This document shows, one piece after another, positions 1 through 64,000 of a stretch of DNA of 64,000 nucleotides (the first letter of the stretch is position 1; every line of letters begins with the position of its first letter). The stretch is from Chrysoperla carnea (taxonomy: Eukaryota > Arthropoda > Insecta > Neuroptera > Chrysopidae). Under the pieces are notes generated by a model. That model was given only the letters and a program-made list of their open reading frames with translations. It was not told the origin of the DNA and ran no database searches. The position numbers and the translations under genes were made by a program. The stretch is taken from the NCBI RefSeq assembly GCF_905475395.1, contig NC_058337.1, positions 131,895,960-131,959,959 on the forward strand, in the 5' to 3' direction.

Positions 1-446
1 TTATATAAATCTATTGAAAATAAATTATTTTTATTTTAGTAAATTATTTATATACATATTAAGTGCAAACAAATAAACATATTATTAATAAACAAACATA
101 TTGCACATATTATTTACATTTTACATTACACTTTACATTAAATTTTACATTTTGGTCCGCTCAAAATAATAATAATGCTTTTGCGTGAACTTATTCAAAG
201 TCTCGGAAGTGCCAGGCTTGAGATAATTAACGCAATATATACATAAAAAACGATTTTTGGCCAATATTTCAATAACCAACTGGATGAAAAAAAGGTTCAA
301 ACAAATATTGTCGAAAAGTTTTTTTCCTAAGAAAAATGTAGAATAAAAAATTGTGATATCTCAAGTCATTTTCCCGAAAATAGAGAAAAACGGCCAAATA
401 TATATATATTTATATGCTACTTAACAATATCTTGAAACTGATTGAT
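1..446. repeat. left terminal inverted repeat of the Mutator-like element
   Basis: Reverse complement of 5581-6026. The inner boundary is at 446, where the left sequence continues differently from the right. It may extend beyond the window start. Confidence 0.93.
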
Positions 447-663
447 TTTATAACAAATAAAAATGTTGAGTGAACATTTTTGATATCTTTAACCGTTTTC
501 AAAACGATCAATTATACAGTGTGATCAAATTGGAGGTATTTTTTCCAGTAGAGTGATATTGACATGTTACGCGTGACTAATGTCAAACTAAATACTTACT
601 ATTAACTATTATATATAAATACTAACTAAATAACTATTATTCAGTTTTCATTGACATTTCATC

Positions 664-1062
664 ATGGAAAGACTTACGCCTCAACAACGTTTACAAATCG
701 TGCAATTATATTGAAAAGTGTTTATCGAGCGTTCAGGCCAATTTATGGTGTACATTATCGTCCTACCGAACTATAGAGAATATTGCTGCTGTAAATGAGA
801 GTTTTGCCTTAGACCCAGAAGAATCGATTCGGCGACGATCTCAACAACTTGGCCTATCTTATGGCACTACTAGGGCGATTTTACGCAAAGATCTGTGTTT
901 GAAAGTGTTAAAATACAGCTAGTTCAAGAATTGAAGCCGGCCGATCTTTCAAAGCGTCATAATTTCAGTCGTTGGGCTCTTAAAAACTCGCAAAAATTTA
1001 TCTAAATCATACTTTTTAACTTTTATTTGTGGGGTATGTAAAGTCTAAAAATGTGAATCTAA
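664..1062 (+). pseudogene. internally deleted Tc1/mariner-like transposase relic (DUF4817-type N-terminus)
   Basis: From ATG 664 the translation begins MERLTPQQRLQIVQLY and then hits a stop. Shifted frames continue with matches to this transposase class: a segment like ENIAAVNESFALDPEESI, then RRRSQQLGLSYGTTRAILRK, then a degraded QELKPAD block. Near 1018-1043 a fragment reading LFVGYVKS resembles the downstream FLWGYVKS motif of the same class, so most of the catalytic region appears deleted. The family is recognised from memory of insect transposases with this helix-turn-helix head. It lies inside the Mutator-like element and is either a nested insertion or passenger DNA. It cannot make a functional protein. 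Confidence 0.65.
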
Positions 1063-1128
1063 AATTAAATAATAATAATAAAATTAAATGTTTTGAAAGT
1101 ATCTAAAAATTTTTTTAAGGAATTCTAT

Positions 1129-4100
1129 TTAAACTAAAACATATAAGAGAGTAGCTATTCTTACACTGGGTAATTGAGTTCGTAAAATCCTTGGCGATGG
1201 TTCCAAATCATTGATTTGTACCCATCTATCATTTATGGTATGGGTGTATGCAATATAATGCCCCAAACCGTTAGGTACTATGGACGGACTGAACTCAATT
1301 ACGCCAGATAAAATATATGTTTTATTCCCTAAACTTAATTTTTTAGGGATTTCGTTTAAATTGCTTTTCAATAACGGCTCTTTGTTATTTAGAGAAAAAA
1401 AAATCGATTTTTCGTAAAAATGATTTACGTCCAAACATAAGTAAGAGGAAAGCGTTACTGTTCGTCCCACCATTTGTCGTACTTGACAGTTTTTACAATA
1501 AAAACTTGTTTTTTCGATCTCATTTAGGATACTTCTTTCTAAAGTATCGAAGCCATAATTCCAAATTAATGTGGCATTCACATTTAAAATAGACAGTCTC
1601 CTTTGTTCAAATAATCCGCAATCTGAGCAATGGCTTTCTTCGTTTATTGACTCATGGCCAAGCATAAGCCCCTCAAACAGCCTTGAAATATCTTCTCGGC
1701 AGTCAATGCGATTATTTACTTCCGGGTACATAGTGCGTAAAATTTTGAGTCTTTTTTCGTAAAACTTAAAATTCGCGCCATTTTCTGCATACAAACATAC
1801 TGTTGAAAAATATTCTGATTCGCTAATTTTAAGTTTTACGAAATCTCTAAAGTTTTTAAAATTTAGATATGTGAATGCCATGACTTCTGTCAAGCTGTCA
1901 AATGGACACGTGTTTATAAGAAATAGTTTAAGTTTATTTATTTTGCACGGAGGAAAAGTGCTGCCGTTTTTTATTATGTTGTGCTGTTTCTTCTTTTTTT
2001 TGTAAACTTGTGAATTTTGATTATCAGCGTTTCCATGTAAAATCTGCACATCTGGACATGCAGTAACATACTTTCCTCTTTTTATTGGCGGACCCATAGT
2101 TGGCGATGAAGAATTATTTACATTTTTTTTATTACATGAGAGGGGTATCGCTAATAGGTCCGTAGAACCTAGACCAAGGTCTTCTTTGTGCCCAGGTTTT
2201 TTATTTAATATTATTGAAAAATTATTTTCAGAGTTTTTATGTAGGGAAATTTCTCTAAAATCATATTCTTTTGAATCTTGAATTAAATTAATATTTGTGG
2301 TAGTTTGTTTTTTGCCTGGGTCTTGATTGGGCTTATTGCCAGCATGGGTATCTTTTGGCGTGGAAAAGAATTTAGGTCTTTCAAAACAATTCTTACTTAC
2401 ATCTATAGAATCTTCTTCGGCAGTAAAATTCATTTTAACAGATTCGTCAGCAATTACCTTATTCTTCCAATTTTCAATATAATTAAGCACACTCTGGTCT
2501 TTATTCTTATCAATGATAGAATTTTTTATAATTATTTTTGTATTGTTATAAGCACTTCTGGCTTCTATCATTCTCGATTTTAGAGTTTTAGTGTGCTCAA
2601 CTATAAATGAATCAGCTCGTAATGGTTGACGATCTGTTAAAACAATATCTTTAATATATTTAAAATAATTTTCTGACCGTGAAGAAGTTGCTACCAGATG
2701 TTCGGAGTTATAATTCCTCCTCATTACATTTGTCCATGCCGGAAATTTTTTAAATAACAATTCCAGATTTTTTTTAATCTCAGGCAAATAGTAAGGATTT
2801 GTATCGTTAAAATTAATGGAAACATTTGAGTTTTCACTTCGCGCTTGATGGAAAAGATCTTCTATATACCTAGATAAATCTTCATTATTTAGCTCATCAA
2901 CATTTATCATGTCATGGCAACGAGATAAATGTTTTTCATCAGATACATCAACATTTATCTCGTTGTCATGACATGATAAATGTTTTTCACAATTATTGTT
3001 ATGATTGCATGTATTCATAATTTTCACTTCATTATAATTTATTGTAGTATCGTCAAATTCAAATGTTTCTATTTTTTTTAACATCCACTTGATGTCATCC
3101 TTACAACCTATTTCATTTTGACTAATATTTATTAGAGCTTTCATTGTTTTTTCGACATCTTTTAAAGCTTCTAAATTGCTCATAAAACCAATGGCTCTAA
3201 GATAAAAATCTTTTATGGGGAAATTTTTATTGATAAAGCATTTGAGCCTGGATACCCAATGAATAAGATGGGCAATGTCGATACGTAAATATGGTGGATT
3301 TAAATTTACGGATTTACCGCTTAAAGCCTGGTAACATCGCGATAAATATTCTTTGTAACTGATATGATTAGTAGCCAAACAAATAGCATTTTGTAAGGCT
3401 TTTGACATATCAGTTACAACTTCTAAAGGTATCTTCGCCTTAGAAGAAAGCCATTCGGTTAACCAAAACTCAATTATTTTTGTATCGTGTCGTTCGGACA
3501 ACATTTGGCAAACCGGGACTATTAGAGAGCCAATATATGTTACGATCTGATACAAAAATATTGGGCCACAATAATAATTTCCCTCAGACGTAATCTTTCG
3601 AACGATGCTCCCTGTTGCATCTATTGATACAATAGGATTTAAATTTAAAATATCATTATATACATCCGTTTGTTCAGGTGTCCAATACATAACAAAAAAT
3701 TTGTCAAAACCAATTTGTTTAATCACTGGACTGAGCTCAACATTATTTCTTTTTAAATTTCTAAGGGAATACCATAAGTCTCCCTCTATACCAAGTCGTT
3801 TTTTTTTTCCTTCATGGCGGATTTGGTTTAGAGTACTTACCGATGGAATAATAGGAGCTATTTGTTGACCGTATTCATTAAATTTTTCTATCAGCTTCCT
3901 ATTGAAAACTTCACTTTTCATGAACTCCATAGCCTTCCCATATTGATCTCTCAGCTCACCAGACACATGCCTTTTCTTTGTATGGTAAACTTGTTTAGTA
4001 TCTAATGTGTATATTTTCATTGATACATTGCTATCAGCAAAAGAAAATGTACACTCGCCATAAATAGCGGCTTTACATAATTTGTCAGCACAAGCACCAT

Positions 4101-4731
4101 TAATTTTAATAATAAAAATATCTTTATCAGCACTGTCTAATTTATAAATATTGCGATTTTTAAAGTTAAACGCACATGGTAACTTCTGCTGCACATAAAT
4201 TAATTCGGAGAGAATGTGTGTCCACCCTTTACGCAGAGCATAATATTGTTTCTGTTGTTTCTTATCATATTTCAATATTGGTTTTATTTTTAACCACTGT
4301 TCATCGTTAAATAACACATTAAAATTAATTAGTTTTTTTTTATCAAATTTAGGATTATTTTGCGGATGAATCGTAAAATCACAATCGTTGATGTCACTAT
4401 TTTCCATAAATTCATCCATCACTAACAGATCTTCATTTTCAGATGAATTAGTATCATTTTTTTCAATTTTATCTGAAAAATGTAGATTCCGTGCTTCAAG
4501 GTAAGATGTTTTGATGCTATGTCTATTTTGAAAAATATCAAAATACAAAGCAACAGGTGTCTTAAGATATTCCCCAGATTTCTGTTTCCAAATTTGACAA
4601 ATTTCCTTCCAAATAGGATTTGATTTTGGTTTTAATTTTCCTTTTTCAAGAAAAATATCGAATTGAACAATTCGATTTAAAACTTCAGTTATGGAAACAG
4701 CGGCCCAATTCGTCATTTTTGCTATAATCAA
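1129..4731 (-). CDS. DDE (MULE-like) transposase with C-terminal USP-like cysteine peptidase domain
   Basis: A single uninterrupted 1200-codon frame. The likely catalytic triad of the transposase is D371 (in IVSIDATGS), D441 (in VVTDMSKAL) and E687 (in SSRSENYFKY), with the spacing of a Mutator-type core carrying a large insert before the Glu. The C-terminal ~270 residues look like a ubiquitin-specific protease: C942 in NTCPFDSL (Cys box), paired CxxC knuckles at C1035/C1038 and C1079/C1082 (zinc fingers), H1158 in GHYIAY and D1175 in VQINDL. All expected catalytic residues are present, so the protease may be active. The middle has a short duplicated Cys/His-rich stretch encoded by an inverted repeat (2900-2983). 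The second in-frame Met (codon 6) is an equally plausible start. Assignment to the Phantom/NOF group is inference. Confidence 0.8.
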   Translation of the reverse strand: MIIAKMTNWAAVSITEVLNRIVQFDIFLEKGKLKPKSNPIWKEICQIWKQKSGEYLKTPVALYFDIFQNRHSIKTSYLEARNLHFSDKIEKNDTNSSENEDLLVMDEFMENSDINDCDFTIHPQNNPKFDKKKLINFNVLFNDEQWLKIKPILKYDKKQQKQYYALRKGWTHILSELIYVQQKLPCAFNFKNRNIYKLDSADKDIFIIKINGACADKLCKAAIYGECTFSFADSNVSMKIYTLDTKQVYHTKKRHVSGELRDQYGKAMEFMKSEVFNRKLIEKFNEYGQQIAPIIPSVSTLNQIRHEGKKKRLGIEGDLWYSLRNLKRNNVELSPVIKQIGFDKFFVMYWTPEQTDVYNDILNLNPIVSIDATGSIVRKITSEGNYYCGPIFLYQIVTYIGSLIVPVCQMLSERHDTKIIEFWLTEWLSSKAKIPLEVVTDMSKALQNAICLATNHISYKEYLSRCYQALSGKSVNLNPPYLRIDIAHLIHWVSRLKCFINKNFPIKDFYLRAIGFMSNLEALKDVEKTMKALINISQNEIGCKDDIKWMLKKIETFEFDDTTINYNEVKIMNTCNHNNNCEKHLSCHDNEINVDVSDEKHLSRCHDMINVDELNNEDLSRYIEDLFHQARSENSNVSINFNDTNPYYLPEIKKNLELLFKKFPAWTNVMRRNYNSEHLVATSSRSENYFKYIKDIVLTDRQPLRADSFIVEHTKTLKSRMIEARSAYNNTKIIIKNSIIDKNKDQSVLNYIENWKNKVIADESVKMNFTAEEDSIDVSKNCFERPKFFSTPKDTHAGNKPNQDPGKKQTTTNINLIQDSKEYDFREISLHKNSENNFSIILNKKPGHKEDLGLGSTDLLAIPLSCNKKNVNNSSSPTMGPPIKRGKYVTACPDVQILHGNADNQNSQVYKKKKKQHNIIKNGSTFPPCKINKLKLFLINTCPFDSLTEVMAFTYLNFKNFRDFVKLKISESEYFSTVCLYAENGANFKFYEKRLKILRTMYPEVNNRIDCREDISRLFEGLMLGHESINEESHCSDCGLFEQRRLSILNVNATLIWNYGFDTLERSILNEIEKTSFYCKNCQVRQMVGRTVTLSSYLCLDVNHFYEKSIFFSLNNKEPLLKSNLNEIPKKLSLGNKTYILSGVIEFSPSIVPNGLGHYIAYTHTINDRWVQINDLEPSPRILRTQLPSVRIATLLYVLV
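2900..2983. repeat. 33-bp inverted repeat inside the transposase coding sequence
   Basis: 2900-2932 is the reverse complement of 2951-2983 with one mismatch and an 18-base spacer. The flanks also repeat directly: each copy begins with atcaacatttatc and ends with ataaatgtttttca, so the centre 16 bases look inverted between two direct repeats. The protein carries a matching near-duplicate, EKHLSCHDNEINVD followed by EKHLSRCHDMINVD. Confidence 0.9.
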
Positions 4732-4951
4732 TTAAGTTTATTGAATTCATGAATTAGAAAATAATAACATATTTAATTCCATACTTACATTATAATTATA
4801 TAGATAATAATTAAAACAAAAGTTTCACTAATTATATCGCACCTCGATTGGAGTCAAAAGCGTAAATAAAACAAATAATTAACTTCTTTAAGAAATTTAT
4901 TTATCCAAATTAAATAAGAATCAGATTGCAAACATACATCAATCAATAAAT

Positions 4952-5074
4952 AATTGTTAACTTTTCCAAGAATTTTAAAATGCCGATCACAAAAATTTAC
5001 ACTTTTAGACTAAAGTGTAAGCCGCTATTTTAGTGACCGTTTGATTTTGAAATTCTTGGAAAAAGTTAACAATT
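4952..5074. repeat. palindrome upstream of the transposase start
   Basis: 4952-4975 and 5050-5074 are near-perfect inverted repeats (core TTCCAAGAATTT / AAATTCTTGG). A second nested hairpin (ACTTTTAGACTAAAGT) lies in the loop. It sits about 220-340 bp 5' of the transposase ATG in the otherwise non-coding stretch 4732-5580, where a promoter or subterminal binding site would be expected. No function can be shown. Confidence 0.7.
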
Positions 5075-5580
5075 AAATGATGACAATTAATCAATAGGGC
5101 AAGATAATTTTTATGAAAAATTATGAAGGATAATTTTTTATGAGAAAAAAAAAAACAATTTTAGAATTTTTCGCATAAAATATTTATTTATAACATTTGT
5201 TTCGAGATCACATTCTCTTCTTCATTACAATATTACCCAATCAATACAAAAGTTATAATTTATTAGTGAAGATTTTTTAAAACTGAGAAATATACAAATA
5301 TCACATATTTATTTTATCGTTGATGAAAATTAAGTAGTCTTTTGCTGCGTATAGGATAGTAAGTAAAGGATATGCTGACTTTACCATACACGCGCGCTTA
5401 ACCCTAGAAGTTGCGCCAATCTAATTTTGCTGAAAAATCATTCAATTTGAGAAAAAGCCATTGGATCTTATATTTTGGACTATTATAAGGATCTAATCTA
5501 TTTTTTTTTCTCAAAATAACAATCAGCCGTTACTGAAAAGTAATTTGAGTGATATCCCTGAAAAATTAAATTTAGTGAAT

Positions 5581-6026
5581 ATCAATCAGTTTCAAGATAT
5601 TGTTAAGTAGCATATAAATATATATATATTTGGCCGTTTTTCTCTATTTTCGGGAAAATGACTTGAGATATCACAATTTTTTATTCTACATTTTTCTTAG
5701 GAAAAAAACTTTTCGACAATATTTGTTTGAACCTTTTTTTCATCCAGTTGGTTATTGAAATATTGGCCAAAAATCGTTTTTTATGTATATATTGCGTTAA
5801 TTATCTCAAGCCTGGCACTTCCGAGACTTTGAATAAGTTCACGCAAAAGCATTATTATTATTTTGAGCGGACCAAAATGTAAAATTTAATGTAAAGTGTA
5901 ATGTAAAATGTAAATAATATGTGCAATATGTTTGTTTATTAATAATATGTTTATTTGTTTGCACTTAATATGTATATAAATAATTTACTAAAATAAAAAT
6001 AATTTATTTTCAATAGATTTATATAA
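5581..6026. repeat. right terminal inverted repeat of the Mutator-like element
   Basis: Exact-register reverse complement of 1-446. The flank resumes at 6027 (tatcatttcc). Confidence 0.93.
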
Positions 6027-6159
6027 TATCATTTCCACCTTTAATTTATTTAATAAAACATTGAAAATCCATAAAAATACGTATGTGTACAATTAAAATT
6101 ATATATTATCAATTTTGTCTTTATGAAGTAGAACGACTGGAATTTCTTTGCTCATCGGT

Positions 6160-6273
6160 TATAATTTTTATTATGTTCCATTTTTACTTTTTCAAGGCAA
6201 CAACTTTGTCGATTTTAGTATCGCGTGCTCGGTCAGCTATTCCGTAAGTGTTTTGACGAATCAGTATTTTCAT
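6160..6273 (-). pseudogene. CDK10-like kinase glycine-loop fragment
   Basis: On the minus strand 6273-6184 reads MKILIRQNTYGIADRARDTK followed by IDKVVALKK and a stop. This resembles the N-lobe of CDK10/CDK11 kinases (…GTYGIVYRARDT…VALKK…), but the Gly-rich loop is altered. A one-base shift continues as VKMEHNK, matching the usual VRMD/VRME. An AG preceded by a pyrimidine run just upstream could be an old splice acceptor. It is best read as a decayed kinase fragment next to the transposon. The rest of 6027-6765 shows only one further coding-like scrap (about 6365-6470, minus, with a stop). Confidence 0.45.
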
Positions 6274-6764
6274 AACTGAAAAAAGTAATAATAATAAAAA
6301 TTAAAACTAATTCAACGCAATAAAACATACTAATGATAGAAAACATGAGAAATTAGTAATTACAATGCCTTGGTCAGATATTTTCATAGGTTTCCATTCA
6401 ACATTCGGGTTAATAGGTACATCGGCGAGTTATGGGAATTGTCCGGATTCAATATCATCTCGATGATTGATCTCTTTTTAGAAATATAATTTTAGTCCAA
6501 CTGCTTGCCAATATTTTTATCTGAAAACTGAAAATTCAACAATATTATTATATATAAACAAAATAAAAGTTTATAAACAAATAACCTAAGACATCGATAA
6601 TTTATGTAAACAAATAAAGGTTTGTCGACTCACCTTTTACAACCATAAAAATATAATAACAATAAATAATTATTCTTCAAGTAACTTATTGAAACATTAT
6701 TTAAATTAAAAATGTTTTAATGAAAATACAACGGCGAATAAAAATGATATAATTAACCTCAAAA

Positions 6765-8175
6765 AAAATTAAATAAACAAATATCACAGCCATAGATAAT
6801 AACTACAATCCATCGTTATATATTTTCATGCTTCCCTCCATTCCCCTTGTTTATGTAAAATTTTGTATTTTTAATTGAAAATATTTAATTGCATATTAAT
6901 TATATAACTGGAGCAACTTTGGAATCTGAAAGAGTATTTACGGAGCAATTTTTTGATACTTTCAGCTGATACATATGATTGTTTATTTTCTTTTAATATT
7001 TAATTAAATAAAACAAATACCATAACCATAGATAATAACTACAATCTATCGTAATATATTTTCATGTTTCCCCCCATTCCCCTTGTGTATGTAAAATTTT
7101 GTATTTTTAATGTAAAATATTTAATTACATATTAATCATATAACTGGAGCAACTTTGGAATCTGAAAGAGTATTTACGGAGCAATTTTTTGATACTTTCC
7201 GCTGATACATATGATTGTTTATTTTCTTTTAATATTTAATTAAATAAAACAAATATCATAACCATAGATAATAACTACAATCTATCGTAATATATTTTCA
7301 TGTTTCCCCCCATTCCCCTTGTGTATGTAAAATTTTGTATTTTTAATGTAAAATATTTAATTACATATTAATCATATAACTGGAGCAACTTTGGAATCTG
7401 AAAGAGTATTTACGGAGCAATTTTTTGATACTTTCCGCTGATACATATGATTGTTTATTTTCTTTTAATATTTAATTAAATAAAACAAATACCATAACCA
7501 TAGATAATAACTACAATCTATCGTAATATATTTTCATGTTTCCCCCCATTCCCCTTGTGTATGTTAAATTTTGTATTTTTAATGTAAAATATTTAATTAC
7601 ATATTAATCATATAACTGGAGCAACTTTGGAATCTGAAAGAGTATTTACGGAGCAATTTTTTGATACTTTCCGCTGATACATATGATTGTTTATTTTCTT
7701 TTAATATTTAATTAAATAAAACAAATATCATAACCATAGATAATAACTACAATCTATTGTTATATATTTTCATGTTTCCCCCCCAACCTCTTTGTGTATG
7801 TAAATTTTTGTATTTTTAATTGAAAATATTTAATTACATATTAATTATATAACTGGAGCAACTTTGGAATCTGAAAGAGTATTTACGGAGCAATTTTTTG
7901 ATACTTTCCGCTGATACATATGATTGTTTATTTTCTTTTAATATTTAATTAAATAAAACAAATATCATAACCATAGATAATAACTACAATCTATTGTTAT
8001 ATATGTTCATGCTTCCCCCCCAACCCCTTTGTGTATATAAAATTTTGTATTTTTAATTGAAAATATTTAATTACATATTAATTATATAACTGGAGCAACT
8101 TTGGAATCTGAAAGAGTATTTACGGAGCAATTTTTTGATATTTTTCACTGATACATCTAATTATTTACTTTCTAT
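6765..8175. repeat. 236-bp tandem repeat, six copies
   Basis: The marker actacaatc recurs at 6802, 7038, 7274, 7510, 7746 and 7983 (steps 236, 236, 236, 236, 237). Copies 2-4 are almost identical; the outer ones are more diverged, with C-run length changes. Each unit holds ggagcaactttggaatctga and a second ggagcaattttttgata. No ORF is conserved. This is satellite-like. Confidence 0.93.
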
Positions 8176-8407
8176 TATTATTTCTTTTTTGTTTTTCTTT
8201 CTCTTCCCGCTCCCCTTAGTTTATGACATTCCCCTTGTGAATGACGTCATCACATACCTGTTTGAATTGCAATTATTAATTTTAATTAATTATGCAAAAA
8301 TAATTGATATTTATAGATCGTTATTGTTATATCCCGAAAGAAATAAACGGGAGCAATTTATTGATAGCAAAAACGTTAGGAAAAACTATCAATTTACTGA
8401 GATATTG

Positions 8408-8515
8408 GAAAATAAAATTTTGTATTTTTAATTGCAAATATTTAATTAATTGATAATTTAATAACTGGAGCAATTTTGGAATCTGATGGAGCATTTAGAG
8501 AGCAATTTTTTGATA
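8408..8515. repeat. diverged partial seventh copy of the 236-bp repeat
   Basis: The segment from ttttgtatttttaattg through actggagcaattttggaatctga to gagcaattttttgatat matches half a unit. It is separated from the main array by ~230 bp of older sequence that keeps only traces (ccccttgtg). The following ~530 bp to 9042 shows nothing recognisable. Confidence 0.75.
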
Positions 8516-9042
8516 TATGATTTAATAAATTTTGTTAATATTCCACGCTAACTATATTGTGGTGTTTCCCCAACAACCATTGAAATGGATAAATTATTAT
8601 CAAAACTAATAGATGGCCCTACACGAATATAACGTGTAGAGCCACCTGGAGAAAGGCACCTTCAGAGAACGAAAATAGTAAAAATTTTACAGGAAGTTGC
8701 AGATCTGTTTTAAATTAAAGAGTATAATCTGTGGTACGTAATAAGAAAATATTTGAGCATCAATTAATTTACGCTGATATTATTTACTTAACGCTAAAAA
8801 TATTATATCGAACTGAATTACAATCGAAATTATAAAGCAGAGTTTTAAAATACTTCAGGCAGACAATTGAAAAAAACATTTTATGTCAATAGAACTACGT
8901 GTTGTTGTTGATCCAAATAGGTTAGGGAAGAGCAGAGATTGATAAGTTAACTTGAAGCTCGACGCTACAGTTGACGCTCAAATTTGACGCTGCTTTTTGT
9001 CTAGATGGCACTCTAATCGAAATTATACCATATGATCATGAA

Positions 9043-9278
9043 GGTTATAAAGAAGGAGAACGATCGCAATAGAAAATATTGCCCCCAATATTTTGAAAAA
9101 ATAAGTGAGGTGCTGGGATCGCTAAGTTGTATCATTAAATGCGGGCTGTTGTGCGCTAATATACTACTTACCGACGACAGCGCGGCTGGTGGCTGAAAAT
9201 GAACTATAAATTCTACAAATTTTCAGGGACAGGTGCCCTAATGCTTTAGTAATAGCGATCGTTCTCCTTCTTTATAAC
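9043..9278. mobile_element. MITE with ~24-bp inverted ends (copy 1)
   Basis: Starts GGTTATAAAGAAGGAGAACG and ends with its inverse (…CTCCTTCTTTATAAC). Weaker symmetry continues outward (catatg…catg on both sides). A second copy of the same family lies at 53871-54298. There is no ORF, and the superfamily was not determined. Confidence 0.85.
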
Positions 9279-10099
9279 ATTCATGCATATGATCAAATTT
9301 GACACTAAAAGTTAGCGTTAAGCGTCATTATGAAATCGCACCTTTATGCATTATCATTTGAATCTGAAAGAGTAATTTCGAGCTTGAATTATAACTTTCG
9401 TTAAATTATATCAAAGCTTGAACATTCATAACCTTGTTATGAAGAAAATTGTCCAGAACACTACTCCGCGGTCTTCAATAAAAATGTCCGCCCAAAGCAT
9501 TTATCAGCTTCTCATTACTATTATTCAAAAGAACACCCCATAAATCACTCATTTGTCTTCATTTATCATATTTGCTCTTCAAAACATTATGTTCAGTTAT
9601 TCTTTGTCTTAAGACAGAATGCTTCTGGACAGGAAATGGCATCAGCAACAGTCTCTTTTTAGAGTCAAAACTTTGATATAATACAAAACAAAAGCATGTA
9701 TCTTGCCTGCCATTAGAACTAGCTTACCAAACTGATGACCAAAATAATAGACGTTTTCATTTCAATTACGATTCATTATTATTTCGAACAGACAGTAATA
9801 AGTTGGACAAAGATACAAGGTATTTGTTATTCATTTTATAACATTATTTTTTGACATTCTGTCCGAAACTAAAGGTAATCACTTTTTAAAATAAAAAAGG
9901 TGTATTGATAAAGTAATATATATCATATAAAGCATGTGAATATACCTTTATAATAAATAATAAACTGTAGCAGGGTCTGTCAACAATTATATGACTATGG
10001 TCAACACTCAACGGCGCCATAAAGTTGAAAGTTAAAAACTTACACGTCAATCATCAATAAATTATGATAACACATTTTAGATGAAAATTTTCATTCGTA
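9279..10099. other. intergenic, nothing recognised
   Basis: AT-rich unique-looking sequence upstream of the thioredoxin-like gene. No ORF, RNA gene or clear repeat was seen. The promoter of the gene at 10100 must lie here or close by. Confidence 0.5.
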
Positions 10100-12822
10100 A
10101 TGTCTTCACGAAATAGAAAAATATATGTTTATCGAGGACGACCTCGACGAAACAATAATTTCAATACTTTCTGTACAGTTTTGGGATTTATATTTTTAAT
10201 ATGTGCTTTAGATACATATAGCAAAAAATCTGAAAATCAGTTAGAATTGGTTAATGATGAAGAACTATTAACGTTAATTAAAACCGAAAAATATGTTGTT
10301 GTTTTATTTAGTAAGTTGAAATTTTCATAAATACTTCATTATATTACGAAAATCATCTTGTCCATTTTGGGAAATTTTAGCCTCATAGACTTAAAAATTT
10401 TGTTTCTTAGACAGTGCTCTAAGGCGTTAGGTACTTTATTAGGTACTCCGAACCGTATGGCTATCATATAGATTAATTTTTCTATTTCAGCGAAGAAAGA
10501 TTGTGAAGTTTGTGATAATTATGAAACGGAGCTGATACATATTCGTGAAGATTTAGTCGACTCTCTTAACGCATGGGTTGTTAAAGCTGTGAACAGTCCA
10601 ATGGTACGATTGTACAGTCCTACAAAAGAACCAGCTTTGGTATTTTTCCGGCACGGCAATCCATTACTTTATGATGGGCCTTTAAATGATGAATTAATGT
10701 TACATACGTTAACTGATAACAAAGAACCGGTTGTAAAGGAATTATCAGATGATACGTTTGAGCATTTAACACAAGCTGCGACAGGAGCTACCACTGGTGA
10801 TTGGCTTGTGATGTTGTAAGTGTAAAAGACAGTAATAGAATGAGCATTTGTTCCGCCATTTTTAAGCCATGGTTAAGACCTCGATTTTCTTTATTATAAA
10901 ATTCAATTCCATCAAACATACAAACAAATTGAATTACAGGGAAGTTGGACTAGAAAATTTCAAATCAGAACATTACAGTCGATCCATTTGACGTTTCTTA
11001 TCCTTGTTGAGACTTCTTCAGCAACTTGATCTTATAAGTTGCTGAAGAAGTCTCAATAAAGAGATGAAACGTCCAACTGAATCAAGTGTAATGTTCTGAT
11101 TTGATATTCCTACTCCAACTCCCCTTTAAAAAGAAAAGTATGTGAGCAAATTGAATCAAAGCGAAATTGGGCTAGAAATATCAAATCAGAACATTACAGT
11201 CGATCCAGTTAGACGTTTCGTCTCTTTGTAGAGACTTCTTCAGCAACTTGATCTTATAAGTTGCTGAAAAAGTCTTAATAAAGAAATGAAACGTCCAACT
11301 GGATCAACTGTAATGTCCTGATTTGAATCTAGTCCAACTTCCCTTTGATTAAATTTGTTTATATACTTTTCGTTAGGGACGTGATAAAAAAATTCAAACT
11401 CTTTCGAATTTTCATTTAAAGAATATAAAATGGTGGATTTAAATACCCATTCCCCAAGTTCTATAATGACCACACAAGATACTTTATTAACATTTATTTC
11501 AAAATGTTAACAGCTATAGTAATGAATGTGTAGATTGCCAAAGATTACAAGCCCGTTGGGAAGCTGTAGGTTCTAAATTGAAAACTAGAATGAATACGGC
11601 AAGAGTTAATAAGGGGGCAAATGGTGCTGCGACTAGTCGAAGATTTGAAGTACAAGAAGTTCCTAGTTTTATTCTGTAAGTGATTTATAATTCAGAAGTC
11701 GATGTAACATAGATAACTTAAGGGAAGTTTAATAAATTGTATTCAATTTTGTTTTCTTACAGATTTCGTCAAGGGAAATATTACCGCTATACATTATCCA
11801 AACATGATGTTGCATCTTTAGTATCTTTCGCAGAACATGGATATAAAAATGCACGAGGAGTTCCTGTTCCTGTACCACTATCTCCATTGTAAGTTTAAAA
11901 AAAATGAGAGCCCATTTAGGCACATTTTCCTGTGTCTATAGCTGAATTTCTCCCAGGAACCTAAGGAACCTAAAATTTCGAACTCAAACATTCCAATCTT
12001 AACGCCCTGCAGGTTTCTACAGATGCAAATAACGTGTATGGAGGTTTCATCGACCTTCATACAGGTCCTACAATTGGGATCATCAACGATCCCCATGTTA
12101 TAAAGATGGTAGTTTAAATGACAGTGTCCTGTCAAGAGTCTCAGCATCCTTCTCAACTGTCGAGATGTGCTTGTCGTAGCCATTCCCTGGCTCGGTACAT
12201 TACGGAGCATCTTGCGAGGGGAATTACAGGTTCAGATGAAAAGAGAGTTTGAGACGACCCCTCTCGTGCCAACTAGTGCGCTGCTTCGTTCACTTTAACG
12301 TCAGAGTGGGCCAGGAAAAATATCCGCCTGAGTGTGTTATTCAGTGCCAGATGGTTCAGTATCTGGAAGCATTCATAGACTATCCTTTATTGGAATCTTG
12401 ACTCCTCAAGGGCCCGAAGTGCGGCCTGACTATCTGAGAAGATGCTGATATGTGCCTACTGCAACCTATCGTGTTAGATCTGTGGCTCTCTCATTACTGT
12501 CCTACAGTGCCACTGCTTGCAGCTCCTAAGTCGGTAAGCAACTGTCATGGGTTCCACTTCAATCATTAAAGGCTTAGTATCTTTGAAAAAAACTAACCGA
12601 ATTTTAGAAACAAAAACACAAGTAGTTTGTGCGCCTTCAAATTTTTATCTATTAAATTTTCTTTGCAGTGACGATTTAACAATAGCGATAGCTGATTACC
12701 TAAGGGAAAATCAATGGTTGTTCACAGTGGGTTTAGGAACATTTGGAATTGGTGTATTATTAGCACTTTGGCATAAAATACGGTCATCAAAACAAAAATC
12801 ACCAGAAAAAAAGAAGAAATAG
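10100..12822 (+). CDS. ER-type transmembrane protein with two thioredoxin-like domains
   Basis: Five exons give 325 residues: 10100-10310, 10491-10815, 11514-11675, 11763-11888, 12669-12822; all introns are GT-AG and phases agree. A hydrophobic segment at about residues 22-36 acts as signal or anchor. Two CxxC sites follow, CEVC (75-78) and CVDC (184-187); the second sits in a normal thioredoxin setting ([11 protein letters not shown]…) and is followed by EVPSFILFRQG, the cis-Pro region. A transmembrane helix spans about 291-309. The tail ends KKKK, which satisfies the KKXX ER-retrieval rule. Likely role: thiol-disulfide exchange or chaperoning in the ER membrane, like TMX/PDI proteins; the exact orthologue is not recognised. 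Intron 2 holds two palindromes and intron 4 a retrotransposon relic. Confidence 0.85.
10938..11125. repeat. palindromic element 1 in intron 2
   Basis: A ~188-bp near-perfect hairpin centred on ttgctgaa / ttcagcaa, with ends gggaagttgga and ccaactcccc. It is a sister of the element at 11160-11346. Confidence 0.85.
11160..11346. repeat. palindromic element 2 in intron 2
   Basis: A second ~187-bp copy of the same hairpin (ends aaattgggctag and ctagtccaactt), starting 35 bp after the first. Both share atcagaacattacagtcgat and its inverse. Confidence 0.85.
11905..12540 (-). pseudogene. non-LTR retrotransposon 3' fragment (RNase H and tail) in intron 4
   Basis: On the minus strand, 12300-12450 decodes an RNase H-like end (…[11 protein letters not shown], then a stop). 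12210-11940 then reads the post-RNase H tail with [19 protein letters not shown] and [16 protein letters not shown], the Cys/His knuckle at the C-terminus of RNase H-bearing LINEs of the R1/I/Jockey-like groups. Frameshifts and stops show it is dead. Related pieces lie at 23300, 29655, 30955, 36476 and 58940. Confidence 0.8.
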
Positions 12823-12922
12823 TTCCACACAAAAATTCAAAAAAAAATGCATTTTTAATTTTAAAAAGTTGTATTTTTTTAAGTATCTTTTTTATAAGGC
12901 ATTTTGATATATTTTATTAACA

Positions 12923-12928
12923 AATAAA
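12923..12928 (+). terminator. polyadenylation signal AATAAA
   Basis: A canonical hexamer 101 bases after the stop of the thioredoxin-like gene, in an A/T-rich 3' flank. Confidence 0.6.
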
Positions 12929-14259
12929 TTTTATAAAAAAACGTTAAAATGTTTATGAAAAAGATTTATAATGATCTCTGACGTTTCTTACAATGGCAGC
13001 ATTTTTATTTCAATTTTATTCGAGTCGTTTTGGTGCTTGAGATTGAAATTTGTTTGGAAAGTTTAGTAGAAATTTAAAAAATTTATAATTCTAAGAAGAT
13101 ATCATTCGAATATTTCTTTCACTGGCGGATGCAGTGTACATGAAGTTAGAAAGAAAGAATAGATGGCCATCTCTGGGGTTCTTATATCCAGTCTCATTTT
13201 CCGGGAGGCATCAATACGTTGATTCATTAATTATAAACTTTACCTTCCGAAACAGAGGCGCCCTCTTCTAACGAGTTTTGCTGAAAACAAATAACTAAAA
13301 AATTGTCTTCAAAATTGATTCCATAACGGATGCGTCTAGATTTACATCTAGATCCAAACCATCTGTTCCTTCTAGACTTGTACAGAAACGTAACATAAAT
13401 TAAGATTTCATGGTCCTCCATATATTCCCTTTATTTTTGAAATATCAGATGACTTTTTTACGTCAAATCTGGTTTATCAACATTGAAAACTTCTCTAAAC
13501 TTTCCAGGTAAGAAACTTCTCGATTATTGAACGATTTATTAAACAAAATCGATCATTACAATTTCATAAACTAAATAACCAGAAATTATTCTTAACTAAA
13601 CAGAATTCGTTTTTTTTTCTAAACAAACATTGATACCTAAAAAATATAAGATGTTCGAAAATTTGATTAATTCCAAACCGATTATGATCGTTTTAAAAAA
13701 TCGGTTATTTTAGTTTTTAATCAAAATTGTTTTCGATTACATAAGCTACGGTTGGAGATTTTAGTGGGAATGTTTCGCAATTGAAATGAAACTTCTTGAA
13801 ATTTCTAAATCAATCAGCAGTTGCGGAATTTTTTGCGAATTCAATCTCATAGTTGATGAAAAACTTTCGACTTTTAAAGGTTCAGGCGCCTTTTTAATTA
13901 CCGCCTAAGCTTAAATCCGCCTCTATCAGGAATTCAGAAACCAGGTCTGATCGGGTTCTTAACTCATAGAAGTATGATTTAAAATTTCTCTTTTATGGCA
14001 AGAAAAGTTATATTTAGTATGAAATTTCATTTCAATTATTCAAAATAATTTAGGAAAAGCAAAGCAGAATTTCTTAAGTAGGTATAATTAATTATTATCA
14101 CATATAGAACGAGGTGCTTTCACACATCGAATTCGGTGCTCAACATTAAATTAAAGAAGTCTAAGAGTAAAAAATAAATTACTAAACAGGTTTGTTGTAC
14201 CTCCTCAAATGTTAGAGAATAATTCAAATTTGACATCACACTTGCGTCATTGTTTATTG
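12929..14259. other. intergenic, nothing recognised
   Basis: No gene or repeat could be supported. Short ORFs here lack codon-use signal or homology that I recognise. Confidence 0.45.
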
Positions 14260-14810
14260 CCACGAAAAAAAAATGGAACACTTAAAATAAATTTAAACTT
14301 TCTCGAAATTTCAAACAGGTATATCTCGGCGAAAAATGATTGGATCTGAATGAAATATATTTTGATCCGATAGCTTGTAATTTCTAGTTTTTGAATCAAT
14401 ATCTCAAACATTTTTATCATCTCTTAATAGTTTATGGGCTGAAACGCTGAGAAAATTTTTTAATTAACTTGATATTAATTTTAAAAGCGTGCACGGGGTG
14501 CAGAATTATTTATACAAGAAATTGAGTATATGCAATCAAAACCTTGTTTATTTCTCTTTAAAATCCGCTTGTATTGACCTTTATCCGAGCTTCTAAGACT
14601 GAATTATTCGCCGATAAAGTGTGTTTCAGACCTGCGCATAAAATATTAAGGGACGATAAAAATGTTTGAGATGTTGATTCTAAAACTAGAAATTACAATC
14701 TATCGGATCATATATATTTCATTCAGATCCAAATATTTTTCGCCGAGGTATACCTGTTTGAAATTTCGAGAAATTTAAATTTTATTTTTAAGTGCGCCAC
14801 TTTCTTGTGG
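14260..14810. mobile_element. fold-back element with ~150-bp inverted arms
   Basis: 14260-14430 (ccacgaaaa…aacacttaaaat…cgaaatttcaaacaggtat) matches the reverse complement of 14650-14810 (…atacctgtttgaaatttcg…aagtgcgcc…cttgtgg) with scattered differences. The interior is non-coding. It is an old palindromic MITE. The next ~470 bp to 15284 shows nothing else. Confidence 0.8.
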
Positions 14811-15284
14811 GGCAGAATATAATACCCTTAATATATGACCAGGCGAGAGAGCAATTGAAGTATTTACTAGAAAGTTCAATTTTTCAATTATTCTCTAGCA
14901 TGTACAAATTTATAAAAGAGTTAAAAATTAAGACTAAGGTTAAAATCCTGACAATAAATAGTTAATAACCAGTTCTTTCTTTAACTATCCATTGCTTTAG
15001 TTTAAGGCCAGGAATCTTACTCCCTATTCCTGTCACTAGTGACACCACTGTGTTATGGCGTAGTTAAAAACAGATCTGAAATAATTAATACAAGACAATA
15101 GTAGAGGAGCTTGAACTTGGATTGATAAAAAGTCATCTCTGATCAATAATATTTGTTTCACAGTTTTAATGAATCCTAGTAATAATACTAACAGGATTAA
15201 ATCCCTGTGGAACAAAATAATTAGATAAAATTAGAAACATTTGGGTACGGATATTTCGGCTACGGAACCCTAAACTAACACTTT

Positions 15285-15420
15285 AAACACATTTAAGAAC
15301 ACTCTCCATTTAATTACCTTTCAAACGAAACAAAAAAATCAATTCATCCGTTTAGGCGCTACGATGCCACAGACAGACAGACAGACAGACAGACATACAC
15401 ACATAGCGGTCAAACTGAAA
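15285..15420 (+). repeat. dispersed repeat with (ACAG)n microsatellite
   Basis: Contains aattacctttcaaacgaaac, attcatccgtttaggcgcta, an (agac) run at 15371-15395 and acatagcggtcaaa. Copies of the same block occur at 45960-46105 (+) and 43885-44200 (-). No coding capacity. The rest of 15421-15951 holds only poly-T/A runs. Confidence 0.75.
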
Positions 15421-15951
15421 TTCAAGAATTCTCTCTTGTTATCAAGATCTACTTAGTACAGTCTGAAAATGTTGTTATATTAAAAAAAAATTTACTCGTC
15501 GGGGTGTAGCTCTAAAAAAAACTAGCAAAAGGAATAATAACACTAAACATGCGTTTTCTCGTAAAGTTTCCATCGGATTTGACTTCAATCGGTCTCATTT
15601 TTTTAGCTGTACAACCCCCTATCTACACTCCAATTTTTTCCGAAGTAATTTTCTTAAAAACTACTTTCTTTTTTTTTTTTTTAATTATCGCGTTGAAAAA
15701 CTGAACGAGTTATATTTTTTTTTGTAATACTGAGGTATCATTCGCCGCACATGCTGCACTAACTAGATATGCTTGAAAGCGAAGGTGTAAGAGCGCTTCT
15801 TCCTTTAGTCGGATTCCTCTACCTAACAAACTCTATCTAATGAGCAAAATAGCAGATTTACATCATATTTCAGTGGTGTCGTCTGAGATGATCGTAAGAT
15901 TCCCTGTCACCTATATTATCGGATTTTATCCTCGAAAAAATGAAAAGCAAA

Positions 15952-17946
15952 TTAAATATTATCAACAGCCACATTTATTTTAAATACAGTACTTAAATTC
16001 GTTAAGGCTGAACGAATATTCGTTTCAAATTCTTGTAATATTCGTGAAAAATCCATAATATTCGCTGGTTTCGATTCAATCCAATATTTATCGAACTCAT
16101 AAAATAAATAACAATAAAACTGATGAAAATGTTTAATCGTTGGTGTTGATTTCGAATAATTATAATTATAAATATGCGTCCGTAGATCACCCTCGACCAT
16201 TAAACGATACGCTAAACTTGTTATATTAATTCCAACAATTGCGAAAGCATATCCATATGTTGGATGTAGTGAATGTGACAGAACATGTTTAGCCACATCC
16301 GGATATTCAGTGGAAAAATATAATAAATTCTCTAAACCAAGTATACCCATACCACGAAAATCCGTTTTTGGATCATCACCTTGAAAACCAATATCTTGCC
16401 ATTGTTTACTAATACGATTCTCTAGTTCTTCGTCTGGTCGTAATAAACGCCACAATTGTAATAATTTCGCTTCATGTTCCAAATTTTCACTGGAATATTG
16501 TGTGGTACGTAAATTTTCGATTTCATGGTACATTTGTTTGTAGCCCCAAATTAAACGTACACATAAACCAAATGAGAATCCAAAACGATTGTGTATCGTA
16601 GGATTGATTTTTTTCGCTTGCAGTACCTGAAACAGTTTCCAAAAAAAATATTTATATATAAAGACTCACAAGAAAAATGGAAAATTTAAAATTTACTGAA
16701 ATTATTCATCTCTCCCTAGCGGTTTTTATGACCCGGTTGAAACTAGGATGAAACTCGAAGGTTCTTTATACTCCTAGAGTTTTCACGGAGTAAAGCTTCA
16801 GCGGTAGGAACACGGAGTTTTGTGTGCAGTTACCAGGACCGAAAGTAAAGCTGAAAAGGCCCCGGGACAAAACCAGATTAGGAGGCTTCATAAAAAAATC
16901 ACTAATAATATTGTGGAAATGCAAAGTAAAAATAACTTACTCACTTGTAGAAACTATAATACCACTCACCGGGGTCGCAAACATTGTTTTCGACGACAAT
17001 ATAGTTCACAATCTTAACTTGTATCCTTATAAAAGGGTATCAACTTTCTTATATGCTTAGATTTAGATACATACTTGACGTATATCAATTGAAGTTATTG
17101 ATATAGCAAACGCTAGGGGTGCTAAATTTAATTTTAATCTACAGTATCGACAGAACAAAAACTTTTTTTAAAAGGCTCCTACGACCTTTTGTCGAGTTTT
17201 CCATTAAATATTGCCGGTCTTTTCACGGAGTATTGCTGGTATTCTTACAGAATATTTGAACAGTATTGACGGTGTTCTCATAAAGGACAGGAGTATTCAC
17301 GGAGTGTTGCAGATATTCTCTGGGAGTACTCGCGAAATGCTGGAGTAAAATAGGCTGGAGTAAAAAACAGCAGCCGAAGGAATCGTCGATACCCCGAGTT
17401 TCAGACGAGATTTTTCGATGTTTTAGCGGTGCCGCTAAGGTTGATTAAAAAATTACTGTAATTTAGTCCGAAAAATGGGTCGAGAATCTGATACCAACAC
17501 AACTTGCATCAAATGTAACGGTTTGAATTTGTTTGAACGGAACTGTGTTCAGATCGACAATTGTATCGATAAAAAATTGAGAGTTATCAGCATGGGAGTA
17601 AGTAAATTATCAGAGTCTTGATCCCATTTTTCTATCTAAGCTCTACACTTATTTCTGAAGTTTTTGTTTAACATACCGTTAAAATCGAATGCTTTAAAAT
17701 TTCCTTTTCCATTTCGCCAACAATTCGACACTGTTCACTCATACTATTTAAATATGTGATTAAACTTTGTATACTAGTATTTCGTGATAAATGTAATGAT
17801 TTTTCTACACCAAGTGTTCTAGGTGCCCCAATCTCTTCGCCATAACAAATTCGTTGTAACTCACACAAACCAGTTGTTTTTCTTAAAAACCATTTCACAA
17901 GTAATCGAATATAATTGTAAGTCCATGACCAAAAGAAACTGAACAT
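15952..17946 (-). CDS. ELMOD2: ELMO domain-containing protein 2 (ARF/ARL-family GAP)
   Basis: Two exons, 17946-17677 and 16626-15952, joined in phase 0, give 314 residues, the usual ELMOD1/2 length. The N-terminus has a short hydrophobic start (MFSFFWSWTYNYI) and the ELMOD signature WFLRKTTGLCELQRICYG. Exon 2 carries the ELMO core WQDIGFQGDDPKTDFRGMG, in which R181 is the arginine expected for GAP activity. In the family, ELMOD2 stimulates GTP hydrolysis on ARL2 and ARFs, with roles at mitochondria, lipid droplets and centrosome/cilium. The intron (16627-17676) has short degenerate repeats of the form ggagtatt but no gene. It faces TMEM138 head to head. Symbol chosen over ELMOD1 on general likeness only. 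Confidence 0.9.
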
Positions 17947-18427
17947 GTTTACAAATTATAATTTTATACGCCACATATGAAAAACGCTACGTCAAAATAT
18001 ACATTTGACATATGTACGCCATTTTAAGTAAACAATAAGTCAAAGTCGAGTATTTTGAATTTTTGTATAAAAATTGACTAAATCGTACAAAACTCTTAAA
18101 ATATATCGAATAAACATTCTTATCAATTATTAATTAATATTTTGACCTTGGAAAATCATTGATTAATTACGTTTTTAATATAATTTCTGGTTACCATTTT
18201 GTAAACTTATGATAATCGAACAAACTATTTATTTTTCACGTTTCCATGGAAACCAAATGTACTCATAATATTGATATAATTTTTAGTAATAAATAAATTG
18301 TAATAGAAATTTTTATAAATTTTATTTTGAAAGAATGTGTTTTATGTTGGAGTGAAAAAAATGGAGTGAATTGTGATTAAATATTAAGCATTGTTATTTT
18401 TTCCTAATTAAATAATTTGTGTTGAAA
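17947..18427. promoter_or_regulatory. shared bidirectional promoter region, ELMOD2/TMEM138
   Basis: Only 481 bp separate the two divergent start codons, so both 5' UTRs and promoters must lie here or overlap. The region is AT-rich; no TATA box, CpG cluster or named motif stands out. Confidence 0.6.
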
Positions 18428-20491
18428 ATGGAAGTGTCGATGAAACCAGGACGATATGGCTGTACTTTGATAATGCTAATATGTCTTCTAGTTATGGATA
18501 TGTGTATTAATTCAATTGCAAATTATTATAAATGGAATCAAATTAAATTGCTTGTATTATTTGTGTAAGAGATTATTTCTATCTTTCGTTTTCATATTTT
18601 TTTCTAATGCTGGAATTTTGGAACAAGAAATGACAGTTCAGTTGACAAGAATGTTTTACATAAAAATACTCTCAATATGAGAACTGCATTCATTTCGGTA
18701 ACCCCTGGGGTGTAACAGAGTCCTACACCTGCCCGTTTCCTGTATTTTAGGGTCAATTTGCATAAAAGTCGGCCTTATTGACCACGAGATGGATAATCCA
18801 AAAATTTTTGTTTCAGTACTCAAGATGCTGGAATTCTATTAGCATTAATCGTACTTCTATTATCATTTTTTCAAACGTATATGTTCAAAGTTGGCTTAAT
18901 CAAATTATTATTTGAACGATTTATGTCTACAATTGTTATATGCGTCATATACTTTATGTTATCAGTGGGTTTACATGTATGGATCTTGGCTGATCGATGG
19001 GATAATCCAACGGAACGTTATTATTGGAAAGATTTGATGCTTGTATTGTTTGGCATACAAAGATTTGGTAAGTTTTATCTAAAACAATAAATACTTCATT
19101 TAAGTAACTCCAAAAAAATTGAATTTTGTTCTATCACACCCAAATTATATTCAATTTTGATAAATTAAGTATGTAATCCTACTAGGTTTGGATCATACTT
19201 TTTAAATTTGTGGTCAAATTTAACGTAACTCTAATGGGTTCCATGAATGTAGGGTTCTGGTCACAACATTTAGTATAACGGAGAATCTTAGCGAAAAACT
19301 AATATCACAGATGAAAAGTTTGACCAAAAATTAGTTGGATTCAAAAAAAATTTCATTCAAATCGCATAAAATCTGGCTGTTTTATCAAAAAAAATCGATT
19401 TTTTTTAACTTAATGACGTCATTAAAATCCAAGAAATTGAATTTTGCTCTATCACTCTCAAATTATTTCCAATTTTGATAATTAAAGTATGTAATCCTAC
19501 TAAGTTTGCGCCATACTTTTCAAATTTGTGTTCAAATTTAACGTAACTCTAATGGGTTCCATGAATGTAGGGTTCTGGTCACAACATTTAGCATAACAGA
19601 GAATCTTAGCGAAAAACTAATATCACAGATGAAAAGTTTGACAAAAAATTAGTAGGATGCAAAAAAAAATTCATTCAGATCGCATAAAATCTGGCTGTTT
19701 TATCAAAAAAATCAATTTTTTAACTTAATGACGTCATTAAAATCCAAAAAATTGAATTTTGCTCTATCACTCTCAAATTATTTCCAATTTTGATAAATAA
19801 AGTATGTAATCCTACTAAGTTTGCGCCATACTTTTCAAATTTGTGTTCAAATTTAACGTAACTCTAATGGGTTCCATGAATGTAGGGTTCTGGTCACAAC
19901 ATTTAGCATAACAGAGAATCTTAGCGAAAAACTAATATCACAGATGAAAAGTTTGACAAAAAATTAGTAGGATGCAAAAAAAAATTCATTCAGATCGCAT
20001 AAAATCTGGCTGTTTTATCAAAAAAATCAATTTTTTAACTTAATGACGTCATTAAAATCCAAAAAATTGAATTTTGCTCTATCACTCTCAAATTATTTCC
20101 AATTTTGATAAATAAAGTATGTAATCCTACTAAGTTTGCGCCATACTTTTCAAATTTGTGTTCAAATTTGACGTTACTATAATAGATGAAAATTTTGACA
20201 AAAAATTAGTAGGATTCAAAAAAAAATTCATTCAGATCGTATTTAATTTCTCAGGTCATCGGTAAAATTTAGCCATATTGACTCGGGTAAATAATCAAAG
20301 TCTAGCTTAGTAAAACAAATAATAAAATGGCCTAGCACAAAATGATTGAAATTAATGATTTTTTATTGATTCCAGTGAGTCCATTCTATTATTATTTTTG
20401 TAAACGGGCTGGTCTACGCATAAGTGATCCCAGATTTTATGAAGACCAATATTGGATTGCTGAACAATTAAAGAAATGTCCAAACAAGTGA
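18428..20491 (+). CDS. TMEM138: transmembrane protein 138, ciliary
   Basis: Three exons (18428-18564, 18817-19067, 20376-20491) with matching phases give 167 residues; the vertebrate protein is about 162. Conserved stretches include LLVLFVTQDAGILLAL, FQTYMFKVGLIKLLFERF, YFMLSVGLHVWIL, RW and the tail YYYFCKRAGLRISDPRFYED. Four hydrophobic segments fit a four-pass membrane protein. Family knowledge: a ciliary transition-zone/base protein, mutated in Joubert syndrome. Intron 2 (19068-20375) is swollen by a tandem repeat. Exon 1 starts at the first ATG after the shared promoter; a Met four codons later is also possible. Confidence 0.92.
19095..20245. repeat. ~316-bp tandem repeat, about 3.6 copies, in TMEM138 intron 2
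   Basis: The marker agggttctgg occurs at 19251, 19569 and 19884 (steps 318 and 315). A fourth partial copy resumes near 20060 and skips the middle. Each unit has aatgacgtcattaaaatcca and aatctggctgttttatca. The last copies are nearly identical. Confidence 0.92.
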
Positions 20492-21097
20492 AGGAATTCA
20501 TGGATTGGAAAAATTCTTTAAAGAATTTTTGATGTTTGTTGTCTCTTATCCTCTCTTAAATGTGAATTCAAGAGTCTCAAAAAAAAAAATGTTTCTCTGT
20601 GCCAGATGTTTTATAAAAAATGAAGATTATTGAAACTTAAAAAAAAAAATGTATTTTCTATTTGTAAAACTATTTTATAATCTTCAAAAAAAATTAAGGC
20701 GATTTGGAGTATATTGAAAGTTTTTCTAATGTTGCCAAAAAAAATAATTGAAAGTGAATATTTGCATAGTAGGAGGATAAATTTGATCTGTATTTAAAAA
20801 AAAAATTTTTGTAAATCCTATTATGTGTTTAGTTTTTCATAACTCGGTATTAATCTTAAAAGTTAGTCTAAAATAATATTTCTGGCCTAATTATTATTAT
20901 AGATAGAATTTGGATCAATTTATTCATTCAAAACTTAACAACCACTCCTCTCATTCTTCAAGTTTCATTACAAGCCATATGCAATCGTTTTTGTACAAGA
21001 TACCACAAAATAGATTTATTAACAAATTATTTCTAAAATAGGGTATTTTCCATTTTCTTCATGTCATCTTAGTTGGATAAATTTATCTGATTTTGTT
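20492..21097. other. 3' flank of TMEM138, nothing else recognised
   Basis: Several poly-A tracts (20579-20590, 20639-20650, 20796-20810) and AT-rich sequence. No canonical AATAAA stands out close to the stop. Confidence 0.45.
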
Positions 21098-21810
21098 ATT
21101 GAATTCGGTAAATTTTGGGAATACTAATTTTTTTTTAAATATGTTTCTTTCGTTGTAAAAAAATAAAGAAAAGGCATTTTCCGGCTCCGGAACGATCCAC
21201 ACGACTTTCTGTACGCGTTTTTGGGACAATTTATCCCTACATTGTTTTCTTTGGTGACCTTTTCTTGAATATCTCTGCTTCTATTGATCGGATTGAGACG
21301 AATAAAAAAAAAATTATTTGGGCTCGTAATCAGGTTTAAAAAAACCGTTGGCACTATCCGAAAGAACATACAAAACTGAACTGTAACAGCTGTTGAAATG
21401 AAATTCGTTTTTCTCAAAATTGAAGTTATGTATCGGGCTAAAATTTACCATCCTATTTTATGATCATAAGTTACATCTTTTTTTCAGAATTTCAACTCAT
21501 TTCCGCCATTTTTCGAAAATTTATCAGAGAAAGTTGAAAATATGAGGTTTCTTTAAGATTTTGAGGTTATTTTCCATGTTTAGAGTTTGATAACAAGCAA
21601 GATCGATGCAAAAATTCTTAACAAACAATTCTTTTTTATTTGTCTCAATTAGATCAATAGAAACAGAGATATCCAAGAAAACATCACCAAAGAAAACAGA
21701 AGAGGTAAAAACCGCTTTAGAAGGTCGCGCGGATCGTTCCGAAACCGGAAAACAATGAAAGAAACCTATTTAAAAAAAATTAGACATTTCCCAAAATTTA
21801 CCGAATATAT
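21098..21810. mobile_element. fold-back element with ~200-bp diverged arms
   Basis: The left arm 21098-21310 (attcggtaaattttgggaa…ccggctccggaacgatcc…tttctttggtgac…tctattgatc) is mirrored at 21630-21810 (gatcaatagaaac…caccaaagaaaaca…ggatcgttccgaaaccgg…cccaaaatttaccgaat). Arms are roughly 80-85% alike by eye. No transposase is present. A 97-codon minus ORF at 21124-21417 falls in the arm and is not taken as a gene. 21811-22355 shows nothing further. Confidence 0.8.
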
Positions 21811-22355
21811 TATCAAAAACAGGTAGATTTCCTGCTTTTTATTTTTAAAATAGTATTTCGCCAGAACCTTTTCAAAATCAATGAATATCAAAATCCCAAT
21901 TCATTTGCTTTCTGAAGTCTTCTTTGGCGCGTTAAAGTTTAGGAGGTTTATTAATATTTACAAACATTTAACTACAGTTGAATTAACGCCATCTTCAGCC
22001 AAATGGTTTATTATTCAACTGTCGTAAAGAAATTTAATTCCGTTTTATGTTTTTCACGAATTTATTTGTTGCCAATCCATACGTCTGATTGGTTATAAAA
22101 AATTAGATACCCAAATTCAAAAATAAACTTCCACGAAAGACAATTATTTGATCAATGTCAAAAAATACAAAATCAATTGATTCAGGCCTCTGAAATAATA
22201 TCGTAATTCTAAATAAAAATTTCTTTGAAAGACTGAAACGAATAACCTAAGAGCGCCTATCGATAAATTTTAAATGTGAATGATTCTCAATTCGATTCAT
22301 ATATCACGCTAGACTTTTCTAATCCTGGAATACGTGCGTGGTATTATCAGTGGGT

Positions 22356-22620
22356 CAGGGATGGTGAACTAATGGCCCGCTACACAATATTTTGGGCACG
22401 CCACCGATCACAAAGTCCACTATGAAGTATTACCAACGCAAGTGATTCTACGAACGCTTGCTCGTTTGTTATTGTAGTTATATCGTGGATTACAATTAAT
22501 AATGACGTGTAGTTTGCTTACGCATGGCATAATAGTCAATTTCGTTAATAAAATTGTCAATTGGCCTCATTAAATTTTAGAAAAAATGGCACTTTCATAC
22601 ATAAAGGTTCACCATCCCTG
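22356..22620. mobile_element. hAT-type MITE
   Basis: Perfect 14-bp ends, CAGGGATGGTGAAC and its inverse, enclose 265 bp without coding. The CAGGG…-type end is usual for hAT elements. The 8-base flanks (cagtgggt / cagtaaat) share five of eight positions, consistent with an eroded 8-bp target duplication. Confidence 0.8.
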
Positions 22621-23299
22621 CAGTAAATTATTAAATTACCTCCTAAACTTAACAAAATAATTTCCCTATTAATTTCATAGAAGTGGACTCTTCCAAATAT
22701 TTAAGGTTAAATTCTAAACAAAAATAATGTAAATATTTGTATATGGATTTGTATTTGAAACCCAGATCAAATTTTTGGTCGAACAAAAATAAAAGCTTAA
22801 AAATTTGATTGATACAAATTTTATTTAAATATCTTGTGTACGTTGTATCCAAAACATTTTTGTCACTGATATCAGACAACTTGTTACATTAAATAAATAA
22901 AAACATATTTGAATACTTAATAAATTAGTTGAGGCTGGATGCACATCATTTTTGGATACACAAAAATTGTAATATTGAATATTTTATTAAAAAATATTAT
23001 TCACGTTTCAAATTTTCCTTGATTTATTATTATATCCTTTATTAAATCCAAAATATGATTTTAAGATTTCAAGATTCAAAGCTGTAAAAGCGCAAATCGT
23101 TAATAGAAATTCAAGTTGACCTATTGGAACAACGACTTGTGAATCAGTGGAGGATCCACTGATTATCCATATGATTCAGTGGTCCGGAATCTTAAACATA
23201 GTGACCTTGTGGTTTTACCCGATCGACTCCACCTATTTAGACTGAATGCGAGAGATAGAAAACGGTTTTTATTTATTACTGGAAAAGAGAAAGTTAAAA

Positions 23300-23935
23300 T
23301 AATTTTAGGCTAGGCTATGTGAAGTGATGGTAAGTAAATAATAGTATGTTTCGCCAGGTTTTTCCTTCATTTGTTCAGGGTTGTGGTCTACCGAATACCT
23401 GGAGACGTATTCAGGTAAGAGGTGCTATTTTCAGCAGATGAAGCTATATGATTGTGTCGAGGCCAGATGCTGCACAGAAAGCCCGCAGTTTCTCCGCCGG
23501 GATTGCTCTAAGTATTGATAGATCCAAGGTTTAGAATCAAATATTCTAAACCTGATGTCCTGCAGATTTTTGCAGGTGGAAATAACATGTATGGAGGTTT
23601 CATCGTTCTCCATACAGGCCCTACAAGTAGGATCATCAAAGATCTCCTTATTATGAAAGTGATAGTTAAATCGACAGTGGAGGAACCTGTCTAGAGTTCC
23701 GCCACCCTTCTCAACTGTTCTCTACTCAATATCAGGCGAGCACAGTCGAATGGCCTTGTTGTAGTTATACACAGTTTGCCCTGTGGCATGCTCTGAGCAA
23801 AGTCCCAGTAATCATGATGAGCTTTTCGTAGCCATTTTTTGATTCGGTAAATTACGGAGCATCTTGCTAGAAGCCGTGTTAGTTGCAGTCTATGATTTGA
23901 CGGCAAGAAAATGTGATTTTGAGTCCGCTAGCAAT
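23300..23935 (-). pseudogene. non-LTR retrotransposon 3' fragment
   Basis: On the minus strand the pieces RLQLTRLLARCSVIYRIKKW, QGKLCITTTRPFDCARLIL and [17 protein letters not shown] follow in order but in different frames, the same tail as at 11905-12540. Intergenic relic. 22621-23299 before it shows nothing recognisable. Confidence 0.75.
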
Positions 23936-26252
23936 AAGAAAAATTCTGATTAACTAGATAGATAAATTTTGAATAAAAACAAATTTAAGAAATAAATTAC
24001 ACAAACTTTATTAAACATTTATGTAGAGATTACACTGTAATCATACATAATAATAATTAATTAATAATAATATAATTAATAACTGTTTTAAATTACATTC
24101 AAAAAAGTAAAAATATTACAATCATGAGTAAAAAATTGACAAATGCATTTATTTTTTATTTTTATCATTTTTTATAAATACACAATTATTTTTTATAAAC
24201 AAATTATGATGTGGGTGTGTGTGTGTGGTGAGTGAATGAAATTGAATTTAATATGTGTGGGTTTTTATTGAATTTAACAACCGATAGATGTCCAACGATG
24301 CAAAGAGTGATTTGGTTACGTGTTTGCCAAATGTCTCACTGTCAATCAGCATATATTGCCATGCTGCCACCATCGTACGGATTTCTAGAGAAGTATTTTG
24401 ACGGGCATCAGGGCTACAATAAAAATGCTTGTAAGCTACCCATCAATTATCAGCTCCAAGCTCCAAAAATAACTGCGTACCTAAGTCTACAAGTGACAGT
24501 TAACGGTACTCATTTTTCTTTAACCCTTCAGAAACCTCAAACCACTTGAAAGCAGGAACATATATTTTAAGGACTAATGATGATTACAAGGCATCAAATT
24601 TTCGTAGGGGAAAAGTAATTTGACACGCTAGGTGTTTTTTTCCGAGGCACAATGAAATATATGAGCCGACTACAATTATTGAGACGCGATTCAAGCGAAG
24701 TAGTATACCGAAGAAAGCTTTTGAAGTCTCGAGAATGATATGGTCAAACATTATTCCATTGACAACAATTTAAATCGTGAATTCGGTTTCACAAGTATTA
24801 AAACTTTCGTTTTCTTTTATTAATAAAATATTCGGTTCTTATTCAGTCATTCTAAGAGCTGCCATACCAAAACCTAAAGCAAAAGTTACCCAAGAAGTTG
24901 AGTAAAAATATTGTAGGTTTATAGTTCGATAACTATTAGACATGTGCGTTTCAAAAACAAAAGCGTTTAAAAAAATGAACATCTATCGGTTTTATAAAAG
25001 CCTTAATTAAAAAATTCTGTAATCTACTGATCAATTAATTAATCAGCAGTAGTAAACATGTCAGTGACTAGAAAATACAAAAATTATTAGTTTTTTTTTT
25101 ACTTTGGTTATACAAAAAAAAAAAAGTAATATTAAAAAATAAATAAGAATAAAATCAAACAAAACAAATTTTCTATTAAAATATTTTTGTAAAATGATTC
25201 ACAAAATTTTCAGCTTTTGGTTAAAATTAGTTTTTAAATGAGTTTTAAAGTTTTGAAACAATTTATTATTATTTCTAAGTCTTATATTTTGGTGTATTTA
25301 GTTTTCATAAACATGCACATATTTGTAGCAATCAAAGAATTCGAATCATTCGAAGTCATTGGAAGATGTCATTGTATTCAAATTGAACGTTGATATCTAA
25401 CCAATCCTCGCGTTCGGTTCACGAATTCTCAAATTAAAAAGGTTGACACGACGCTCATTATACATTGCTCTTTGAATTTAATCAAATTTGTTTTCATTTT
25501 CCAAGAGCAATGGAAGTTCTCATGGACACGACATTTATGGTAGTGGATAGAATATTCGTAAGTGCCGTAAATCTATAGGATTTAGGATAAAAGGTTTTAA
25601 AAAACTGTTGTATTTTGTTAGGCTACTTTTCCGTACGGTCTAAATATCGCGACCATAAGAACTTTCAGTTTCCGTCATGGCATCGTTCGTGTGAATCATT
25701 TTATACAACGAAAATAAAATAAAAATATTTCGACAGTTTTAAATGCCCAATAGGAAATATACAAAAGACAACATTTATTTTAAAAGTTATTTGTTTTTTT
25801 TTTTTTTTGAGAAAAAACTTTATGGGGTTTCGTGTAAAAAATATAGATGAAAATATTTCTATCGTAAAGTATAAAAATAATCCTACAAAATATTCAAAAT
25901 TTTGGTGTTTAAACATTTTTTTTTATGTATATAAATTCGTTACTTAGATTTTTGAAAATACAACTGGATGCATTAGCATATGATGGAACAAGTCACGATT
26001 TACAGCATTTGCTATTACATCCATATAAAATTTGAAATTTTACAATGATGTCCAAAGAAATGAAACATATTTGTTATTATAAATCCTGTAAAATCGGTTA
26101 AACATCATTTTTCGGCAAGATATTAAAAACAGACAAATAACATGGTCTTATAATACAGTTAGTGTTAAAAAGCATTTCTAATAGAGAATCAACGTTAAAT
26201 ATTATTTACTATTAAACTATACATACATTTACATCTGGCTATAGGCTTGTGA
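23936..26252. other. gene-poor AT-rich stretch
   Basis: Holds a (gt)n microsatellite (24210-24228), poly-T/poly-A runs (25090-25125, 25795-25810) and an unrecognised 105-codon plus ORF at 24232-24549 with no known motif. tttatt at 24008-24013 would read AATAAA on the minus strand and might end a minus transcript. No gene is supported. Confidence 0.4.
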
Positions 26253-26640
26253 TGTATGTTGTTAGGTTAGGTTAGGTTACAGTGGCTGTTCTGAGGTGGG
26301 ACACACTTAGACCATAGAGTCGGTTGCTATACCGAAAAATAATTGGCACGTCCCCGACCACTACTCTATGAACCTTTTGGATCTGTTTAAGAACAGTAGG
26401 AGTGCTTTGACATCAACGGACTTCAGGTCGGAGATATCGTCAAAGAAAGGCTGGTTCTAGTGAGCCCACCTCCTTGACTCCTCGAGGCAAAAGCTGGACA
26501 GTGACAAAGAAGATGAGACACCATTTCCTCCTCCTCCTCACTGTGACAACTCCTGCTATAACCATAATACACTGCCAAGCCCAGGCCAATGTATGTTTTC
26601 AAACATAGTAGAACACCCTACTCTGCGTATGTACGGATGG
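26253..26640 (-). pseudogene. second LINE-type 3' end fragment
   Basis: The minus strand reads a degenerate tail with SRSCHSEEEEEMVSHLLCHC followed by PAFASR, the CxxC-type RNase H-LINE terminus, then stops. It ends in TAACC repeats. It differs in sequence from the family at 11905. Confidence 0.65.
26262..26279 (+). repeat. short TTAGG array (3.6 units)
   Basis: ttagg x3 plus tta. TTAGG is the insect telomere repeat; here it is the 3' terminus of the minus-strand LINE fragment. Confidence 0.75.
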
Positions 26641-27002
26641 TTACTATAGTAAATAATATTTAACAATTTTCCTTTTCGAGCTGGTAGGTTAGTCATTTTA
26701 CAACAACTATTGCGCCAGGAGTAACAAAAATTTATTCAATTTTGCTCAGGTTTGGGGACGGAATTGTGAGCTTTTGAGAGAAATAATTACAAAATATACA
26801 ATAACAAAAATGTTACATTTCCTTTAAGCTGACATTTGCAAAATTAACGAGTAATAGACACAGTATTATTAAATATTACTAATCAATTTTGCCGTTGCCG
26901 AGATAAAAACATCATTTCAATAGTTACCAAAAACATAAATGGTATACAAAAGATTTATTTTTCGTTTATTAACGTTAAAATGAAAACATATCAGCTATTT
27001 AA

Positions 27003-27358
27003 GGAAGTTCCCTCACCAGTAATAGAAAAAAATAAATTAGTAGAAAATGATCCAAATTTTTAGTATGTAGTTAACGATACATATTATTAAATAAAAAAAA
27101 ATTTGGGTATCTTATCGATCAATTAAGAGAGTAATTAATTAATTAAAAATATACTAAATAACATAGCATGATATGAGGATGATTATGTTAGCTATGTTAT
27201 TTAGTGTATTTTTAATTAATTAATTACTCTCTTAATTGATCGATAAGATACCCAAATTTTTTTTTGATTTAATAATATGTATCGTTAACTGCAACATACT
27301 AAAAATTTGGATCATTTTCTACTAATTTATTTTTTCTATTACTGGTGAGGGACCCTCC
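27003..27358. mobile_element. TTAA-flanked palindromic MITE
   Basis: A 356-bp near-perfect palindrome: left ggaagttccctcaccagtaa…, right …ttactggtgagggaccctcc, with ~165-bp arms around a short loop near 27165-27190. TTAA occurs on both sides (26999-27002, 27359-27362), as expected for piggyBac-type insertion, although TTAA may instead be part of the inverted end. Confidence 0.8.
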
Positions 27359-27362
27359 TTAA

Positions 27363-28654
27363 TTAAAATTTTATGAATTATATCTTAGAAAAAAAAAAAA
27401 ATTTTTGAAAGGTAATTGTTTCAAATAGAAGGAAATACAGCTTTCTTTGATCCAATGTTCATGAATATCGTTAACATAAAATAAGGAGATAAATTTTGAG
27501 GTTTTGAAAACTGTTCAACTTCAAGATCAATCATTCTTTTTCATTTTCGATTTTAAACAGTCAATAATTAAAATAAAAAAATAAAGCTATGATAATAATG
27601 ATGTTTGATGAACGGTGGTAACTAAGCTATTATATACAACTTCTATATTCGGATCTAAAAATCTAATAAGCAATATTATTGTTTTTTTTTTTTTTCTTTA
27701 AATGTTGTTTTTACTAAACCTAATAAAAAACGAACTGCAATATTATTTATAATATTTTTTTTTTTGTTTAAAAAGATTTTTTTTTTTTATAAAAAAATGT
27801 ATCAAGTCATATTGATAAAAACATCTAAAAAAAAATTATAGAGCTTTTTTTTCATCTCTAACTTAATGTCTAAAAATATTTTTATACAGTCAAATGTTCA
27901 AAGTTTACGCCATTTAAAGTTTTTTTTGTTTTTTTGGTGAGGAATCACTTACAAATAGATATCAAATTTACAGACAAAATTAGAAATTATCGTTGTATTA
28001 GAAAGAGAAGTGTGTTTTATATGTCCTATATCTTTTATTTATTTGTAAGTCTATGAAATTTACTTTTATTCACGCAATCTGTAAAAGTGATTTCGATTAG
28101 ATTAACAAAATTCCGTACTGTCAACTAGCCATTTAGTTAAAAGTAACTACTTGTCTAGCCTAGTCATTTAAATTTCACTTTCCAAAGTTCCATCTGACGC
28201 TGAACCTCACACACTGTCAACATGGCGTCGGCAAGCAACAATATTGTTGGTGTTTCTCACAGTTCGAATGCATTTATGAAAAAAAAAAAGTAAAATGGAA
28301 GAGTATAGTGATAAAAAACTGGAACTAAGTATCGTACTAATAAAAACTGGTTTCACGGCAAGAGTTGCAGTACTCAGATCCAAACTATGGCTCTTTAACT
28401 CTAACTCAAATCCAATTTTAAAACCGAAATCATTTTACGTATTGCGTAAACGTAGTATTTGGACCTTTATATTATTCAAAACTATGAATAGAATAGCCCA
28501 CAGTTTAAGCTATCATATAAAAAAATAATTTATATAGATTTTTAAGAAATTGTTCAATGTCTTTTTTTAATGTAAACAAATCGGTCCTATAAATTATAAC
28601 AATGGCACATAATTTATAAATAACATTAATTAAAATATTTTATACTGGATGTTC
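27363..28654. other. AT-rich intergenic with unassigned ORF
   Basis: Long T and A runs at 27680-27800. At 28220 a GC-richer start (atggcgtcggcaagc) reads 23 codons to a stop, and 28295-28528 is a 77-codon plus ORF of unknown nature. Neither shows a known motif; they might be a 5' exon of an unannotated transcript. Confidence 0.35.
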
Positions 28655-28656
28655 TA

Positions 28657-28907
28657 GCATATGACGTTGGTACTAGAGGGGGGGGGGTAAGAAAAAGTAG
28701 GCGGGTATTATTACTAATTGTAAAAACTTTTTTTTTCTATCGCCAGATAGTTTTTCTTAGCATTGAAGTCCCATAGGTCATTCAAAACGAAATTAGACCG
28801 AATAAGAGAGAGTGCAGATGTATATATACGTGTAAATATATGCACACAAATCTATACTCTCTCTCAGTCTCATTTCGTTTTGAGCGACCTATACCAACGT
28901 CATTTGC
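28657..28907. repeat. nested inverted repeat (MITE-like)
   Basis: Outer pair tagcatatgacgttggta / taccaacgtcatttg and inner pair ataggtcattcaaaacgaaa / tttcgttttgagcgacctat. The inner pair also has agagagagt / actctctctc. A G-run of about 12 lies at 28676-28687. Confidence 0.65.
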
Positions 28908-29369
28908 TTTTACACTCGTTATACAGATGTGTGCATTAATTAAGATAGTTTTATTTCTTGACAGTCGCATGATTTTTTATCAGGATGCTGTTGCAATATT
29001 TAAAAAAAGTTACGTATTAAAACAAATAGGGAATCTAAGATAGTTGTCGTCCTACAATTTTGTCAAAAAATTTTGGATTATATGCGCGATATAGAGTAAA
29101 TAAGCTTGTAGTGAAATGAGCAACAATTTTTGTCTAAGACTGTACCCGCGGATTATTCACACACACAAAACTTTTTTGAAAATTTCAAAGACGATCAACT
29201 GACTGAACTGAACTGAATAAATATATAAACATTTAGAATTTTCGGAAACTATGCCCATAGGACGATAACTACCTTAAAAATTATTTCTAAAATCTAGCAC
29301 CTTAAATATTCTCTAAGAGTATTATCAAAAGTTTTGGTTTGTTCAATATTCGAGAAAAAACAATGGTAT

Positions 29370-29452
29370 ACAGAGTGTTCAAATGGAATACAAACTTTTA
29401 TTGAATTAAATGAGAATTCTTTTTATAAAAAAAAAATCTTTGAACACCCTGT
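29370..29452. repeat. 83-bp inverted-repeat mini element
   Basis: ACAGAGTGTTCAAA…TTTGAACACCCTGT ends around an AT-rich core. It is likely a deletion remnant of a DNA transposon. Confidence 0.5.
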
Positions 29453-29654
29453 TTAATAAAATGGATATGATAAATATGCGATAAAATTCCTCAAATTGTA
29501 CAATTAATATTCGTGTATTCGTTACGAAAATTAAATGTGCTCAATGTTTAGAAATTTGAGTAAAACTTTATGAATTAGTCAATTAGTAAAATTTTAAAAT
29601 TAGTTTTAACCTGAGACGTCGTTGAAAACAACGTTTACCTGTTTAGATGCGCAC

Positions 29655-30050
29655 TACAGACATCACAATCCACCATTTTGGGTCCTCTGGAGTCAGAGCC
29701 CAGTTGAGAAGGTTGGTAGGACTCTTGACAAGACACTGTCGATTGAACTATCACATTCTTAACACGGGAACCTCTGATGATTCTATTTGAATGAATGGCG
29801 ATGAAACTTCCATAAACTTACAGGGCTTCAGGTTTAGAATGTTTGTTTCCGAAATCTTAAATCCATCAATTCCGGGAGAAATCCTGACGGAGAAGCCGTA
29901 AAATTTCTGCGTAGCATTTGGCCTCGACAGAATTTCATAGCTTCATCTGCTTAAAATAGCATCTTTTTTTATGTAGAGATATCTTGCCTTCGGATGGCAA
30001 GTTTTTCTCAAAGAAGACACAAAGAATTCCTTGGTATAGGAACCATTTTC
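29655..30050 (+). pseudogene. non-LTR retrotransposon 3' fragment
   Basis: Plus-strand sequence equivalent to the tail at 11905-12540, including ttgacaagacactgtcgatt, gatgaaacttccataa and the 3' end ttcggatggcaagtttttct. Frames are broken throughout. Confidence 0.7.
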
Positions 30051-30441
30051 GGACCTCTCTTATGTTTTATTATGATTATTATATTGTAAAATATAATTTG
30101 AATTGCTTGGAGTCAATATGACAGTTTTACGTAAACGAATATTTGGCTGTGCTGGCTTAAAACACTTACTCTGTGTATCCCAAGGACATAAAATGGTGGA
30201 TGTTAGCTGTAGTTTTGAATATTTACGGGGGAGAATTAAAAAATGTAAGTAAAACAAGAAAGCGATTAAGAACCGTTTTGAATACTTCAAGTACAGTGCG
30301 AATGAGAACTATTTTCAAATAGAAATCCTGAGAAAATATCGATTTCATGGGCTGTTGTATAGAAGGGTAAACGAGGTTAAGGGAGGGTTGTTTTTGTTTT
30401 GTTATTGATTAGGACGGTGATGTAATAAAATAATATAATAT

Positions 30442-33060
30442 CTAAATAAGCGTGCATTTACGCTGACGACGTTTTTGAGGTTCCGGTCTAAGTACAGCCC
30501 GAACAGCTTCGTCGAATACTTGCTTTAAACCACGTTGTGTTAATGCTGAACATTCCATATATTTAACAGCACGAATTTTATTTGCTAATTTTTGGCCTTG
30601 CTCACGTTTTATTGGCGATAGACCTTGTTCGGCTAATGCTGTTAATGTTTCACGATCATCTCGAAGATCTATTTTTGTGCCTGAAAGTAATTGAAAATAC
30701 TGTATCAAAGCCAGATACGCAATGTCTTTCTAAAAAAAAAATGAAGAAGTTTTGATAACGTGGTAGTCCAGACCTAAGCGTGGATGGAGCTTAAACGATA
30801 ATTTTGACATTAAACTGAATTAGTTTGAATATTATTTTCATATTTAAAATTGTCATAAAACAAACTAGATTAAAAATGTTTAAATACATTTTTCAAAATA
30901 AATTTCGCATCCTAAGAAAAAAAAAGAAGGGGGCGTTAAATACTGGTTGCCTGTAGAGTATAATCTGCTTAAAAATAGCACTTCTTACCCAGAGACGTCT
31001 CGCCTTCAGGTGATAGGTTTTTCTCAAGTAGGACACAGAGGACTCTTTGGCCTAGGTACTAAAAATCTAAAGTAAACTAAAAATCAGGATTGTAAAATAT
31101 ACTTACCAACTAATATCATTGGGGCATCAGGACAGTGATGTTTTATTTCTGGATACCATTTAGATGTAACATTTTCAAAAGATGATGGACTCGTTACACT
31201 AAAACATATTAGAAAGACGTCTGTTTGTGGATACGATAATGGTCGTAATCGATCGTAATCTTCTTGGCCAGCTGTATCCCATAATCCTAAACTTACTGGT
31301 ATACCATCAACAACCATTGGTGCTGAATAATTATCAAACCTAGCAACAAAAAAAAAACAAGAAATATAACACTTTCGAGTCAAAAAGGTCAAATAATCTG
31401 GAAAAATGGACGCACAATTACGATTTTAAATCTAGGAGTTAATTTGGATCGGTATCTAGGAGTTTTTTTTTGATATTTATATCCAAATCTAAGGTTATTT
31501 TTAATTTTTTTGTTATTTAAGGAAGATACCCTCCAAACGGTGGCATTAAGCGGATCAAAAAACCGCTATATACCAATTTTGACTGCTTTTGCCCCCTTCC
31601 CTACTCCAAATATGCCTAATCCCGAAATTAAAGAGTGAAGTGAAGGATTATTTAAATAAGAAACATGCAAATCGAAGTTTTAAGCCCACAATTTAACACA
31701 GGTCATCGGTAAACCGGAATTTGTTGAGTTTCTGACAAAAGTTGTTTGTCTTTAAATAAGTAATAGTTTACAAAAATTAAAAAAAACACGCTTTTGTAAC
31801 TAGCTGAACTAAAAGTAGAAACTTATTTCTATAATTTCAAAGGTCATTTTCCTATCTAATCGTGCGAATTCCTTTACGGCGGTATCTCGAAAACTACTCA
31901 TCCAGTCGCAAATGAACTAAATTTTTTAGACTTCTTTATCGTAGATATATTCCAAAAACAGAGACAAGCAAAATTTTAAATTTCTCATTTAGGATAAAAC
32001 GCCCTATCGATAAAATTCCAAAAATCAAAAAACAGAGAAAATCGATAAAATCATAAAAAGTCTATTTGCAGTTAGAATAAAAGCCTTTGTCTACGGTAAT
32101 AAAACTCGTGATTTTTATAAGAATTCTCGCTTGATATTTCCTGATAATTCTCTATTATCTTAGTTACAATAGCCCAATGAATATGAATATGCTCGAACTT
32201 TATATTCCTAAAGTTTTGCTCATTTTTCCCAACTTAAATGAATCACCTATAATTATCAAACCTAGCAAAAAAAAGAAGAAATGTAACATTTTCAAGTCAA
32301 GAAGATCAAATAACCTAGAAAATTGGACGCACAATTACGATTTTAAATCTAGGAGTAATTTGGATTGGTATTTAGGAGTTTTTTTGGATCTTTAAACCTA
32401 AATATAAGGTTAATTTTAAGTTTCTTGGTATACAATCTAAAAATGAAAGGAGGATACAATCTAAAGCTAAACGTTGGCTAAAATAGCTAAAAATTGAAAG
32501 ATAATTGCAGAAAATTGATATTTAGGATTTTTTTGAGTCACTGAGTCCATGTATATTCCAAAAACAGAGACAACCAAAAAAGTCTATTTGCGATTAGAAT
32601 AAAACCCATTATGTACGGTAATAAAACTCTGATTTTCCTGATTAGCCCTATATGAATATGAATTTTTTATTCTTAATGATTTGCCCATTTTGACCCTCCT
32701 TAAAAAAATCACCCATTAAAACTTAATATAAATAAAAAATAAAAATATTCCCAACATCCCTATTTTATCCTACGAGTTCAAAATCCTTAAATTCCCGGTT
32801 TCGGCTTTTAACACCCTGTTTGTACTTATTAAAAACAATTAAAGAAAAAAAAGTTGCCAATGAAAATTAGAAATTTCAAACAAGTAAACTTTCTCTTGGT
32901 ATATATTTAAAGATTAAAACAAAAAGAAAAATGATTTTACTTACACAGTAGGAACATATTCACCAGGAAAACTGTCTGTCGTATACGAAATTAACATACA
33001 TGTTTTTCCAACGGTACCATCTCCAACGACAACACATTTAATAGGCCGCCCGGAAGACAT
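30442..33060 (-). CDS. Mtl: Rac-family small GTPase, Mig-2-like
   Basis: Three exons (33060-32945, 31339-31107, 30680-30442) encode 195 residues. The P-loop GDGTVGKT, switch [43 protein letters not shown] and ECSAL are all intact. The C-terminus [10 protein letters not shown] is a polybasic-CAAX box for geranylgeranylation and membrane targeting. [20 protein letters not shown] separates it from Rac1 and matches insect Mtl. Role: cell migration, axon guidance and epithelial morphogenesis through actin regulation. Introns are long (1605 and 426 bp); intron 1 contains a copy of the exon 2 acceptor region, and intron 2 a LINE scrap. The gene lies divergent from SHPRH. Confidence 0.95.
30955..31070 (+). 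pseudogene. LINE 3' terminal scrap in Mtl intron 2
   Basis: Matches the 3' end also seen at 29940-30050 (…ctgcttaaaa(a)tagca…cttcaggtgataggtttttctca). Confidence 0.65.
31329..31515. repeat. duplicated block, copy at the exon 2 acceptor of Mtl
   Basis: Runs from inside exon 2 (taattatcaaacctag) into intron 1. It is repeated at 32247-32425, 918 bp away, with point differences. Confidence 0.8.
32247..32425. repeat. duplicated block with a decoy copy of the Mtl exon 2 start
   Basis: Repeats aattatcaaacctagcaa, then gacgcacaattacgatttta and aatctaggag. The minus-strand acceptor tag|gtttgataatt of exon 2 is thereby copied inside intron 1. Farther on, 32070-32240 and 32580-32710 are also related, so the intron grew by duplication. 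Confidence 0.75.
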
Positions 33061-34614
33061 TATGTCTGTAAAATTATTAAAATTCTACTTAAAACATTTT
33101 TGGTATTCTCCTTTTTTGGGAGTAAGGTTATTATTTGTTTTGGTTAAGTAAGCTAACACTGGGCTGGGCACTAATTTCATTTAACTTGTATGAAAATTTT
33201 ATTGAAATTGATTACAATTCATGAACTTTATTAATAATGAAAATTCACCTGTTTTTCTTTAATTTATGTTTTCTTTTTTAATTCCTAATCACATATATTT
33301 ACAAGAAACTCACAAAAAACAGTTTTCTACATGAAAAGTTTTTTTTTTAATTCACATTTGTATATTCATACACTTCAGTGGATTTTTATGTAATAAGCAT
33401 GCGCAACATTAGATGAGTCAGTTTTTTAATTTTATATTTAATTTGTTTTTTATTAATTAACAATTTTTTATTACATTAAATAATTAAATATTTACATAAT
33501 AATTTATAATTATAATTTTGTTTCAATTTCTTCATTTTCTTTTCTTCATGCATAATGTTTAATTATATTATCTTAAATTTTGATAGTTTTGAATAGAATG
33601 TAAATGTTTTGAATATATAACAAGTAAAAATAACAATTAAATAACTAATTGTTTAAATCTTCTACTGATCGATCAACGCACAGCTAAATCGAAGCCTGAA
33701 ATTTTGTACACACGTTCTTTAAGCAACTTAAGTGAGCACTAAGAAGGGATTTTCGGAAATTCATCCTCTTAGGGGCTCAAAAGGGGGATATGAATTTAGT
33801 ATATGGGAACTGCATGTTAATAATTGTATAGACAAATTTAGATCAACCTATGTTATAATGTTACCAAGTTTTTTTTAATATACAATATTTACAATATTAA
33901 AAAAATAATCATTCTTCTCCCAAGCGATATGATATGAATGCTTCTTTATAAATCGAAAATCTAAAAATAATTTTGATCCAAAAAGTAAAAAAATCCAGTT
34001 AATTTAATGATTGGTTGCAGAGTTTCTGAGATATCGCAATATTTGGATCGATTTTAGGCCGTATTTCAAAAACTATTCGACCAGTCATCAAATTTATCCG
34101 ATTTTTGTACTTTTTGGATTAAAATTACCTTATATACTGAGTTTTATCGAAATTGGAGATTAAAAAAATTTACCGATTTTTTTGCAATTTGCAACCCCTT
34201 TGAAAAAATCAAGAAAACGATAAAAAAAATTATTTTGAAATTTGATGAAACTCGGTGGATGGGGTAATCATTGTAAGACTTTTCACAATTCATTTATAAT
34301 AGTATTCTGAACATTCATACCAATTTTTAGCTCTATGGGAATTTTTGTTACCTTCAAAGTGTAATTTGACTGGATAATTTTCTTACATCTACGTATTTGT
34401 ATTTCTAATAATATTTGAATAAAGCGCTAATTGTAGCGATAGTAGTGTCATCTGGGTTTTCAATACCAATAATATTTTTGACAAATGATTCTTGAAGTGT
34501 TTATCATTTGTTTAGTTGTTTATCGTCATATCGTGTTTACATTTCAAAATCAATAGACGAATGTGCAAAGGCATTGTGTTAAAAACTATTTTGTGAAAAA
34601 TACAAAACTTTATA
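33061..34614. promoter_or_regulatory. divergent intergenic region, Mtl / SHPRH
   Basis: 1554 bp of AT-rich sequence between two outward-facing start codons; both promoters and 5' UTRs should lie here. No ORF or clear repeat was seen. Confidence 0.45.
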
Positions 34615-37600
34615 ATGGTGCGTGAAAAGAAAATATCACCGAAAAAGTTAGACAAAAAACTAGAAAACTGGAGTTTCGTTAATTCGAAAGCTATCATCAA
34701 TGAAAAACCAAAAAAATTAAGCCTAGCATTGGAAATCACACATAAACAACCGAACGAAGAAAATGAAAAATTGTATTATTTAGGAAATTTATGTATCGGA
34801 ACAATATCTTTCGATGATGTTATTCAACCAAAGAAATGGGATCGTTCGAAACATATTATTGTAAAAATAAATTCCGATTCGATTATAGTCGAAAGTTATT
34901 TTCCGGTTGATTTTTTTCAAGGTTCGTTTTGCACATCTATTTAACTATTTAAAAGTATAACTTTGTAATGGCTCGCGAATGGTATCACATAAAATAGATA
35001 TTTCTAAAATACCATAAAATTATACTTCATTACATTATTGACAAATATTTTTTATTTAATTGTTCCTCAACAAACGTTAATTTCTTTAAAACATCAGGTT
35101 GTAAACCAGGATCCATGTTATTATCCGCTGTGAAATATTCATTTTTTATTTTAAATTTATGACAAATACAACAAAATCCGGTAATCTTTATTAATTTTTA
35201 AATCAAACCAACAACGATGTCATACATTATATACTTCAAAATTCAAATTCTTTTGAGCAATCTCAAAATTTTCTGCATACATTTTAAAATTAATATCCTC
35301 TCGATAAAGATATAATTCTTTTTGATCTTGTTTTCGTCGTTTCCGATGATCACGCATTAATGATCGATTACGATCACTCTCTTTACGACCCGTCACCGTA
35401 CGACGTCGTTGTATTTTATTGCTAAAATTACAATTAATTAATAAATAACTTTAAAATTATAATAACTATAATTAAAATTTTTTCATTTCTTGTATTAATA
35501 TCACTTAATTTTTTTAGTTATTCTACTGTAGAACTGCAAAAATTAATTGTTTATGTTTTGTTATCACGTTTTTTGTATTTTTCATTATGACGTTTTTTAA
35601 TGCTTGAAAGAATCTACAGATGGCCACTCAATTAAAATTAATATTAAATGTAGCCAATTATATATTAGTATTAGATGTAGCTCATAGATGGCGCCACTGT
35701 CTCTGCATATTTATTGATATATACATTGTAATAAATAAAAAATACTGTTGTTTTTTATTATTTATTATTTATATAATTTTTTCTAAAAATAATATTGATA
35801 ACACATCTAGACATAAATATGGAACTACAACATTTCATTTCATGTCTAAATCTTTTGTATTTTTTTTGTAAAGTTTACCACCAAAAAGTTACATTTTAAC
35901 CTAGTAGAGGCTCGCTTCGCTCGCCTGATTAGAATTATTCTGACTGATAATACTTTATTCCTTTTAGATTTAATATCGTCCCCTAATTTATATTTTAAAA
36001 TAAAAATTGATGGAGAAAATGTAATTCTTGAATTAAGTTTAAAGTTATTGGACGAAACTGAACCGGTTAAATTAAAGTATAAAAAATTATTGAAACGAAT
36101 TTTAATTTTATTTTTTCGTGATGATTGTGGTAAGTTTAAATGAGCTTAGACTTTTTTTTTGTGTTTTCTTTTCTATCAGTTCTTTCCTCAGTATTCTTTA
36201 TTTTAAATGAATCATGTTGTTTTGTTTTACAGTTTTCGAATTCGATGAGAAAAATTGGAAAAAGAAACACGATATTGATGAATTGTACAAAGCAATACGT
36301 TTATACGCAAATATTGAAAATAAAAATTATTCATATGATGTTCAACATCCAAATTTAAAGCCCACGTTACGACCATACCAAGCACAAGCTGTTCAATGGA
36401 TGTTAAATCGTGAACATAATGCATTATGTATTGATGGTAAGTTTTCAGTCAAAGATAATAATAATAAAACATAAGCAAGAGACCGCTAGGGATTTTTAGC
36501 ACCTAGGCCAAGGGATCCTCCGTCCCCTCCTTGAGAACAACCTATCACCCGAAGGCAAGACGTCTTCGGGTAAGAGACTCAGAAAGAGGCGATCACAGTC
36601 GAATGGCCTAGCTGTGGTTATACACAGTTTAGCCGGTCGCATGCCGTGCGCAAAGTCCCAGTAATCGGGATTGGCTTGTCGTAGCCATTCCTTGATTCGG
36701 TAAATTACGGAGTATCTTGCTAGTGAAGTTACAGGCGCAGGTGAATTCGGAAATTTAGAATTTTACTTTTCTACAGGATCTTTTAAACAGAGAATTACAG
36801 AATGAAAATTAATTTTCCAGGCGAAATTCATCCAGCTTACCATAAACTTAATTTACCAAACAATGAAATTTTATATGTTAATGCTATTACCATGCATATT
36901 ACCAATACCCCACCATTAATTCAATCTGAACTAACTGGTGGAATTCTAGCTGATGAAATGGGATTAGGAAAAACCGTTGAAGTGTTAGCCTGTATTTTAT
37001 GTAATCCAAGGAAATTGGATACGAAACGTGACGATGATAAAATGGAAACCGATGAGATATTGATTGATACACAAGACAAAAAGAAAATTCCTAAAAATAA
37101 AAATAAAGTTCGAAATCAACAGGATAATTTAAATGGATTTAAAAAAATTCGTAAATCAATCGAAATGGATCACGATTATGTTCCAAAAATTAAGGATAAT
37201 AGTAATAAAGTTAATAAAAAACGTAAAATATGGCGAAAACGTAAAGTTTGGAAAAATAAAATTTTTAACAAGAAAACAGAAAGGAAACGTATTAAGACGA
37301 ATATTGTTTCGGACGATTCGGAAAATGATGAATCAGTACCAGAAAGTAGACAATCATCCGATCTGGAGGCTTGCGAAACAAAAAATAATGATAAAAGAAA
37401 GAAAACGTCTAGAATGATTGTCTCGTCTAGTGAGGATGAAGCCAACGAAGATGATATTCCACATTCGCAGCAATCTTCTTCTGAGGTAATTAAATCTCAT
37501 GATGCTTTTTCTCCCCTCCGGACGAAACGTGTCAATTCTTCAGATCCTCATGTTCATTGTCACCTGAGGCGAAGCCGATTTTTTTTGCTCCCTAGATGTG

Positions 37601-40600
37601 TAATAAATATGCTAATTTCGTTTTTTTATGCAACACCTTTTTTTTTGGCAGGAAAACGATGATGTCCCACTCGCTCAATTAATTCCTCCTAAACAAGAAA
37701 ATGATAGTCCACATTCTACCGAAAATGTAACCCCCAGTGATGATATTCCTACTAAAAAAAAGGTTAAAAAAGAAAAATTAACCACTGAAAAAGTTGCTAA
37801 AAAACCTGCTAGCTCAATAAAACAATTCTGTAATCTTTGGTACGAATCAAAATTAGCCGAAGTCAAAGTGAATGCTCTTCGTGAACGGCCAACAGAAGTT
37901 TTAGCCGTTCAATGTTTATGTGGTGATTTTCAATGTTTCGGTGATGAAGTTATTTGTCAGGATTGCGGTAAGAAACAACATCGACTGTGTGTTAGTTATT
38001 CTGGTGATCCTTCGAAGTATTGCTGTCCACAATGTTGGGAGAAAAGGGTACGTAGTTATAATTTAAAAAAAAAGCAAACTATTTAAATATTCTGCATATC
38101 GTTTAACTTTTTCTTCGAAATTTTCATCTAATTCTTTCGATTTAAAATACAAATTTTTGTGGTAAACTCATGTAAGATTTTGTAAATTTACCAAAATAAA
38201 GCTTTTTCTAAACAGAACTCAATATATGTAGGATGTTTAAACAATTCACTGGACAAATTATTAAATGTATTTTTTTTTCAGCCTTTAATTAAAACTGCTG
38301 CAACTCTTATAATAACTCCGTCGCCACTAAGCAAACAATGGATTACCGAAATAAAACGGCACGTAACACGTAACGGTTTACGTGTCTTAGTTTATAAAGG
38401 CCTCAGTACAACTGGATACTTGTATCCAGAAAGTATTGCCGAATATGATATTGTATTAACAACATATTCAGTCCTACAAAGTGAAATTCGATATGTGGAT
38501 ATTGATTCATCTAGGAGGTAAGTCATGGCACATATTTCAATTTATGAAATACTTTAAACTAAACAATATTCAGTTTTAATTCTATGAAATTCATGGAATT
38601 ATTACAGAGTGGAACTTGAGTTAGTAAAGTTCATCACTAGTTGTATGACCTACAAGGCCGCCACTGGTCTTTAGAATCGTTTATGCATGGCTGGAAATTT
38701 ATAAAAGCTGTTGTCAAGGTCATGCTTACTAACTGGTTTCTCTAAAAAAAAAAAATTATTTTCGATGTTTACTTATTAAGGCTTCGTACAACGATCATCT
38801 CGTTCTTTTGAGAATCCCTGAAAGTTAAAATTCCCGGTGATGAAAATTTTCGTATTTTTAAAATACGACTATTTGTCATTAAAAATATTTTTAATTTTTT
38901 AAATAAATAAATAAAAAATTTTCAGTATGCGATTTGAGAAGAAATATCATGTGGGAACATCCCCATTACTATCATTGGAATGGTGGCGTATTTGTTTGGA
39001 TGAAGCACAACTTGTAGAAGGTGCAACGAGTAATGTAGCTAACATGGCAAGAAAATTGAATGCTGTTCATAAGTGGGCAGTTTCTGGTACACCAGCTCAA
39101 AGGGGAATACCAGGTAAGGATTTTAAATTCTGTAAAAATTTAATGTTTCAACTTTTAAATTCTATACAAAAAAATTATATTCATTTCAAAAGCGTAAAAA
39201 AAAAACAACACAAATTTTAAAATATTAGACGGTAAAATTGATCCTAACTTTACATTTTCGTTGGAATCTTTGTTTTGGGTATAGATTTTCAAAATTATTG
39301 TGCATTAAAATCTTCATCTCTAGGGCTTGGATTATATGTAAATCTATTAAATCGTAGCCCCTGCGCATTATCTAAATCCTGCTGTTCACTTTTTCCAAAA
39401 ATACCATAAAACAATGCTCCACAAATAAATAGGAACATATATGAAAATTGACGAAAGAAAATCTGAAATTAAAGTAAAGTAGTTAGTAATAAGTAGTTAA
39501 ATTAGAAAATAATTTTAACACAAGTGAAAACAAACAATTGACTGAGTTAATTGTTGAAATACCATGCATAGACAGTGTTGATTACTCTATCACATTACAC
39601 ATACATACATGTCACACATACGTAACTGATATATATAATACTATAATACATACTATAAATTTTCGCCTAATTTGCGCCCTCGCGGGTAAACAGTGATGTT
39701 TACGAAAAAAAATTGTTTATTTTTTGATAAGGAAGATTTTTTTAAACTTTTGTTCTATCTCTAACGGTTTACAAGAATACGCTGCAACTCTTGTTACAGA
39801 GTTATTTTTTGATTGATTATAGTTGCTTTTTCATTGGTTTATACTTACATTGTCTATAATTCTGAAAATATGAAAATCCATGTAATCTGATAACAACATA
39901 AACAAATAATTTGACATTAACATCATGTTCCTCATTGCAATTGTAATTCCAGCATATTTTCCCGAAATTTCTAAATAATTTACATACAATCCAATAAACG
40001 GTAAATAAAAAACAATCGTTGTAAGATACGATGCTATATTGTACCAAACTGGAGATAAATCATCCACATAACCAATTCCAAATGTCAAAAATAGGATCCA
40101 TGCGATCCAAGATAGAAGTACATTTGTTATCAAACCACCACTTATATGAATTTTTCTTAAAATTATTTTTCGAATTGACGTTTTTTGTAAAAGTAAATCA
40201 ATTGCATAACTGGTTACAAGAATTGAAATTAAGCGAACGGAATTATTGATTAATAATTGTTTTTTGTCCATTGACACCGATATTAGCGGTATTGATAAAT
40301 TGTATAAATAATCAACTATGATTAACGTAGCTATTGGCGTGTTCTTCAAGATTTTTTTCCAAGGAATTGACGGTACCGGAATTTCGTGGGTTATGGTTAT
40401 AGTTTTTTGTAAATATGTTAATTCTTGTTCCATTATACTTGGATGTTGAGACGGATGTTCAAATGCAAATCGACGCCACGTAAAATGCCATAATATTCCT
40501 ATCAAACCATACATATGTAAAATATTTTCCAGCTTAAAGCTACATGTTGATATTAGATTAAATATTAGCCGACCAGAAAGTATTCCTGTATATCCTATTG

Positions 40601-43600
40601 CAACTAATGTTGTACGTTCTGATGGTGGAGCCCAATATCGCCATATTGAATAAAATGCAGGCAATGCAGCTCCCTGGAAAAATAATAATTATTAAATTAA
40701 AGAGTGACTGTCTTACCTCCTTGCTTATGGAATAAATGTGAAAGTAAACTCTGCCTGTCTGTCTGTATGTATGATACGAAATCACGCCAAAACTACTAAA
40801 CCGATTTAGATGAAATTTGATACAGAGATAGTCTAACTACTTTTTAATGGGGAAAAAGGGCTGTGAAATGTTGAAATAGGGATTGAAAGAGACGTGCTTT
40901 AAAAAATTAAAAAGTTCTGTATTGATTAAACTCAAATTTTGACACAATATACTACCAGCTTCCAGGATTGTTTTTATCTATTTTTAACCTTCATGGGGAG
41001 TGGAAGGCGGGACGTGAAAGTGGGAATGAACATTCGAATATTTTCAAATATATCCAAGTGGCGTATCAAATAAAAGAGGATGGCATGTACATTACAAAAC
41101 TGTAAACCCGACGCAAGGGGATATGGGGGTAGGGATGAAAGTGAGGATGAACGATAGAATATTTTCAAATATACCCAAATATGATATCAAATAAAAGAGC
41201 ATGCTAAAACTTTTTGAGCATGTTGTCAGTACCTAAATAAAGTAAATAAAACATAAAAAAAAGATACGATTAACTTTCTTTTCATTATAACTCGGTTAAT
41301 TTTCGTGCAAATGACTTGAAATTTTTTTCATTTTCAAAGTTTTTTTTAGTACAAAAATTGTACTTATTTGACGTCAAATTCACTTATTTGACGTTAAATA
41401 CTCCGAATTTCAATCGCCAATAACTCGACAAGTATTGACTTTTCGAAATATACTTGAATGTCATTTTTTGCTTAGAAATAACGCCTCTTCAAGTTAATTT
41501 ATAGTCTCAATTTGTTGACCACTCTTGATCAAGAAAAACGGCATTAAAACACTTACCAGAAAAAGACCTTGAAAAAATGCAACTATTACAATTCCTGATT
41601 CATGCCAGCCGTAGCGTATTATCATTGGAAATATAAATGTCGTCATCGAAGTAATCGAAATGCAAATTCCAAATAAACGTGTAGCTGAATATTTGTAACT
41701 AAATATAGCTGCAGGTATTTGTACAAGAATGAAGGCGAGTGCGTACGAAATATTTGCGTTTACAGCATGTCTATTATCAACCTAGAAAACAAAATCGTTT
41801 TGTTAATTACATATTTTCATTAAAAAAATTGCATCTTAGTTATTTAATATACATACATTAAGGCTGACTGACCAGTTCTGTTCTAACATTTAACTGACTG
41901 ACTGACATTACTGTTATTTATATGGTATACACAATCTGTATAATAGCTTTAGTAAATTCAGATAACTTTTTTGATCTGGCTTTCTCAATTTTGTTAGATC
42001 TTTTATATCGTTGAAAACTAAATATTTTGAATTTTTTGTGCAAAATCATTTATAGTCGCATGTAATTAGAATGCAAGTTTAGCGTATGATCAAAATTTAG
42101 GCCTGATTCTAGATGCAAATAATAAAGCCATCCTCATCATTTTTTACCTTTTAATCTTGTATCATGCGGACTGTCGGTAGAAGTGAAAACTTAAAACTTT
42201 GGAATAACTGTGTTACTTACTAAATAAGGTGCGTATGTAAACAATGAAGTTCCAACTGCAAAACCAATATGACATTAAATTGCCACTATGTAGCGTAAAA
42301 ACCGAACGCGTGAAATTCTTTTTGATATTGGTAAATTATTCCTACAAAATTAATCTTATTTATTTATTAAATTTACATACAAATAAATTTACTAATTTCA
42401 GTATTTACATTGTTGTATCTCCATTATTGGTGTTTCTCATTGTAGTAACTGTTACAACTCCATTGTTATCCATTACATTAATTTTTTGTTTAATACTAAA
42501 CAATATTTACTTATGGCTTCAAGCTTGTATGAGTAAATAAGTCTTATCTTACTTGTATCAATAAAGGTCCGCGCGGAGGGTCAAAAATAATAATAAATTA
42601 TCAATTTTTGGTTATAGATTGTATAAGCGCGAACAAACTCAAAATGAATGTTTATCGTTGTTCTTTTCATTTCTGAATATGTTTTCGACTCTCGTGTCCG
42701 ACGCGGCTGGCGCGTAGATGACGTAATCTGGATGTCCGATTTTCACTCACTTTTCGCCAATAATTCGCTGAATGTTGTATTCCAAGTGAAAATAATCTAA
42801 AGGGATTATATGGCACAATTTTGCAGGCCAATTAACAAATTCCAGATGTTGCAGGCTAATTAACAGGCCATTACGTGAAATTTCAACTATTGTAGCAAAA
42901 AATCTAACCTAATTCAATACAATTTTAAAATTTTCAACAATTAACAAGTATTGCTCTGACATGAATCTATTCATTATGAAATGACAAACCAACTTTACTA
43001 TAGCCTTAAACCTAAGCGTATCTAAGTGTAGAAAGAGAGAGATTCTTCTAAAGAAAGAGATGCCGTTTCTGTTTCAATTTTCGGAACAAATAATAATTAT
43101 TTACTGTCAGAAAATTAAAAAATATTTCAAACTTCAATTGGGCGCAATTTTTGTTATCTTTAAGAGGTAAAAACTCCTTTAAGGAAAATTATTTCGGGTT
43201 TTTTTAATATTATTAATTTTCAGTTTTCCGAATTTAAAAAAAATTTTTCGGATGAAATATGACTAAAAATTTGGGGTTTCCATTAAAGATATATCAAATA
43301 AAAATAATGTCTTTTATTTGGAAAATCATTATTTATTGTTTTTTATAAAAATATAAAATTTATGAAATCAACAACAATTTATTTTAGACATTTATGAAAT
43401 AAATTTTCGACTTCCATAATTATAATCTACTGATAGTACTTTCCTCTTGCTTCTTTTCGTTGTCCAAATCTTGTTGTTCACTTGTTCCAAAAATACAATA
43501 CAATAATGCGCCAACCAAAAATAAAACTATGTATAAAAATTTGTTAAAAGTGTGCTGAAATTAATAAGAAGATTGATTAAATTTGATATACAAACTTGAA

Positions 43601-46600
43601 TCGTGTTCTAGGGGTTATAAAACGAATTTATAATGCACTCCCACCCCTCTTAATTAATCAGCTCTCTAATATCAGATAATTTTTTAATAGCCCACAAATG
43701 AATCAAATGGATAAAATTTCATTCCGTTCCGTCAAATAGTCGAATTTTTTTCTTCCGATTAACTGCAATAATGACATATTTTTAAGTCGCATTGTCTCCG
43801 AAAGCTATCGAATTTTGAAAAAATGTTTTAAATAAAAAAATGTTAGCTTTTTAATCCCCGAATTAAAAAAATAGTGGTATTATAAGTTTGACCGCTATGT
43901 GTGTGTGTCTGTCAGTCTGTGGCATTGTAGCGCCTAAACGGATGAACCGATTTTGATTTTTTCTGTTTTGTTTGAAAGGTAATTCAATGGCGAGTGTTCT
44001 TAACTATGTTTTAAGTGCGAGTTTAGAGTTCCGTACCCCAAAAAAACTAAAAAATTGGTGATGATAATCAAAATCGGCTCAGATTGGAAAAGGCTTAAAG
44101 GAAAAAGGAAATTTAATGGAAAATCTTCTTAGATATGTTTCAAATGCGAGTTTAGGATTTCGTACCCGAAAAATTTTTCGGGGGTTTTTTAAATTTTGTA
44201 AATTTCACTTAATTTTCTAATTTAAAGTGATATTCTATCTCTTACGTTATTCTATCTCTTATTCTAAATTGAATATTAAAGCTATCTCCCAATCTGATGT
44301 TAGAACATTATATCCCCCATCAAACTCTACAACTTTAGTTTAAGTTATTTTTTGATCCCCGTATGTGCATCACTTTTAAGTGTTTTATCCTCCATAAATT
44401 TGTATACTTACACTATCTATAATTTCAATTTCAAAAATTTCAATCTTAAAATCATCTTTCAACATTGAATACACTTCTATAATCATGTTCGTCAAAGCAA
44501 TTGTAATTCCAGCATATTGTCCAGCAATGTCCAAATGATTTGCAAATAACGCAACATATGGTAAACAATAAATAATTAGTTCCACATACCATGCTATTAT
44601 GTGCCCCGTACTAGGATCCCACATAAAATTAGGAACAAATAAAATTACGAGGACACTCAATGTTAAACCACCGCTTATATAAATTTTTCTTAAATTTGTT
44701 GTTGAAATTGATGTTTTTCGTAAAAGTAAATCAGCCACATAACTGGTTACAAGAATTATTATTAACTTATTCAGAGAATAAAAGTTCATATAAAAATTAT
44801 AATTATATAAATCGATTTTCAATGACTGTGGATGTGTTAAATTATGCGAAAAATTAACAAGGATCAATGTAAGTATTGGCATGTTGATCAAGATTTTTTT
44901 CCAAGTTATAGATGGCATTGGTGTTTCATGTTTTATTGTAATATTTTGTTGTAAATATGTTAATTCTTGCTGGATTATTCTTGGATGTTGAGAGGGATGC
45001 TCAAATGCATGCCAATGCCATGCAAAATACCAAAGAATTCCCAAAATACCATAAAAATATAAAATATTTTGCAATTTAAGTGGACCAGTTGATATAAAAT
45101 CTGTTGATATACCTTGATAACCACGTGTTGCAATAAAATTAAAAATCACCCAATTTGAAACTAATCCTGTACATCCTATTGCCAGTAATGTTGAACGTTC
45201 TAATGGTGGTGCCCAATATCGCCATATTGAATAAAATGAAGGAAATGTTGCTCCCTGCAAATTCATAACAACGAAATAGACCTTTTTCACCGTTTCGCTT
45301 TTGTTTCGGGCAGTTGTTAAAAAATTTCCAAGTAAGGTCCAAATCAAAGATTTTACCTCTTTGTAAAACAGCATTGTTAAACAAAGATGGAAGATATGTC
45401 GTATCTACTCACTACAAAATTTTTTTAACATACTGCCTGAAAAAAAAATGAAACAGTCTATTAAGGTAGTACGAGCCAAGGCAAGTTTAGATTTGTGATT
45501 GAAATTTTTTGTACTTTATTTTGAACTTTGGTGGAATTAAGCAAAATTTTCGATATTTTGAAAATTATTCCAGAAATCGAAAAATGTTATTCTTACTTTT
45601 CGTATTATATTGTCAAGTTATAACATAATCCACCATCAAAATTGAAAATATATATATTTTTTATTTGTGTATTCTGATACACACTGTATAAAAAAATGAA
45701 TATTTAAATAATTACCATAAAAAGACCATGAAATAATGTAACTATCAGGAGTGCTGGATCATTCCATTTTGATATAATTGGAAATAGAAAAGTTACTATC
45801 GAGTTACCCAAAATACAGATTCCAAATAAATGTGTAGCTGAATATTTATAACTAAAAATAGCTGCAGGTATTTGTACAAGAATATACATCATCTTGTACC
45901 AAAATTTCATAGATTCATCATTATCGGTATACTTGTTTAAATCAAGCTAAAAAAAATTATGAAACATAGCTAAGAACACTTTCCATTAAATTACCTTTCA
46001 AACAAAACAAAAAAAAAACATAATCGATTCATCCGTTTATGCGCTACGATGCCACAAACAGACAGACAGGCACGCACACACACACATAGCGGTCAAATTT
46101 ACAATATCTCTTTTTTTTGTTCGGGGGTTTAAAAATAGCAGTTTTTAAGAGAAATTGCTTTGAAAAAAATCGGACTGTAAAAAGTTGTTCGAAAAAATCG
46201 AAAATATTTATATTATTACATATCGTTACTTGAATGTTTTTTCAAGTCTCGGATGAGTCTTATTTTCGACCGCAACCGAAACTATCGTCATATAATCCTT
46301 CTTTTTATCCTTACTTGCATGAATCCTAAAATAAATTTTAATTTACTTACGATTTTGTGATAGTACGAAAATATCGAAATCGTTAATATTAAACCAATAT
46401 GTGATAAAATCGCTAATGTATATCTTTTACTAATTTGATAAAACGGTAAACTTGATGGATTTGAACTTGGTAAATTATTTCTAAAAATAAAAATATTAAC
46501 ATAATCATCAAGTCAAATCATTCGATAATTTAAAATAAAAAATTGCATTCGTATCAAGAACTCGAATAGCCTAATTGGTAGGGCGCTTGACATGAATCCA

Positions 46601-49600
46601 AAAAGTCCGGGTTCGAGTCCTGGTTCGAGTGTATTCTTTTCAATTCTCTTTAATTTAGATAATTTAAATATTTACATTGTTGTGTCCCCATTATTATTGT
46701 TTTCCTGCGTCGTAGGAATTACCTCAGCTTGACTTTCCATTTTTATTTTTTAACAGAGAGACAGGGTCCACCGTTGTTATTATTTTAACTTTAAACTTGT
46801 AAACAAATCTTTTAAAAATGATCGTATCGTAAGTTTTTTCGAAAGATATGTAATTGCTTAAAAACTGATCAAGTTACTAGTTTTCTTTTTTTAATTCGAA
46901 TAATTTGATGTGTTAGTATTATTGTAAAATTCAAATATTCATTAAACATTAATCGGAAATCCATAATTCTTAAGCGATTAAAATCATTTCAGGAAAAAAA
47001 TCTGCAAAATTTTTTAATGCAATTGTATTATTAGCATCGATTAGGATTGTCTTATCCCAAACAAACAAAAATTGGGTTCAAATTGTAATTTTGGGTCAAT
47101 TTCAAACCCCACGTTATTGTTATGAAAACAATGTCAAAATTAAACAACTTTAGTCTGCGTATATTTAATAACAACTGCTAAGTACTGAAGAATTTGATCA
47201 AACACATTGGCAGCGACGTTGACCTTGTAAAATCTGTGCATAGTGTAGGCGCTAGAAGAGGCTTATTTTTGAAAATATCCTGTAAATGATTCTACAAGAG
47301 CTTCCAATTCTCATTTTGCATGTTTATTAATGACTTTTTCCTGAGAAAATGTGACGGAGTAATTTTTCTCAAATTATTCAGAATATAAAAAAACTGTACT
47401 TAATTTTTTTTGGGAAAATATAACTACCCTGGGAAAACGCTATCAAAGTTGAACTATTATAACTTATACCAAATCTCTACAAAAAACAACTTCCTGTGAC
47501 TCCTCTACTCCGCTTTTCTGGATACCAAAATTCATTTATCTGCTAAATCTAGTCCAGTGCCCACTGGAGCGATAAACGTATCTTAGATCATTCTTCAGTT
47601 TCTTGAAAAATATTGAGTTAGTAAAATATGCGAAAACATAATTTATTAACCAAAAAACAAATAAAAAAATGAAATGAAATATACATCGTCATGTACCTTA
47701 GATCAAAACATACTACTGTACCACTGATCAATGATATTTTTTCGAGTTTGATAGTGTTAGTACAAGTAGAAAAAACGTTTTTTTCATCAAAAGAGCAATT
47801 AAAAGAAGAAGTGTTCCCTTGCGTGAACTGTAAAAATTACCAGTATCGAAAACTACCCCGGGTACAATCGGTGGTAGTGATCCAAAGTACATTAGGGTCT
47901 AGCCCATGGTGCATTGTAGTTTTGTACCCTATATATCATATTAATAAAATATAAATTTATTTTTTATCAGAAAATGATTAAAATTTAAATTCTTTAAAAA
48001 ACACATAGTGTGTGGGAATTATGGTGCTATAAATAGAATGTATTTCCAATGTTATATTTAAAAAACTAAATTTAAAAAGAACATTTATATGTGAATTGTG
48101 ATCCCACTGCGACTTGTTTAATGTTGGTTTTCCCAATATTGCAGATAAATTAGAATAGTTATTCCTTTCTGTCATCGGGAGTGTAACGGTACCTTAATGC
48201 TCGCTAATTATTATGGTCGCTAACGTCCGAAATATTGTTTTTTAGGGTTAATCTATTCTATTTTACCCGACTTTTCTAACGTCTCCACGTTTTTAACGAT
48301 ACCTCATTTCCGGAAATCGGTTGAAATGTTTTTACTTCTCGGTGTAATAACGTGATAGGTATAACTGGGCCTGGAATGGGGGGGGGGCTTATCTTGTTTT
48401 AAGCGGACCAATGCTCCATTTCTAACGGTACCTTATTTGTAGAAACTGTGAATCACCGAAAATGAAGCAGCAAATACAAGTAATTTGCTCTCAGGAAATT
48501 AAATAATATCTCAAATTTAAATGTGACGCAACTTTTGAAATTATAAATACGCAATATTTGATATTAAAATTTTAAAAATGCACTAAGGAAAATTTGTTCT
48601 GGGTTTTTTTTTATTAAATGTTATTAAATTTCTGTTTTCCGCAAGAGGTAAAATTTTACATTGAAAATAAAAATATTTATCAACAATTTTTATACCCTGT
48701 ATTTATGAAATATATATCAAGGTATATTAATTTTAGTTTCAAGTTTTTAACGATTAGAAATATTGATGATACGAACAAAATTAAGTATAGGTGTTAATAA
48801 AATTACCGAATTAGTCCATTTCCGTATGTCCGTCCGTACGTCTGTCTGTCAACACGATAGCTAAAAAACAATAAGAGATATCAAACTGAAATTTATACAG
48901 CGTGCGCAGGACGTAAAAAGTGAGTTTGAGTTCATAAATGAGCAACATAATTCCATTGGGTCTTATTTCCGTAGGACCCATCTTGAAACCGAAAAAGATA
49001 GAATAAAAATTTAAGTGAAAAAAAATAAACAACTTTTGTTTGAAACATTTTTTCGTAAAGATCATTGTGTGCTGGTTACGTTATATCCCATTTGCTGTGA
49101 TTACATTGATTGCTTAATCCTTTTTCACTCACAAATAATTGTCAATAAAGTAAATCTCATACTTACCGACTTCATTCAATTATGCACCAACAGATGACAT
49201 TTATGCATGCCTTACTGTTCACGAGATGATCCCTTATAAAAACGAAAACATAGACGTATTCACGAAACTTTGCAAAAAACACTCATTCTTTCGTACATTC
49301 TTTTAATTAATTAATTATATTATAATTTTAATAATGGCTTCAATGACCCTATTCGTCAATTTTAAGCATTAAAGATTTTCCAAACTCCCTTATAGAGAAA
49401 ATGCTGCTTATGAGACTTGTACTAATAAATTGGGGCTAGAAAATTATTATATTTTATTTATTATAAAAATATACAATTTAAATATTTATAAAATTAAGTA
49501 ACAATTTAATTTAATGATCTAAATTTTTAATGTTTAATTCCTGGAGCTTCGAGGAGGGGAGATCTGACTTCCATGTTTACTCCCATAATTATGGTACTGA

Positions 49601-52600
49601 TAGTAAATTCCTCTTTCTTCTCTTCTTTGTCCAAATCTTGTTGTTTACTAGTTCCATACATGTAATACAATAATGCTACCCCAACAAATATCGTGTATGA
49701 AAATTTATTAAAAGTGTACTGAAATTAAAAAGAAAATTGATTAGAACTTGAAATATAAAATTAAATTGTGTACTAAGTGTTATGGCAGGGAGATAAGTGA
49801 CAGCAAGGGAGGTGAAGGCTATCAGGCCTTGTACAGAATTTTTTTTTAGAAATAATAATCCCTAGGGTTGTGTGTGCATTACTTTTAAGTGTTCTACACT
49901 TAGTCCTCGAATTTGTATACTTACTCTATTTATAAAATGTATAATTTGATAAATTTCAATATTCAAATAATGATCCAACATATAAACCATGTCCACTTCT
50001 ATTAGCATGTTCGTCAAAGCAATTGTAATTCCAGCATATTGTCCAGCGATGTCCAAATGATTTGCAAATAATCCAACAAATGGTAAACAATAAATAATTA
50101 GTGCGCTATACGATATTATCGAGTCCCATATCGATGGACCCCAGCCAAAATATGGTTCTATTAAAATTACGAGGACACTCAGTATCAAACCACCGCATAT
50201 ATAAATTTTTCTTAAATTTGTTGTTGAAATTGATTTTTTTCGTAAAAGTAAATCAGCCACGTAACTGATTACAAGAATTATTAACAACTTATTGAAAAAA
50301 TAAGAGTTAACAAAAAAAATTAAATGCCCTACATGCGATAACATTGGTCTTGTTAAGCTATGCACAAAATTAACAAGAATCAGCGTAAATATTGGCATGT
50401 TGAAAAATATTTTTTTCCAAGGTATAGATGGCATTGTTGTTTCATGTTTTATGGTAATATTTTGTTGTAAATATGTTAATTCTTGCTCGGTTATACTTGG
50501 ATGTTGAGAGGGATGTTCGAATGCAACCCAATGCCATGCAAAAAACCAAAATATTCCCAAAAAACCATAAACATTTAAAATATTTTCCAAATTAAATAAA
50601 CCACTTGTTGATATTAAATTAAAAATAACCCCACTTGAAATTAATCCTGTGCATCCTATTGCCATTAATGTTGAACGTTCTAACGGTGGTGTCCAATATC
50701 GCCATATTGAATAAAATGACGGGCTTGCTGCTCCCTGCAAATCCATGAGAGAGGAATTAATTTGTAACTCTTACTCTATGCAAATTAGGCTTATTTTATT
50801 TCGAGAAAAGAGTTCTGAAAATATTTATTGCTAAAAAAGTACCTTTTGAACGTGTAGAATGACAAGATTAGTGCAATCTTTCAAAAAATTAGGAAAAGAT
50901 CCCCAAAATTATCTTCCTTACTTTTGTGTATGCTAAAAAGATAGAACAAAATTTAAAATACCTCATACTTCTTACATACATAGAAATAAAATGAGTATTT
51001 TTGACGGGAAGTTTTATCTAATTTCAGGACGCGATTTAAAAATTACATTATTTAGATAACTTTCTTAATGTCGGACTTAAGTGATGTCGAATAAAAAGGC
51101 CGCATCTTGCTAGCATGTATAGAAATAAGAAGGATAACTTTGGGGGTAATCTCTCCTTATTTTCAGAGGAGTCGAGAGTACGGTTTTTTTGTTTTTCATT
51201 CTAGATTTTAAAAAGGCACACTTCACAACTCTGATTTCTTGATAAAATTATATTTAGTTTGAATTATACCGGGGATATCAGAATAAATGTTCAATAATTT
51301 AGGGGGTGATAAGGTACACGTAGGCATGAAGAACATTGTACCCTGAAACGCTGCCAGAGCTATATTCTTCTTCTTCTTCTTCTTATCTCCGACAATCTGT
51401 TTTAGAGCAAAACTTTAAATAACAAAAATGTTTCTCGTAAAAATAAAAACAAGTTTGGCACCGGATTAAGCAGATGACACGGTATGAAAAATTTCTTTAG
51501 ACACATTTTGCTTACACCCAAATGCTTGTTTTGGTGTAACCTACCCCCATAGACTATTGACAGTTTATTCTGATACACCCGGTATAACTAAATGAATATT
51601 AAAACAATTACCATAAAAAGACCATGAAATAGTCCAACTAATATAACTGGTGGCTCATCCCATTGTGATATAATTGGAAATATCATAGTTAGCATCGAAT
51701 TACCCAAAATACAGATTCCAAATAAATGTGTAGCTGAATATTTATAACTAAAAATAGCTGCAGGTATTTGTATAAGAACGTACATTATCTTGTACCAATA
51801 TCTCATATTATATATCGTACCATAATTAGATTGGAGCTAAAAAAAGTCGAAACATTGTACCAAAACTGTACCCATTTACAAAACATTCCGGTTTTAAATT
51901 TTTGAGATAACTAACAAAAATTATCATACATAATTTATGAAATTTTGTATAATTATATTACGCTTGGCAACATGTAAAAATAAATTTTAAGTTACTTACC
52001 ACATCTTGAGAATACGAAAATATCGAAATAGTTAATATTAAACCAATATGTGAAAAAATCGCTAATGTGTATCTTTTGCTAAATTGATAAAACGGTAAAC
52101 TTGGTGGATTTGAATTTGGTAAATTATGTCTGAAAATAAAAATTTTAATTTAATCGTCAAATAAACTCATTCGGTAATTTAAATATTTACATTGTTGTGT
52201 CTCCATTATTACTGAGTTTCTTCTCCGTAGTAATTATTGCAGTTTGGCTAACCATTTTTTACCAGAGGGACAAGGCCCACCGTTGTTTTTATTTTAACTG
52301 AAATTAAAAGAAGATCGTATCGTATGTTTTTTCGAAAGCTGATAGCTTAAAACTAGGCTTGAAACGAAGTAAAAAATTAATATAACTTCGTATTTTTGGT
52401 AAATACAAATATTGTATTTGAACATTAATCGGACATTTCTATAGTTTTAAGCTATTTAACTTATTTCGGGGAAAAAAACCCGGAAAATTTTTTTTTTGTC
52501 ACTTACGATTGTATTATTACAGCATCGATAAGGATTGTTGAATCAAAAACAACAAAAACGTGTGTTTAAACTTTAATTTTCGGTCAATTTCAAAATTGAC

Positions 52601-55600
52601 AAGTACACAATTGTAATAAAAACAACATAAAATCTTTTTTCTACGTATAATTAATAACAACTGCTGACAGTACTGACTGCTGAGTGTTGAACAACTTCAC
52701 TAATATTGGCTGTGACACTGACCTTGCAAAAATATCATCCAGTGAAAATATATCTAGTGTAGGCGCTAGGAGATGCTAATTATTAAAAAACTGCGAATGA
52801 TTCTAAAGCTTCCAATTATTATTTTATATGTTTTCTAATTATACCATTTTTCTTAACGAAGGCTCCTTTCCAATGGAGGCTATTTCCATTGTTATATTTT
52901 CAAAAATTGATTAAAAATAACATGAAATTAAATTGTGATGCTAGATAGAACACTCTTCTATACAATTAGTAAAGGAGATGTCCACTGCGACTTGTTTAAT
53001 GTTGGTTTTCCCAATGCTTCAAGCAAATTACAGTTACGAATGCTTATTTCGAGGAATGAGTGTTCTATAAAAAATGCTCTAGTAAAATTGCTCCGTTTTG
53101 GCATTATACACTCTTGAAGTTTGAAATCGTTTTTCTTCTATAACTTTAGAACAGATAGCGCGATTTTGATAAAATTTGGTTTGGTGATACTGTTTTTCAA
53201 ACAAAACAACTCATATCAACCTTATAAGTAATTTCAATTCATGGGCGTAAAATGTAAGGTTTTTGGTAGCTAAAACTCCCCAAAATTTTAACGTCCATAG
53301 AGGTAAAGGATTTTAAGTATCAAAATGAATTAATAATTAATTTAAATGAATTTAACTGTTTACTACTACAAAAGGTTGCTCTACCCTACTCGATAGGTTT
53401 GGTTAATTTAAAGGAAGATCTTGCGTGGACAGGACAAAACAGGCTAGAGAAATAATAAACAAGATATCAAGTCGAAACATTTTTTTTTTTTAATTTAGAA
53501 AATTATTATTTTTTATTTATTATAAAAATATTAAATTTGAATATTTATGAAATTAAGTAACAATTTAATTTAATTTAGAGATATCCAAACTAAATTGTTA
53601 ATATTTAATTCCTGGAGCTTCGAGGAGAGGAGATCCAACTTCCGTGTTTACTCCCATAATTATGGTACTAATAGGCACATTCCTCTTTCTTCTCTTCTTT
53701 GTCCAAATCTTGTTGTTTACTAGTTCCATACATGTAATACAATAATGCTCCACCCAAAAATATTAGCATGTAAGAGAAGTTGTAACAAGTGTACTGAAAT
53801 TAAAAAAAAAAATTTATAAAAACTTTGATGTATAAAATTTCTAGGGATAATATTATTCACCTATAAAGAAGGTTATAAAGAAGGAGAACGATCGCTATAG
53901 AAAATATTGTCCCCAAAATATGGACAAAATAAGTGAGGCGCTGGGATCGCTAAGTTGTCTCATTAAAAGCGGGCTGTTGTGCGCTAATTTCAAATGATCT
54001 ATCAACGTTTAATATACGTGTATATAATATCATTCAAAGGAAAAAAAGCAAATAATGAAATTATTATTATTATTATTTACTAATGAATAAATTATAAATT
54101 ATCTATTCTACTTTATAAATTTATTTATACTACTTTATAAATTTGAATGGTACTAGTTGTACTCATAAACAGCTAACTTCGCAGATACTTACCGACGACA
54201 GCGCGGCTGGTGGCTGAAAAATGAACTATAAATTCTACAAATTTTCAGGGACAGGCAAATGCTTAAGCGCGTAGCGATCGTTCTCCTTCTCTCTAACCTC
54301 CATGAACTATATATTCACATACTAACAGCCATCAAGGCGCTGAATAATTTTTTTTTTAGAAATAATATTCCCCGAGGTAGCGTGAATGTCACTTTTAAGT
54401 GTTTTACACTTTGTCCATGAATTTGTATACTTACATCATCTATAAATCTAAAAATTTTAATATTTTTAAAATAATGTTCCAACATATAAACCATGTCCAC
54501 TTCTATAATCATGTTCCTCAAAGCAATTGTAATTCCAGCATATTTTCCAGCTACATCCAAATGATTTGCAAATAATCCAACAAATGGTAAACAATAAATA
54601 ATTAGTGCGATATACGATATTATGTTGTCTCCCGTCGCTGGATCCCAAACAAATTTAGGAACTATTAAAATTACGAGGACACTCAGTATCAAACCACCGC
54701 ATATATAAATTTTTCTTAAATTTGTTGTTGAAATTGATTTTTTTCGTAAAAGTAAATCAGCCACGTAACTGGTTACAAGAATTATTATTAACTTATTGAT
54801 ATAGTAAAAGTTAATATAAAACATCAAATGCCCTACTTCCGATAACAATGGTCTTGTTAAGCTATGCACAAAATTAACAAGAATCAACGTAAATATTGGC
54901 ATGTTGAACAAAATTTTTTTCCAAGGTATAGATGGCATTGGTGTTTTATGTTTTATGGTAATATTTTGTTGTAAATATGTTAATTCTTGCTCGGTTATAC
55001 TTGGATGTTGAGATGGATGTTCGAATGCAACCCAATGCCATGTAAAAAACCAGATTATTCCCAAAAAACCATAAACATGTAAAATATTTTCCAAATTAAA
55101 TAAACCACTTGTTGATATTAAATTAAAAATCACCCCACTTGAAACTAATCCCGTACATCCTATTGCCACTAATGTTGAACGTTCTAATGGTGGTGCCCAA
55201 TATCGCCATATTGAATAAAATGACGGGCTTGCTGCTCCCTGCAAATCCATGAGAGAGAAATTAATTTGTAACTCTTATTCCATGCAAATTAGACTTATTT
55301 TATTTCGAGAAAAGAGTTCTGAAAATATTTATTGGGTAAAAAAGTACCTTTTGAATGTGTAAAATGACAAGATTAGTGTAATCCCTCAAAAAATCAGGCA
55401 AATATCCCCAAAATTATATTCTTTACTTTTGTACATGCTAGGAAGGTGAACAAAATGAAAAATATCTCAAATTTCTTACATACATAGAAATAAAGGGAAT
55501 ATTTTTGAGGGGAAGTTTAATCTAATTTCAGAGATCGCGATTAAAAAATTGCATTATTTAGATTTATTCTTAATGTCGGACTTAAATGACGTCGAATAAA

Positions 55601-58600
55601 AAGAAAGCATCCTTCTAGCATGTATAGAAATAAGAATGATTATTTTGGAGGTAATTTTTCCCCATTTTCAGAGGAGTCGAGAGTACGGTCTTTTTTCATT
55701 CTAGCCATAAAAACGGGCGTGATAAGGTAAACCTAAACGAGCTTTTTGGCATGAAGAATATTGTACCCGGAAACGCTCCTCTTCAGAGTGTCATAGCTCT
55801 TATTCTTCGACAATCATTGATAGAGCAAAACTTTAAATAACAAAAATGTTTATCGTAAAAATTATCGAAGATAATTCGGTATGCAAAATTTCTTTAGACA
55901 CATGTTCCTCATGCCAAAATGCTTGTTTTGGTGCACCTCATAGACTATTAACTTTTTATTCTGATACACTCAGTATAACAAAGTGAAAATTAAAACAATT
56001 ACCATAAAAAGACCATGTAATAGTCCCATTAATATAACTGGTGGGTCATCCCATTGTGATATAATTGGAAATATCATAGTTAGCATCGAATTACCCAAAA
56101 TACAGATTCCAAACAAATGTGTAGCTGAATATTTATAACTAAAAATAGCTGCAGGTATTTGTACAAGAATAGAGATCATCATGTACCAATATCTCAAATC
56201 GTTATATACCATACCATAATCAGTTTGGAACTAAAAAAATTATAAATTCTCATAATTCTAAGTAAAAACCTAAAATAAGAACTCTGGTCTAAATATTTTT
56301 AATCTTAAAATTCTTTGATTGTTATGAAAAATATGCTAAACTTTGTACGAATATTTACTTACGACTTTGGGAGAGTACGAAAATATCGAAATTGTTAATA
56401 TTAAACCAATATGTGATAAAATCGCTAATGTATATCTTTTACTAATTTGATAAAACGGTAAACTTGGTGGATTTGAACTTGGGAAATTATGTCTGAAAAT
56501 AAAAATTTTAATTGAATCATCAAATCAAATCATTTGGTAATTTAAATATTTACATTGTTGTGTCTCCATTATTACTATTTTTCTTCGCCGTAGTAATTAT
56601 TGCACTTTGGCTAACCATTTTTATTTTTTAATAGAAAGGCAGGGCCCACCGTAGTTTTTATTTTAACTGAAATTAAATGTATAAATTAAAAGATTATCGT
56701 AAGGTAAATTTTAAAGGCGTCTGATAGCTCAACTAGTGATACTTCGTATATTTTTGGTAAATAAAAATATTGTATTTGAAAATTAATCGGACATCTCTAT
56801 AATTTTAAGCTATTTAACTTATTTCGGGGAAAAAAAACCCGAAAAATTTTTTTTTGGCACTTACGATTGTATTATCACACCATCAATAAGTATTGTCGAA
56901 TCAAAAACAACAAAAAATTGGGTCCAAACTTTAATTTTCGCTCAATTTCAAAATTTATAATCAAACAATTGTAATGAAAACAACATAAAATCTTTATTCT
57001 ACGTATAATTAATAACAACTGCTGACAGTACTGACTGCTGAATGTTGAACAACTTCACTAATATTGGCGATGACGCTGACCTTGCCAAAATATCATTCAG
57101 TTAAAATATATGTAGTGTAGTCGCTGGAAGGTGCTGATTTAAAAAAAAACTGCAAATGATTCTAAAGCTTCCAATTATCATTTTTCATGTTTACTAATTA
57201 ATTTTTCCTAAAGAAGTCTATTTCTATTGTTATATTTTCAAAAATTGATTAAAAGAAACATGTAATTAAATTTTGATGCTAGATAGAACACTCTTCTATA
57301 CAATTAATAAAGGAGATATCCACTGCGATTTGTTTAATGTTGGTTTTCCCAATGCTCCAATCAAATTACTTATATGAATGCTTACTTCGAAGAATTTTGT
57401 ATTACGCCGCTAAAATCTAAAAAAAAAAAAAAAAAAAACACAACTAAAATCGATAAACGCGATGTAAAGCTGCCTTTATGTTATTTGGACCCCTTAGGAG
57501 AGTATGAAACTACATTTTGTAAGCAAAAAAATGAAAATGACATTTTTTGTACCCTAAACTACCACTAACTATGGAAAAAACCATAACAATCCTTTGCTCT
57601 ATGAAAAATTAAAACAAATTTTTTCCACGAGAACCATATAATTTACCGGGATAAAAGGGATAGACTATAATCTATTTATGTGCCAAATTTCATCCAGATC
57701 CGTTCAGCCGTTCTGGCGGATTGAGTAACAAACATCCATCCTTCCATCTGATTGTCCATCCACCCTTCCAGATTGTGATGCACATCATTGTTTGAAACAT
57801 AGAAAGAGGGGGTGAGGGCCCGCTTTTTTCTCTATGCACCTTGCCCACTTAGTAACGCCATTGCAAATAGTAGAAGATTCGTTGCCAGAAATGATTAAAG
57901 ACGTTAAGGAAACTTTAACGAAAGTAGTTAATATTTTGTTATTTTTAGAAATTCTCTTTTGATTTTCTATTTTTATTATCTTTTTTTCCCAGATTTATAT
58001 GGTTTAATAATATTTTTGGGAATTCAACCGTACAACGATTTCGATATATGGAAATACGCCCTCTACAATCCCTACTGTAAAGGTATTAAAGAACCCTTAC
58101 ATAAATTTTTATCCAAAATAATGTGGCGTACATGTAAGAAAGATATTCTCAATCAAATCAACATCCCAAAACAAACAGAAATCATACATTGGTTAAAATT
58201 CTCCGCTGTCGAAGAATTCTTCTACAAACGTGAACATGAAATGTGTCAAGATAGTTTTCGTGATCGTTTACGAAATTGCAATATAAACGATAAGCTAAGT
58301 CAATTAGATCGACATACGTTACAGAAATTATTGAAACCATTGCTATCGATTCGACAAGCTTGTACCCATCCAAAAGTTGTACGTGGTAAATATTTAACAA
58401 CAAAGAATAATGTTATGAACATGGAAGATCTTTTGGAGGCGCTAATTAATAAGAATGAACAAGAATGTTCAGATGTTCTACGCGCACAAATCGCTGCACT
58501 AAACGGTTTAGCTGGGATTCATATTATTGAGCATCGATACAACGAGGCTGGTGAATGTTATCGTGATGTTTTACGACTTATCGATCAACATAAAAATGAA

Positions 58601-61600
58601 GTCCATGTTGATACTTTACCTCATTTACATACGCTCTATAATTTAAGTGAAATATTATCGAATCCAAGAGTACATCTTCCACCAACGTTACGTGACGATC
58701 AATTATTGAACGAGGCGAAGAATTTGGAGGAAAAATATATTCATAAACATGTTGTTGGTGTCAATGAATCGATGACGGATTATTTAAATTGTATTGAACG
58801 TGTTACTCAAGTGGAAAATGATTTTTCACAGCCGGTTTGTGGATGGTTTACGGAATTGGTTGATTGGATGGATAGTGAAGATGTTTCGGATGATCTGTTG
58901 TCAAGGATTGAATCCAGTTTACAGGTATAATGTTAAGATTAATCTGGTGCTAGTCTGGAATGAAGCAGCTTACTGGTTGACACGAGATCGGTCGTCTTAA
59001 ACACCCCTTTCAACTGAACCTTAGCCAATCTTGATTTCTGGGACTATGTTTACCTACAACTAGGCCATTCGACTGTCCTCGAATGAAACCGAAGAAAGCA
59101 CAGTTGAGAAGGGAGGCGGGACTATTCTATCACAGTGTGCCCCACTCCCGGGCAATCATTTCCACTCAACTTCTCCATCTGCAATGAAATTACGATAGAT
59201 CTGTGCTATCGAAAATTAACTTTTACTAATAAATTTTAAATTTTTGTTTCGCAGGATTATTCGCAACAATCGGAACTAGTGACTCAACTAAGAAGTTCAC
59301 GTGTGTTAACCTTAGAAATTTATCGATGGTGGCAAAAAGTAGATAAAAGCATACGTAATTTACGTGATAGCTTTAAATCGTTAAAAGCATTATCATCCAC
59401 AGAAAATGCTACCAATTTAGTATCATTTTCAGAAGATTGTGTAAGCGATGCTGTAGTTTGTCATTTACGACCTGTTAAACAAACAAAAGGTTCCAATACC
59501 AAGAAAAAATGTTTTATGTGTAAAATTGAAATGGAAATGTTGAATTATGAATGTTTAATATTTTTAATGAATACGAAAAAAATTAATACAAAACGAAAGA
59601 AAAGTGTGGACGATGATGAAAATAAAATGGAAGGAACTTGGAAAGCAAGTGAACAAGAAATTATTTTGAAAAGTAAGTATGCATTAATTTAAGTTACGGC
59701 TCCTGACAGATATCTTGAGGCGCTGTAAACTCAATGAACATGGAATTCTATTCTTTAACTTTGAGGATATTAAAGGATATTACTTTCTCTAAATCGCCTA
59801 TAGATTCCGTAATTTTTGCGTATCCAATACAGCTTTTGTCGACAATTCATTACCATGCTTCGAGAATATCACGAAGGATACAATTTTTCTTAATAGAAAT
59901 TATTGTTATTTTTTAGGTGCATTATCTTTTGGACGTAATAAACGAATAGCTGATGCCATAATTCGAGAAGGTGAATTACATTTAGAATTATGTGAGGTAT
60001 TAAAAAAAGAATTTCGTGACATGCGTCGTCTATGGACATATTATGGTGATTTAATCGCATCCCAAGATGAGATTAGTATGTGTAAAGAACGTTTACGAAT
60101 ACGTTTAGGCAATGAAGAGTTACCAAAGTCAAGTACAAAGTTGGATCGTAAACATAATATTTTAAAATTATTGGATTATAACGTTGAAAATAAATTAGAT
60201 CATATTAATGTTATTGAAATTGGAATGGTAATTTGAAAATTTATCGAACTTATTTTATTTTATTCCCTTCTACTTACATAACAACCTTCGAGCTTATATT
60301 TCGTAAAATATTCTATTTTATTAAAGCCCCCCCCCCTATTTAATGGATAATTTACTCTTCTTTTACGTATCTAGTCATGATTTTCATTTTTCCTTAATTT
60401 AATCCTTACTAATTAATAATTACGCTGATATTTTAAAATTTATTGTTTGTTTTCTATTGGTTTTAGATTGATGCTCATTTTGCTTCAATTAAAAGAGATA
60501 AATTAATAGCTGAAGCAGAGTTTGCTAAAAAATTAGGTACACTTGCGTATCTTAAAACGTTACGCAAAGAACAAGATACCAAAAAAGCACCAGATCCATG
60601 TCCAATATGTACGAATCCACTTCAAGACAATGTAAGTTTAATTTAGGACACATTCGGCGTGTTCTTAAAAACTGATTAATTTTGATTATTTTTTTGTTGA
60701 TTTTTCAGTGGAGTATTTTGCAATGCGGTCATTCATTTTGTCTAGAATGTATCCATCATTTACTCTCGAAATATTGTAGCGGAACTGATTTAACGTGTTC
60801 GGTATGTCGACGACAACAACCGATAGCGGATATATCGTATGTCAAAAAAGAAGGCGACGAAACGTCAAATTTGACAAAGCCTGGTGAATTAATAATAAAA
60901 GGATCGTTTTCAACAAAAATTGAAGCAATTACAAAATGTCTGCTTGATTTATATAAAGAAGATAATCAAGTGAAAGTATTGATATTTTCAACTTGGTCAA
61001 CCGTTTTGGATGTCGTTAATGATGCATTCACTAAAAATCATATTAAATTTTTACAACTAGTTACACCAAATCCAATTATTTTTGAAAAATTTAAGGTATT
61101 TTTTGTTTGTTTTTCGATTTGTCGAGTTTCGCAAGGTCAAATTTTGCTTCTTATTCGAAGTGTATTTCATGATTTTGAAAAATCGAAATACCTACATAGA
61201 AGGGCAGAATGAAAGCTGGGAAGTTGTCACAAAGCGCATTTTCCAATTTCTTATTTCTTGTTTTTATTGACTTCCTCGATGATTCCTGCGCACGGACCTG
61301 TCTACTCTCAAGTTTAATTTATAGAAAACAGAATAGTAATGAAATCTATCACCGCTTTCAAATTTCCTGGTGACATTAGCTATTGTATCGGAGCTCGGCA
61401 ATGCCAACAATTTAAAACAAAAAAATAATCGTTTAAAAATAAATGCAAAATATTTAACACGTACGTTTTGAATTCTAGGATAAAGATGAACAAATCACTG
61501 CTTTACTACTGCCAATTAGTCAAGGTGCTAAAGGTTTGAATTTAATTGAGGCAACTCATGTATTTTTAGTAGAACCACTCATGAATCCAAGTGAAGAGTT

Positions 61601-62476
61601 ACAAGCAATTGGACGTGTTCATCGTATTGGTCAAACAAAGTAAATAAATCTTTTTTTTATAATTAAAGTTGCTTTTCTTTTATATTCAATTAGGAGCGGA
61701 TTAACCATTAGGCAGATTAAGCAACTGTCTAAGAATCCCGAAGGGAAAAGTCAAAACAGAAAATGACAAATTGATACGAGAATGTCGCCCATGTGACAAG
61801 TCGAACTGATTTTCGCATCCCGACGATAGTTTCATTGTCTAGGCGCTTCGACATGGTTAATCCGGCACTGCATTAAATTTTAGATGTTTATAATCAAACG
61901 GGGATTTAGGAGCGGGGGTGATTGACCCTTGAATGACTCCCAAGACTGAATATTATTGTTTTTATGTAGAGTCTTGGATAAATTTCAGTCTTTAACCCAT
62001 AACTAAAACTAAACTTAGATTTGCTCTGATATGTAGTACAAAGATGCTAAGTTTCTAGAAATCATAAGCTAACCCTTCCACTTAACGGTGGCTAAGCAGA
62101 TTTTCTTGTAACTAAGTGCACTCTCGATCAATTACCTTCAAAAAAAAAAATAATAATAATCCATCAGTTAATTCGTTTAGAAGTCACAGACGAATCGATC
62201 AGATCTGATTTTGTGTCATTAAATTTTAAATTTATGTATTATTTACGTAATTTGTTTTATTTTAGGCCAACATTTGTACATCGTTTTTTAATTAGAGAAA
62301 CAATTGAAGAAAGTTTACATAATGCTGTAGCAACGAATAGTTCTGATTGGGAGCGAAAAGATGTAACTTTAGCAAAATTAAGTGATTTATTTGATAATTG
62401 TACGAGTGATAATGATATATCCCATTCATCGGTTGATACAGAAACTGATAATGTAGTTTTAGATCCTTCGACATAA
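34615..62476 (+). CDS. SHPRH: SNF2 histone-linker PHD RING helicase, E3 ubiquitin ligase
   Basis: Fourteen exons: 34615-34921, 35968-36129, 36233-36436, 36821-37485, 37652-38047, 38282-38517, 38926-39113, 57993-58924, 59255-59672, 59917-60227, 60467-60631, 60709-61095, 61479-61639, 62266-62476. All phases agree, giving 1580 residues (human about 1683). Motifs in order: Walker A DEMGLGKT (269-276), a Lys/acid-rich insert, PHD finger (~533-574), DEAQ box (682-685), SGTP (710-713), RING C3HC4 (1318-1361), helicase C-lobe with [19 protein letters not shown] and GRVHRIGQ. Family role: Rad5-like polyubiquitination of PCNA and DNA-damage tolerance in the nucleus. No linker-histone H15 domain is evident in the insert. 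Intron 7 (18.9 kb) houses four antisense transporter genes. Confidence 0.93.
35030..35425 (-). pseudogene. Helitron-associated protein relic in SHPRH intron 1
   Basis: On the minus strand an Arg/Lys-rich segment (…[20 protein letters not shown]…) is followed, after a stop and frame change, by CCICHKF and [20 protein letters not shown]. This matches the CxxC…NNMDPG…L..LT..EE region found N-terminal to Helitron-like helicase ORFs (DUF6570-like). It is short and broken. The family is named from memory. Confidence 0.6.
36476..36745 (-). pseudogene. LINE fragment in SHPRH intron 3
   Basis: Contains the 3' end (ctatcacccgaaggcaagac) joined by an internal deletion to cagtcgaatggcctagctgt…tgattcggtaaattacggag, the same family as 23300-23935 in the same orientation. 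Confidence 0.75.
39295..42473 (-). pseudogene. SLC17-type transporter copy A, stop codon in exon 2
   Basis: Five exons by analogy with copies B-D: 42473-42409, 42341-42221, 41781-41557, 40673-39849, 39462-39295. Splice sites are intact and phases agree (468 codons), but codon 44 is TAA (…IVAI-stop-CHIGFAV…) where copies B-D have Leu (LAILSHIGL). Downstream frames are open: [30 protein letters not shown] and a hydrophobic C-terminal helix. Exon 2 is 9 bp shorter than in its paralogues. Either a single nonsense change has silenced an otherwise preserved gene, or translation starts downstream, or the base is an assembly error. Most diverged member of the cluster. Confidence 0.7.
40736..41200. 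repeat. dispersed repeat and local duplication in intron 3 of copy A
   Basis: 40736-40830 has ctgcctgtctgtctgtatgt and cgatttagatgaaatttgata, a common insect interspersed-repeat style. 40993-41065 and 41113-41195 are two imperfect copies sharing gaatattttcaaatata and tatcaaataaaagag. Confidence 0.55.
43420..46740 (-). CDS. SLC17-type (sialin / phosphate cotransporter-like) MFS transporter, copy B
   Basis: Exons 46740-46676, 46480-46351, 45946-45716, 45254-44412, 43554-43420 encode 467 residues. The SLC17 hallmark WAPPLERS follows [13 protein letters not shown] at the start of exon 4. [20 protein letters not shown] in exon 3 and [16 protein letters not shown] in exon 4 match the family's transmembrane and loop signatures. 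About 11-12 hydrophobic segments and an Asn-rich cytoplasmic N-terminus (NNNNGDTT) are seen. Family role: anion or phosphate/organic-acid transport at plasma or lysosomal membranes; the substrate cannot be inferred. The gene is nested antisense in SHPRH. A tRNA-like sequence lies in intron 1. It ends ISRL-stop, shorter than copy C. Confidence 0.85.
43885..44200 (-). repeat. dispersed (ACAG)n-containing repeat, minus orientation
   Basis: Reverse of the 15285 element: accgctatgtgtgtgtgtct, gtagcgcctaaacggatgaa, gtttgaaaggtaatt. It extends into a partially duplicated tail. Located in intron 4 of copy B. Confidence 0.7.
45960..46105 (+). repeat. dispersed (ACAG)n-containing repeat, plus orientation
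   Basis: Same block as 15285-15420 (attacctttcaaac, cgattcatccgtttatgcgc, gacagacagg, acacatagcggtcaaa). Located in intron 2 of copy B. Confidence 0.75.
46560..46631 (+). tRNA. tRNA-like gene or tRNA pseudogene / SINE head
   Basis: Seven-base-pair acceptor stem ACTCGAA/TTCGAGT is perfect. The A box TAGCCTAATTGG and B box GGTTCGAGTCC fit consensus exactly. The D stem GCCT/GGGC and T stem CCGGG/CCTGG pair (with G-T). Total 71 nt plus discriminator G, followed by a TTTT terminator at 46637. The anticodon arm is poor: CTTGA/CCAAA pairs at only three positions and U33 is missing, so no anticodon can be assigned. It is either a decayed tRNA or the head of a tRNA-derived SINE, antisense within intron 1 of copy B. 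Confidence 0.6.
46741..48180. repeat. 5' flank of copy B, homologous to flanks of C and D
   Basis: Shares blocks with 52256-53100 and 56619-57400: a segment with gcatcga(t)taggattgt, then aataacaactgct…gtactga, gtgtaggcgct, and cactgcgacttgtttaatgt. It probably holds the duplicated promoter. Confidence 0.7.
48826..48995 (-). repeat. interspersed insect-type repeat
   Basis: Sequence with tgtccgtccgtacgtctgtc, aacacgatagctaaaaaaca and cagcgtgcgcaggacgtaaa resembles a widespread non-coding arthropod repeat. Family recalled only loosely. Confidence 0.45.
49527..52255 (-). CDS. SLC17-type MFS transporter, copy C
   Basis: Exons 52255-52191, 52129-52000, 51836-51612, 50734-49925, 49718-49527 encode 473 residues with identical phase pattern to B and D. 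Core signatures are [35 protein letters not shown] and [19 protein letters not shown]. The position equivalent to Ala in WAPPLER is Thr here (WTPPLER). The C-terminus continues for 22 residues beyond the stop of copy D (…[20 protein letters not shown]…). Two overlapping AATAAA-type signals lie ~65-75 nt past the stop on the minus strand. Likely an active membrane carrier; substrate unknown. Confidence 0.87.
52256..53100. repeat. 5' flank of copy C, homologous to flank of D
   Basis: Strongly similar to 56619-57400 over hundreds of bases, including tgctgacagtactgactgct, gttgaacaacttcactaata and gatgctagatagaacactct. Duplicated together with the gene. Confidence 0.8.
53668..56618 (-). CDS. SLC17-type MFS transporter, copy D (shortened C-terminus)
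   Basis: Exons 56618-56554, 56492-56363, 56230-56003, 55238-54435, 53793-53668 encode 450 residues. Closest paralogue of copy C: exons 3 and 4 are nearly identical for long runs ([38 protein letters not shown]). The frame ends …EECAY-TAG, where C has …[10 protein letters not shown]…; beyond this TAG the same frame stays open and still resembles the C tail to its stop. Intron 4 contains a MITE copy. Membrane anion/phosphate-type carrier by family; substrate unknown. Confidence 0.87.
53871..54298. mobile_element. MITE copy 2 (family of 9043-9278) in copy D intron 4
   Basis: Same ends (GGTTATAAAGAAGGAG…CTCCTTCTCTCTAACC) and body (cgggctgttgtgcgctaat, cttaccgacgacagcgcggc, ctggtggctgaaa). It carries ~190 extra AT-rich bases at about 53987-54186 that copy 1 lacks. 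Confidence 0.85.
56619..57400. repeat. 5' flank of copy D, homologous to flank of C
   Basis: See the copy C flank; the homology breaks near the poly-A tract at 57419-57438. The rest of the intron to 57992 shows no gene. Confidence 0.8.
57655..57780 (+). repeat. interspersed repeat with CATC-rich tail
   Basis: aaatttcatccagatccgtt, cagccgttctggcgga and a run of catcc/ttcc units, a style common at the ends of arthropod interspersed repeats. Confidence 0.45.
58940..59165 (+). pseudogene. LINE RNase H-tail fragment in SHPRH intron 8
   Basis: Plus strand reads [13 protein letters not shown] then stops, followed by degenerate sequence with ctaggccattcgactgtcct and cacagttgagaaggg. Same family as 11905-12540. 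Confidence 0.65.
61691..61870. mobile_element. short DNA-transposon MITE, hAT-like ends
   Basis: Right end ggttaatccggcactg is the inverse of the left gagcggattaacc, with the outermost left bases decayed. About 180 bp, non-coding, in SHPRH intron 13. Confidence 0.55.
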
Positions 62477-62791
62477 ACAGTCTTATAGATGTTTGATCTC
62501 ACATTTTTAAAGGCTACATACTGAGAACTGATGATTTTGATTACAGCATCTAGTAAAGAGATAAAATTAAACTGTATAAGGTGCCCCTATTATTTTCGAC
62601 GAGCGTGAGTGATCAACTAATTGTTTTCAAAATCAGGCCATCAGTCAGTTTTCGGAAAGATTTAACGTTTTTTATTTGCAGTTATTTGAATGGGGAAGGT
62701 GCTTGCATTTAAGAAAATTTCATCATTTTTCTAATTAAAAAAAGGTTGTTCATTAAGAAAGAATATTGGAGTCAGAAAAAGACTTACTCGT

Positions 62792-63386
62792 AATAGGGAA
62801 TATTCATGAAATTTAAATTTGGTTCAAATATTTTTCTTCTGTAACTTGAATGACTGGATATTTCAACTAAACCATTATTTTAGTAATTAATATCTTTTTA
62901 ATTATTAATTACTTAAAATTAATTAATAAAAGTACAAATTCAGTGAGGGTATTTAAAAATTTCTAAAACGGAAATTCAAATTTGTATACGGACGTGACAT
63001 CATAGTACGGGCTTGTCAAATTTGTTGACATACTGTATGATATTAATTACTTACATTTTATATGGTATTTCATTAAATTATACTATTCTACAGCTTTTTA
63101 TTAGAAAACTTAATAATAACGAGTGTAAATTCTGTCTTGTAAATTCATTTTTTTAAAGTGTAAATTATACATTGAACTGTCATGAATTGACAGATCACGT
63201 ACTTATACGTCATCAACAGAGAGCGCCAAAAAACTGGGTTTAAATATCTTAAAATTATAATGTATTTTAAATATTTTCTTATACTTAAATACAGTATTTT
63301 TAAGCAGTATTTATATTTTTTACTTTGTTATAATGGTGTAAACAATGAATTAAAAATATAAAAAAAATACATGAATATTCCCTATT
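62792..63386. mobile_element. MITE with 17-bp perfect inverted ends
   Basis: AATAGGGAATATTCATG at 62792-62808 and its exact inverse at 63370-63386 enclose 595 bp of AT-rich non-coding DNA, starting ~315 bp after the SHPRH stop. The interval 62477-62791 shows nothing else. Confidence 0.7.
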
Positions 63387-63407
63387 GACGACTACAATAA
63401 GATTATA

Positions 63408-63729
63408 CAGTAGAATCTCGATAACTTAAACCTCGGTAACATAAAAACCTCTGTTACTTCAAAAAATACTATGTTCCCTTCCCATCAGAGCCCAAAACCT
63501 CTATAACTTAAAATACGCAACCTCTATAACTTAAATAAATAATCTCTGTATAGGCCCTCAGTAACTACATAGAAACATGTACATACCTCTATATTAACTA
63601 GGGTACATAGAAACATGTACATACCTCTATATTAACCTTTAGCTAACATAGACACTTGATAACTTAAAACCTCTATAACTTAAAATATTTTGTGTTTCCC
63701 TTGGACTTTAACTTATCGAGATTCTACTG
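63408..63729. mobile_element. pogo/Tigger-type MITE
   Basis: Ends CAGTAGAATCTCGATAACTT and its inverse, flanked by TA on both sides (63406-63407, 63730-63731), fit the Tc1/mariner-pogo group. 322 bp. The interior repeats aacctctataactta several times and a ~37-bp unit (catagaaacatgtacatacc…) twice. Confidence 0.8.
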
Positions 63730-63747
63730 TATATTTAAGTATATAAT

Positions 63748-64000
63748 AGGTTGGCTGATAAGTCTCCGGTCTGACACATAGATGGCGTCGCTAGTATTAA
63801 ATGCATATTATTTTTATATAGTACCAACCTTCAAATGATTCGTGTCAAAATTTGACGTCTGTAAGTCAATTAGTTTGTGAGATAGAGCGTCTTTTGTGAA
63901 GCAACTTTTGTTATTGTGAAAAAAATGGAAAAAAAGGAATTTCGTGTTTTGATAAAATACTGTTTTCTGAAGGGAAAAAATACAGTGGAAGCAAAAACTT
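63748..64000 (+). mobile_element. mariner element, 5' part, cut by window end
   Basis: Begins aggttggctgataagtctcc, typical of mariner inverted ends, followed by a ~150-bp leader and a transposase start. The right end lies outside the window. Confidence 0.8.
63925..64000 (+). CDS. mariner transposase N-terminus (partial)
   Basis: ATG at 63925 reads MEKKEFRVLIKYCFLKGKNT then VEAKT to the window end. It matches the first helix-turn-helix of mariner transposases (…FR.LI.Y.F..GK…A). The catalytic domain is outside the window, so intactness is unknown. Confidence 0.8.
   Translation, partial: MEKKEFRVLIKYCFLKGKNTVEAKT

Follow-up and report, generated by a model that had tools for sequence, protein, structure and literature searches.

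A long open reading frame between inverted repeats resembles a transposase with a USP-like C-terminal domain

Results

An intact ORF lies between long inverted repeats

The window analysed here is a 64,000-nt stretch of DNA. Positions 1129..4731 of its minus strand hold a single uninterrupted ORF of 1200 codons from a TTG start; the first ATG is codon 6, giving 1195 codons from there. At the base composition of the window, the log10 P per start of a stop-free run of 1200 codons is about −43; the window offers about 10^5 frame positions, so the ORF is not a chance product. The preliminary description had reported a single ORF at this place, without naming a strand, and had assigned catalytic roles to D371, D441, E687, C942, H1158 and D1175. 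The ORF proved to be present, uninterrupted and far beyond chance length, and each residue was found at its reported position. A possible polyadenylation signal (AATAAA, 1022..1027, minus strand) lies about 100 bases past the stop codon.

Two terminal inverted repeats (TIRs) flank the ORF, at 1..449 and 5578..6026. When one was compared with the reverse complement of the other, 448 of 449 positions were identical. These long repeats had been overlooked in the preliminary description. The gaps from the repeats to the two ORF ends are about 680 and 850 bases, and since the ORF sits between the repeats, the element spans 6 kb or more. The left repeat starts at window base 1, so that its outer end, and with it the left end of the element, is possibly cut off by the window edge; the outer end of the right repeat is undefined. 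MULEs are characterized by TIRs, often long, and by target-site duplications of 8–11 bp; a repeat length of at least 449 bp fits the first of these traits. The TIR range given for MULEs is 14–500 bp (PMC6446971).

Translations of the region between the left repeat and the ORF indicated a plus-strand relic with stops and frame breaks (664..1004, approximate limits), presumably of a mariner-type transposase gene. As far as seen, the minus-strand ORF is the one gene of the element's own. Neither the ORF nor the repeat arms recur in full elsewhere in the window; the only matches were palindromic self-matches and an 87-bp fragment at 5495..5581, an inverted copy (85%) of ORF positions 1323–1409 that adjoins the right TIR on its inner side. 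This inverted copy of the 3' part of the ORF suggests that the repeat arms were rearranged. It would also suit a reading in which an unrelated foldback event made the repeats, with the ORF being either a host gene or a neighbour by chance. We consider that reading improbable, because the repeats are nearly identical and stand within 1 kb of the ends of an intact ORF, and because the ORF contains the D, D, DxxH and E motifs in order.

The N-terminal half looks like a DDE-type transposase

In its motif order, the N-terminal half of the protein looks like a MULE-like DDE-type transposase. The proposed first catalytic Asp, D371, is in the sequence SIDATG (3610..3627; this and all following features are on the minus strand), the proposed second, D441, in VVTDMS (3403..3420), and the putative catalytic Glu, E687, in SENYF (2662..2676). 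Between the second Asp and the Glu lies a DxxH motif, D485-I-A-H488 (3259..3279). A C/DxxH motif is typical of MULE, hAT and P-like transposases, and MULE transposases have the order D, D, C/DxxH, E. D371, D441, D485xxH488 and E687 may represent this order, yet the protein contains five [CD]xxH motifs.

A MULE profile gave the ORF 5.1 bits; 9 of 1000 shuffled sequences scored as high, the best at 12.8 bits. Among 446 natural ORFs, this ORF ranked first, followed by ORFs at 4.7 and 4.4 bits. An hhalign comparison with MULE exemplars gave a p value of 0.009, and the aligned stretch covered VVTDMS with D441. Among the Pfam and NCBIfam matches listed for the protein, none was to a MULE family, the Pfam ones being few, weak and unrelated; a Pfam MULE family search with one virus record gave matches in 3 of 14 control genomes. 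A FLYWCH, SWIM or similar zinc finger is often, though not always, present in MULEs. Pfam matched no such finger in residues 1–269, residues 270–760 or the whole protein. A Cys/His cluster at about residues 214–255 was noticed by eye only. A single-sequence AlphaFold model of residues 330–730 had a mean pLDDT of 41.8, a low confidence that is no evidence against the fold. It is the motif order and the flanking repeats that point to a transposase.

The C-terminal tail shows similarity to USPs

The preliminary description had proposed a deubiquitinase-like C-terminal domain. We compared the tail with four USP sequences (Ubp8, USP2, USP7 and USPL1), and residues ~930–1200 (1132..1944) look like a USP-like domain. 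The four-sequence profile scored the tail at 20.5 bits, compared with 6.8 bits for the best of 500 shuffles and 6.4 bits for the best of 1022 other ORFs, a likeness above chance that bears out the proposal. With hhalign, the USP comparison reached a score of 36.7 (p 1.6e-4), whereas 120 shuffles and 160 natural ORFs reached 22.9 at most. No UCH match was among the Pfam matches listed up to E 10, a range in which the HMMER filters drop most matches above 0.1, nor among the NCBIfam matches. The single-sequence AlphaFold model of residues 920–1200 was likewise of low confidence (mean pLDDT 30.3), which does not count against the fold.

The motifs of the tail are collinear with those of USPs: a Cys box, two CxxC, Y-x-L-x-x-V, GHY and W-x3-N-D. 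A MAFFT alignment placed C942, both CxxC, Y-x-L-x-x-V, GHY, the W, the N-D pair and the C-terminal strand on the corresponding USP columns. The Cys box, INTCPFDSL with C942, is at 1891..1917. The two CxxC knuckles, reported previously and present at 1035–1038 and 1079–1082 (1486..1629), would form a fingers-type zinc site; the first was not paired with that of the model in the HMMER alignment but was paired in hhalign. Paired CxxC finger knuckles occur in many USPs, although not in all. The His box, YILSGVIEF...GHYIAY...WVQIND, contains H1158, N1174 and D1175 (1207..1317).

The order of C942, H1158 in GHY, N1174 and D1175 is that of the catalytic Cys, His, third and fourth residues of USPs, in which the third is Asp or Asn and the fourth Asp (PMC10867860). 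By alignment, the canonical third place is taken by N1174, and D1175 is the adjacent fourth. The oxyanion Asn at Cys−5, extremely conserved in USPs (PMC10867860), is replaced by Phe937 in the tail; MAFFT set N932 in the oxyanion column solely by means of a five-residue insertion. Because Phe937 occupies the usual site of this Asn, the earlier wording "catalytically complete" was too strong, and its naming of D1175 as the third residue needed correction to N1174.

The lack of Asn at the oxyanion place would also fit an inactive USP-like module, which would dock repair or chromatin proteins that carry ubiquitin or SUMO. Inactive transposon-related deubiquitinase domains are known, for example those of insect iVTD genes (PMC9741609). 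However, the tail retains the catalytic Cys and His, the residues at the third and fourth places and the complete set of four zinc Cys, which a pseudoenzyme need not do, and we regard an inactive module as rather unlikely.

Several features recall the SUMO isopeptidase USPL1, which has a compact USP-type domain, a similar Cys–His distance and a four-Cys zinc site (PMC8983731), and the tail might, like USPL1, act on SUMO instead of on ubiquitin. C942 and H1158 are 216 residues apart, near the 220 between C236 and H456 of USPL1. In the Cys box, position Cys+3 is Asp, which matches CWLD of USPL1, and Phe1147 stands where ubiquitin-type USPs have His before the second blocking loop, a place taken by the aromatic Tyr451 in USPL1. 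Moreover, the profile score rose from 10.5 to 20.5 bits once USPL1 was included. A profile of USPL1 alone, however, did not single out the tail: it gave 1.2 bits, a score equalled by 31 of 500 shuffles. The catalytic His is followed by Tyr, a feature of ubiquitin-type USPs, whereas USPL1 has Phe; USPL1 also lacks the blocking loops (PMC8983731) and, by alignment, retains the Asn at Cys−5. The gap between F1147 and H1158 is 10 residues, a loop length; in USPL1, which lost this loop, Tyr451 and His456 are separated by 4. We judge a deSUMOylase unlikely, though less so than an inactive module.

Other protease classes were considered for the tail and rejected, because the tail has the order Cys, zinc knuckles, His, Asn-Asp. 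Ulp1/C48 proteases have the order His-Asp-Gln-Cys. For an OTU protease, the D-x-x-C box is missing and the zinc knuckles are foreign. VTD has a D-x-H active site (PMC9741609).

A long polar stretch, which may be disordered, separates the two halves at about residues 790–930. Such a linker would suit self-processing, in which the tail cleaves its own transposase polyprotein and frees the transposase. USP-type enzymes cut after the Gly-Gly of ubiquitin-like tails; this specificity, together with the lack of any Pfam match to a ubiquitin-like domain in the ORF, makes self-processing very improbable.

Relatives were searched for in virus and prokaryote collections

Pattern searches of viral contigs and of genome contigs from viruses and prokaryotes found no relatives. 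The Cys box gave 9 and 54 loci and the first Asp motif 28, while the general USP His box, in one codon variant, gave no locus. When the ORF was compared by tblastn with all 91 pattern loci at E 0.5, one 24-residue match (E 0.46) was obtained, at the searched motif itself; when the threshold was set to E 1000 and the first 37 loci were used, the best among the matches listed had E 0.41. In phages, tblastn gave one match (E 0.4, 26.5% over 15% of the query), which we took as chance. As the collections cover viruses and prokaryotes, these results are uninformative about insects or cnidarians.

Discussion

The best reading of the sequence is one ORF with a transposase-like N-terminal part and a USP-like tail, set between long inverted repeats. 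We think it probable that the locus represents a DNA transposon, 6 kb or longer, with long TIRs and one gene, which would encode a DDE-type transposase (D371, D441, E687) and a C-terminal USP-like isopeptidase (C942, H1158, N1174/D1175, four-Cys zinc site). The N-terminal part would bind the repeats and cut and join DNA. If active as a protease, the tail may strip ubiquitin, with SUMO a less likely substrate, from the transposase to which it is fused or from other proteins at the transposition complex. The element might benefit through delayed degradation of its transposase, or through steering of host repair and chromatin at excision and insertion sites.

By analogy, ubiquitin and SUMO proteases on other transposons count in favour of this explanation. 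The C48 domain of Mutator elements with Ulp1 has a catalytic order other than the Cys, His, Asn-Asp of the tail; these elements, cited in PMC2836005, join a Mutator-type transposon to a SUMO/ubiquitin-pathway peptidase. Ginger1 DNA transposons of Hydra, pea aphid and others carry an OTU or Ulp1 domain on the transposase (PMC2836005). As is proposed for the protein described here, their DDE-type transposase bears a cysteine protease of the ubiquitin/SUMO type at its C-terminal end, and they have TIRs (44–270 bp in the table of that paper); unlike that protein, they have an integrase-type core, a YPYY zinc finger and a GPY/F motif, and their protease is not USP-like. One sentence of the same paper mentions a Trichomonas vaginalis protein with a C19 (USP) peptidase and a transposase domain, but this transposase is of the transposase_11 type and comes from a protist. 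Helentrons encode the deubiquitinases VTD, with demonstrated activity, and OTU; however, they are rolling-circle transposons, and VTD belongs to a different deubiquitinase class (PMC9741609). The Phantom, Ghost and Spectre MULEs, known from insects as well as other animals, are Mutator-type with TIRs of variable length (PMC6446971, PMC3169594), but they have FLYWCH, RING or C2H2 fingers, none of which was recognized in the ORF protein. The main text of PMC6446971, on animal MULEs, contains none of the words protease, peptidase, ubiquitin and OTU.

The preliminary description had called such a fusion little characterized. Proteases on transposon proteins in general are not so rare as this suggests, given OTU, Ulp1 and VTD. 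Apart from the Trichomonas remark, no USP on a MULE was found among the papers listed in the literature searched, at the level of titles and abstract openings and with Repbase and subscription papers outside it, nor in passages of PMC3985635, PMC12062965 and PMC6431247. The pairing of a transposase with a ubiquitin-removing tail would be a new combination of two known types of part. More tentatively, and with the balance somewhat against it, a USP-fold protease may have been captured independently by a DNA-transposon lineage, probably of animals, and become fixed in its transposase; this protease would lack the usual oxyanion Asn and have diverged beyond the reach of domain libraries. Caution is warranted with Pfam, by which a compact and divergent USP domain on a transposase can be overlooked.

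Should the tail be active, a USP-type enzyme would join the ubiquitin and SUMO proteases on DNA transposons. It would then be more pressing to ask why de-conjugation is needed for transposition: to stabilize the enzyme, to influence the choice of repair pathway or to escape silencing by the host. With both halves in one protein, the role of de-conjugation in transposition is directly testable. If the independent capture is true, then, together with OTU, Ulp1 and VTD elsewhere, it would mark the removal of ubiquitin-like tags as a recurrent need of DNA transposition, served by several unrelated classes of cysteine protease.

The fused open reading frame

The predicted protein joins a transposase-like half to a USP-like tail (residues ~930-1200) in one frame. 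This ORF had been placed correctly at 1129-4731 in the preliminary description, which named no strand; it lies on the minus strand and runs for 1200 codons without interruption. At the 30% G+C of the window, the chance of a frame of this length is log10 P ~ -43 per start position. G+C at codon positions 1, 2 and 3 was 38, 30 and 26%, respectively, a spread that resembles coding DNA. The frame opens with TTG; its earliest ATG, at codon 6, would give a eukaryotic product of 1195 residues. A minus-strand AATAAA is located ~100 bases past the stop.

The USP-like tail

Searches of the whole protein and the tail against Pfam, NCBIfam and PDB sequences gave no match, or a few weak and unrelated ones. 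We therefore used a custom profile of four USP domains (yeast Ubp8, USP2, USP7 and USPL1), with letters verified against PDB entries. Residues 925-1200 scored 20.5 bits with this profile, as against 6.8 bits for the top of 500 composition-matched shuffles and -1.8 bits for the reversed tail. In a set of 1023 open frames, each 120 codons or longer, the ORF scored 16.8 bits and the best other frame 6.4 bits; the set came from the window (ORF included) and 91 loci fetched from virus and prokaryote collections by motif patterns, partly from near-identical contigs, and its frames are not all independent. With USPL1 removed from the profile, the tail scored 10.5 bits versus 5.7 bits for the top of 500 shuffles; a profile of USPL1 alone missed the tail (1.2 bits, a score reached by 31 of 500 shuffles). 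hhalign of the single tail sequence against the four USPs gave a score of 36.7 (p 1.6e-4, probability 50%), whereas 120 shuffles and 160 natural ORFs reached 22.9 at most. The local alignments spanned residues ~1004-1181, from upstream of the first zinc knuckle through the His box; the first CxxC was paired with that of the model by hhalign, not by HMMER. The Cys box lies outside this span and was positioned solely by multiple alignment. An AlphaFold single-sequence model of the tail had a mean pLDDT of 30.3, too low to be of use.

When the tail was aligned to these four USPs by MAFFT, C942, both CxxC pairs, the L-x-L-x-x-x-F strand, Y1139-x-L-x-x-V, G-H1158-Y, W1170 and N1174-D1175 fell on USP columns, and the C-terminal IATLLYVLV aligned to the closing strand of the domain. 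The third critical residue of human USPs is reported to be Asp in 46.4% and Asn in 44.6%, and the residue after it is Asp in 96.4% (PMC10867860), so N1174-D1175 is an ordinary USP pair. Asp1175, proposed earlier as a catalytic residue, is indeed at a critical USP position, by this alignment the fourth rather than the third, which is N1174. The protease had also been considered catalytically complete. This agrees with C942, H1158 and N1174-D1175, but not with the oxyanion-Asn place five residues ahead of C942, which is occupied by F937; an Asn at Cys-5 is described as 'extremely conserved' in USPs (USP2 N271, USP7 N218; PMC10867860). N932 entered the Asn column only with a five-residue insertion, and we did not count it as this Asn.

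USPL1 is reported to be a SUMO-specific USP that has lost the blocking loops, with Tyr451 where ubiquitin-type USPs carry His and Phe457 replacing Tyr after the catalytic His (PMC8983731). The tail resembles ubiquitin-type USPs in having Tyr directly after its catalytic His and in its spacing, with 10 residues separating F1147 and H1158 versus 4 in USPL1; unlike them, it has Phe (F1147) in place of their His. These residues modestly favour ubiquitin over SUMO as the predicted substrate.

The putative transposase part and the inverted repeats

Along the ORF, D371 (SIDATG), D441 (VVTDMS), D485-x-x-H488 and E687 (SRSENYF) follow the order that we take to be expected of MULE/hAT/P-like transposases, of which the C/DxxH motif is a feature. 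A profile of four MULE exemplars, all Pfam MULE-positive, scored the ORF at 5.1 bits; 9 of 1000 shuffles scored at least as high (top 12.8), and the runners-up among 446 natural ORFs reached 4.7 and 4.4 bits. hhalign against the exemplars gave p 0.009, limited to the second-Asp region. The profile similarity is suggestive at most, and the long repeats argue for a transposon more strongly. A single-sequence AlphaFold model of residues 330-730 had a mean pLDDT of 41.8, likewise too low to be of use. We call the N-terminal part a putative DDE-type, MULE-like transposase, with its superfamily unassigned. MULE TIRs are reported to be 14-500 bp long, with TSDs of 8-11 bp (PMC6446971).

Inverted arms flank the ORF at 1-449 and 5578-6026 and match each other in 448 of 449 bases. 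Because the left arm opens at the first window base, the element spans 6026 bp or more, and its outer ends may lie beyond 1-6026. Directly internal to the right repeat is an inverted copy of ORF positions 1323-1409 (85% identity; 13 differences, of which 3, 4 and 6 affect first, second and third codon positions, respectively), so this side of the element has probably been rebuilt at some point out of the ORF end. Since the arms are near-identical while the adjoining fragment is at 85%, we infer that the arms were homogenised after this copy arose. No further full copy of the ORF or the arms was found within the 64-kb window.

Translations of the interval separating the ORF stop from the left arm revealed a broken plus-strand gene at about 664-1004, which is presumably mariner-type. 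Within the ORF, in the stretch from the second Asp to the proposed Glu, two 35-nt arms at 2899-2984 (97% inverted) encode near-repeats of one peptide, EKHLS(R)CHD..INVD; they may be a small palindromic insertion retained in frame. Upstream of the ORF, an inverted repeat at 4951-5075 (~30-nt arms, 65-nt centre) resembles a small foldback or MITE.

Other features of the window

Six tandem copies of a 236-237 bp unit occupy 6767-8183, starting ~740 bases beyond the right inverted repeat, and a partial, weaker copy lies at 8412-8516. A direct tandem repeat of roughly three ~318-bp units is located at 19113-20183. Four related minus-strand ORFs of 277-329 codons (39831-40664, 44385-45374, 49862-50746 and 54315-55250) share ~68-89% DNA identity across matching stretches and matched no Pfam family up to E 0.01; they are a family of local genes or repeats and have some flanking stretches in common. 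ORFs with an ELMO/CED-12 domain (15952-16533), an SNF2-type ATPase with an SHPRH helical domain (57959-58930) and sub-threshold RING matches (60682-61212) probably belong to the host, as genes of an animal-like genome.

Known systems and a possible mechanism

No relatives of the ORF were found in the viral, phage and prokaryote collections searched, as would be expected of a eukaryotic element. Ubiquitin and SUMO proteases carried by DNA transposons are already known. Ginger1 transposases are reported with OTU or Ulp1 at the C-terminus and Mutator elements with Ulp1, and a single sentence of the same paper mentions transposase_11 and peptidase C19 domains together in one Trichomonas protein (PMC2836005). 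Helentrons are reported to carry VTD and OTU; VTD activity has been demonstrated, and the suggested role is to block proteasomal degradation of proteins required for transposition (PMC9741609). Among the matches listed for openly licensed papers (titles and abstract starts; Repbase outside this scope), none described a USP joined to a MULE-like transposase. In the most likely mechanism, the transposase half would bind and cut the inverted repeats, and the tail would strip ubiquitin from the transposase itself or from its neighbours at the transposition complex, which may benefit the element.
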